Shown: in pieces, positions 1-37,633 of the stretch
How the letters are laid out: every line of letters begins with the position of its first letter
Position numbering within the stretch: position 1 is the stretch's first letter
Assembly: GCF_014647195.1 (NCBI RefSeq)
Contig: NZ_BMOS01000005.1
Span: 109,740 to 147,372 of the forward strand
Direction of reading: 5' to 3'
Source: Oceanobacillus indicireducens
Lineage (GTDB): Bacteria; Bacillota; Bacilli; Bacillales; Amphibacillaceae
DNA length: 37,633 bases
Program-made: the position numbers and the translations under genes
The notes under the pieces: model-generated
Seen by the model: only the letters and a program-made list of their open reading frames with translations
Told to the model about the DNA's origin: nothing
The model's database searches: none

Positions 1-904
1 GATGCGTATTTGTTTGGCGACACCGAGAGCAGATGTCGTCCGCGAATTAAAGCCTCGGCTCGAGAAAGCCTTTCAGGATATCCCAATCCAAGCGTTGTAC
101 GGTGGCAGTAAAGATAAGCATAAACATGCACAACTTCTAATTGCAACAACCCATCAACTTCTTCGTTACGAGGATGCGTTTGACGTTATGGTTATTGATG
201 AGGTTGATGCCTTTCCCTTTCACGCCGATCCAGCTCTTCCATTTGCCGAGAAGCGCTCTCGCAAATCAACTTGTACAACAATCTATCTCACCGCAACCCC
301 TAGGGAAGTTCTGAAAACTAAGATTCTCCGAGACAAATTGGCGCATGTTTTCGTCCCAGTTCGCTATCATGGCCATCCACTTCCCGTTCCACAATTAAAA
401 ATGTGGCTTGCACTAAATAAAGAACTTCCGAAACAGAATGCCTCTAATCCGCTCTTCCGCTGGCTTCTTAACAGGAGGAACCCAGAAAGACAGCTCCTTT
501 TATTCCTTCCTACAGTAGAATTGACCAACCAACTGAAAACTCCATTTACGAATTTAATGCTTGAACACAAGCTCATCAACCATCCTGATGAATTAGATGC
601 AGTTCACGCTGCTGACCCGGACAGGGAGGCAAAAGTCATGTCTTTCCGTGACAAAAAATTAAAAGTCATTTTGACAACGACTATTCTCGAACGTGGTGTA
701 ACTTTCCCTTCTGTTGATGTTGCGATTCTTGATGCTGGCCATGATGTATTCGATGAAGCAGCCCTCGTTCAAATAGCCGGTCGAGCGGGAAGAAATGCGA
801 ACGATCCAACAGGGGAAGTGATGTTTTTCCACGATGGGAAAACGGAGGCAATGCTTGCTGCCATTTATTCGATCAAACAAATGAATAAGCGAGGAGGTTT
901 TTAG
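1..904 (+). CDS. comFA: ComFA, DNA uptake helicase (5' end outside window)
   Basis: Late competence ATP-dependent helicase/translocase that helps pull single-stranded DNA into the cell during transformation. Only the C-terminal 300 or so residues are present; the reading frame is open to the left edge, so the methionine at position 2 is internal. Visible helicase motifs are DEVD (motif II) at about 197-208, LTATP (motif III) near 287-301, an RGVTFP segment near 692-709 and QIAGRAGR (motif VI) near 770-793. The Walker A loop and the N-terminal zinc cysteines known in ComFA would lie upstream. One base separates its stop from the comFC start. comFB, which lies between comFA and comFC in B. subtilis, is missing. 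Confidence 0.93.
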   Translation, partial: MRICLATPRADVVRELKPRLEKAFQDIPIQALYGGSKDKHKHAQLLIATTHQLLRYEDAFDVMVIDEVDAFPFHADPALPFAEKRSRKSTCTTIYLTATPREVLKTKILRDKLAHVFVPVRYHGHPLPVPQLKMWLALNKELPKQNASNPLFRWLLNRRNPERQLLLFLPTVELTNQLKTPFTNLMLEHKLINHPDELDAVHAADPDREAKVMSFRDKKLKVILTTTILERGVTFPSVDVAILDAGHDVFDEAALVQIAGRAGRNANDPTGEVMFFHDGKTEAMLAAIYSIKQMNKRGGF

Positions 905-905
905 A

Positions 906-1592
906 ATGAACTGTTTATGGTGTGAGGCAGAACAAAGTAGAAATATAGGTTGGAATAATTTCTTGTCTCTAATACAACCATCCGAACTATGTGATTCTTG
1001 TGTGACGAACCTAACGTTCTTGCAGGATGCCCCGAGTCGTTGTGCGAAATGTAGCAGAGAAACCGCGGAAGAGACTTGCTTTGACTGCCAACGTTGGGAA
1101 AAACGTGCACAGGGTGATCCACTTCAATTGAATTATTCTGTTTTTCAATACAATCCTTTCCTGCAAGAGGTCATTGCAAAATGGAAATACCGCGGTGATT
1201 ATGTATTGGGAGAATTATTCCGTCCTTATTTACGGAAAGCGTTCTTTAAAAAATTCGGAAAGAAAAAGAAAGAATTAACAGCCGTCCCTATTCCTTTAAG
1301 CGAAGAAAGATTAGCAGAGCGCGGATTTAATCAAGCGGAAATGCTTGCCGATTTTTTGCCGGTCCAAACAAAGTCTGCCTTTATTCGAATAGATAGTGAA
1401 AAGCAATCCAAGAAGAGCCGTAAAGAACGAGTCACAGCTAAAAATCCTTTTTCACTCACCAAAAAAATTAAAACTCCTGTTCTTTTGGTCGATGATATAT
1501 ATACAACAGGAACTACATTACGGCATGCCAGCGAACTATTAATAAAACAAGGTTGTCCGCAAGTTTATGCATTAACGCTCATTCGTGGATAA
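906..1592 (+). CDS. comFC: ComFC, phosphoribosyltransferase-like competence protein
   Basis: Late competence protein needed for natural transformation; cytoplasmic, family ComF/GntX. The 228 residues start with a zinc-ribbon-like region with cysteine pairs C3/C6, C29/C32, C46/C49 and C58/C61, then a PRTase fold whose PRPP-binding loop reads VDDIYTTGTT near residues 195-205. The ATG follows the comFA stop after one base, with GAGGAGG of the comFA end acting as ribosome binding site, so the two are translationally coupled. Length is normal for the family. No terminator with a T-run follows; a structured element does (1617-1746). Confidence 0.93.
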   Translation: MNCLWCEAEQSRNIGWNNFLSLIQPSELCDSCVTNLTFLQDAPSRCAKCSRETAEETCFDCQRWEKRAQGDPLQLNYSVFQYNPFLQEVIAKWKYRGDYVLGELFRPYLRKAFFKKFGKKKKELTAVPIPLSEERLAERGFNQAEMLADFLPVQTKSAFIRIDSEKQSKKSRKERVTAKNPFSLTKKIKTPVLLVDDIYTTGTTLRHASELLIKQGCPQVYALTLIRG

Positions 1593-1616
1593 AAATGCTA
1601 TAATAAAGTGAAACTT

Positions 1617-1746
1617 CATTCAGTGGGGTATCCTTAGCCCCCACTGAATGTTAGTTGAACAGAATCAGGGATTTACGGACTGTATATCCCCACCTTCACA
1701 TGTTGGGCTTCCCTCATGTTTAGAAGTGGGGAGTATTACAGACCGT
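1617..1746. repeat. Two-hairpin structured element between comFC and yvyF
   Basis: A perfect 12-bp stem (1617-1628 with 1639-1650) is followed by a long imperfect stem. Bases 1675-1684 pair with 1737-1746 with one mismatch, 1688-1697 pair with 1723-1731 (CCCCACCTTC with GAAGTGGGG, one bulged base), and ACATG/CATGT closes the tip (1698-1702 with 1715-1719). No T-run follows, so it is not a simple intrinsic terminator. The shape, with a CAGTGGGG/CCCCACTG hairpin plus a second GC-rich hairpin, suggests a non-autonomous insertion (an IS200/IS605-derived palindromic element) or a structured RNA. That identity is inference; only the pairing is seen. Confidence 0.55.
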
Positions 1747-1789
1747 TAATGCGTGATAAAAGAAGAACGAATAAAAAGGGGAATTTTTC

Positions 1790-2209
1790 ATGGCAGAATT
1801 AGCTAACTGTTCCCGTTGTGGAGCAGTCTATGTAATGACGATTCGCGATATTTGTCAGGATTGCTATAAGAAAGAGGAAGAAGCATTCCAGACCGTATAT
1901 CATTTTTTACGTGAGAAAAAGAACCGGGAAGCAACGATGATTGAAATTGTGGAAGCTACGGGTGTAGAAGAAAAAATGATTATGAAATTTGTTAAAGAAA
2001 GGCGTTTGTTGCCGACAGATTTTCCAAACCTTGCTTATCCTTGTGACAGATGTGGTAGAGGTATTACGACTGGTAAGCTTTGTGAGAATTGTCAAAAGGA
2101 ATTGAAGAGTGAACTTGCTATACTCGAAGAAGAGGAACGGACAAAACAAGAACGTGAAGAAAGAGAACGAGAAAACGTCTATTTTTCTTTTAATAAGGAT
2201 AAAAACTAA
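1790..2209 (+). CDS. yvyF: YvyF/TIGR03826-type flagellar operon zinc protein
   Basis: Small cytoplasmic protein of 139 residues found between comF and flgM in Bacillaceae; its exact role is not established, although the locus ties it to flagella. It has CxxC pairs at both ends of the core (CSRC...CQDC near residues 8-26 and CDRC...CENC near 84-102), consistent with two zinc ribbons. Between them lies a MerR/winged-helix-like stretch (ATMIEIVEATGVEE). The C-terminus is a charged Glu/Arg coiled-coil tail. The ATG follows an AAAAAGGGG ribosome binding site. Confidence 0.85.
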   Translation: MAELANCSRCGAVYVMTIRDICQDCYKKEEEAFQTVYHFLREKKNREATMIEIVEATGVEEKMIMKFVKERRLLPTDFPNLAYPCDRCGRGITTGKLCENCQKELKSELAILEEEERTKQEREERERENVYFSFNKDKN

Positions 2210-2216
2210 ATAATCC

Positions 2217-2243
2217 TTCATAACTTTGATTAGATGCCGATAC
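2217..2243 (+). promoter_or_regulatory. Sigma-D type promoter of flgM
   Basis: GCCGATAC at 2236-2243 matches seven of eight bases of the B. subtilis sigma-D -10 element GCCGATAT. The -35 position is poor: TTCA at 2217-2220 at 15-bp spacing, against TAAA. The same TTCA-N15-GCCGATAC arrangement recurs before flaG, which supports both. It lies 62 bases before the flgM start. Confidence 0.65.
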
Positions 2244-2304
2244 TATTAATAGGTGTAAGTATAAAATAATTGCTCGTTATAGATAGATGGGAGGAGGAAG
2301 AGGA

Positions 2305-2565
2305 ATGAAAATCAATCGACCGAATCAACTGAATTTCAATCCTTATAAACAACAGCTCCAAAAACAGACAGAAATGAAAAAAGCTGCAAAACGTTCGGAT
2401 GAGCTACAAATTTCCAAGGAAGCTCTTAAGCTTCAGGAAAAAGGTCAGCCGAATAATAACCGTGCCAAAAAGGTTCAGGAAATCAAACAACAGATAGAAA
2501 ATGGAGAATACAAAGTGGACCATGAAGTTGCTGCACAGAAAATGTTCGAGTTTTGGAAGAAGTAA
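2305..2565 (+). CDS. flgM: FlgM, anti-sigma-D factor
   Basis: Binds and inhibits the flagellar sigma factor sigma-D until the hook-basal body is complete. The protein has 86 residues, near the usual 88. It has the MKINRPN start, the DELQISKEALKLQ segment and a C-terminal half (KKVQEIKQQIENGEYKVD) typical of the sigma-binding region. The frame can start at 2287, but that ATG lies in the purine-rich GGGAGGAGGAAGAGG ribosome binding site, so the ATG at 2305 is chosen. A sigma-D type box upstream gives the usual feedback loop. Confidence 0.93.
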   Translation: MKINRPNQLNFNPYKQQLQKQTEMKKAAKRSDELQISKEALKLQEKGQPNNNRAKKVQEIKQQIENGEYKVDHEVAAQKMFEFWKK

Positions 2566-2609
2566 GTTTAATGGGGAACAAGTCCATTCAAAGGAGGACC
2601 TATTAGTCC

Positions 2610-3098
2610 ATGAATGAATTAAGACAAGCATTAACTGAATTAGTAGGCCTGCATCGGGAACTGCTCAGCATATCTGTTGAAAAAATGGAAGGTATCAAAG
2701 TTGGGAACATCGATAGCCTGCAACCTCTTTTAACCAGAGAACGGAAGCTTGTGCAAAAGATCGAGCAGGTGGAAAAGATACGCATTCAACTTGTAAATAA
2801 TTGGATCGAAGCAGAAGAGATAACTGATGCAGAACCGACTATTACGTTCATACTGGAACAAATGACGAACGAAACGGAGAGGCTAGAGCTTGAAGAAGTG
2901 ACGATTGAATTAACGAAGGTCATTACTGAACTGAAAGCTCAGGAAAAATTGAACATCGCCCTCATTAACCAATCCATGCAATTTGTACAAATGTCATTGG
3001 ATTTAATGAGTCCGTCTCTAAAAAATATGAATTACTCGAATATGGATAAACCTGATGTTGAACAACCAAATCGATCCATATTTGATTCGAAGGCATAA
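2610..3098 (+). CDS. flgN: FlgN, export chaperone for FlgK/FlgL
   Basis: Cytoplasmic chaperone that keeps the hook-filament junction proteins FlgK and FlgL export-competent; the B. subtilis gene was named yvyG. The 162 residues are almost wholly helical and coiled-coil, with the N-terminal pattern LRQALTELVGLHRELLSISVEK typical of FlgN. An AAAGGAGG site precedes the ATG. It sits directly between flgM and its client flgK, the standard order. Confidence 0.9.
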   Translation: MNELRQALTELVGLHRELLSISVEKMEGIKVGNIDSLQPLLTRERKLVQKIEQVEKIRIQLVNNWIEAEEITDAEPTITFILEQMTNETERLELEEVTIELTKVITELKAQEKLNIALINQSMQFVQMSLDLMSPSLKNMNYSNMDKPDVEQPNRSIFDSKA

Positions 3099-3122
3099 CT
3101 TAAGATAAAGGAGTAACAGCAA

Positions 3123-4607
3123 ATGAGTACATTTCACGGATTGGAAATGGCAAAACAAGCATTATTTGCCCAGCAATCTGCTTTACATACAACTGGTCAT
3201 AACATTGCAAACGCAAATACAGAAGGTTACTCGAGACAACGAGTGAATTATGTGACTGATATAGCGATGCCTAGCGCTTCAAAAAACCGAACGGGGATTC
3301 CTGGCCAAATCGGGACTGGGGTAAAAGCCGGTTCGATTCAGCGCATACGCGACCAGTTTCTTGATGGCCAGTTCCGCGGAGAGAATAGCTTAGCAGGGTA
3401 TTGGGAAAAACGCGCGGACGCTCTTGGACGCATGGAGGATGTATTGAATGACTTGGATGATACTGGATTGTCCCAAGTGATGGACCAGTTCTGGAGTGCG
3501 CTTCAGGATCTTGCGGTGAATCCGACGAATGGCGGTGCACGTTCCGTCGTTGTTCAGCGTGGAAAGGCCCTAAGCGAAACATTTAATTATCTTAATCAGT
3601 CCTTAACGCAGATACGGAGTGATTTAAAAACGGAAATGAATCATGCCGTGGAAAGTGTCAACCGGATCTCAGAGCAGATTAGTGACTTGAATACACGGAT
3701 TAAAGCACTTGAAATCAATGGCTATGTTCCGAATGATTTATATGATCAGCGTGACCTGCTTATTGACAAACTATCCGGAATCATACCGATTGAAGTGAGT
3801 TACGAGAAATCAAGTGAGCATGTTGGTGACGTCGCCCAAGGTCTTGCAGTGATTGAAGTGAAGACAGAGGAATTCACCGATGCAGATGGAAATATACAGA
3901 ACGGTTATAAGCTTGTTGACGGAGCAAACTTAACGTACCAGTCGATTTCCCTTGAAGAAGCAGAAAGTGATGGCTTTTCTTATATTAGCGGAATTCAGCT
4001 TGATATAGACGGGGCCCCCCTAAAATTGGATACGGGAAAAGCTGGGGCATTGCAATCTCTGATTGATACTTACGGCAGTGGAGAAAATGAAGGAGAATTC
4101 CTGAAAGGTCTTAAAGATTTGGCTGCACTACGGGATAATTTTATCGATGCATTTAACGCGGTTCATCGTGAAGGAGTTCCAATTGGAGAGACTGATGGAC
4201 CAGTTGATTTCTTTGTGATTGATGAGGATGGCAATATGGCTGTAAATCAAGATATTATTGATAACCCTAAATTGATCGCTGCAGCGCTTGAAGGAGAAGG
4301 CGACGGGAAGAATGCTCTAGAGCTTGCAAAAGTGTTTGATGAGGCAGGAATAAAAGAAGCCTACTCACAAATAACTGGTTCATTAGCCGTTCAAGTAGAG
4401 GACGCTGAAAGAATGAGAAGGAATACAACCGTGTTAGTCAGCCAGCTGGAAAACGATCGACAATCCATCGGTTCGGTTTCGCTGGATGAGGAAATGACAA
4501 ACATGATTAAGTTTCAGCATGCGTACAACGCAATGGCTCGTTCGATGACGGCAACGGACGAATTATTGGACCGTATAATTAATAATTTGGGGCTTGTAGG
4601 AAGGTAG
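3123..4607 (+). CDS. flgK: FlgK, hook-filament junction protein 1 (HAP1)
   Basis: Exported flagellar structural protein joining hook to filament. The 494 residues carry the N-terminal rod-family motif TTGHNIANANTEGYSRQRV near residues 20-38 and the C-terminal D0 helix motif ending in IIKFQHAYNA-like sequence (MIKFQHAYNAMARSMTATDELLDRIINNLG). The middle (about 200-400) is the variable surface domain. Length is near the B. subtilis protein (507). The start follows AAAGGAGTAACAGCAA. It is followed after six bases by flgL, so they are co-translated. Confidence 0.96.
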   Translation: MSTFHGLEMAKQALFAQQSALHTTGHNIANANTEGYSRQRVNYVTDIAMPSASKNRTGIPGQIGTGVKAGSIQRIRDQFLDGQFRGENSLAGYWEKRADALGRMEDVLNDLDDTGLSQVMDQFWSALQDLAVNPTNGGARSVVVQRGKALSETFNYLNQSLTQIRSDLKTEMNHAVESVNRISEQISDLNTRIKALEINGYVPNDLYDQRDLLIDKLSGIIPIEVSYEKSSEHVGDVAQGLAVIEVKTEEFTDADGNIQNGYKLVDGANLTYQSISLEEAESDGFSYISGIQLDIDGAPLKLDTGKAGALQSLIDTYGSGENEGEFLKGLKDLAALRDNFIDAFNAVHREGVPIGETDGPVDFFVIDEDGNMAVNQDIIDNPKLIAAALEGEGDGKNALELAKVFDEAGIKEAYSQITGSLAVQVEDAERMRRNTTVLVSQLENDRQSIGSVSLDEEMTNMIKFQHAYNAMARSMTATDELLDRIINNLGLVGR

Positions 4608-4613
4608 GTCATA

Positions 4614-5507
4614 ATGATGCGTGTTACACAAAGTATGATTTCAAATAATCTATTAAGCAATTTAAATAGAAGCTATGCAAAGATGGATAAATATTTTGAT
4701 CAGTTGAATACGGGGAAGAAGTTCAGCCGTCCATCCGAAGATCCAGTTGCAGCTTTGAAGGGAATTGGCTACCGGACGGAATTGCACCGAATCGAACAGT
4801 ATCAGCGGAATACCGGTGAAGTGCAAAATTGGTTTGACAATACAGATGCCGCATTGGAACAGGCAAATAGTGGTTTGCAGCGACTTCGTTATCTCGCTGT
4901 CCAGGCAAGTAATGGCACATATGGTGAAGGCGAGCTAAAAAATATAGCTGAAGAAGCCGAACAAATTAAACAAGACCTCATCGATGTGGCAAATACAAAA
5001 GTAAATGATAAATATATTTTTAATGGTACGAAAACCAATGAACCGCCTGTCAAAATTGTAGACGGGGAAGTCGTTCCTAATTTTGATGAAAACGCGGTTG
5101 AAATCGAGATTGCAGCTGGTGTGAACATAACCGTGAACAGCGATGGGAATAAGATATTTACTGACGAAGAAGCGGATATGTTTGCAGTAATTGATTCGTT
5201 CATCGAAAGCTTGAAGAGTGGGAATGCTGACGGAGAAATCGACCAAAGCATTGCCGCTTTAGACGGAGTTATTGATAATGTAATCAATGCCCAGGCCGAC
5301 CTTGGAGCGCGAATGAACCGGTTGGAATTGGTAGAGAACCGTCTAGAACAGCAAGAAATCGTAGCCACCGGATCTTTATCCGCAAATGAAGATGTGAATT
5401 ATGCGGAAGCAATTACAAATTTGATTACGCAACAAAGTATTCACCAGGCGGCACTTGCCAGTGGTTCACGGATTATTCAACCAAGTCTTGTTGATTTTCT
5501 TAGATAA
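4614..5507 (+). CDS. flgL: FlgL, hook-filament junction protein 3 (HAP3)
   Basis: Second junction protein between FlgK and the filament, of the flagellin superfamily. The N-terminus RVTQSMISNNLLSNLNRS and RPSEDPVAALKG, and the C-terminal helix (YAEAITNLITQQSIHQAALASGSRI), are the conserved D0/D1 parts. It has 297 residues, the normal size. Two adjacent ATG codons (4614 and 4617) are possible. yviE, which follows flgL in B. subtilis, is missing here; a terminator-like hairpin follows instead. Confidence 0.95.
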   Translation: MMRVTQSMISNNLLSNLNRSYAKMDKYFDQLNTGKKFSRPSEDPVAALKGIGYRTELHRIEQYQRNTGEVQNWFDNTDAALEQANSGLQRLRYLAVQASNGTYGEGELKNIAEEAEQIKQDLIDVANTKVNDKYIFNGTKTNEPPVKIVDGEVVPNFDENAVEIEIAAGVNITVNSDGNKIFTDEEADMFAVIDSFIESLKSGNADGEIDQSIAALDGVIDNVINAQADLGARMNRLELVENRLEQQEIVATGSLSANEDVNYAEAITNLITQQSIHQAALASGSRIIQPSLVDFLR

Positions 5508-5514
5508 ATAATAG

Positions 5515-5551
5515 AAGCCCTTAGCCCTATGAAAGGACTTTGGGTTTTTTT
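5515..5551 (+). terminator. Intrinsic terminator after flgL
   Basis: AAGCCC (5515-5520) pairs with GGGTTT (5542-5547). A second short pairing CCT/AGG lies inside, with mismatches between, and the stem runs into a seven-T tract at 5545-5551. It is an imperfect stem, so partial read-through into fliW is likely. Confidence 0.6.
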
Positions 5552-5613
5552 CTATGAAAGAAACCAGTCCCAAAACACGGTCGCCAAACCATGGAATGAG
5601 AGGAAGAATATTA

Positions 5614-6060
5614 ATGAAACTTGATACGAAATATTTAGGTGTTGTAGAAATCGATGAAAGGAAAAAGATCAATTTTCCTAATGGTCTCCCGGGTTTCCCG
5701 GAAGAGACAGAATTCATTATTTTAGAATTGCCGAATAATGCAGCATTTCAATTACTGCAATCAACGAAAACGAGTAATCTTGCCTTTGTAATTACCAATC
5801 CATATCTATTCTATCAAGCGTATGAATTAAAGCTGGATGAAGATTTGCTCGATCTATTAAAAATTACAGCTAAGGAGGATGTCGCAGTCTACGCGATTGT
5901 GACATTGAATAAACCATTCTCGCAAAGTACGATGAATTTACGAGCCCCAATCATTATTAATACGAAGCAATTAATCGGTAAACAGTATATTTTAAGTGAC
6001 CATACGTATTCTTCCAAGGTCGCGATTGCCCCAGACGAGAAGGGAGCTAGAACATGCTAG
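5614..6060 (+). CDS. fliW: FliW, flagellar assembly factor and CsrA antagonist
   Basis: Binds CsrA and flagellin in a partner-switch that couples flagellin synthesis to export. The 148 residues begin [15 protein letters not shown] and contain the FliW hallmarks [13 protein letters not shown] and [19 protein letters not shown]. The frame is open from 5554, but only the ATG at 5614 follows a ribosome binding site (GAGAGGAAGAA) and gives the family's N-terminus. Its end overlaps the csrA start by seven bases. The flagellin gene it usually regulates is not in this window. Confidence 0.93.
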
Positions 6061-6284
6061 TTTTAACGAGAAAGAAAAATGAAGCAATCCAAATTGGGGA
6101 CGATATTGAAATCAAGGTGCTGGGGATGGAAGGAGATCAAGTAAAGCTCGGGATTGAAGCACCGAAATCTGTAGATATTCACCGAAAAGAAATTTATTTG
6201 GATATTAAGGAACAGAATAACGCAGCAGCCAATTTTACGCTCGATTTGCTTGAGCTAATGAACGACAACACATTGGACAAGTAA
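6054..6284 (+). CDS. csrA: CsrA, translational regulator
   Basis: Dimeric RNA-binding protein that blocks the ribosome binding site of flagellin mRNA in Bacillus and is sequestered by FliW. The 76 residues start [20 protein letters not shown] and contain [19 protein letters not shown], the conserved RNA-binding strands. The start overlaps the end of fliW (ACATGCTAG), so the two are coupled. In B. subtilis the target gene hag follows directly; here flaG follows. Confidence 0.95.
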
Positions 6285-6298
6285 TTTGTAAATTCCCC

Positions 6299-6325
6299 TT
6301 CAAAACTTCGAAAACATGCCGATAC
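6299..6325 (+). promoter_or_regulatory. Sigma-D type promoter of flaG-fliDST
   Basis: GCCGATAC at 6318-6325 matches the sigma-D -10 box at seven of eight bases. TTCA lies at 6299-6302 with a 15-bp spacer (or TCAA at 14 bp), the same arrangement as before flgM. The start of flaG is 35 bases downstream of the box. Confidence 0.65.
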
Positions 6326-6359
6326 TACTAGTAGATATATATGAGGGGGATGAATAGGG

Positions 6360-6734
6360 ATGGCGATAGAAAAGATCGGATCTCAGCCAATCATTCAGAG
6401 CAACATTCAACTTAAACAAGAGAAGTCAGTTGATAGACCTATAATAGCTACGAAAGAAAACCAACAAAAAGAAAATTCAAATGTAAAAATTGAAAAATAC
6501 GGTAAAATGCAAAGAGATGCGGTCGAAGAAGCGGTTGATAATCTCAATCAATTTTTAGAACCATCTCGCCGCAATTTGAAGTTCGAATTACATGATAAGC
6601 TTGATAAATATTATGTGACGGTAGTTGATTCAACAACGGATGAAGTAATTAAGGAAATTCCACCAAAGAAAATTCTCGATATGTATGCGGCGATGGCGGA
6701 ATTCATGGGATTACTTGTCGATGAAAAAATATAA
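6360..6734 (+). CDS. flaG: FlaG/YvyC family flagellar protein
   Basis: Small protein of 124 residues upstream of fliD; FlaG proteins influence filament length, with an unclear mechanism. The C-terminal half carries the family motif: LKFELHDKLDKYYVTVVDSTTDEVIKEIPPKKILDMYAAMAEFMGLLVDEKI, seen from about residue 72 on. The N-terminal third is low-complexity and charged. The ATG follows GAGGGGGATGAATAGGG, a purine-rich leader. Confidence 0.9.
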   Translation: MAIEKIGSQPIIQSNIQLKQEKSVDRPIIATKENQQKENSNVKIEKYGKMQRDAVEEAVDNLNQFLEPSRRNLKFELHDKLDKYYVTVVDSTTDEVIKEIPPKKILDMYAAMAEFMGLLVDEKI

Positions 6735-6746
6735 GGAAGTGAGCAT

Positions 6747-8279
6747 ATGCGTATAGGTGGCTTGGCCAGTGGTATTGATACAGATTCAATGATAAGAGAC
6801 TTGATGAATGCGGAACGGATTCCGTTAAATAAACTCCAGCAGCAACGGACGAAAATGGAATGGCAACGTGACGCTTTCCGTGACATTAATAAGCAGATTG
6901 CCGAACTGGAACTGCTAATTGAAAACATGCGATTAAATAGTAATACAATTAATCCAAAGAAAGTGGCATCTTCTATGGAAGGGGCAGTAACGGCGACAGG
7001 ATCTGCAGCGGCGGGAAATGGTGCTTATAAGATTGCTGTTACGCAACTTGCTTCTAATGCAATTAATACGGGAAATGCTTCTAAGGAAGATATTGAAAAA
7101 TTCATTTCCGAAAATGATGGCGAAACTGTAACATTTTATACGTACGGGGAAGCAGATGCTAAACGCGGGCTTGAAGCGGGAATGCAGGAAAGGTCCTTTA
7201 AAATAGAAAAAGACGATACAATCGATTCGATTATAAAAAAAATCCATGCTGCAGATAAAAATGTCCGCGCCTTTTATGATGAGGCTTCGGGTCAATTTGT
7301 AATGGAGACGAAACGTACCGGCGATTACAATACGAATAAAGAAGATGAATTTGGCGGAGCTGAGATAGGATTCAAAAGCGGTGAAAGCAGCTTCTTTACG
7401 GAACTTTTTAGTATGAGCAACGATCAGGAACAGGGTGGGACAAACGCAAAATTCACCTATAATGATGTTGTTGAATTAGAGTCAAAGGATAACCGTTACA
7501 CATTAAATGGCATGACGTTTACCTTCCATGACGTAACAGGAATAGATGAAAATAATAAACCAATTAATGCAACCCTCACAGTTACAAATGATATTGATAA
7601 AGCTGTGGAAAATATTACAGATTTTGTCAATAAATATAATGAACTCATAACAACATTGAACGGAACACAGCAAGAACCAATTTATCGCGATTTCCCACCA
7701 CTTACGGAAGAGCAAATGGAAGAAATGTCTGAAAGGCAAATCGAGCTTTGGGAAGAAAAGGCGAAAAGCGGACTATTGCGCAGAGAATCTATTATTCCAT
7801 CTGCCTTAACAAGTCTCCGCTCGACCTGGTCGTCCACTGTTGATAATGACGGGGCATTTCGTCTAATGGCTCAAATAGGAATTACGACAACGGAAGATTA
7901 TATGGATGGTGGGCTTCTTAAAATTGATGAAAATATATTACGTGAGAAGTTAGAAGAAGATGCAACATCTGTCCAAAATCTGTTATTCAATAGTTCGGAA
8001 GGTTCGAGCCGAGGATTATTAAATCGGCTGGAGGATTCGCTTGAGAAGACAATTGGTCAAATTGAGCAACGAGCAGGAAAAGGTTCCTTTACCAACCAGA
8101 TGTATACGATGGGGCGCGAACTCGAAGCGATGGAAAAGCGGATTAAAGCATTTGAAGATCGCTTAGGGCAAGTTGAAGACAGATATTGGCGTCAATTCTC
8201 CGCAATGGAGCGGGCAATTTCCATGATGAACAATCAATCGGCGATGTTAATGGACTTCGGTGGTAATATGTACCAATAA
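6747..8279 (+). CDS. fliD: FliD, filament cap protein (HAP2)
   Basis: Exported cap at the filament tip that inserts flagellin subunits; FliS/FliT act as chaperones nearby. The 510 residues begin with the family motif RIGGLASGIDTDSMIRDLM and a coiled coil (LQQQRTKMEWQRDAFRDINKQI). They end with the FliD C-terminal domain, including LNRLEDSLEKTIGQI and a long helix with RYWRQFSAMERAISMMNNQS. The variable middle (about 90-260) is the exposed part. The ATG lies 12 bases after the flaG stop with a GGAAGTGAG ribosome binding site. Confidence 0.96.
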   Translation: MRIGGLASGIDTDSMIRDLMNAERIPLNKLQQQRTKMEWQRDAFRDINKQIAELELLIENMRLNSNTINPKKVASSMEGAVTATGSAAAGNGAYKIAVTQLASNAINTGNASKEDIEKFISENDGETVTFYTYGEADAKRGLEAGMQERSFKIEKDDTIDSIIKKIHAADKNVRAFYDEASGQFVMETKRTGDYNTNKEDEFGGAEIGFKSGESSFFTELFSMSNDQEQGGTNAKFTYNDVVELESKDNRYTLNGMTFTFHDVTGIDENNKPINATLTVTNDIDKAVENITDFVNKYNELITTLNGTQQEPIYRDFPPLTEEQMEEMSERQIELWEEKAKSGLLRRESIIPSALTSLRSTWSSTVDNDGAFRLMAQIGITTTEDYMDGGLLKIDENILREKLEEDATSVQNLLFNSSEGSSRGLLNRLEDSLEKTIGQIEQRAGKGSFTNQMYTMGRELEAMEKRIKAFEDRLGQVEDRYWRQFSAMERAISMMNNQSAMLMDFGGNMYQ

Positions 8280-8292
8280 GGAGTGATACAAG

Positions 8293-8688
8293 ATGAATAG
8301 AGCATATCAAACCTATCAAAATAATGCAGTAAATACAGCATCTGGCGGGGAATTAACCCTTATGCTTTACAATGGTTGCATAAAATTTGTGAAGCAAGCT
8401 ATGAAAGATATGGATGCAAATGACTATGAAGCGAAGAACAGAAATATTCAAAAGGCGCAAAATATAATTCGTGAACTATTAATTACATTAGATCCAAAAG
8501 TGGAGATATCTAAGCAATTCCAGCCACTTTATGAATTTATGCTTAATGAATTAACAGCTGCGAATATCGATAACAGCCCTGAAAAGCTAGAGAATGTTCT
8601 TGGTCTTGTAACTGAATTCAGAGATACATGGAAACAAGTACTCCTTCAGCATCGTAAGCAACAATATTCCCAAAGGCCAACAGTCTAA
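8293..8688 (+). CDS. fliS: FliS, flagellin export chaperone
   Basis: Four-helix cytoplasmic chaperone that binds the C-terminus of flagellin and prevents premature polymerisation. The 131 residues show the FliS pattern YQTYQNNAVNTASGGELTLMLYNGCIKFVKQA, the typical N-terminal helix and binding groove. It follows fliD after 13 bases with a TAAGGAGTGATACAAG ribosome binding site, and its stop overlaps the fliT start by one base. Its flagellin partner must be encoded elsewhere. Confidence 0.95.
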   Translation: MNRAYQTYQNNAVNTASGGELTLMLYNGCIKFVKQAMKDMDANDYEAKNRNIQKAQNIIRELLITLDPKVEISKQFQPLYEFMLNELTAANIDNSPEKLENVLGLVTEFRDTWKQVLLQHRKQQYSQRPTV

Positions 8689-9041
8689 TGGAAGTATTGG
8701 AGAAAGTCTATGAATTGACTAAAGAGTTGACAACATTACTGGAACAACCCGTAACATCAAAGAACCGGGATGATGTCATTCAACAGTTAAATGAACTTAT
8801 TGAGGAACGGGGAAAATGGATGGAGCAACTGTCTCCTCCATACTCAGACGAAGAAATGAAGCTTGGTAATGAAATCGCCAAGTTGAATCCAAAAATTCAG
8901 ATGAAAATGCAAAATCTTTTTACGGATTTAAAGACAGAAATGAAACAAATGCAACAACAAAAGAAATCCCAACAATTTTACACAAATCCTTATAAAAATG
9001 TATCCACCTTAGACGGTACCTTTTTAGACCGTAAAAATTAA
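8688..9041 (+). CDS. fliT: FliT-like flagellar chaperone
   Basis: Small helical protein of 117 residues directly after fliS, the place of fliT in B. subtilis; FliT is the export chaperone for FliD. It shows two amphipathic helices (LEKVYELTKELTTLLEQP, DVIQQLNELIEERGKWMEQL) and a Gln/Lys-rich tail. FliT sequences are poorly conserved, so position carries much of the call. The start overlaps the fliS stop (TAATGG), implying translational coupling. A strong terminator follows. Confidence 0.82.
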   Translation: MEVLEKVYELTKELTTLLEQPVTSKNRDDVIQQLNELIEERGKWMEQLSPPYSDEEMKLGNEIAKLNPKIQMKMQNLFTDLKTEMKQMQQQKKSQQFYTNPYKNVSTLDGTFLDRKN

Positions 9042-9045
9042 CAAG

Positions 9046-9103
9046 AAGGAAGTGCCATAACCTTTCGTAATCACAAGGTTAAAGTTATGGCACTTCCTTT
9101 TAA
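9046..9103 (+). terminator. Strong terminator of the flagellar operon
   Basis: A perfect 16-bp stem (9046-9061 with 9084-9099) is followed by TTTTAAT. It begins five bases after the fliT stop and closes the flaG-fliDST transcription unit. Confidence 0.9.
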
Positions 9104-9124
9104 TATACAAGAGAAATTGTCGAT

Positions 9125-9302
9125 CACTTTCATTTAGCGAAATTGTGCAACGTACTTCTGGAGGTCCGCAGTCCAGACACCTCTCGCTTTCCGCGGGCGG
9201 CTCCAGCTGTGCCCGCGGAAAGCATCCGTCCACCGGGCAACTGAACGGCGATTAGAGCGCCTTAATTAGTGAAAGAGCAGACACTTACGCTGTATGAAAG
9301 TG
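9125..9302. repeat. Inverted-repeat element, copy A (178 bp)
   Basis: Ends CACTTTCAT (9125-9133) and ATGAAAGTG (9294-9302) are inverted repeats, and the similarity to the family end GCTTTCATTCAGCGTAAGTG continues inwards (AGCG; full CACTTACGCTG on the right). The centre has a perfect 13-bp stem (9186-9198 with 9211-9223, GCTTTCCGCGGGC). The left half matches the complement of the right end of copy B (GCAGTCCAGACACCTC at 9168-9183). The right half matches the complement of the left end of copies B and C (9211-9248). It has no ORF and looks like a MITE-like or palindromic intergenic repeat. Confidence 0.75.
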
Positions 9303-9529
9303 CTTAGCAATTCATTGGAAAACAATATTAAAAAAAAGCCGTGTCTAGCCATATGGTTTGTCGACGAAAGCTGGGTTAACAAATTTGCTACGTGTAAGAG
9401 GAAATCTAGAGAAATATGAATCTAGTACAACGATATTGTAAATATTAATAAAAAAATGTTTCCAGCCTAAACATTGTTATATCAAGCTTTACCATTGCCC
9501 ATCAGTGAAACCATTTACACAACGTAAAC
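9303..9529. other. Intergenic stretch before hpf, nothing recognised
   Basis: AT-rich DNA between repeat copy A and the hpf promoter. I see no credible ORF, no strong hairpin with a T-run and no RNA gene. Together with the terminator, the repeat and the promoter it fills the gap of about 560 bases between fliT and hpf. Confidence 0.5.
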
Positions 9530-9555
9530 GTTTGAGGAGGAAAAGTACCGGGAAA
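9530..9555 (+). promoter_or_regulatory. Sigma-B type promoter of hpf
   Basis: GTTTGA (9530-9535), a 14-bp spacer and GGGAAA (9550-9555) fit the general-stress sigma-B consensus GTTTAA-N12-15-GGGWAW with one mismatch. B. subtilis hpf (yvyD) is known to be a sigma-B gene, which supports the call. The hpf start is 44 bases downstream. Confidence 0.65.
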
Positions 9556-9598
9556 CATAGTATACTATATATATAAAGAATTAAAGGAGGACACTTTT

Positions 9599-10150
9599 AT
9601 GAGATTTAACATTCGTGGAGAAAATATTGAGGTTACCGATGCTATTAGAGAGTATGTGGAAAAGAAAATCAGCAAGCTTGAGCGCTATTTCGATACTACT
9701 CAATCAACTGATGTTCATGTAAATTTAAGTGTCTATAATGATGAGCAGCGCATCGAAGTAACAATTCCAATGACCGACCTCCTATTACGTGGGGAAGTAC
9801 GACACGACGATCTATATGCAGCAATCGATTTAGTAGTAGATAAGTTAGAAAGACAAGTTCGAAAATATAAAACCAAAATCAACCGTAAATCCCGTCAACA
9901 TGGTGCACCTAAGCATGTATTTGCGGAAATGGAAAGAGAACTTGCGGATAATGAAGATACATCTGATAACTTTGAAATCGTGCGTACGAAGCGATTTGAT
10001 TTGAAACCGATGGATTCTGAAGAAGCGATACTTCAGATGGATATGCTCGGTCACTCCTTCTTTGTCTTTAATAATGTAGAATCAGGTGAAACAAGTGTTG
10101 TGTATCGCCGAAAAGATGGTAAATACGGTTTAATTGAACCAACACTGTAA
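9599..10150 (+). CDS. hpf: HPF (long form), ribosome hibernation factor
   Basis: Binds the 30S decoding region and joins ribosomes into inactive 100S dimers in stationary phase or stress; formerly yvyD. The 183 residues have the N-terminal S30AE domain (MRFNIRGENIEVTDAIREYVEKKISKLERYF on) and, from about residue 125, the C-terminal dimerisation domain (FDLKPMDSEEAILQMDMLGHSFFVF...VVYRRKDGKYGLIEP). This is the long form typical of Firmicutes. AAAGGAGG precedes the ATG and a sigma-B type promoter lies upstream. In B. subtilis secA follows directly; here an 11-kb island intervenes. Confidence 0.96.
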   Translation: MRFNIRGENIEVTDAIREYVEKKISKLERYFDTTQSTDVHVNLSVYNDEQRIEVTIPMTDLLLRGEVRHDDLYAAIDLVVDKLERQVRKYKTKINRKSRQHGAPKHVFAEMERELADNEDTSDNFEIVRTKRFDLKPMDSEEAILQMDMLGHSFFVFNNVESGETSVVYRRKDGKYGLIEPTL

Positions 10151-10163
10151 GAAATAGGATATT

Positions 10164-10204
10164 AAAAGGTTCCAAGCAAATTTTAAACGCTTGGAACCTT
10201 TTCA
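10164..10204. terminator. Bidirectional terminator between hpf and the deacetylase gene
   Basis: A perfect 14-bp stem (10164-10177 with 10189-10202) begins AAAA and ends TTTT, so it can end transcription of hpf on the plus strand and of the converging deacetylase gene on the minus strand. Confidence 0.9.
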
Positions 10205-10245
10205 CTTATTATTATTTTACTAGTTATGTCCGGCCTCTATTAGAA

Positions 10246-12747
10246 TTATTCCTCTGCACCATAGCTGATTAAATTTGTGAAAATACGATATCCCCCTGGT
10301 ACTTGACTGTCTATTTGACGATAGAAGACTAGGCTGGAATAAAGGTATGTTCCTTCACCATAATCTGCTAATAGGATACCACCGTCGAATGCCTCTTCAT
10401 CGGGGTCTGCCATTTCTACGAATGTCTCGTAACGGTCATCCCAATTCATCGGGAAGTAGAGACCGCGTTCCTGCACCCAGTTGTCCCAGTCATTATCTGT
10501 GATCTGGTTTGGATAATTGAATAGCTTGTGCTCAGGCTGAGTCATTGTAACTTCTGCATTTTCATCGGTAACCCGCCATTCAATTGATGGTGAGCCGATC
10601 TCCAGATGATAAGGAGCTGAAGCTTCGACATCCCAGTTATCTCCTGGCTTGTGATATTGAACCACAAGGTGACCGCCCTCCTCTACATATTGAAGAAGTC
10701 TAGCGTTATTCTCGACTAAATCTGGTCGGGACAAGTTGGCTCTGATACCAGTCACAATAGTATCAAATTGAGATAAATCACTTGATGCTAGGTCTTCTTC
10801 TGTCAGTTTTGTAATATTAAAGCCAGCATTAATTAAGTGATTTGCGACATTATCAAATCCGCTTTCAATATAACCGACTTTAAGGTTGTCTGGGATAAGC
10901 AATTCAAAGGCTTCACCATCGGCAGCAGATGAATAAAGAAAATATTCATCATTTATATGATCATATTGAATCTCTTGCACTGTTGTGTCAAAGGTTTTTC
11001 CATTTGATATTGCATAAGCTTCAATTTCAAAATTGCCTTCCTCTATATCTGCAGGCGAACTAACAGTAAAGGTTACTTCCTGTTCTTCAAAACGCTCTGT
11101 GAATGAAACCTCTGTTGTATTTGGTTCACTTGTCCACCCTTCAGGCAATTTTAATGCTACTTCCGCATCTCGTGAATTTATGTCATAGTTCTTAACTCTA
11201 ACCTTAAGTGGTATATTTTCTTTTACATCTGCGGTATTTACCATTATACTTTCAGGGTCAACGCTAACAGCAAGCTCCGGAAGCACAGCTGCGGTATTAT
11301 CTAGTTCTAAAGGAACAGCCGTCTCTGTTCCTTTTTCCTTAAAGGACACGATAGGCTGTATTACAGGTTCATCATAAGGATGATAATATGCTTCATCTTC
11401 AGGAACTTCTAAATGAAATACTGCTGTTTTTGTTTCTCCCGGCTTCATATGTTTTACATTAACAGCCCCATTATATTTCCAGTTTTCAGGAAGTTCTAAT
11501 GCAGCTTGTACATGATTAACTTTTTTATCTCCCTCGTTGGAGAGAGTCATCGTTACTTGCACTTTTTCACCTTGTGTTATTACAGATGAATCGATTGTCG
11601 TTTCAACATTTAGGTTTGATGAAACGAAGCTCACCTCTGTAAGCTGTTCGGCTTTCAATTCTAGTTTATGAAGTAAATCATGCTTTACATCTGGTGCTAG
11701 CTTAGCTTTATCCACTTTCTTTATTAAATTTTGTGTTTCTTTTAAAGCCTGTTGTGATTCAGGGAAAATTTCAGTTCGGTTCGGGTATAACTTGATAATT
11801 TTATCCAGCTTTTTTTGCAGCTTTTTTAGCTGGTTGCTTAGAACAGGCTGAGAAACAACCTCTGCCCATTCTTTTAAATCATAAGGAATACCCTCAAACA
11901 AATTATTTTCCTGTGTCGTTACTGCACTGTCAACTAATTCTAAATGCGTTTGCTTTGGTTCGGCTGGGATGTCTCTTCCCATTCCCTGGCTCTTATGCAG
12001 GTATCTCGATTCTTCTCCCAGCTGTGGGTAGGTCATATCGTAAACAGGATCATAATCACCAATTTCAATGGAAAGAGTGGCCGTTTCTTGTGATTCTGCA
12101 GGTAAATAAAGTTTTTTCACCTGCCAAGGTTCCAAGCCTTCTTCAAGTTGCTCAGGGAAAACGTTTGGATCTGCAGCATCAGTAAAAGCTCTTTCACTTA
12201 AAATTGTCATTGTACGATGATGACCGTGCTGACTATTAACATCTCGAAAGGAGGGCATGACAATATCAGGTTGATATGTTCTTATAAAGCGGATCAGACG
12301 CTCATAAGTAAGCTCTTCTCCCCATTTTTCCAAAGTTTCTTCAGGAGACTTTGAAAAGCCAAAATCATAAATAGAATCTGAAATTGTTTCACTTAGATGG
12401 TAAGCTTTAACCCCTGTTATTTTCGCAGCTTCTTTCATTTCATTTGAACGGATAATGCCAAGTGCATTATCAAGCTCACTGCCGATTTCATTCTGACCGC
12501 CTTCTCCGCGGTTAGCAATCAGGCTTGAGGTTTTTACACCTAATCCTCTGGATAAGTATGCTAGAAAATCACTGCGCTCATCATCGGGATGTGCACCTGT
12601 ATTTAAAAAACTTACAGTAGTGCTCAAAGGTTTAACTGCATTCCATAAATCTATATCATGTTCGGTTTTTTTCTGAGCGAATCCAGACAAAGATACAGTT
12701 GGTAAAATAAGCAGGACTGTTATTAATAAAGTAAAAGTCTTCTTCAA
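10246..12747 (-). CDS. Secreted PIG-L family deacetylase with C-terminal accessory domains
   Basis: Probable secreted zinc-dependent N-deacetylase of the PIG-L/LmbE family, which acts on GlcNAc-containing compounds. A signal peptide (MKKTFTLLITVLLILP...) has a likely cut after SGFA (residue 24). The metal motif is AHPDDE (H53, D56) with HGHH at 174-177. PIG-L domains usually end near residue 250. Here about 580 more residues follow: a helical stretch, two NEW3/Ig-like beta domains (about 380-590, with LPENW and LPEGW repeats) and a GATase1/ThuA-like Rossmann domain near 610-830. The frame is open from 12780, but the TTG at 12747 follows AAAGGGG and gives a clean signal peptide. It is divergent from the ROK regulator, with an operator between. 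The substrate is unknown. Confidence 0.85.
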   Translation of the reverse strand: MKKTFTLLITVLLILPTVSLSGFAQKKTEHDIDLWNAVKPLSTTVSFLNTGAHPDDERSDFLAYLSRGLGVKTSSLIANRGEGGQNEIGSELDNALGIIRSNEMKEAAKITGVKAYHLSETISDSIYDFGFSKSPEETLEKWGEELTYERLIRFIRTYQPDIVMPSFRDVNSQHGHHRTMTILSERAFTDAADPNVFPEQLEEGLEPWQVKKLYLPAESQETATLSIEIGDYDPVYDMTYPQLGEESRYLHKSQGMGRDIPAEPKQTHLELVDSAVTTQENNLFEGIPYDLKEWAEVVSQPVLSNQLKKLQKKLDKIIKLYPNRTEIFPESQQALKETQNLIKKVDKAKLAPDVKHDLLHKLELKAEQLTEVSFVSSNLNVETTIDSSVITQGEKVQVTMTLSNEGDKKVNHVQAALELPENWKYNGAVNVKHMKPGETKTAVFHLEVPEDEAYYHPYDEPVIQPIVSFKEKGTETAVPLELDNTAAVLPELAVSVDPESIMVNTADVKENIPLKVRVKNYDINSRDAEVALKLPEGWTSEPNTTEVSFTERFEEQEVTFTVSSPADIEEGNFEIEAYAISNGKTFDTTVQEIQYDHINDEYFLYSSAADGEAFELLIPDNLKVGYIESGFDNVANHLINAGFNITKLTEEDLASSDLSQFDTIVTGIRANLSRPDLVENNARLLQYVEEGGHLVVQYHKPGDNWDVEASAPYHLEIGSPSIEWRVTDENAEVTMTQPEHKLFNYPNQITDNDWDNWVQERGLYFPMNWDDRYETFVEMADPDEEAFDGGILLADYGEGTYLYSSLVFYRQIDSQVPGGYRIFTNLISYGAEE

Positions 12748-12812
12748 TTTTGTAACCCCTTTCATTATATTAATTGTCAAATAACCTGCATAAGGCCTCC
12801 TTTCTATAAATA

Positions 12813-12843
12813 AGCTAAGTTAGTTAGCAAAACTAACTTAGCT
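12813..12843. promoter_or_regulatory. Palindromic operator upstream of the deacetylase gene
   Basis: A perfect 13-bp inverted repeat (12813-12825 with 12831-12843) has a 5-bp spacer, core TTAGTTAG-CAAAA-CTAACTTA. Its core is shared with a second palindrome at 13103-13121 on the other side of the intergenic region. The half-site resembles the TTAGTTTG type operators known for XylR, a ROK regulator. Binding by the adjacent ROK protein is inference. Confidence 0.65.
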
Positions 12844-12854
12844 AAACGCTATCA
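12841..12854. promoter_or_regulatory. Possible second cre-like site (weak)
   Basis: GCTAAACGCTATCA matches the Bacillus cre consensus TGWAANCGNTNWCA at 12 of 14 positions and overlaps the end of the palindromic operator by three bases. It could place the deacetylase gene under CcpA as well, but two mismatches at the outer end make this tentative. Confidence 0.3.
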
Positions 12855-13060
12855 CAAGCAATTAACGGTGTAAATATTCTAAAAGTTCCATGTTTTTCTT
12901 GATAAAATAATACTAGATAACAGATATTTTTATTGAATTGAGATATTACTGCTAGATTAACATTATCCAAAAGGCTTGATACGGAATAAATTTAAGGGTG
13001 TCAGCATAGGTTAGAAGGATAGGCCTGATGGACTATTCTCTGAAAAATTAAAAAAAGACA
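12855..13060. other. Central part of the divergent intergenic region
   Basis: AT-rich, with no ORF or hairpin of note. I could not place a convincing promoter for the minus-strand deacetylase gene. The full gap between the two divergent starts is 428 bases, with regulatory sites at both ends. Confidence 0.4.
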
Positions 13061-13089
13061 TTGACATGAAATCGCTTCCATATTATACT
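13061..13089 (+). promoter_or_regulatory. Sigma-A promoter of the ROK-ABC-lyase-kinase operon with embedded cre site
   Basis: TTGACA (13061-13066), 17 bp, TATACT (13084-13089) is a near-perfect vegetative promoter. The spacer itself (13067-13080, TGAAATCGCTTCCA) fits the CcpA cre consensus TGWAANCGNTNWCA at 13 of 14 positions, so CcpA would block RNA polymerase directly. The ROK-type operator at 13103-13121 begins about seven bases after the expected transcription start. Confidence 0.8.
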
Positions 13090-13102
13090 GGGCATACTTT
13101 GG

Positions 13103-13121
13103 TAGTTAGCTTTACTAACTA
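13103..13121. promoter_or_regulatory. Palindromic operator downstream of the ROK promoter
   Basis: TAGTTAG-CTTTA-CTAACTA is a perfect 7-bp inverted repeat with 5-bp spacing, sharing both arms and spacing with the 12813-12843 palindrome. Its position just after the promoter fits roadblock or exclusion repression of the ROK gene and the operon after it. Confidence 0.65.
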
Positions 13122-13175
13122 AGTTTTTAAGTCAGCAAAAAAGAACGCGCTGTGCAGAAATGGTTGTGATGGCAA

Positions 13176-14342
13176 GTGAAAAAATCTACTCCTCAATTAG
13201 TTAAAATGATGAACAGAGAATTAATTATCAATGAATTAAGACGTAATCCAAAGCAGTCTCGGGCGGATTTATCTAAAAAGACAAAGCTCAGTAAGCCAAC
13301 TATTTCAGAAATTGTCAGGGAACTGCTCGATGAAGAGTTAATTCTTGAAACAGGGGTGGGCGAGTCAAGTGGCGGTAAAAAGCCAATCTATCTTAAATAC
13401 AATTCTCGCTTTAACTTTGTTGTTAGTGTTTTAATAGAAAATGATTCTATACATTTTGCATTAGGTGATATGAGTGGAGAAATTCTAACGCTATTTAAGC
13501 AGAAATTCATACCACATAGTGATGGAACGGTTATCATAGATTCAATTGAAGAAGGGGTTGAAAGACTTTTAGAGTTAGAGAAAGTCACGATGGATAAGGT
13601 GCTGGGCATGGTTGTTGGAGTTTCGGGTATTAAAATGGATTCCGATGACATGATTCGTTCATCACCGACGATTCGATGGGGAAATACGAATTTAAGAAAG
13701 GAATTATCTTCACGTCTGAAAGTTGATGTCATTATTGAAAATGACGTGAACTTGATGACAATTGGTGAATTTTATAAAGGACAAGGTCAAAACATCGCTA
13801 ATTTCGTTTATTTGTTTATTGGTAATGGCATTGGCAGCGGGCTTTTCTTAAATGAAAAGTTTTATAAAGGGTCGCACTCTGCTTCAGGAGAAGTAGGCTT
13901 TATGATGATAGGAGATGAAAATAATATTAAGCAGGAGTTGGGTGTATTTGAAACAAATTATGGTTTATTTGGGGTCTCTGAAAGATTAAGAGAGTTAGAA
14001 GTTAATCTAGCAACGTGTGAGGCTGATTCTTTACTTCATATACTGCAATATCATCAAAATGATGCAAGGATAAAGGAAATTTTGGAAGAAACGATTGATC
14101 ATTGGGCCAAAGCAGCGATTAATCTGATTAGTATTATTGATCCTCAGGCTGTCATTTTATCAGGAGAGCTTGTTAATATGAACCAAACTTCATTACATGC
14201 TTTTAAACAAAAAATTGAAAGATTTGTCCCGCAAATGCCTGAGATTAAAGTAACTGAATTAGGTTCTAAAGCCGGTATATATGGAGCGTTTCATCTTGGT
14301 TTAGCAGAATTTCATGTTGCTGGCTTTAAATATAAAAAATAA
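13176..14342 (+). CDS. ROK family transcriptional regulator
   Basis: XylR/NagC-like regulator that probably represses the divergent genes until a sugar-type inducer binds. Of 388 residues, the first 75 are a winged helix (LRRNPKQSRADLSKKTKLSKPTISEIVRELLDE). The rest is a ROK sugar-kinase-like domain with a phosphate-loop relic (VIENDVNLMTIGEFY, LFIGNGIGSGLFLN) and EVGFMMIG. The CxCGxxGC zinc motif of many ROK proteins is absent; the place reads EQGVFETNYGLFG-like (QELGVFETNYG). It starts at GTG 13176, because an in-frame stop lies at 13167-13169. Only a weak ribosome binding site is seen. Its binding sites are likely the two palindromes upstream. Confidence 0.9.
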   Translation: MKKSTPQLVKMMNRELIINELRRNPKQSRADLSKKTKLSKPTISEIVRELLDEELILETGVGESSGGKKPIYLKYNSRFNFVVSVLIENDSIHFALGDMSGEILTLFKQKFIPHSDGTVIIDSIEEGVERLLELEKVTMDKVLGMVVGVSGIKMDSDDMIRSSPTIRWGNTNLRKELSSRLKVDVIIENDVNLMTIGEFYKGQGQNIANFVYLFIGNGIGSGLFLNEKFYKGSHSASGEVGFMMIGDENNIKQELGVFETNYGLFGVSERLRELEVNLATCEADSLLHILQYHQNDARIKEILEETIDHWAKAAINLISIIDPQAVILSGELVNMNQTSLHAFKQKIERFVPQMPEIKVTELGSKAGIYGAFHLGLAEFHVAGFKYKK

Positions 14343-14366
14343 CAATTCTATTTGGAGGGGTTAAGT

Positions 14367-15428
14367 TTGAAAAAGAAATTCGTATTAATATTAATGGCTG
14401 CCTTTATTTTAGTATTACTTGCGGCATGTGATGGCGATAATTCTTCAGATGGCACTGGGGAAAGCGATTCCGAAGAAGCTTCAGGAAATCTTGTCGTTTA
14501 TACTGCACGTGATCAAACAGTAGTTGATAAGGTTGTAGAAATGTTTAATGAAGAATACCCGGATATTCAGGTAGATGTTCTGACAATGGGTGCACAGGAA
14601 ATTATGGAACGTGTACGTGGTGAAAAGTCAAACCCAGGAGGAGACTTCTGGTGGGGAGGCACACAGTCTGCGTTTATGCAGGCAGCTGATGAGGATTTGT
14701 TAGAGCCTTTTACACCAAGCTTTGATGACGCAATTGAACCAGAACATAAGGATCCAGAGGGAAGATGGTATGGAGAAATGCTTCTGCCTGAGGTTATCAT
14801 GATTAACAGTGATGTTTTAGATAAAGAATCTGGGCCTCAGGATTGGGATGATTTGCTAGACGAAGAATGGGAAGATGAGATTATTATTCGCGGCGTATTA
14901 CCATCTGGAACGATGAGAACAATTTATGCTTCAATGATTTATCGTCAAGATCCGAATGATCCTGAAAAGGGTTATGAGTGGCTGGAAAAGCTTGATGCTA
15001 ACACGAAGGAATATGCACAGGATCCTACTAATTTATACTTGAAACTTGCTCGTCAAGAAGGAACGCTTTCGCTATGGAACTTGCAGGATATCCTTATTCA
15101 GGCACATGCAAATAATCAACCATTCGATTATATTTACCCAGAGAGTGGTGCGCCGATTTTAGTTGATGCAGTAGGTATTATTAAAGACGCGAAGAATAAA
15201 GAGAATGCTGAACTGTTCTATGAATTCTTATTTGATCCTGAAACAGTTGTAGAGTTGTCAGAAGAAACATATCAAATCCCGTCACGGAATGATATTGATC
15301 CTGATGCAATGCCGGATTGGTACAATGAACTTGAACTAAAAGAACTTGATCTTGATTGGGAAGTCTTATCTGAAAATGAAATGGACTGGATGGATTATTG
15401 GGATAATAACATTAAAGATCAAAATTAA
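14367..15428 (+). CDS. ABC importer substrate-binding lipoprotein (iron/polyamine type)
   Basis: Membrane-anchored receptor of a binding-protein-dependent importer, family of bacterial extracellular solute-binding proteins related to FbpA/AfuA and phosphonate receptors. A 353-residue lipoprotein: signal segment KKKFVLILMAAFILVLLAAC with lipobox LAAC (C21), then a Ser/Asp/Glu linker and the domain start LVVYTARDQTVVDKVVEMFNEEYP. NPGGDFWWGGTQ and LPSGTMRT are typical ligand-loop segments. The paired iron-binding tyrosines of FbpA are not evident, so iron itself may not be the ligand. TTG at 14367 is used because GGAGGGG precedes it. A hairpin terminator follows. Confidence 0.88.
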   Translation: MKKKFVLILMAAFILVLLAACDGDNSSDGTGESDSEEASGNLVVYTARDQTVVDKVVEMFNEEYPDIQVDVLTMGAQEIMERVRGEKSNPGGDFWWGGTQSAFMQAADEDLLEPFTPSFDDAIEPEHKDPEGRWYGEMLLPEVIMINSDVLDKESGPQDWDDLLDEEWEDEIIIRGVLPSGTMRTIYASMIYRQDPNDPEKGYEWLEKLDANTKEYAQDPTNLYLKLARQEGTLSLWNLQDILIQAHANNQPFDYIYPESGAPILVDAVGIIKDAKNKENAELFYEFLFDPETVVELSEETYQIPSRNDIDPDAMPDWYNELELKELDLDWEVLSENEMDWMDYWDNNIKDQN

Positions 15429-15444
15429 TTTTAGCCTTAAATGT

Positions 15445-15479
15445 GTAGGGTGATGTACTCATATATCACCCTGCTTTTT
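15445..15479 (+). terminator. Attenuating terminator between binding protein and ATPase genes
   Basis: A 10-bp stem (15445-15454 with 15465-15474, one G-T pair) is followed by CTTTTTA. Such a hairpin after the receptor gene commonly leaves more receptor than membrane components; read-through to the downstream genes is assumed. The 15480-15625 leader has no other clear promoter. Confidence 0.75.
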
Positions 15480-15625
15480 ATCTCAGTGTAGCTGGCAGTA
15501 AGATCCATCTCCTAAAAGTTGCGTTCCAACAGTCAGTAACGGACCGGTTGGTTCAACTAACATTAAGTGAGATGAAAAGAACCTCCCATTTAATGAAGTT
15601 TCGCTATAAAAGAAAGGTGAAGTTT

Positions 15626-16702
15626 ATGAAAAGTGTCAGATTAGAACATATCACAAAGAAGTTTGGAAAAGCAAAGGGAGTAGAAGATGTTGATATTCAT
15701 ATCAAATCAGGAGAGTTTTTTACATTTTTGGGACCGAGTGGTTGTGGGAAAACAACAACATTAAGAATTATTGCTGGTTTCTACTTTCCAACAGAAGGTA
15801 AAGTCTATTTTGATAATGAGGATATTACAGGTTTAAAGCCGAATAAAAGAAATATAGGCATGGTGTTTCAAAACTATGCACTTTTTCCACATATGACTGT
15901 GTTTGAAAATATTGCCTTTGGTTTGCAAGTAAGAAAGCTATCAAGCAGTGAGATTAAAAGTAAAGTAGAAAAGGCACAAAAGTTTGTCCATCTAGAAGGA
16001 TATGGCAACCGGAAAATAACAGAGCTATCAGGTGGGCAGCAGCAGCGTGTAGCTCTTGCAAGAGCATTAGTAATAGAACCAGATATTCTATTGCTTGATG
16101 AGCCATTATCCAACCTTGATGCTAAGTTACGGGAAGAAACACGGATTGAAATTAAACGTTTACAGGTTGAACTGGGAATTACAACGATTTATGTTACACA
16201 TGATCAGCATGAGGCAATGTCGATGTCCGATCGGATAATGGTGATGGATAAAGGAGAAATCCAGCAAATTGGTACACCACAGGAGATTTATAATAAACCG
16301 GTTAATCATTTTGTTGCTTCATTTATAGGAGAATCTAATATTATAAAAGCCGATGTGAAAAACCTGACAGATACGCATGTCACGGTCGATATTGGTGGCG
16401 GTATCATACTAAAAGGATTAAGAGAGAATGGTTCTCCAATGCTTGACTATGCAAATGAAGATAGCGTGCTGCTCTCCATTCGTCCTGAAATGATTAACAC
16501 TGGAGAGGGAGCAAATACATTAACCGGCATCATTCAATTGAGTGAGTTTACTGGGGTAAGTATTAATTATATTGTGAAAGTTGGAGATCACGAATTAAAT
16601 GTAATGATTGTTAATGCAAGAACAAAAGTCTTGGAACGAGGTGATACGATTACATTGCATGTTCCTGAAAGCGGGATTTATTTTATGAGTGAAAAGAGGT
16701 AA
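15626..16702 (+). CDS. ABC importer ATPase (PotA/FbpC type)
   Basis: Energises the importer, at the cytoplasmic membrane face. The 358 residues have Walker A GPSGCGKTT, Q-loop VFQNYALFPHMTV, signature LSGGQQQRVALARALV, Walker B ILLLDEPLSNLD and the switch His in YVTHDQ. From about residue 240 a TOBE-type C-terminal domain follows (IIKADVKNL...LSIRPEMI). The frame is open from 15548, but the ATG at 15626 follows AAGAAAGGTGAAG and gives the normal N-terminus MKSVRLEHITKKFG. Four bases separate it from the permease gene. Confidence 0.93.
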   Translation: MKSVRLEHITKKFGKAKGVEDVDIHIKSGEFFTFLGPSGCGKTTTLRIIAGFYFPTEGKVYFDNEDITGLKPNKRNIGMVFQNYALFPHMTVFENIAFGLQVRKLSSSEIKSKVEKAQKFVHLEGYGNRKITELSGGQQQRVALARALVIEPDILLLDEPLSNLDAKLREETRIEIKRLQVELGITTIYVTHDQHEAMSMSDRIMVMDKGEIQQIGTPQEIYNKPVNHFVASFIGESNIIKADVKNLTDTHVTVDIGGGIILKGLRENGSPMLDYANEDSVLLSIRPEMINTGEGANTLTGIIQLSEFTGVSINYIVKVGDHELNVMIVNARTKVLERGDTITLHVPESGIYFMSEKR

Positions 16703-16706
16703 TAAC

Positions 16707-18443
16707 ATGACGACTAATAGTGAAACTCGTGCACCAAAACAAAGTATGTGGAAAAGAATAACACAATCGAAATACTTTGTTTATGTTTTAATATCACCTT
16801 TGGTTTTCGTTTTATTAGCCTACGTCATCTTTCCGATGTACAAAACGTTTTTACAAAGTGTGGTCGATCAGGAAGGTTCCTTGTCTTTAACAAATTACCT
16901 TAGATTTTTTACGTCAGAGGCTAACTTAGAATCCCTCTATAATAGTATATTTATTTCAATAGTTAGTGTTATCACTTGTGCAATCGTTGGTGTTGGGATG
17001 GCTTTTCTATTAAATAGATATGAATTTCCCGGAAGAAAAATATTATCTATCCTTGTTTTAGTTCCGATGGCATTACCGCCATTAATTGGTGCAATATCTT
17101 TTTCCTTTTTATATGGAAGCAGCGGGATTTTTCCGCGGCTCTTTCAATCGATCTTCCAGTTAGATAATGTTCCATTTGCGTTGGAGGGTATTTGGGGAAT
17201 TATAATTGTGCATACCTTTACGATGTATACATATTTCTATTTGAGTGCATCGGCTGCAATCAGAGGTTTGGATTTATCACTTGAGGAAGCTGCAACTAGT
17301 CTAGGTTCCGGCCGATTGAGAATTTGGCGTAAAATTATTTTACCTATGTTAACCCCTGCGATGGTTGCATCATCATTATTAGTATTTATGATTTCTATGG
17401 CCTCGTATACAGCACCGCTTATGTTTGGAGTTGAGCGTGTGATGACAATGGCGATTACACTTTCAAGAACAAATGGAAATCTGGACATGGCAGCAACACA
17501 ATCGACTATTTTGTCGCTTGTTTCCATTGCCTTTTTAATATTAATGACATGGTATCAAAATCGCAGAAATTATCAAAGTCAGAGTAAAGGTGTGGGTGTG
17601 CATCGAACGGAAGTAAGTTCACCAGTTGTAAAATACATCGCTGCTATTTTATCTACAATTGGGGTTTTTATTTTGATGCTTCCAATCTTGGTAATTGCCT
17701 TAATTTCGTTTGCGGTAGACGGTGAATGGACGACGCAAATTATTCCAACGTCATATACCTTTGAACATTATATTGAATTATTTACTGATTCAAGAACTTG
17801 GGGACCAATTAAGAATAGCATTCAAATGAGTATTGTCGCAGTGATCGGGAATATTATCTTCGGTGTAGCAGCTGCTTACGCGATGGTGCGCTTTGCATTT
17901 AAAGGTAAAGTATTTATGGACATATTAATTATGGTTCCTTGGGCTTTGCCAGGGACTGTTGTGGCGGTAAACTTGATATCTGCGTTCAGTGAAGGGAATG
18001 TATTTTCCTTTAATCAGGTATTAGTTGGTACATTTTGGATTTTACCACTGGCTTATTTTGTTCGACAGTTACCGCTCGTTTTCCGGAATACACAAGCCAG
18101 TTTAATACAGATGGATGATTCTATTGAGGAAGCAGCGCAAAGTCTTGGGGCTACATGGTGGCATTCGTTTAGAAGAGTTGTACTGCCAATTATTATGCCA
18201 GGAGTTTTAGCAGGAACGTTGTTAGCCTTTGTACAAGGGTTAACAGAATTCGTTGCTTCTATTTTACTCTATTCACCTTCAACGATGCCTTTGTCTGTAG
18301 GTATATGGAATAAAATGTACTCCTTCCAATTTGGAACAGCCTGCGCTTATGGAGTATTGCAAACAATTTTGATTATTGTTGTTCTGCTCATAAATGAAAG
18401 GCTGAAAGGTGGCACAAATCAATCTGGTGCTTCAATTGGCTAA
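16707..18443 (+). CDS. ABC importer permease, fused two-domain (FbpB/ThiP type)
   Basis: Single protein of 578 residues forming the whole membrane channel. Each half has about six hydrophobic segments and one EAA loop: EEAATSLGSGRLRIWRKIILP in the first half (EEAATSLG near residue 192) and EEAAQSLGATWWHSFRRVVLP in the second (near residue 475). Fused permeases of this kind are typical of iron(III), thiamine and 2-aminoethylphosphonate importers. A GTG at 16689 is also in frame, but the ATG at 16707 follows AAAAGAGGTAATAAC and avoids overlap with the ATPase gene. Confidence 0.92.
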   Translation: MTTNSETRAPKQSMWKRITQSKYFVYVLISPLVFVLLAYVIFPMYKTFLQSVVDQEGSLSLTNYLRFFTSEANLESLYNSIFISIVSVITCAIVGVGMAFLLNRYEFPGRKILSILVLVPMALPPLIGAISFSFLYGSSGIFPRLFQSIFQLDNVPFALEGIWGIIIVHTFTMYTYFYLSASAAIRGLDLSLEEAATSLGSGRLRIWRKIILPMLTPAMVASSLLVFMISMASYTAPLMFGVERVMTMAITLSRTNGNLDMAATQSTILSLVSIAFLILMTWYQNRRNYQSQSKGVGVHRTEVSSPVVKYIAAILSTIGVFILMLPILVIALISFAVDGEWTTQIIPTSYTFEHYIELFTDSRTWGPIKNSIQMSIVAVIGNIIFGVAAAYAMVRFAFKGKVFMDILIMVPWALPGTVVAVNLISAFSEGNVFSFNQVLVGTFWILPLAYFVRQLPLVFRNTQASLIQMDDSIEEAAQSLGATWWHSFRRVVLPIIMPGVLAGTLLAFVQGLTEFVASILLYSPSTMPLSVGIWNKMYSFQFGTACAYGVLQTILIIVVLLINERLKGGTNQSGASIG

Positions 18444-18469
18444 TAACCAAAAGAAAGGATGTAAAAAAA

Positions 18470-19993
18470 GTGGTATCATTACATAGGCAAAAAATCTTAG
18501 AAAAAGAGGGTAACCAGTTTCCAGCGAAAACATATAAAGATTTGGTTCTTGAACCAGCGTATAATCAGGCGAAATTCAACGCCATTCGCCCAATGCTTCA
18601 AATTCATTTTGCACATTTGATTATGTTAGTTGAAGAGGGGATAGTTAAGAAGGAAGAAGCAGTAAAAATAGTCAAATCGCTTAATAAAATTGATATAAAA
18701 GAAGTCGGGGAACGATTTTATAACGGCTCTTATGAGGATTTATTTTTCGAGGTAGAGGATTTTCTTATTCAAGATGCTGGAGAACTTGCTGGGAATCTCC
18801 ATATCGCTCGCAGCAGAAATGATATGGGAATCGCAATCTACCGTATGAATATTCGTGAGCGATTATTATATCTGATTGAAGCGGCTTTACATTTGCGGCA
18901 AAGTCTAATTGAGTTGACTGAAGAGCATATCGATACAGTGATGATTGGCTATACACATACACAACAGGCTCAACCTACAACACTCGGTCATTATTTTAAT
19001 GCAATGACTGACATGCTTACAAGAGATATTGAACGGCTGCAGGCTGCTTTTGTAACGGTGAATAAGAGTAGTATGGGAGCAGCAGCGCTCACAACTTCAG
19101 GCTTTTCAATTAATCGTGGGACAGTTCAAGAGTTGCTCGGCTTTGAAGGGATAATAGATAATGCTTGGGACGCTGTTTCTGGTGCAGATTATATTGGGGA
19201 AACAGCAACTGCTGTCCAATTGGCTGCAATTGATTTAGGCCGTTCCACTCAAGATTTGTTATTATGGGGAACACAGGAATTTGGTGCGTTTAAGCTGTTT
19301 AGTCCGTATGTGCAAATCAGTTCCATTATGCCGCAAAAACAGAATCCTGTGTCTATTGAACATACACGTGCAATGTTATCGAGTGTGAAGGGGGATGTGG
19401 AAACGGTTTTATCCATGATGCATAATACTCCATTTGGAGATATTGTAGACACGGAAGACGACATGCAGCCATATATGTGGAACGCGCTTGAGAAGCTAAC
19501 AAATATTTATTATTTATTGTCAGGTGTGTTAATGACAATGAAGGTAAATAAGAAAAAATTGCTGAAGCGGGCGAAGGAAAGCTTTGCCAATGTGACAGAG
19601 CTTGCTGATACACTCGTTCGATCAAATAATTTATCTTTTAGAAAAGCACATGAAATTGTCAGTGCCTCTGTACAGGACTTAGTTGAAAATGACAAGGAGT
19701 CCTTGAGATATTTTACATTGGATCATCTAAACAAGCATGCACAGCAGATTATTGGACATAAGTTGAATATGAGATCAGAAGAATTGGCTGATGCATTAGA
19801 TCCGGAACATTTTATTAAAATCCGTTCACTAGAAGGCGGGCCAAGTAAAGAAAGAATGCAGAAGACCGTTGAAGTAAGGTATGAGCAGCAACGCACAATA
19901 AGTGCCTGGCTGGCCGGCAAAAGAAAAGTATTGGAAGCGGCTAGTAAAAAAATTGACAGTAAACTTAAAAGTTTGATGCCAGATGACGAGTAA
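18470..19993 (+). CDS. Argininosuccinate lyase-like enzyme (fumarase/aspartase superfamily)
   Basis: Predicted lyase that splits a C-N (or C-O) bond by beta-elimination, releasing fumarate in the known family members. Conserved parts: SRNDM at 115-119, HTQQAQPTT with the catalytic-region His163, and the signature loop SSIMPQKQNP at 284-293 with the catalytic Ser. Argininosuccinate lyase normally reads SRNDQ; the Met here, the 507-residue length (about 460 is usual) and linkage to an importer rather than argG argue for another substrate, as in EDDS-lyase type relatives. It starts at GTG after AAGAAAGGATG. It overlaps the frame of the kinase gene at its end. Confidence 0.86.
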   Translation: MVSLHRQKILEKEGNQFPAKTYKDLVLEPAYNQAKFNAIRPMLQIHFAHLIMLVEEGIVKKEEAVKIVKSLNKIDIKEVGERFYNGSYEDLFFEVEDFLIQDAGELAGNLHIARSRNDMGIAIYRMNIRERLLYLIEAALHLRQSLIELTEEHIDTVMIGYTHTQQAQPTTLGHYFNAMTDMLTRDIERLQAAFVTVNKSSMGAAALTTSGFSINRGTVQELLGFEGIIDNAWDAVSGADYIGETATAVQLAAIDLGRSTQDLLLWGTQEFGAFKLFSPYVQISSIMPQKQNPVSIEHTRAMLSSVKGDVETVLSMMHNTPFGDIVDTEDDMQPYMWNALEKLTNIYYLLSGVLMTMKVNKKKLLKRAKESFANVTELADTLVRSNNLSFRKAHEIVSASVQDLVENDKESLRYFTLDHLNKHAQQIIGHKLNMRSEELADALDPEHFIKIRSLEGGPSKERMQKTVEVRYEQQRTISAWLAGKRKVLEAASKKIDSKLKSLMPDDE

Positions 19994-20021
19994 AGAATAT
20001 TTTTTCCATGCAGGTGATGAC

Positions 20022-21026
20022 TTGAGCAAAACTTTTAAAAAATCCATACGGGAAAATCAACCAGCTGAACAAAAAGAATTGCCCATATTAGCCATTGATG
20101 GTGGAGGAACGAAGACAATTGCCGTGATTACAGATAAAGCAGGAAATGTATTAAGTACGGGGAAGTCTGGCACAGCGAACTACCATGTTGCAGGTAAAAA
20201 GGGTGCAATAAATACGCTTAAAGAAGTGATCGTAAAAGCAGTGAATAACCTAAAGAAATATCACTATCCAGATCGCTTTGTTGAAATAAGCTTTCATAAA
20301 TGTGTGTTTGCTCTTGCCGGAATTGATACAAAAAAAGATCAAGTAAATGTAGATGAAATTGTTTCACAGGCGCTTGCACAGAGCGGTATCAAAATAGATA
20401 AAGTGATTATAGAAAATGATGCACTATCCGTTTTGCTTGGGGCAACTAATAATCAGCCTGGAGCCATTCTTATTGCGGGTACGGGCTCTATTGTTTTTGC
20501 ACATGATGGAAAAGAAAATTATGTACGAACAGGAGGTTTTGGACACAGACTCGGAGATGAAGGCAGTGGCTATTGGATAGGGAAACAAGCCATTTCTGCG
20601 ATTTTAAAAATGCATGATGGTCGAGGACCGAAAACGCTGCTACAGGAGCTAGTGTTGGAGCATTTTAATTTTACAGATCATGAAGCACTCTATAACTGGG
20701 TATACAGCCCCGATTTTTCCATTCATCAAGTTGGCGCTCTGGCAAAAATAGTTGAGAAAGCAAATTACGAGGGAGACGGAGCGAGCAGAACTATTTTAGA
20801 ACAATCAGCTGACGAGCTGTATCAGCTTGTCAGCACTGCTGTGAATCGTGTCGGGATTGTGGATGTTCCATTTAAATTGCTTCTTCTCGGTGGTGTTCTG
20901 CAAAATAGTCATTTTGTGAAGGGGCAATTATTAGATAGGGTGAAGCAAGCAATGCCAGGCGCTGAGTTGTTGTATACGCATAAAAAGCCAATTGAGCTTA
21001 TTATCCAAAGAGGGCTGAATGGGTGA
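20022..21026 (+). CDS. BadF/BadG-type sugar kinase (N-acetylglucosamine kinase-like)
   Basis: Predicted ATP-dependent kinase of the BadF/BadG/BcrA/BcrD ATPase family, whose sugar-acting members phosphorylate GlcNAc or MurNAc. With the TTG start it has 334 residues. The phosphate-1 motif is IDGGGTKT at 25-32; then come IIENDALSVLLGA, ILIAGTGSIVFA (phosphate-2) and the FGHRLGDEGSGYWIG motif diagnostic of the family. An ATG at 19983 overlapping the lyase gene by 11 bases is possible, but only the TTG at 20022 has a ribosome binding site (CAGGTGATGAC). It is the last gene of the operon; a terminator follows at 21110. Confidence 0.88.
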   Translation: MSKTFKKSIRENQPAEQKELPILAIDGGGTKTIAVITDKAGNVLSTGKSGTANYHVAGKKGAINTLKEVIVKAVNNLKKYHYPDRFVEISFHKCVFALAGIDTKKDQVNVDEIVSQALAQSGIKIDKVIIENDALSVLLGATNNQPGAILIAGTGSIVFAHDGKENYVRTGGFGHRLGDEGSGYWIGKQAISAILKMHDGRGPKTLLQELVLEHFNFTDHEALYNWVYSPDFSIHQVGALAKIVEKANYEGDGASRTILEQSADELYQLVSTAVNRVGIVDVPFKLLLLGGVLQNSHFVKGQLLDRVKQAMPGAELLYTHKKPIELIIQRGLNG

Positions 21027-21109
21027 ATGGAATTGAGTCAGACTGGTAAAAGGATCGGAAAATGGTATTAAATGTCTTCCCGCATAGGTTGGGAAGCTAA
21101 AATTAGATG

Positions 21110-21148
21110 AATAACTCCTCAATGACCAGTGCATGAGGGGTTATTTTT
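21110..21148 (+). terminator. Terminator of the island operon
   Basis: AATAACTCCTCA (21110-21121) pairs with TGAGGGGTTATT (21134-21145, one G-T pair) and is followed by TTTTG. A smaller hairpin CTTCCC/GGGAAG lies just upstream near 21075-21095. Confidence 0.85.
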
Positions 21149-21181
21149 GTAGATTACAAATATAAAAAATGCAAACAGTGG

Positions 21182-21406
21182 GTGAGTAAAATCTTCCGTT
21201 TTACTTTTTACTCGGGCAAATTGGAGTTCTTCGACGGGAAGAAATTTAACACGCATTCTCAGTTGCTGCTTGGAATATCTGGCCGGGCTACAAAATGGCT
21301 GTTGATTGGTTATGTCCCATTACTTTGGTTTTGGCTCTTTATAGACATTTTTCTCATTCCTGGGATTTACGGAAATCCACTAGTTATATCCATGCAAAAT
21401 CCTTAA
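21182..21406 (+). pseudogene. TM2-domain-like remnant
   Basis: A 74-codon frame with a GTG start and no good ribosome binding site. Its second half (QLLLGISGRATKWLL...WLFIDIFLIPGI) resembles the C-terminal half of TM2 membrane domains, which read roughly QLLTLGGLGIWWLIDLFLIPGM. The expected first half (FFLGxLGxHRFYLGK) is not in this frame, but LLGQIGV is readable in another frame at about 21213-21233, followed by FFDGKK in the original frame. This pattern suggests two small indels in a decayed gene. The identification rests on my memory of the domain pattern and is tentative. Its end overlaps the antisense pseudogene. Confidence 0.35.
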
Positions 21407-21702
21407 GCGGGAGGGGGTTCTCTATATCCATTCTCCCTGTAGAATCAACTTCAATTCTTTCTGCTTCCAGAGACAAAAGCTGTTCATAGTATTGTTCATA
21501 TTCTTTTGGAGCAATATAACCATTGGTGTTAATAACTCGATGCCATGGTAAGTTATATATTTTGCTTATCTTATGAAGAATACGAGCAACTTGCCGTGCT
21601 GCTCGCGGATCCGGCAATTTCGGCTATTTGCCCATATGTCATTACTTTCCTATTTGGAATTTCTATTATTATTTGGATTACCTTTTCTGTAAATCGTAAC
21701 AT
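21384..21702 (-). pseudogene. Frameshifted alkyltransferase-like (ATL) gene
   Basis: On the minus strand from ATG 21702 (after GGGGAG) the frame reads MLRFTEKVIQIIIEIP then KVMTYGQIAEIAGS, the start of the O6-alkylguanine transferase DNA-binding domain. It then runs into a wrong frame. From about 21615 the correct continuation appears in another frame: PRAARQVARILHKISKIYNLPWHRVINTNG and onward to 21384. The joined product would be about 106 residues. The active-site PCHR is PWHR, which marks the ATL group that binds alkylated bases without transferring them. The break fits a 2-bp loss in a C-run (GGATCCCCG to GGATCCG). A sequencing error cannot be excluded. Confidence 0.8.
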
Positions 21703-21843
21703 GCGAATCTCCCCGTACATTTTATTTATGAAAAAGTATACCATTAAATCCCTCTCGTCAAAATATCATGCTTCCGGAATACTCTCGGGCAAGATCATTT
21801 ATCGCAAATGCCGTATCGCAACGGTTGTTTTCGCCCTTGATTG
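21703..21843. other. Intergenic stretch before the secA promoter
   Basis: Between the ATL pseudogene start and the secA promoter region I see no gene or hairpin of note. A plus-strand open frame at 21545-21892 is antisense to the ATL remnant and has no family resemblance. Confidence 0.4.
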
Positions 21844-21873
21844 TTGTCAGGCTTTGACATATAGTGTTATGAT
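21844..21873 (+). promoter_or_regulatory. Candidate sigma-A promoter of secA
   Basis: TTGTCA (21844-21849), 18 bp, TATGAT (21868-21873); each hexamer has one mismatch to consensus. A competing reading uses TTGACA at 21854 with a poorer -10. The secA start is 43 bases downstream of the -10. Confidence 0.5.
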
Positions 21874-21915
21874 TATAGTGTTAAGGTATTGATTAGATTG
21901 AGGAGCGTATAATAT

Positions 21916-24432
21916 ATGGCAGGATTTTTGACAAAGATATTTGGCGATGGTAATAAGCGCCAAGTTAAACGAATTGAAAAAAGTACAGACGAAGTAGAAG
22001 CTTTAGAACCAGAAATGGAGAAGCTTTCAGATAATGAATTGAAAAATAAAACAGAAGAATTCAAAGAAAGAATTGAAAAAGGCGAGACGTTGGACGACCT
22101 ACTCGTAGAAGCTTATGCCGTAGTGCGTGAAGCATCAAGACGAGTGTTGAACATGCGCCCATTCAGGTCCCAGATTATGGGAGCAATTGCCCTTCATGGC
22201 GGAAACATTGCCGAGATGAAGACAGGGGAAGGTAAGACTTTAGCTTCCACTATGCCGGCATATTTAAATGCTCTAGCAGGAAATGGTGTCCATATTATTA
22301 CCGTTAACGAATATCTGGCAGAGCGTGACGCAAATGAAATGGGTGAACTATATAGTTTTCTCGGTCTAACCGTTGGATTAAACTTAAACAGCTACACGAA
22401 AGAACAGAAGCGTGAAGCTTACCAATGTGATATTACGTATGGAACAAACAATGAGTTCGGTTTCGACTACTTACGGGACAATATGGTCCTTTATAAGGAA
22501 CAGATGGTACAACGGCCACTTAACTTTGCTATCATTGACGAGGTCGACTCGATCTTGATTGATGAAGCGAGAACACCGTTAATCATCTCAGGAGCAGCTA
22601 AGAAGTCTGCATCGCTTTATACTCAGGCGAACAGTTTTGTAACAACATTAAATAGAGAAACAGACTACACCTATGATGAGAAAACGAAAGGTGTCCAACT
22701 TACAGAAGAAGGTATTAACAAAGCGGAACGATTTTTCAATATCGAAAACTTGTTTGACTTGGATAATGTTTCCTTAACCCATCATATTAACCAAGCATTA
22801 AAAGCCCATGTGGCTATGCATCGCGATGATGATTATATGGTAGAGGAAGGACAAGTCGTTATCATTGACCAGTTCACTGGACGTAAAATGAAAGGTCGTC
22901 GCTATAGTGATGGCCTGCATCAAGCGATTGAGGCTAAAGAGGGACTACAAATTCAAAATGAAAGTATGACCTTAGCATCCATCACCTTCCAAAACTACTT
23001 CCGGATGTACAACAAGTTATCCGGGATGACAGGTACTGCGAAGACGGAAGAGGAAGAATTCCGTAATATTTATAATATGGATGTCATCGTTATTCCGACG
23101 AATAAGCCTATTATCCGGGAAGACCGTCCCGATTTGATTTATAAATCTATGGAAGCGAAGTTCCGCGCAGTCGTTGCAGAGATTAAAGAACGACATCAAG
23201 CTGGTCAGCCTGTGCTTGTCGGTACGGTAGCTGTTGAAACTTCCGAATTGATTTCAAAAATGCTTAAAAAAGCTGGCGTTCGACATGAAGTGCTTAACGC
23301 AAAGAACCACTACCGTGAGGCGGAAATTATTGAAAACGCCGGAGAAAAAGGTTCTGTAACGATTGCAACGAACATGGCAGGCCGTGGAACAGATATCAAG
23401 CTTGGAGAGGGTGTTCCTGAACTTGGCGGTCTTGCGGTAATTGGAACAGAACGTCATGAATCGAGACGGATTGATAACCAGCTACGAGGACGTTCTGGCC
23501 GTCAAGGAGATCCTGGTGTAACACAATTCTATCTCTCCATGGAAGATGAATTGATGCGCCGCTTCGGTTCAGATAACCTCCGGGCTATGATGGACCGATT
23601 CGGAATGGATGAGGATCAACCGATCGAAAGTAAAATGGTGAGCCGTGCAGTAGAATCTGCACAGAAACGAGTTGAAGGAAATAACTTTGATGCGCGGAAG
23701 ACAATTCTCTCCTATGATGACGTTCTACGTGAGCAACGGGAAATTATCTATAAACAGCGCTTTGAAGTGATCGATGCTGAAGACGGCTTAACTGAAATTA
23801 TCATGAATATGATACGTTCTTCGGTAGATCGGGTAATTGATTCCCATACACAGGATGATGATGAGGATCAATGGAACATCAATGCGATTATAGAGCATAT
23901 TCACGCGAATTTATTAAGTCCCGAAGTGATTAAGAAAGAAGATTTAATGGGTAAAGAACCGGAAGAAATGAAAGAACTCATCATGGAGAAAGTACAACAA
24001 TCCTATGATGAGAAGCGGGAAGAGTTAGAACCGGATCAGTTCCACGAGTTCGAGAAGGTTATTGTACTTCGCGCGGTCGATTCGAAATGGATGGATCATA
24101 TCGACCAAATGGATCAGCTCCGTCAAGGAATTCACCTGCGTGCATACGGACAGACAGAACCGCTCCGTGAATACCAGATGGAAGGATTCCAGATGTTTGA
24201 GCAAATGGTTCATTCCATTGAAGATGAAGTTGCAAGATTCATCATGAAAGCACAAATTCGTGAGAACCTACAACGGGAAGAAGTCGTGAAAAATACGACA
24301 GCTGCCCACGGGGGGCAAGACGGCAAGAAAAAGGTACGTAAACCTGTTATAAAAGAAAACCGAGTCGGCCGAAATGACCCATGCCCATGTGGCAGCGGCA
24401 AGAAGTATAAAAATTGTCACGGTAAAAACTAA
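21916..24432 (+). CDS. secA: SecA, preprotein translocase ATPase
   Basis: Peripheral membrane motor that drives unfolded preproteins through SecYEG. The 838 residues have Walker A MKTGEGKT at 101-108, [19 protein letters not shown] (motif II), [13 protein letters not shown] and the [13 protein letters not shown] helicase motif. A C-terminal zinc finger [14 protein letters not shown] binds SecB or ribosomes in other bacteria. The size matches B. subtilis SecA (841). A ribosome binding site TTGAGGAGCG precedes the ATG. secA adjoins prfB as usual; its other usual neighbour, hpf, is displaced by the island. Confidence 0.98.
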
Positions 24433-24440
24433 AGAACTTT

Positions 24441-24480
24441 AACGAGGTAGGAGACATGGCGATTCCGACCTCGTTCTTTT
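24441..24480 (+). terminator. Terminator after secA
   Basis: AACGAGGTAGGA (24441-24452) pairs with TTCCGACCTCGTT (24463-24475) with one mismatch, followed by CTTTTCCTTTT. It lies between secA and prfB, so prfB may depend on read-through or its own promoter. Confidence 0.75.
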
Positions 24481-24515
24481 CCTTTTAAACTAAACTTTTT
24501 ATGAGGTGATGTGTC

Positions 24516-25617
24516 ATGGATTTAGCGGAAATCAGAAATGAATTGGATAAAATAACTTCACGAGTTGAAGCTTTCAGGGGGTCTCTTTGACTTAGATGAC
24601 AAGCGTGCTCGTATAAGTGAATTAGAACAACAAATGGCAGACCCGGCATTCTGGGACGACCAAAAGGCCGCACAAAAAGTCATTGACGAAACGAATAGCT
24701 TGAAATACCAAGTTGAATCATTTGAAAAAATGGAAGCAACACTGGAAGATCTTGAAATTTCCTACGAACTGGTTAAAGAAGAAGCAGATGAGGAATTATT
24801 CCAAGATTTAAATGAACAATTGGAAACATATATGGAAAAGATAAACGAATTTGAACTGGAAATGCTGCTTAGTGAACCTTATGATGCGAAGAATGCGATT
24901 CTAGAATTGCATCCGGGGGCAGGGGGAACCGAATCCCAAGACTGGGCAAGCATGTTATTAAGACTATACCAGCGCTGGGCGGAAAAAAATGGTTTTACGG
25001 TTGAAACACTTGATTACTTACCGGGTGATGAAGCAGGAGTGAAAAGCGTAACCTTGCTCATCAAAGGGCATAATGCCTATGGTTATTTAAAAACAGAAAA
25101 AGGCGTTCATCGTCTCGTGCGTATCTCACCTTTCGACTCGTCAGGTCGACGTCATACATCCTTTGTTTCCTGTGATGTCACACCGGAAATGGATGATGAT
25201 GTTGAGATTGAAGTGCGAGATGAAGACATCAAAGTTGATACGTACCGGGCAAGTGGTGCGGGTGGTCAGCACGTAAACAAAACTGACTCAGCCGTCCGTC
25301 TTACCCATTTACCGACAAATATTGTCGTCACTTGTCAAAACCAACGTTCCCAGATTAAAAACCGGGAATCTGCAATGAAAATGTTAAAATCCAAACTATA
25401 CCAGCTTGAAGTGGAGAAACAGGAGCAGGAACTGAGAGCCCTTCGCGGGGAACAAAAGGAAATAGGTTGGGGCAGTCAAATCCGTTCATATGTTTTCCAT
25501 CCATATTCGATGGTAAAAGACCACCGGACAAATGTAGAAATTGGAAATACACAGGCAGTAATGGACGGGGAAATCGATTTATTTATTGATGCTTATTTAC
25601 GTTCCCAGATCCAGTAA
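24516..25617 (+). CDS. prfB: Peptide chain release factor 2, with programmed +1 frameshift
   Basis: Recognises UGA and UAA stop codons and triggers peptide release. Translation starts at ATG 24516 (after GAGGTGATG), and after 24 codons meets an in-frame UGA at 24588-24590. The site AGGGGGT-CT-CTT-TGA-C has the internal Shine-Dalgarno-like AGGGGG and the CTT slippery codon of the RF2 autoregulatory shift. The ribosome skips base 24588 and continues at GAC 24589. The joined product has 366 residues, the usual length. SPF (204-206, stop-codon recognition) and GGQ (249-251, hydrolysis) are both present. Taken without the shift, the gene would look like a 5'-truncated frame. Confidence 0.97.
24581..24591 (+). 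promoter_or_regulatory. RF2 autoregulatory +1 frameshift site
   Basis: AGGGGG just upstream (24576-24581), then the CTT codon (24585-24587), TGA (24588-24590) and C. Low RF2 slows termination at this UGA and favours the +1 shift, so the protein sets its own level. This is the classic bacterial arrangement. Confidence 0.95.
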
Positions 25618-25713
25618 ACGGAAAAATAATAAAAAAAGCAGAAGAAAGTACCCGTGTTTTTGGTTAAATAAGGAAAATGTTGATTTTTGTTCACAGACTT
25701 CAGATGAAAAAGG

Positions 25714-25742
25714 GTTTTAAAAATTTAGCAATAGGATATAAT
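25714..25742 (+). promoter_or_regulatory. Candidate promoter of cccB
   Basis: TATAAT at 25737-25742 is a perfect sigma-A -10, but the -35 region is poor. GTTTTA (25714-25719), 14 bp, GGATAT (25734-25739) is also a two-mismatch sigma-B type box. Which one is used cannot be decided from sequence. Confidence 0.4.
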
Positions 25743-25786
25743 ACTATTGATAAACTTATTACACAATATGAATGGGGGATTTATGT

Positions 25787-26155
25787 ATGAAGAAGTGGTT
25801 ATTAGCAGTACTATTTGGAGCAGTATTAGTTCTTGGTGCTTGTGGTGGCGGAAATAACGCTGATAATGATAATGAAGAGCCGGCAGACAATGGCGACACA
25901 AGTACAGAAGAACCAGCCGAGAACGGCAATGCTGTAGACACTGCTGCTGGTGAGGAAATTTACCAGGCTAACTGTGCAATGTGTCATGGAGCAGATTTAT
26001 CCGGCGGGGCAGGTCCTGATTTAACAGACGTAGGAAGCAGATACTCCAGCGATGAAATTAAAGACATTGTTGAAAATGGGACAGGTTCAATGCCAGCACA
26101 AGATGTGTCTGGAGATGACCTTGACGCATTAGTGAATTGGTTGGAAGAACAGTAG
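25787..26155 (+). CDS. cccB: Cytochrome c-551, lipoprotein type
   Basis: Small membrane-anchored c-type cytochrome that shuttles electrons on the outer face of the membrane. The 122 residues have a lipoprotein signal MKKWLLAVLFGAVLVLGAC (lipobox LGAC, C19) and an acidic linker of Asn/Asp/Glu. The haem-binding motif is CAMCH with the axial Met in GTGSMPAQ. The frame is open from 25772, but the ATG at 25787 follows GGGGG at good spacing and gives the clean signal. Location after prfB is as in B. subtilis. A terminator follows. Confidence 0.93.
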   Translation: MKKWLLAVLFGAVLVLGACGGGNNADNDNEEPADNGDTSTEEPAENGNAVDTAAGEEIYQANCAMCHGADLSGGAGPDLTDVGSRYSSDEIKDIVENGTGSMPAQDVSGDDLDALVNWLEEQ

Positions 26156-26168
26156 TAACAAACAAATG

Positions 26169-26210
26169 AAAAAGTTCGGCTCGCATCTCGTGAGTCGGGC
26201 TTTTATTTTT
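26169..26210 (+). terminator. Terminator after cccB
   Basis: AAAAGTTCGGCTC (about 26170-26182) pairs with GAGTCGGGCTTTT (about 26192-26204) with G-T pairs, followed by ATTTTTG. It begins about 13 bases after the cccB stop. Confidence 0.75.
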
Positions 26211-26360
26211 GTCTATATTATTATGCCTCTGTAATATCACCTCGTCTCATTGTCACGCCTTCCTTTCGACAAAATATCCTAACTTTACCAGGAACATTAC
26301 ATGAAATGGCATGCTTGAAACATAAATGTAATAATTTTATGTCTAAAAAATGCACTTATT

Positions 26361-26371
26361 GATGTTATAAT
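26361..26371 (+). promoter_or_regulatory. Extended -10 promoter of ftsEX
   Basis: TGT-TATAAT (TATAAT at 26366-26371 with TG one base before) is a perfect extended -10 element; the -35 region is not recognisable. It lies 69 bases before ftsE. The rest of the 26211-26360 gap shows nothing else. Confidence 0.55.
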
Positions 26372-26439
26372 AGCTAAGGAATCTATAAAGGTTAACTACT
26401 AACAAAAATAATTTGAAATAAATAAAAGGTGATACATAA

Positions 26440-27126
26440 ATGATTTTGATGGAAGATGTGTATAAAACGTATCCGAATGGGGTCGCTGCCCTAAACGGAA
26501 TTAATGTTGATATCAAACAAGGTGAATTTGTATATATTGTAGGCCATAGTGGAGCTGGAAAATCTACTTTTATTAAGCTTATTTATCGGGAAGAGAAACC
26601 GACTAAAGGAAATATCATTATAAATGAAATTGATTTAAGTAAATTGAAAGAAAGAAAAGTCCCTTACTTAAGAAGGGAAATAGGTGTTGTTTTCCAAGAC
26701 TTTAAGCTTTTACCTAGATTAACAGTCTATGAAAATGTCGCCTATGCGCTTGAAGTTATTGAAGAAACACCAAAAGGAATCCGGACAAGAGTAATGGAAG
26801 TATTAGAAGAAGTTGGCTTGAAGAATAAAGCACGGTTTCTCCCCGCAGAGCTTTCCGGTGGGGAGCAGCAGCGTGTGTCGATTGCGCGTGCCATTGTAAA
26901 TCGCCCGCGTATTGTTATAGCAGATGAACCGACAGGAAACCTGGATCCAGAAACATCCTGGGGAATTATGAAGACATTTGAAGAAATTAATGATAAAGGA
27001 ACTACTTTAATTATGGCTACCCACAGTAAGGAAATTGTAAACACATTTAAAAAGCGAGTAATCGCGATTGAAGACGGTGTAATTGTAAGAGATGAACAAC
27101 GAGGTGAATACGGCTATGAAGTTTAG
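26440..27126 (+). CDS. ftsE: FtsE, ABC-type ATPase of the FtsEX complex
   Basis: Cytoplasmic ATPase that, with FtsX, activates a cell-wall hydrolase outside the membrane. The 228 residues have Walker A GHSGAGKST, VFQDFKLLPRLTVYENV, signature LSGGEQQRVSIARAIV and Walker B IVIADEPTGNLD. The ATG follows AAAAGGTGATACATAA. Its end overlaps the ftsX start by 11 bases, so the subunits are coupled in translation. Confidence 0.97.
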   Translation: MILMEDVYKTYPNGVAALNGINVDIKQGEFVYIVGHSGAGKSTFIKLIYREEKPTKGNIIINEIDLSKLKERKVPYLRREIGVVFQDFKLLPRLTVYENVAYALEVIEETPKGIRTRVMEVLEEVGLKNKARFLPAELSGGEQQRVSIARAIVNRPRIVIADEPTGNLDPETSWGIMKTFEEINDKGTTLIMATHSKEIVNTFKKRVIAIEDGVIVRDEQRGEYGYEV

Positions 27127-28009
27127 AACATTTTTGCGCCACTTGAGAGAGGGAGCGAAGAACATTTTCCGGAATGGTTGGATGACCGTTGCTTCCATAG
27201 GGGCCGTAACGACAACGTTGATTCTCGTCGGTGTATTCCTCGCGATCGTCCTCAACCTTAATGAATTTGCGAAAAATATCGAATCAGATGTTGAAATTAA
27301 AGTGCTTGTTGATTTAACAACAGAAGATGATGACGTCATTGCCTTAGGAGACCAACTCAGACAGCTGGATGGTGTTGAAAATGTCTACTTTTCTTCTAAT
27401 GACGAAGAACTAGAAAGTTTGACTACTAGCTTAGGAGAGGAAGGAAGGGCCTGGGAATTATTTGAACAAGATAACCCGTTAAACCATGCCTACGTCGTCA
27501 AAGCGGAAACCCCGCAGGAGACAGAAGGAATTGCTGAAGAAATAAAAGAACTTGACCATGTCTATGATGTAACATTTGGTCAGGATATTGTAGATAAATT
27601 GTTTGAGTTTAATAATTACGCACGAATCGTCGGGCTTGTGTTGGTTGCTGCATTAGTACTCACCGCAGTATTCCTCATTTCCAACACCATAAAAATCACC
27701 ATCATTGCAAGAAGTACGGAAATTTCCATTCAAAAGCTTGTTGGTGCTACTAATGGATTTATTCGTTGGCCATTTTTTGTGGAAGGATTATTGCTCGGTC
27801 TACTAGGTTCTATTATTCCGATTGCAGTTGTATTATTCGGTTATCATTACATAGCCGAAAACCTCGCAAGTCAAATTAATATTAGTTTCGTAGAGATATT
27901 GGATTTTAATCCATTTGCTTGGTATTTATCACTTGGCATCCTGCTCATTGGTGCAACGATCGGTGTTTGGGGAAGTGTAATGAGTGTACGTAAATTCTTG
28001 AAAGTTTAA
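27116..28009 (+). CDS. ftsX: FtsX, membrane subunit of the FtsEX complex
   Basis: Type VII-like ABC membrane protein that passes the ATPase signal to an extracellular peptidoglycan hydrolase. The 297 residues have one N-terminal membrane segment (about 22-45), a large extracellular loop (about 50-170) and three more membrane segments at the end. RSTEISIQKLVGATNGFIRWPF is the conserved cytoplasmic loop. The frame is open from 27092, but the ATG at 27116 follows CGAGGTGAATACGGCT and gives the family start MKFRTFLRHLREGAKNIFRNGWM. The likely hydrolase partner is the next gene. Confidence 0.96.
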   Translation: MKFRTFLRHLREGAKNIFRNGWMTVASIGAVTTTLILVGVFLAIVLNLNEFAKNIESDVEIKVLVDLTTEDDDVIALGDQLRQLDGVENVYFSSNDEELESLTTSLGEEGRAWELFEQDNPLNHAYVVKAETPQETEGIAEEIKELDHVYDVTFGQDIVDKLFEFNNYARIVGLVLVAALVLTAVFLISNTIKITIIARSTEISIQKLVGATNGFIRWPFFVEGLLLGLLGSIIPIAVVLFGYHYIAENLASQINISFVEILDFNPFAWYLSLGILLIGATIGVWGSVMSVRKFLKV

Positions 28010-28058
28010 GAGATAGTGAGATGACCAGAAGCTATTATTATGAAGGGAGAAGTATGAA

Positions 28059-29477
28059 TTGAAGAAATCGATCCTATCCAGCATGACAGCAGTAGCTTTA
28101 CTATCAACTGCAGTTACAGCAGGAACTCCAGTTTCTGCAGAGTCAATCGATGACTTGAAAGAACAGATCAACGAACATGAACAAGAGAAATCTAAAATAT
28201 CCGAGGAAAAAAATAGCCTGAATAAAGACAAACAGGATACCGAAACGAAAATCAATGAAAATTTAAGCGAACAAGAATCAGTTGAAAATGAGATTTTGGA
28301 TATAGATGATGAACTTGCGACAACACAGAATAAAATTGACACGAAAGAGAACGAGATAAAGGCGACAAACGATGAAATCGATGACTTAACCGAGAGGATA
28401 GGAACTCTTACGAAAGAGATTGAGGTTTTGGAAGATAAGATTGAAAAGCGCGACGCATTATTAAAAGATCGCCTTCGCTCTATTCAACAGAACGGTGGTC
28501 AAATTAAGTTAATCCAAGTCATTTTTGGTTCTAAAAGCTTTGTAGATTTTATTAGCCGTACATCAGCAGTAAATACAATCATGGACCAGGATAAACAAAT
28601 TATGGAAGAACAAGCTGCTGATAAACAGTTGCTTGCAGAACATAAACAAGAAGTGGAAGAGAAAAAAGATACTGTCGTAGCGAAAAAAGAAGAGTTAGAG
28701 CTTCAAAAGACAGAACTTCTTGCTTTAAAAGACCAACTGGACAATCAAAAGAAAGAAAGAAAAACGTTAATGGCGAAGCTTGAAAAAGAACAAGAAAACT
28801 TGGAAGAAATTAAGCTGACGATTGAAGAAGAACATGCGATACTTGCTGCCGAGGAGAAAGCTCAAGCTCAAGCAATTGCCCTTGCGGAACAAAAGGTCGG
28901 AGAATTGGAGCAGTTAGCAAAAGAAGAGGCGGAAAGAAAGCGTCAAGAAGCTGAGCGCCGCAAAGCAGAACAAGAAAGACAAGAGCGCGAATCACATAAT
29001 AACAACACTAATAATGACAACAGCAATAAAGTCGCATCTGCACCGGAAACAAAAGTTGAATCCGGAAATACTGGAGGGGGATACTTTATTTACCCTGCAA
29101 ATGGTCGCCTTACTTCAGGATTCGGTATGAGAAACCATCCAATCTTTAATGTTTCTCGTTTGCATGCAGGGGTTGACTTTGGTGTAGGTACTGGAACGCC
29201 ATTGGTTGCTCCAGCGGACGGAGTAGTAAGTACAGCCGGTACGATGGGTGGCTTTGGAAATGTCATCATGATTTCCCACTACATAGATGGTAAAAGCTAT
29301 ACAACGGTCATGGCGCACTTGAGCAGAATAGATGTCTCATCTGGACAAGCTGTTACTCAAGGTCAAGTAATTGGAGCGACAGGTAATACAGGTAATTCCA
29401 CTGGTCCTCACCTCCATTTCGAAGTTCACCCTGGCGGATACGGTAATCCAGTAGACCCAATGCCATTTTTAAGATAA
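28059..29477 (+). CDS. CwlO/PcsB-like coiled-coil protein with M23 endopeptidase domain
   Basis: Secreted peptidoglycan hydrolase, the predicted target of FtsEX. The 472 residues: signal peptide with a likely cut after VSA (residue 27), a long coiled coil of CwlO/PcsB N-terminal type (about 30-310, including FGSKSFVDFISRTSAVNTIMDQDK), a Gln/Arg/Glu then Asn-rich linker and a C-terminal M23 zinc peptidase. The metal motifs are LHAGVDFG (His and Asp) and HLHFEVH. B. subtilis CwlO carries an NlpC/P60 domain instead; M23-type partners at this locus are known in other Firmicutes. It starts at TTG 28059 after AAGGGAGAAG. A terminator follows. Confidence 0.92.
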   Translation: MKKSILSSMTAVALLSTAVTAGTPVSAESIDDLKEQINEHEQEKSKISEEKNSLNKDKQDTETKINENLSEQESVENEILDIDDELATTQNKIDTKENEIKATNDEIDDLTERIGTLTKEIEVLEDKIEKRDALLKDRLRSIQQNGGQIKLIQVIFGSKSFVDFISRTSAVNTIMDQDKQIMEEQAADKQLLAEHKQEVEEKKDTVVAKKEELELQKTELLALKDQLDNQKKERKTLMAKLEKEQENLEEIKLTIEEEHAILAAEEKAQAQAIALAEQKVGELEQLAKEEAERKRQEAERRKAEQERQERESHNNNTNNDNSNKVASAPETKVESGNTGGGYFIYPANGRLTSGFGMRNHPIFNVSRLHAGVDFGVGTGTPLVAPADGVVSTAGTMGGFGNVIMISHYIDGKSYTTVMAHLSRIDVSSGQAVTQGQVIGATGNTGNSTGPHLHFEVHPGGYGNPVDPMPFLR

Positions 29478-29489
29478 TATAAAGAAGAA

Positions 29490-29520
29490 AAAGGTATCGT
29501 GATCGTTACGATACCTTTTT
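29490..29520 (+). terminator. Terminator after the M23 peptidase gene
   Basis: AAAGGTATCGT (29490-29500) pairs perfectly with ACGATACCTTT (29508-29518), followed by a T-run. Confidence 0.9.
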
Positions 29521-29573
29521 CATACTGATTAAAGTAATAATCCTGACGTAACTTTCACACCTAACTAATCATC

Positions 29574-30007
29574 GCTTTCATTCAGCGTAAGTGTCTTTGC
29601 TCGTTCCTTTAGTTTAGAACTCTAACCGCCGTTCAGTTGCCCGGTGGACGGATGCTTTCCGCGGGCACAGCCGAAGCCTCCTCGGGCTAACGCCCTGCGG
29701 GGTCTCCGGACTCGTGCTATTCCCGCAGGAGTCACCGTCCACCGGGCAACTGAACTGTAGAGAGGATTATTATTAATGGAAAATATCCCACCATGATAGG
29801 TGTCCTCTTACTAAAATGAAAAATAGTGTACCAAGTTAGGCTTTCCCTCGGAGCAGTCCAGACACCTCGAGACTCCTGCGGGAGGATAGGCCTGGCGAGA
29901 CCCCACAGGGCGTTAGCCCGAGGAGGCTTGCCGGCCGCCCGCGGAAAGCGAGAGGTGTCTGGACTGCGGACCTCCAGAAGGAAGTTGCACTTACGCTGAA
30001 TGAAAGC
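29574..30007. repeat. Inverted-repeat element, copy B (434 bp)
   Basis: Bounded by perfect 20-bp inverted terminal repeats: GCTTTCATTCAGCGTAAGTG at 29574-29593 and its complement at 29988-30007. Inside, the left module is a 21-bp perfect inverted repeat (29631-29651 with 29735-29755). The right module is a 16-bp one (29853-29868 with 29952-29967). Each module holds the same 31-base core in opposite orientation (29676-29706 and 29897-29927, one mismatch). A 97-base AT-rich joint separates them. There is no transposase and no credible ORF. No clear target-site duplication is seen. The ends match copies A and C. Confidence 0.85.
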
Positions 30008-30108
30008 AATTTACAGTTCATGTTAGAATATCCTGTATACGAAGATGAGAAAGTTGGGTCATTATATTTCGCGATGGTCTTGTAAAAGAATTTCATCAAT
30101 GCGAAGTC

Positions 30109-30136
30109 TTGTGCATAGTCATGAAAGAGATATAAT
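30109..30136 (+). promoter_or_regulatory. Candidate promoter of ctpB
   Basis: TTGTGC (30109-30114), 16 bp, TATAAT (30131-30136). The -10 is perfect, the -35 weak. B. subtilis ctpB is a forespore sigma-G gene; I did not find a convincing sigma-G box here. Confidence 0.45.
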
Positions 30137-30177
30137 GGTATGCTTTTCTATAACGGACGGAAGAAATTTGAGGTGGA

Positions 30178-31641
30178 ATGATGAAATTAAACAAATTACA
30201 AATAGTTCTTTTATTAGCCGCTGCGCTATTGCTCGGTTTTCTTGGTGCTTATGCAGGCATTTCAATAGCCGGCGATAAAGATAGTGGACAGCAAACTGCA
30301 AGCCGAGAAAATCTGGAAGAAAAACTAAACGGTGATAAATCAGAATCACTCACCGGTGATTTGCAAAAGGTAGAGCAAGCTTATGCCCTCATTCAAGAAA
30401 ATTATGTTGAAGAAGTTGACGGTAATGAATTGGTTGAAGGTGCAATTGAGGGAATGCTTGCCACATTGGAAGATCCTCATTCATCCTATTTGAACCTTGA
30501 ATCAATGGATGAATTTAATCAGCAGATAGAATCTTCATTTGAAGGAATCGGAGCAGAAGTTAGTATGGTGAATGGCGTTGTAACGATTGTTTCCCCAATC
30601 AAGGATTCACCTGCAGAGAAAGCCGGTTTACGACCGAATGACCAAGTTCTTACTGTTGATGGCGAAGATCTCGATGGACTGAATTTAAATGAAGCTGTCG
30701 CTAAAATTCGTGGAGAAAAAGGAACAGAAGTAACATTAGAGATTATTCGTGCAGCAGGTGATCCTTTTGAAGTGGTCATTGTCCGGGATACCATTCCGAT
30801 AGAAACGGTCTATAGTGATACAGAAACAATAGATGGAAAAACAACAGGAATTATTGAAATTACAAATTTCTCCGAGAACACAGCAACTGAATTTATAGAA
30901 CATCTAAGTGATTTGGAAGATAATGGTTTGGATGGTTTAGTTATCGATGTTCGTGGGAATCCAGGTGGATTATTAAATGTAGTTGAAGATATGTTAGCAT
31001 TATTTGTACCTGAAGATCTTCCTTTCATTCAAATAGAAGATGCGGATGGAAATATCGAAGCAATTCATTCTGACTTGAAGGAAACAAAGGATTATCCAAT
31101 TAGTGTGTTAATTGATGAGGGTAGTGCATCTGCCTCTGAAATTCTTGCGGTTGCATTACAAGAACTTGATTATGATATTGTCGGTCAGACAAGTTACGGA
31201 AAGGGTACAGTTCAGACAGCAGTTCCACTAGGTGATGGCAGTTCGATTAAATTAACGACATTCAAATGGTTATCTCCTAATGGAGAGTGGATTAATGAGG
31301 TAGGGGTAGAGCCGAATATACCCGTAGATCAGCCGGATTATTATTACGCTAATCCGATTTCGATTGAGGAGCCGTTTGGGTTGGATGACACGGATCCTGG
31401 CATCGCGAATATACAGCTCATGCTGGATGGAATCGGCTATGATCCTGGACGAATGGATGGCTACTTTAATGAACAGACGGAAGAAGCTGTAAAACAATTC
31501 CAGAAAGATAATGATCTCTCAGCAACAGGAGAAGTCGATGAAGAAACAGCTGGATTAATAGATACGAGAGTGATCGAGCGTATCCGTTCCGGTGAAGATG
31601 ATGTTCAATTAGAAAAGGCATTGGAAGAACTATATAAGTAA
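30178..31641 (+). CDS. ctpB: CtpB, carboxy-terminal processing protease (S41, PDZ)
   Basis: Secreted or membrane-tethered serine protease; in B. subtilis it cleaves SpoIVFA to trigger pro-sigma-K processing during sporulation. The 487 residues: an N-terminal membrane segment (about 5-30), a PDZ domain near 118-190 (GIGAEVSMVNGVVTIV...DSPAEKAGLRPNDQVLTVDG) and an S41 catalytic core. The catalytic Ser lies within GSASASE (about 315-321), with Lys342 in SYGKGTVQ. A C-terminal peptidoglycan-binding repeat spans about 415-465 (IQLMLDGIGYDPGRMDGYF). Two ATGs (30178, 30181) follow GAGGTG. A strong terminator follows and minJ is next, as in B. subtilis. Confidence 0.94.
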   Translation: MMKLNKLQIVLLLAAALLLGFLGAYAGISIAGDKDSGQQTASRENLEEKLNGDKSESLTGDLQKVEQAYALIQENYVEEVDGNELVEGAIEGMLATLEDPHSSYLNLESMDEFNQQIESSFEGIGAEVSMVNGVVTIVSPIKDSPAEKAGLRPNDQVLTVDGEDLDGLNLNEAVAKIRGEKGTEVTLEIIRAAGDPFEVVIVRDTIPIETVYSDTETIDGKTTGIIEITNFSENTATEFIEHLSDLEDNGLDGLVIDVRGNPGGLLNVVEDMLALFVPEDLPFIQIEDADGNIEAIHSDLKETKDYPISVLIDEGSASASEILAVALQELDYDIVGQTSYGKGTVQTAVPLGDGSSIKLTTFKWLSPNGEWINEVGVEPNIPVDQPDYYYANPISIEEPFGLDDTDPGIANIQLMLDGIGYDPGRMDGYFNEQTEEAVKQFQKDNDLSATGEVDEETAGLIDTRVIERIRSGEDDVQLEKALEELYK

Positions 31642-31649
31642 GACAGGAG

Positions 31650-31676
31650 AGGCTGGGGGGACCCAGCCTTTTTTTG
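31650..31676 (+). terminator. Terminator after ctpB
   Basis: AGGCTGGG (31650-31657) pairs with CCCAGCCT (31662-31669), followed by an uninterrupted T-run to 31675. Confidence 0.95.
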
Positions 31677-31722
31677 CAGAAAGATAAGTATAAATCCTTT
31701 CTTACTGTATAAGTGCAACTAA

Positions 31723-31796
31723 GGTTGTCACCGTAAGGCTTGGTGACAACCAAGTTTTCTAAGCTTTTGGGACAAATGCTCTGACCCCATGTCCCA
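31723..31796. repeat. Two tandem palindromes upstream of minJ
   Basis: GGTTGTCACC (31723-31732) pairs perfectly with GGTGACAACC (31742-31751). Then TGGGACA (31768-31774) pairs with TGTCCCA (31790-31796). Neither has a proper T-run. They sit between the ctpB terminator and the minJ -10 box and could be operators, a small mobile repeat or a leader structure; I do not recognise them. Confidence 0.5.
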
Positions 31797-31803
31797 CTTT
31801 TCA

Positions 31804-31812
31804 TGGTATACT
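31804..31812 (+). promoter_or_regulatory. Extended -10 promoter of minJ
   Basis: TGG-TATACT (TATACT at 31807-31812) is an extended -10 element 33 bases before the minJ start; no good -35 is seen. Confidence 0.45.
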
Positions 31813-31845
31813 ATAAGGAGAATCCATACGTAAAGGGTGGTTTGC

Positions 31846-33042
31846 TTGGTTGAATTATGGTTTCAGGAATTTGGGGTAGGGATATTAAAGTTATTTCTTA
31901 ATCCATTGTTGTATTGGATATTTATATTGATCTTTTTAGTTGGTTACAAGCGGATTAAGATGGAAAGGGAACAGTTCGGGGTGAAGGTCTTTGATTTATT
32001 CAGTGAATGGAGACGAACGTTGCTACCGGCGGTTTTAACTGGAATTCTTATATCGCTTATTTTCATAGGAGCGGGAGTTGTATTTTCCTATGGTTCGCTA
32101 ATTATACTGAGCTTCATGATGATTCTATTATCTTTGAATTTACGATTTACATTATTATCGGCAAGTTATACGGTTGGGCTTACCTATATCGTCTTACTTT
32201 TTTTACCTTCACTGCTGGAGAAACAAGACATTATTCCCGTAGCTTATTTTGCGGAAAATAATTTTATTGGTCTCACATTTTTGCTTGGTGTCATGCTCGT
32301 TGTAGAGGCGATTTATGTTCGTCGCGTGAGGCGGGGAGAGACATTTCCACGCTTAGTTAAAAGTGAACGGGGTATTTGGATAGGAGAGCATCACTTAAGT
32401 AAAATGGCGATGATTCCATTGTTCTTCCTAGTACCAGGTGGGGCGTTAGAGAGTTTTGCTCCTTATTGGCCACTCATTCCGATTGGTGGAGAGAGTTATG
32501 GGATTATACTCTTTCCTTTTCTTCTCGGGTTTTCCCACCGGATTCGAGCGAATGTCGCTTCTGTTAGAGGAAAGCAGCTGGGGAAACAGATTTTGTGGCT
32601 TGGCATCGTAGTTATGATTATTTCTGTAGTCGGCTATTTCTTTAAGGGACTGTCTCCTGTTGCATTGGTAGTTGCTATTTTTGGAAGAGAGTTCATAACG
32701 TATCGACTACGTACCTGGGACAAAAAACATAATGCCTTATTCAAACCAGAACAGCAAGGTTTGCGCATTCTTGGGATTATCCCTGGTACACCTGCTGAGC
32801 GCTTGGATATTCAAGTAGGCGAGGTTATCACAAAAATAAATGATAAACGAATAAACAGTTCAGATGAATTCTATGCAGGGCTTCAAGCGGCCGGTGCTTA
32901 TTTTAAATTGGAGATCCTTGATGATAATGGAGAAATGCGGTTTGTCCAGAGTGCATTCTATGAAAGTGACCATTACCAGTTAGGATTGCTCTTTATTGAA
33001 GCGCCACACCGTACGAAAGAAATTCTTGTTGAAGGTTCGTAA
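31846..33042 (+). CDS. minJ: MinJ-like PDZ membrane protein, topological determinant of division
   Basis: In B. subtilis MinJ bridges DivIVA and MinD and keeps division at midcell. The protein here has 398 residues with about eight membrane segments and a C-terminal PDZ domain (LRILGIIPGTPAERLDIQVGEVITKINDKRINSSDEFYAGLQ, from about residue 305). The frame opens at GTG 31837, but the TTG at 31846 follows AAAGGGTGG at the right distance and is preferred. Position after ctpB and length (397 in B. subtilis) support the call. A hairpin without a T-run separates it from sbcD. Confidence 0.88.
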   Translation: MVELWFQEFGVGILKLFLNPLLYWIFILIFLVGYKRIKMEREQFGVKVFDLFSEWRRTLLPAVLTGILISLIFIGAGVVFSYGSLIILSFMMILLSLNLRFTLLSASYTVGLTYIVLLFLPSLLEKQDIIPVAYFAENNFIGLTFLLGVMLVVEAIYVRRVRRGETFPRLVKSERGIWIGEHHLSKMAMIPLFFLVPGGALESFAPYWPLIPIGGESYGIILFPFLLGFSHRIRANVASVRGKQLGKQILWLGIVVMIISVVGYFFKGLSPVALVVAIFGREFITYRLRTWDKKHNALFKPEQQGLRILGIIPGTPAERLDIQVGEVITKINDKRINSSDEFYAGLQAAGAYFKLEILDDNGEMRFVQSAFYESDHYQLGLLFIEAPHRTKEILVEGS

Positions 33043-33056
33043 GTAAATTACTATGG

Positions 33057-33089
33057 GAGGCATTCGTGGTTGGACCATACGAATGCCTC
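33057..33089. other. Perfect hairpin between minJ and sbcD
   Basis: GAGGCATTCGT (33057-33067) pairs perfectly with ACGAATGCCTC (33079-33089). The following bases are TTATAATAGG, not a T-run, so it is a poor terminator; a TATAAT box (33091-33096) directly after could serve sbcD. Confidence 0.55.
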
Positions 33090-33120
33090 TTATAATAGGA
33101 GAAAAGTGGGAGGAAACAAG

Positions 33121-34272
33121 ATGAAATTTTTTCATACAGCAGATTGGCATTTAGGAAAGCTTGTCCAAGGTGTTTATATGACAGAAGATCAGAAATACAT
33201 ATTAAAACAATTCGTGCAGGCTGTTGAAGAAGAGAAACCGGATGTTGTGATTATTGCAGGTGATCTGTATGACCGAGCCGTTCCGCCGACGGAAGCGGTG
33301 CAGTTGCTTGATGACGTTCTGCACCACATCGTTCTCGATTTGGATGTGCCGGTTATTGCGATAGCAGGCAACCATGATAGCCCGAGTAGACTGGATTTCG
33401 GCAGCCGCTTGATGAAACAGAATGGATTCCATATGATTGGTAGATTACAAAAAGATTACAAACCAGTTGTATTGGAAGATGAATTTGGTGAAGTATATTT
33501 CCACCCAATTCCTTATGCGGATCCAAGCATGATCCGTAATTTATATGAAGACGATTCGATCCGTAATCATAATGATGCACAGGCAAAAATTATTGAGAAA
33601 ATCAAAGCGTCCATCCCACCGAATACGCGGAATGTTGCAATTGCCCATGCTTTTGTTACACCGTTTGGGGAAGAAGCGGAGAATACGAGTGAATCGGAAC
33701 GGCCATTATCTATCGGGGGATCTGAGTATGTGGATGCAACGATTTATAAAGATTTTAATTATACAGCACTCGGACACTTGCACCAAGCCCATTATGTCGC
33801 GAACGAAACGATTCGTTATGCCGGTTCCCCACTGAAATATTCTATATCCGAGGAACATCATAAGAAGGGGTTTTACGTCGTGACGCTGGACGGAGAAGGG
33901 AAAGTCGAGTTGGAAAAACGTTTGCTTATTCCAAGGCGGGATATGTATACGGTAGAAGGTTTTATAGAAGACATTTTAGCTGAATCCGTAAATGAAGATT
34001 ATGTGTTTGTCCGATTGTTAGATGAAACTCCTGTGCTTTCTCCAATGGAAAAAATCCGCTCCGTTTATCCGAACGCGATGCATGTTGAACGAAAATATTA
34101 CTCCGCCCTCCATTTATCCGATGATTCAGAGCAAATTCAGGAACGAAGAAAAATGACAGAACTAGAATTGTTCCGTGCCTTTTATGAGGAAGTAAAAGGG
34201 GAAGCACCGGGTGATGCGGCAGAGAATATTTTCAAAGAAGCACTTGAAGCGATTATGAATGAAGATAAATAA
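33121..34272 (+). CDS. sbcD: SbcD, nuclease subunit of the SbcCD (Mre11-Rad50) complex
   Basis: Manganese-dependent exo/endonuclease that, with SbcC, opens DNA hairpins and trims blocked double-strand ends. The 383 residues have the calcineurin-like phosphoesterase motifs HTADWHLGK (5-13), AGDLYDRAVPP, GNHDSPSRL and GHLHQAH. The frame is open from 33070, but the ATG at 33121 follows GTGGGAGGAAACAAG and gives the canonical N-terminus. 23 bases lie between it and sbcC. In B. subtilis sbcDC follows addBA; here it follows minJ, so the locus is rearranged. Confidence 0.97.
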   Translation: MKFFHTADWHLGKLVQGVYMTEDQKYILKQFVQAVEEEKPDVVIIAGDLYDRAVPPTEAVQLLDDVLHHIVLDLDVPVIAIAGNHDSPSRLDFGSRLMKQNGFHMIGRLQKDYKPVVLEDEFGEVYFHPIPYADPSMIRNLYEDDSIRNHNDAQAKIIEKIKASIPPNTRNVAIAHAFVTPFGEEAENTSESERPLSIGGSEYVDATIYKDFNYTALGHLHQAHYVANETIRYAGSPLKYSISEEHHKKGFYVVTLDGEGKVELEKRLLIPRRDMYTVEGFIEDILAESVNEDYVFVRLLDETPVLSPMEKIRSVYPNAMHVERKYYSALHLSDDSEQIQERRKMTELELFRAFYEEVKGEAPGDAAENIFKEALEAIMNEDK

Positions 34273-34295
34273 TAGAAATAAAGGGGGAAAAGAAA

Positions 34296-37200
34296 GTGCG
34301 GCCATTAAAATTAACGATGACAGCATTTGGACCTTATAAAGATACGGAAACGGTGGACTTCGAAGAGCTTGAGGGCAATGATATATTCGTTATCTCCGGC
34401 AATACCGGGGCTGGTAAGACGACAATATTTGACGGGATCTGCTTTGCTCTCTATGGAACAGCAAGCGGACAAGATCGTGGGGAGTCAAAAATGCTCCGCA
34501 GTGATTTTGCCAAAGATGATGTCCATACTGCGGTTGAATTGGAGTTTGAGCTAAAAGGGAAACACTACAGGATCCGGAGACAGCTTGGTCATGTGAAGCG
34601 AGGAAACAAGTCGAAAACGGGTGATGATATTTTCTTTTTCGTACAGAAGGATGGAGAAGAAGTTCCTTGCGTTGATAGGCAAATCGTTTCGGAAGTGAAT
34701 GAGCGGGTTGAGCAATTAATTGGGCTAACACAAGATCAGTTCAAGCAAATCGTCATGCTGCCTCAAGGGGAATTCCGTAAGCTCCTCACCTCAGATACGG
34801 AGAATAAAGAAGCGATTCTACGCAGACTCTTCAAAACAGAAAACTATCAATCAATTAATAAGGTATTAAAGGAGAAACGCGACCAAGCTAAAATAGATTA
34901 TGAACGGCAACTGCAAATTAGAAATGATTATATTCAAGGTATTTCATCCTATCTTCCATTACGGACGGATACGTTTATGAGCGAATTGTTGGAAGCGGAG
35001 TATCCGAATAGTAATCAAGTTGCTGCAGCATTAGAAGAAGAGGCAAGCTTTTACGCGGAACAAGTCACTAGTGGAGAAGAGAAACACAAGCAAGCCTATG
35101 AACTGAGAAACAAACGGCAAAGCGAATACCATGAAGCCGAACATCTCAATGAACGCTTCCGTGAACTAGAGGAGAAGAAACAACAGCTAAAGGCGTTAAA
35201 CGAGAGGGAAGTGGAATTTAAAGAGAAAGAAACACGTTTACAAGCTGCTGAAGAGGCAAATAGCCTGCTGTTTTTTGAGCAACAACGGGAACAAGCAGTG
35301 AAAGTTGAACAATCGACAAGTGTAAATCTCAAACAAGCAAAAGTTCAACTAGAGCAAGCGAAAAAAGAATTACAAGAAGCAGAAGCAACTTTCAAAGCGG
35401 AAGAAAATAGGAAAACGGAGAGAGATCAAGTTGCTAAAGAATTGAACGAGCTAGAGAAAATTCTACCTGTTGTTCAAGGAATTGAAGAAACGAAACAAAA
35501 AATTAATCAAATTAAAAGTCGTGGCCAAGAGATAAAACAAAAGATGGAAGAGACAGAGAAACAGCTTGTGTCAACTGAAAAAGCATATGAGGAATATCGC
35601 CGTGAAATTAGCAACCTAGATGATCGTATCGAGAAGTTAAGTGATAAACAAGCAGAGTATTTGCAGCTGAAGGATCAGGTGAGAATTTTTGAGCGCTATA
35701 GAAATATAACTGGGGAGATTAATAAATTAGAGAATAAAGCAACTGCCATTATCAACACATATAATGAAGCGAAGGAAAACTATCAGGAAAAAGAAACGTT
35801 ATGGCTTAGTAATCAAGCGCTCGTGTTGGCAGGACATCTTCATGACGGCGAACCGTGTCCGGTATGTGGAAGTTTAGAACATCCACAAATTGCAGCTAGT
35901 GCTGAACAAACGGTGACAACAGAGGAACTTCAGCTTGCGAAAAGCAATTTTGAAGAGAAAGAAAAAGCGTATCATCAAATTCGCATTCAACTTGAGGCAA
36001 AGAAAACTCAACAGAATGAAATATTAGAGGAAGTAACGGAGCTAACAGCTGGGGAAGAGATCAATACCTTTTATGAACAGCTCGTTGCCACTGGTAAACA
36101 AGTACGAATTGAAGTGGAAGAATATAATGTAGTTAGAAAGAAAAGAAAAGAAAAAAAAGAGGAAGAAGAGAAATATGTCCGAATCAAACAGGAACTAGAG
36201 CCGCTCTATAATCAACTGAAAGACAAGCATTACACATTGCGTGAGCAGTATAAGACGGAGTCGGCACTCCTTGAAGATAGACTTCGAGATATCCCGGAAT
36301 CATTAACGGATTTAAAAGTATTGAAAAACCAAATTAAAATGACCCAAGATAAAAAAGATCAACTTGAAAAAGCGTGGGATTCTGCCCAAAAGTTGCTCGA
36401 AACAAAGAAAGAGGCATATACAAAGAGCGAAACGCATACGTTGCATACAGAAAAGCAATTTAAAGAAATTACATTAAAAGTGGAAGAGGCAAGTAAAGCG
36501 TTCCGCGAGAAGTTAACAGAAGCGGGATTTGAATCAGAAGATGCGTATTTCAAAGCCAAGTTATCGAGCGAAGAACAACGGCTGTTGAAACAGGAATTGA
36601 CGGAATTCAAGCAGCAACTGGCCATTCTTTCTAAGCAAACGAAAGAGCTGACGGCAAGCTTAAAAGGAAAAGAACCAAAGGATTTAGATGCATTGAAGCA
36701 AGAGCTGGATGAACTGGAGAAACAATACGAAGAGACGTTCAAACAGCTTAATGAAGCTCGTGACTATCAAAATCGTGCGCTCACGCGAAAGGAAGAGATT
36801 CTGGAAGCAGAAGAGGCATTAGTGAAGAAGGAACAGCTTGTTTCCGCTATTTCCGATGTACATGATATGCTGCGCGGACAAAACAACAAGAAAATTTCTT
36901 TTGAACGCTTTTTACAAATGGAATATTTGGAGCAAATCATTCATTCTGCCAACGATAGGTTACAGAAGCTCTCCAATAACCAGTATTATTTAACGAGAAG
37001 TGACAGACAAGAGACGCATGGTAAACAGAGCGGACTTGCGCTTGATGTATATGATAACCATACCGGGGTAACAAGAGATGTAAAAACATTGTCCGGTGGG
37101 GAGAAATTCAATGCAGCTTTATCCCTTGCTTTAGGGATGTCTGACGTGATTCAGAGTTTCCAGGGGAGTATTGCGATTGATACGATGTTTATCGACGAAG

Positions 37201-37385
37201 GATTCGGTTCGCTTGATGAAGATGCTCTCGCGAAAGCCGTCGACACCCTCGTTGATCTCATGGAGTCAGGTCGCATGATCGGTGTGATTTCCCATGTCAA
37301 AGAGCTTAAAGAAATCTTCCCAGCCATCTTGGAAGTCAAAAAAACCAAACAAGGCCACAGCGAAACAGCCTTTGTACTAAAATGA
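34296..37385 (+). CDS. sbcC: SbcC, ATPase subunit of the SbcCD (Rad50-like) complex
   Basis: SMC-like ATPase that controls the SbcD nuclease and tethers DNA ends. The 1029 residues: N-terminal Walker A GNTGAGKT at 35-42, two long coiled-coil arms (about 190-490 and 560-870), and a zinc hook CPVCG at 521-525 in the middle. The C-terminal signature is LSGGEKFNAALSLALG, with Walker B MFIDEGFGSLDEDAL. It starts at GTG 34296 after AAAGGGGGAAAAG. Length is typical. Soon after its stop lies inverted-repeat copy C. No T-run terminator is seen. Confidence 0.97.
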   Translation: MRPLKLTMTAFGPYKDTETVDFEELEGNDIFVISGNTGAGKTTIFDGICFALYGTASGQDRGESKMLRSDFAKDDVHTAVELEFELKGKHYRIRRQLGHVKRGNKSKTGDDIFFFVQKDGEEVPCVDRQIVSEVNERVEQLIGLTQDQFKQIVMLPQGEFRKLLTSDTENKEAILRRLFKTENYQSINKVLKEKRDQAKIDYERQLQIRNDYIQGISSYLPLRTDTFMSELLEAEYPNSNQVAAALEEEASFYAEQVTSGEEKHKQAYELRNKRQSEYHEAEHLNERFRELEEKKQQLKALNEREVEFKEKETRLQAAEEANSLLFFEQQREQAVKVEQSTSVNLKQAKVQLEQAKKELQEAEATFKAEENRKTERDQVAKELNELEKILPVVQGIEETKQKINQIKSRGQEIKQKMEETEKQLVSTEKAYEEYRREISNLDDRIEKLSDKQAEYLQLKDQVRIFERYRNITGEINKLENKATAIINTYNEAKENYQEKETLWLSNQALVLAGHLHDGEPCPVCGSLEHPQIAASAEQTVTTEELQLAKSNFEEKEKAYHQIRIQLEAKKTQQNEILEEVTELTAGEEINTFYEQLVATGKQVRIEVEEYNVVRKKRKEKKEEEEKYVRIKQELEPLYNQLKDKHYTLREQYKTESALLEDRLRDIPESLTDLKVLKNQIKMTQDKKDQLEKAWDSAQKLLETKKEAYTKSETHTLHTEKQFKEITLKVEEASKAFREKLTEAGFESEDAYFKAKLSSEEQRLLKQELTEFKQQLAILSKQTKELTASLKGKEPKDLDALKQELDELEKQYEETFKQLNEARDYQNRALTRKEEILEAEEALVKKEQLVSAISDVHDMLRGQNNKKISFERFLQMEYLEQIIHSANDRLQKLSNNQYYLTRSDRQETHGKQSGLALDVYDNHTGVTRDVKTLSGGEKFNAALSLALGMSDVIQSFQGSIAIDTMFIDEGFGSLDEDALAKAVDTLVDLMESGRMIGVISHVKELKEIFPAILEVKKTKQGHSETAFVLK

Positions 37386-37419
37386 TACACCACCATTCTT
37401 CCCAACTTTAGGAACTCCC

Positions 37420-37633
37420 GCTTTCATCCAGCGTACGTGTTTTGCTCTTTCAGTTTTTTTGCGTTCTGATTACCGTTCAGTTGCCCGGCGGACGGATGCT
37501 TTCCACGGGCACGGCACTGCCTCAGCCTCGACGCACAGGACGTTAATGTCAGACGTTGCCACATACGAGAGCGTTCTTAGTCTGCCTCGGAAGAAAACCG
37601 CTTCCTGCTCAGGTCTGGACACGTGCTTTTCCC
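37420..37633. repeat. Inverted-repeat element, copy C (cut by window end)
   Basis: The left end GCTTTCATCCAGCGTACGTG (37420-37439) matches the copy B terminal repeat with two mismatches. The inner module start GTTCAGTTGCCCGG(C)GGACGG follows at 37475, and GATGCTTTCC(A)CGGGCAC after it, as in copies A and B. Near the end GGTCTGGACACGTG resembles a decayed copy B right module. The other terminus is beyond the window. Confidence 0.75.

Follow-up and report, generated by a model that had tools for sequence, protein, structure and literature searches.

The window analysed here, a stretch of 37,633 nucleotides from Oceanobacillus indicireducens, carries seven open reading frames at positions 10246–21026, between hpf and secA, all of which encode products scoring above the respective Pfam cut-offs in a profile search (Table 1). 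Likely start codons assigned by reading differ from those of the longest open reading frames for the substrate-binding protein (SBP; TTG at 14368), the ATPase (ATG at 15626), and the permease (ATG at 16707). hpf and secA are 182–1288 bp apart in 21 of 25 other Oceanobacillus genomes, and in the remaining 4 secA lies outside the flank retrieved next to hpf; the earlier note's account of seven genes in divergent units inserted between these two genes is thus borne out. An Rfam scan of the whole window returned nothing at gathering cut-offs.

Table 1. Genes and predicted regulatory features of the cluster (positions in the window).
Feature	Position	Strand	Basis
PIG-L/LmbE amidohydrolase, 844 aa	10246..12780	-	Pfam PIG-L, NPCBM_assoc, CARDB
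Palindromic operator copy 1, AGTTAG-N5-CTAACT, PIG-L side	12822..12838	.	sequence scan
Promoter TTGACA-17-TATACT of the ROK-to-BadF unit	13061..13089	+	11/12 matches, best in 9500-22000
cre-like CcpA site ATGAAATCGCTTCCA, inside promoter	13066..13080	.	full match to WTGNAANCGNWNNCW
Palindromic operator copy 2, immediately 3' of the -10 box	13104..13120	.	sequence scan
ROK-family regulator, likely repressor	13176..14342	+	Pfam ROK 130.8 bits
Lipoprotein SBP, SBP_bac_6, P5PA/AfuA-like	14368..15428	+	Pfam; start and lipobox by reading
Terminator-like hairpin in the SBP–ATPase intergenic stretch	15445..15474	+	13 pairs; -19.4 kcal/mol, z -5.7
ABC ATPase with TOBE domain	15626..16702	+	Pfam ABC_tran 130.3 bits, TOBE_2
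Fused two-domain FbpB-type permease	16707..18443	+	two Pfam BPD_transp_1 stretches
Fumarase-superfamily lyase, annotated argininosuccinate lyase	18470..19993	+	Pfam Lyase_1 152.3 bits, ASL_C2
BadF-type sugar kinase, hexokinase/NagK-like	19983..21026	+	Pfam BcrAD_BadFG 129.6 bits
Hairpin and T run 3' of kinase gene	21108..21148	+	-16.8 kcal/mol, z -3.5

The two operators, the first of which sits within a longer inverted repeat (12811–12845), are the only copies of this palindrome in the window with spacers of 3–7 permitted, and both fall in the divergent region. Across loci, an operator-shaped motif (matching 11 or all 12 of the fixed bases, and defined after those ROK upstream regions were inspected) was present upstream of the ROK gene in 54 of 77 cases; by comparison, it preceded 11 of 653 other genes and occurred in 13 of 1540 block shuffles. 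Promoter-like sites overall occurred at about the chance level (43 versus 41.6 in shuffles), the site in Table 1 being the top-scoring in the list. The cre-like site fully matches WTGNAANCGNWNNCW, which we take to be the cre consensus for CcpA, and one further match lies at 28372. A simple scan gave 15 terminator-like sites versus 8.5 in shuffles; the hairpin 3' of the kinase gene is absent from that list, and 1 of 200 shuffles folded equally well. The hairpins 3' of hpf, SBP, and BadF gave folding z values of −7.6, −5.7, and −3.5. The shared palindromes, CcpA-type site, and dedicated terminators described previously were therefore all recovered. The regulator has a ROK domain with a winged HTH by Pfam, and its best NCBIfam model is NagC, yet at 113.5 versus a cut-off of 650; CxCGxxGCxE, presumably the zinc motif of ROK regulators, occurs in 3 of 77 ROK proteins and is absent from that of the window. 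By binding the twin operators, the ROK protein may keep both units repressed until a pathway sugar appears, and CcpA would silence the unit in the presence of better sugars.

The earlier note would have been refuted by a lack of conserved co-occurrence of these gene families outside this strain, but co-occurrence is clearly widespread, the set recurring in many Bacillota. Linkage was counted in 107 lyase loci (window excluded), each with a different lyase sequence. PIG-L is present in 80 of these loci, in 79 at most 8 kb from the lyase, and ROK in 77; the FbpB-type importer is found in 70 and a CUT1 sugar importer takes its place in 23, whereas the BadF kinase is linked in 25 and NagB in 3. 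Loci with CUT1 need eight changes on the lyase tree, seven of which are forced by starred branches, indicating that one importer type has replaced the other, PIG-L being a recurrent partner of both. Additional partners include creatininase (15 of 107 loci) and amidohydrolase_2 (5), never found together (chance expectation below 1), and a small PIG-L (13); these three are partners without a certain step in the pathway proposed below. Opine-oxidase-like genes were also seen among the neighbours. A search for other relatives with the arrangement of L228 was positive in 1 of 10 genomes, namely L228 itself.

On balance, we think that the cluster probably serves to scavenge and catabolize a small conjugate that contains glucosamine and carries a C4-dicarboxylate. 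The secreted PIG-L would hydrolyse the N-acyl group of glucosamine outside the cell, and the anionic deacylated product would be captured by the lipoprotein SBP for uptake through the fused permease with its ATPase; in the cytoplasm, an argininosuccinate-lyase-type elimination would yield fumarate and glucosamine (or a near relative), which the BadF kinase would convert to GlcN-6-P and NagB then to fructose-6-P. The sequence of trimming, import, fumarate release, and phosphorylation proposed in the earlier note fits every gene and gains support because NagB adjoins system genes; its chemistry and substrate, like all the reactions and the mode of regulation given here, are what we infer, whereas the genes present, their conserved linkage, the lyase clade, the residue changes, and the operator motifs are observed. 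The likeliest substrate class would be glucosaminyl-malate compounds (bacillithiol, its S-conjugates, and GlcNAc-malate), with bacillithiol or GlcNAc-malate as the most specific candidates. Counting against this reading are the argH score of the lyase, the low linkage of the kinase and of NagB, the accessory domains of PIG-L, PIG-L loci without a lyase in the stretch retrieved, two AfuA sugar-binding positions that are not retained, the partners without a certain step, and H187 of PIG-L. If this class is right, a fumarate-releasing lyase is added to amino-sugar catabolism.

The lyases of the system form their own clade on the lyase tree. That of the window passes the argH cut-off of NCBIfam TIGR00838 (338.7 bits versus 279.5), as do three others (329.5, 341.5, and 314.6 bits), whereas four ArgH proteins of the same genus score 660–670 bits, about twice as high. 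PRK06705 is the best model by a wide margin for the window lyase and two of the three others, and by a narrow margin for the third, but its cut-off of 883 is not reached by the window lyase (463.8). The fumarase/aspartase core is present (SSxMPxKxNP loop, TH pair, and SRND), with S115, R116, N117, D118, T162, H163, Q165, S284, S285, K290, N292, and D327 kept in 110 of 110 system lyases. On the other hand, position 324 is D in 110 of 110 (Y in 18 of 18 same-genus ArgH), position 329 is E in 100 of 110 (Q in 18 of 18), and position 333 is Q in 110 of 110 (K in 18 of 18); in addition, H replaces ArgH L at position 298 in 110 of 110 and ArgH K at position 318 in 108 of 110. We take the Y, Q, and K positions to be the arginine-side pocket residues Y323, Q328, and K331 of argininosuccinate lyase (ASL), and by this pocket the system lyases do not qualify as ArgH. 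The closest solved structures are 6rx8 and 6g3d (242.8 and 240.6 bits), ahead of ASL 2e9f (196.7); their entry titles read argininosuccinate lyase, but we assume them to be EDDS lyase, a C–N lyase. This proximity, together with creatininase, of a cyclic-amide hydrolase family, in the loci noted above, would suit a C–N lyase whose substrate joins aspartate through nitrogen to an aminosugar or another amine (EDDS-like or Amadori-like) and which releases fumarate and an amine handled by the cassette; we regard this as unlikely, since 6rx8 and 6g3d have Y-T-Q where all 110 system lyases have T-H and since the PIG-L, NagB, ROK, and CUT1 partners suggest an N-acyl aminosugar.

The PIG-L protein comprises a signal peptide (called by reading of the sequence), a PIG-L domain (58.7 bits), NEW3/CARDB domains (NPCBM_assoc, 60.4; CARDB, 29.4), and a C-terminal domain without a Pfam match. 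The NEW3 and CARDB domains could indicate a polymer substrate. In the part of PMC4101496 consulted, LmbE/PIG-L enzymes are described as having an HxDD plus H metal (zinc) motif and Arg, Asp, and His residues that bind glucosamine or substrate, and both sets are present in the system PIG-L: H64, D66, D67, R111, D139, and H185 are kept in 78 of 79 sequences and H188 in 79 of 79. By reading, R111 and D139 correspond to MshB Arg68 and Asp95, and H187 replaces the Asp preceding the last metal ligand in BshB and teicoplanin deacetylase. Mca is the sole NCBIfam model matched by 16 of 16 PIG-Ls tested; the window enzyme remains below the equivalog cut-offs (Mca, 43.8 versus 277.15; BshB1, 23.2 versus 182.5). 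It is quite improbable that PIG-L acts by trimming a glycan of the cell wall or a polymer of N-acetylglucosamine while the lyase serves a separate co-regulated nutrient, as might be read from the accessory domains, from the 4 of 38 PIG-L loci of the order set with no lyase within the stretch retrieved (L129–L131 and L140), and from the 27 of 107 lyase loci with no PIG-L in view: PIG-L and lyase recur jointly across the importer exchanges, and one operator is common to both units of the window.

Both the SBP and the permease have their matches among Fe3+-type families. The Tyr pair of FbpA binds ferric iron, and the SBP lacks that of ferric-binding cFbpA (1y4t), which aligns to Gln245-Asp246, the pair of 2pt1 falling within an insertion. 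argG was not found in the window's genome (best 20.9 bits versus a cut-off of 268.2), whereas a control search gave a signal in 14 of 14 genomes, 13 of them above cut-off. An iron- or metal-chelate-uptake operon with an ordinary argininosuccinate lyase, which covers the iron-uptake role named in the earlier note as a possible refutation, is very improbable and was set aside on the argG absence, the pocket changes, the higher argH scores of genuine ArgH, and the missing Tyr pair, leaving as it does no role for ROK, BadF, PIG-L, or NagB, despite the transporter families, the argH cut-off passed nonetheless, and the public names of lyase relatives, which among the matches listed are all argininosuccinate lyase. 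The conserved cluster says that the labels argininosuccinate lyase and iron-type importer mislead. AfuA (4r72, 88.0 bits) is the second nearest solved relative of the SBP, after P5PA, and the part of PMC4546632 consulted gives its sugar-binding residues as His205, Asp206, and Glu229 and its phosphate-binding residue as Thr150. Of this sugar-binding set the SBP retains the Asp206 equivalent alone (D246, in 69 of 70 SBPs); the His205 equivalent is P in 42 and Q in 28, that of Glu229 is Leu in 69 of 70, and that of Thr150 is T187 in 70 of 70. At the Ser37 equivalent, 41 of the 70 SBPs have S and 27 have A. R89, R180, and R189 are extra relative to AfuA. The one CUT1 binding protein tested, from L061, matches sugar binders.

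Returning to the glucosamine-conjugate pathway, the closest solved relatives of the BadF kinase are a hexokinase (2e2n, 137.8 bits) and a MurNAc/GlcNAc kinase (8zo3, 127.3); it belongs to the BadF family and lies under the cut-off of the SO3507-type NagK model (111.6 versus 370). NagB adjoins system genes in L192, L224, and L231 (263.6, 306.7, and 283.6 bits versus a cut-off of 236.9), these three being the only ones found by BLAST among 1924 open reading frames of 119 loci; four NagB that clear the cut-off are encoded elsewhere or here in the genome of the window as a whole.

A narrower possibility, which we raise tentatively, is catabolism dedicated to bacillithiol, its S-conjugates, or its precursors, in which the amidase would remove the cysteinyl or acetyl group, GlcN-malate would be imported, and a "glucosaminyl-malate lyase" would split sugar from malate by fumarate elimination, opening a glycoside without a glycosidase; as partner, creatininase or amidohydrolase_2 would hydrolyse any lactam or lactone ring that a malate carboxyl had closed with the freed 2-amino group or with hydroxyls. 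bshC, taken as a marker of endogenous bacillithiol, is similarly frequent in carriers, that is, genomes with lyase or PIG-L (50 of 60), and in genomes listed without a match (16 of 20), so its presence is uninformative. BshB2 was the best model for the two small PIG-Ls scanned (110.2 and 117.2, below the cut-off of 195.25), and BshB1 is above cut-off as a separate gene in 11 of 12 genomes with a small PIG-L near the lyase, none being above cut-off in the window's own genome. Were bacillithiol the substrate, the 10 carriers that lack bshC would be its scavengers, the cluster would provide a route for breaking down its GlcN-malate part for growth, of which we found no description in the open-access literature, and thiol turnover between cells would become directly testable.

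A search of the open-access literature by title and abstract, with most subscription papers outside its scope, found no description of such a gene set or pathway, which nevertheless resembles several known systems. Bacillithiol, Cys-GlcN-malate according to the part of PMC4360819 consulted, is metabolized by LmbE/PIG-L enzymes (BshB and Bca/Mca) that likewise act on N-acyl-glucosamine cores, in line with the Mca and BshB2 matches; however, the PIG-L and small PIG-L scores are under the curated Mca/BshB2 cut-offs, the window enzyme has several domains and a signal peptide, and a GlcN-malate lyase, importer, and kinase do not figure in that part of the description. With the EDDS lyase/argininosuccinate lyase family the system shares the fumarate-forming core, the signature loop, and an argH score above cut-off, but it differs in its score below the PRK06705 cut-off, the altered leaving-group stretch, the separate clade, and the lack of argG. 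AfuABC, a hexose-phosphate importer, is akin through its binding protein, with Asp206 and Thr150 equivalents kept, whereas here the His205/Glu229 equivalents are missing, the Ser37 position is variable, three arginines are added, and the permease is fused. Finally, NagC/NagK/NagB catabolism also combines a ROK regulator, a kinase to which BadF is similar, and NagB, a neighbour in three loci, but the window cluster has no NagA or PTS gene, and the proposed system would deacylate its substrate outside the cell and insert a fumarate-releasing lyase.

The seven genes described in the earlier note were borne out by ORF and domain scans of the window: a gene for a large PIG-L, predicted to be secreted, lies divergent from a unit encoding a ROK regulator, the SBP_bac_6 binding protein (SBP), an ATPase, a fused FbpB-type permease, the lyase, and a BadF kinase. 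The cluster is flanked by hpf and secA. Of 25 further genomes of the genus, 21 have these two genes 182-1288 bp apart, and in the remaining four secA falls outside the retrieved flank. In the window, the interval from the cluster to secA also holds a 115-aa ORF with no NCBIfam match. Between PIG-L and ROK are two palindromes of one shared form, which occurs nowhere else in the window, together with a cre match situated within a promoter matching 11/12. The second palindrome is directly 3' of the -10 box, the position of a repressor for this predicted operator.

By family scan alone, the window lyase would be named an argininosuccinate lyase (ArgH), because its argH model score of 338.7 exceeds the cut-off of 279.5; four scanned ArgH proteins of the same genus score 660-670, and on PRK06705, the EDDS lyase/argininosuccinate lyase family model, the window lyase reaches 463.8, below the cut-off of 883. 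Its residues and the content of its genome say otherwise. In a 116-row tree, built by a quick method and with long branches flagged, a branch with SH-aLRT 100 separates the window lyase and 109 system lyases from three ArgH and three outgroup rows. A column comparison of 110 rows (107 loci plus three repeats, without the window) against 18 same-genus ArgH, those four included, chosen by length and the KKNP motif shows that system lyases keep the catalytic core, whereas the leaving-group stretch is uniformly altered. This comparison was computed, with the roles of the ASL residues at these columns taken as background. Acidic, amide, histidine, and aromatic residues stand there instead (D324, E329, Q333, H298, H318, Y84, and F92), a make-up common in sugar sites that may point to a sugar ligand; position 291 is Gln in the window and Arg in 107/110. 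In the window's genome, argG is not found above cut-off, nor is any other lyase more than 28% identical to the window lyase, and arginine synthesis by the usual route seems impossible for this strain. Another ASL-like lyase, less closely related (32-34% identity; neighborhoods L066, L238, and L239), adjoins GntR-like regulators and other transporter types, named by reading, and stands apart from the PIG-L system.

Relatives are widespread. A GTDB genome scan with the lyase returned 23 loci; 14 show 54-81% identity and come from Compostibacillus, Lentibacillus, Cytobacillus, Neobacillus, Metabacillus, Sporosarcina, Lysinibacillus, Paenibacillus, and Bacillus. In genome searches, the lyase turned up in 72/398 class genomes (E 1e-95) and 18/398 phylum genomes (E 1e-80), and the large PIG-L in 40/348 order genomes. 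Neighborhoods were examined for 38 order, 40 class, and 16 phylum matches and 11 in the genus, over stretches of up to ~20 kb, some shortened by contig ends. Leaving out the more distant lyases (L066, L238, and L239) and repeats (L067, L136, and L137), 107 loci with different lyase sequences were counted, window excluded. PIG-L occurs in 80, ROK in 77, an FbpB-type importer in 70, a CUT1 importer without the FbpB type in 23, BadF in 25, creatininase in 15, small PIG-L in 13, and amidohydrolase_2 and EamA permease in 5 each; 104 carry PIG-L, an importer, EamA, or BadF, singly or in combination. PIG-L lies <8 kb from the lyase in 79/80 loci and the permease ≤1.5 kb away in 57/70; CUT1 genes are ≤1.5 kb away in 18/23, at 1.5-2.3 kb in four more, and at 4.9 kb in L038, where they may be unrelated. 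Approached from PIG-L, 32 of 38 order loci carry a lyase of >420 residues; it is cut or short in L132 and L143, and the four with no lyase in view count against linkage.

The neighborhoods also vary. EamA-type permease, lyase, and BadF are consecutive in L043, L169, and L170, with PIG-L, ROK, and ABC importer absent within the stretch examined, and in L065 the ATPase and permease genes are tandemly duplicated within one cluster. Creatininase is absent from the window's cluster, its genome having two such genes elsewhere. An amidohydrolase_2-type gene accompanies CUT1 genes or adjoins the lyase in L181, L182, L205, L228, and L229, never together with creatininase. Genes resembling, by reading, opine/hydroxyproline oxidase subunits form separate units close to the system in L033, L140, L145, and L180, from several genera, and peptidase M19 (membrane dipeptidase) genes lie near PIG-L or ROK in L035 and L237, two distant loci.

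Coordinates of additional features in the window and in related neighborhoods
Feature	Location	Coordinates
115-aa ORF	window	21545-21892
Distant ASL-like lyase region	L066	7820-14804
Duplicated ATPase and permease genes	L065	11022-16751
Oxidase subunit-like genes	L033	8732-15023
Peptidase M19 gene	L035	142-1074
Peptidase M19 gene	L237	13216-14232

Concerning the outside step, the zinc ligands are retained in PIG-L, and the glucosamine-binding Arg, Asp, and His of LmbE enzymes appear, by our placing, to be kept. All LmbE-like enzymes identified by 2014 act on N-acetyl- or N-acylglucosamine cores, according to a review of that year (PMC4101496). The Mca model matches 16/16 PIG-Ls tested, the window protein scoring 43.8, far below the cut-off of 277.15. 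The best solved matches of SBP are PLP-binding P5PA (102.7 bits) and AfuA (88.0). With residues placed from the AfuA paper, and a chain numbering offset of two that we counted ourselves, Asp206 and Thr150 of AfuA are retained as D246 and T187, whereas His205 is replaced by Q or P in system SBPs and Glu229 by Leu, and the Ser37 equivalent is S in 41/70 and A in 27/70. R89 (70/70), R180 (70/70), and R189 (69/70) are nearly invariant, and the tyrosine pair of cFbpA is missing. Such a pocket would suit an anionic sugar conjugate, which is far from proof. The one CUT1 binding protein tested, from L061, has its matches among sugar binders.

At the sugar end, BadF is similar to hexokinase and MurNAc/GlcNAc kinases. 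Glucosamine is favored as the sugar because NagB, above its cut-off each time, adjoins system genes in three loci: overlapping the lyase gene (L192), after lyase and a PfkB kinase (L224), and ~0.8 kb before ROK (L231). BLAST with these three against 1924 ORFs of 119 loci found no further NagB. In L228 (1/107 loci), an SDH_alpha protein, assigned no family by NCBIfam, is encoded between amidohydrolase_2 and the lyase; relatives of its shape are, we presume, cysteine desulfidases.

The lyase would have to release fumarate. To our knowledge, bacillithiol and its precursors are the natural compounds uniting glucosamine with a fumarate-yielding (malate) part. The composition of bacillithiol is Cys-GlcN-malate (PMC4360819). 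We propose glucosaminyl-malate on chemical grounds, because fumarate release, a glucosamine-like sugar side, and these known compounds coincide. Bacillithiol itself is less likely than not to be the substrate. The bshC gene occurs in 50/60 carriers of the lyase or PIG-L versus 16/20 others and does not separate the groups. The general scheme, in which an N-acyl-glucosamine would be hydrolyzed outside and imported, the lyase would release fumarate, and the kinase would phosphorylate the sugar, has in our judgment slightly better than even chances. Full-text searches of open-access papers found no description matching the assembled pathway. Each cluster protein is a member of an already known family. 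Since known logic governs regulation, import, and the sugar end alike, we would place the pathway within amino-sugar catabolism rather than call it categorically new.
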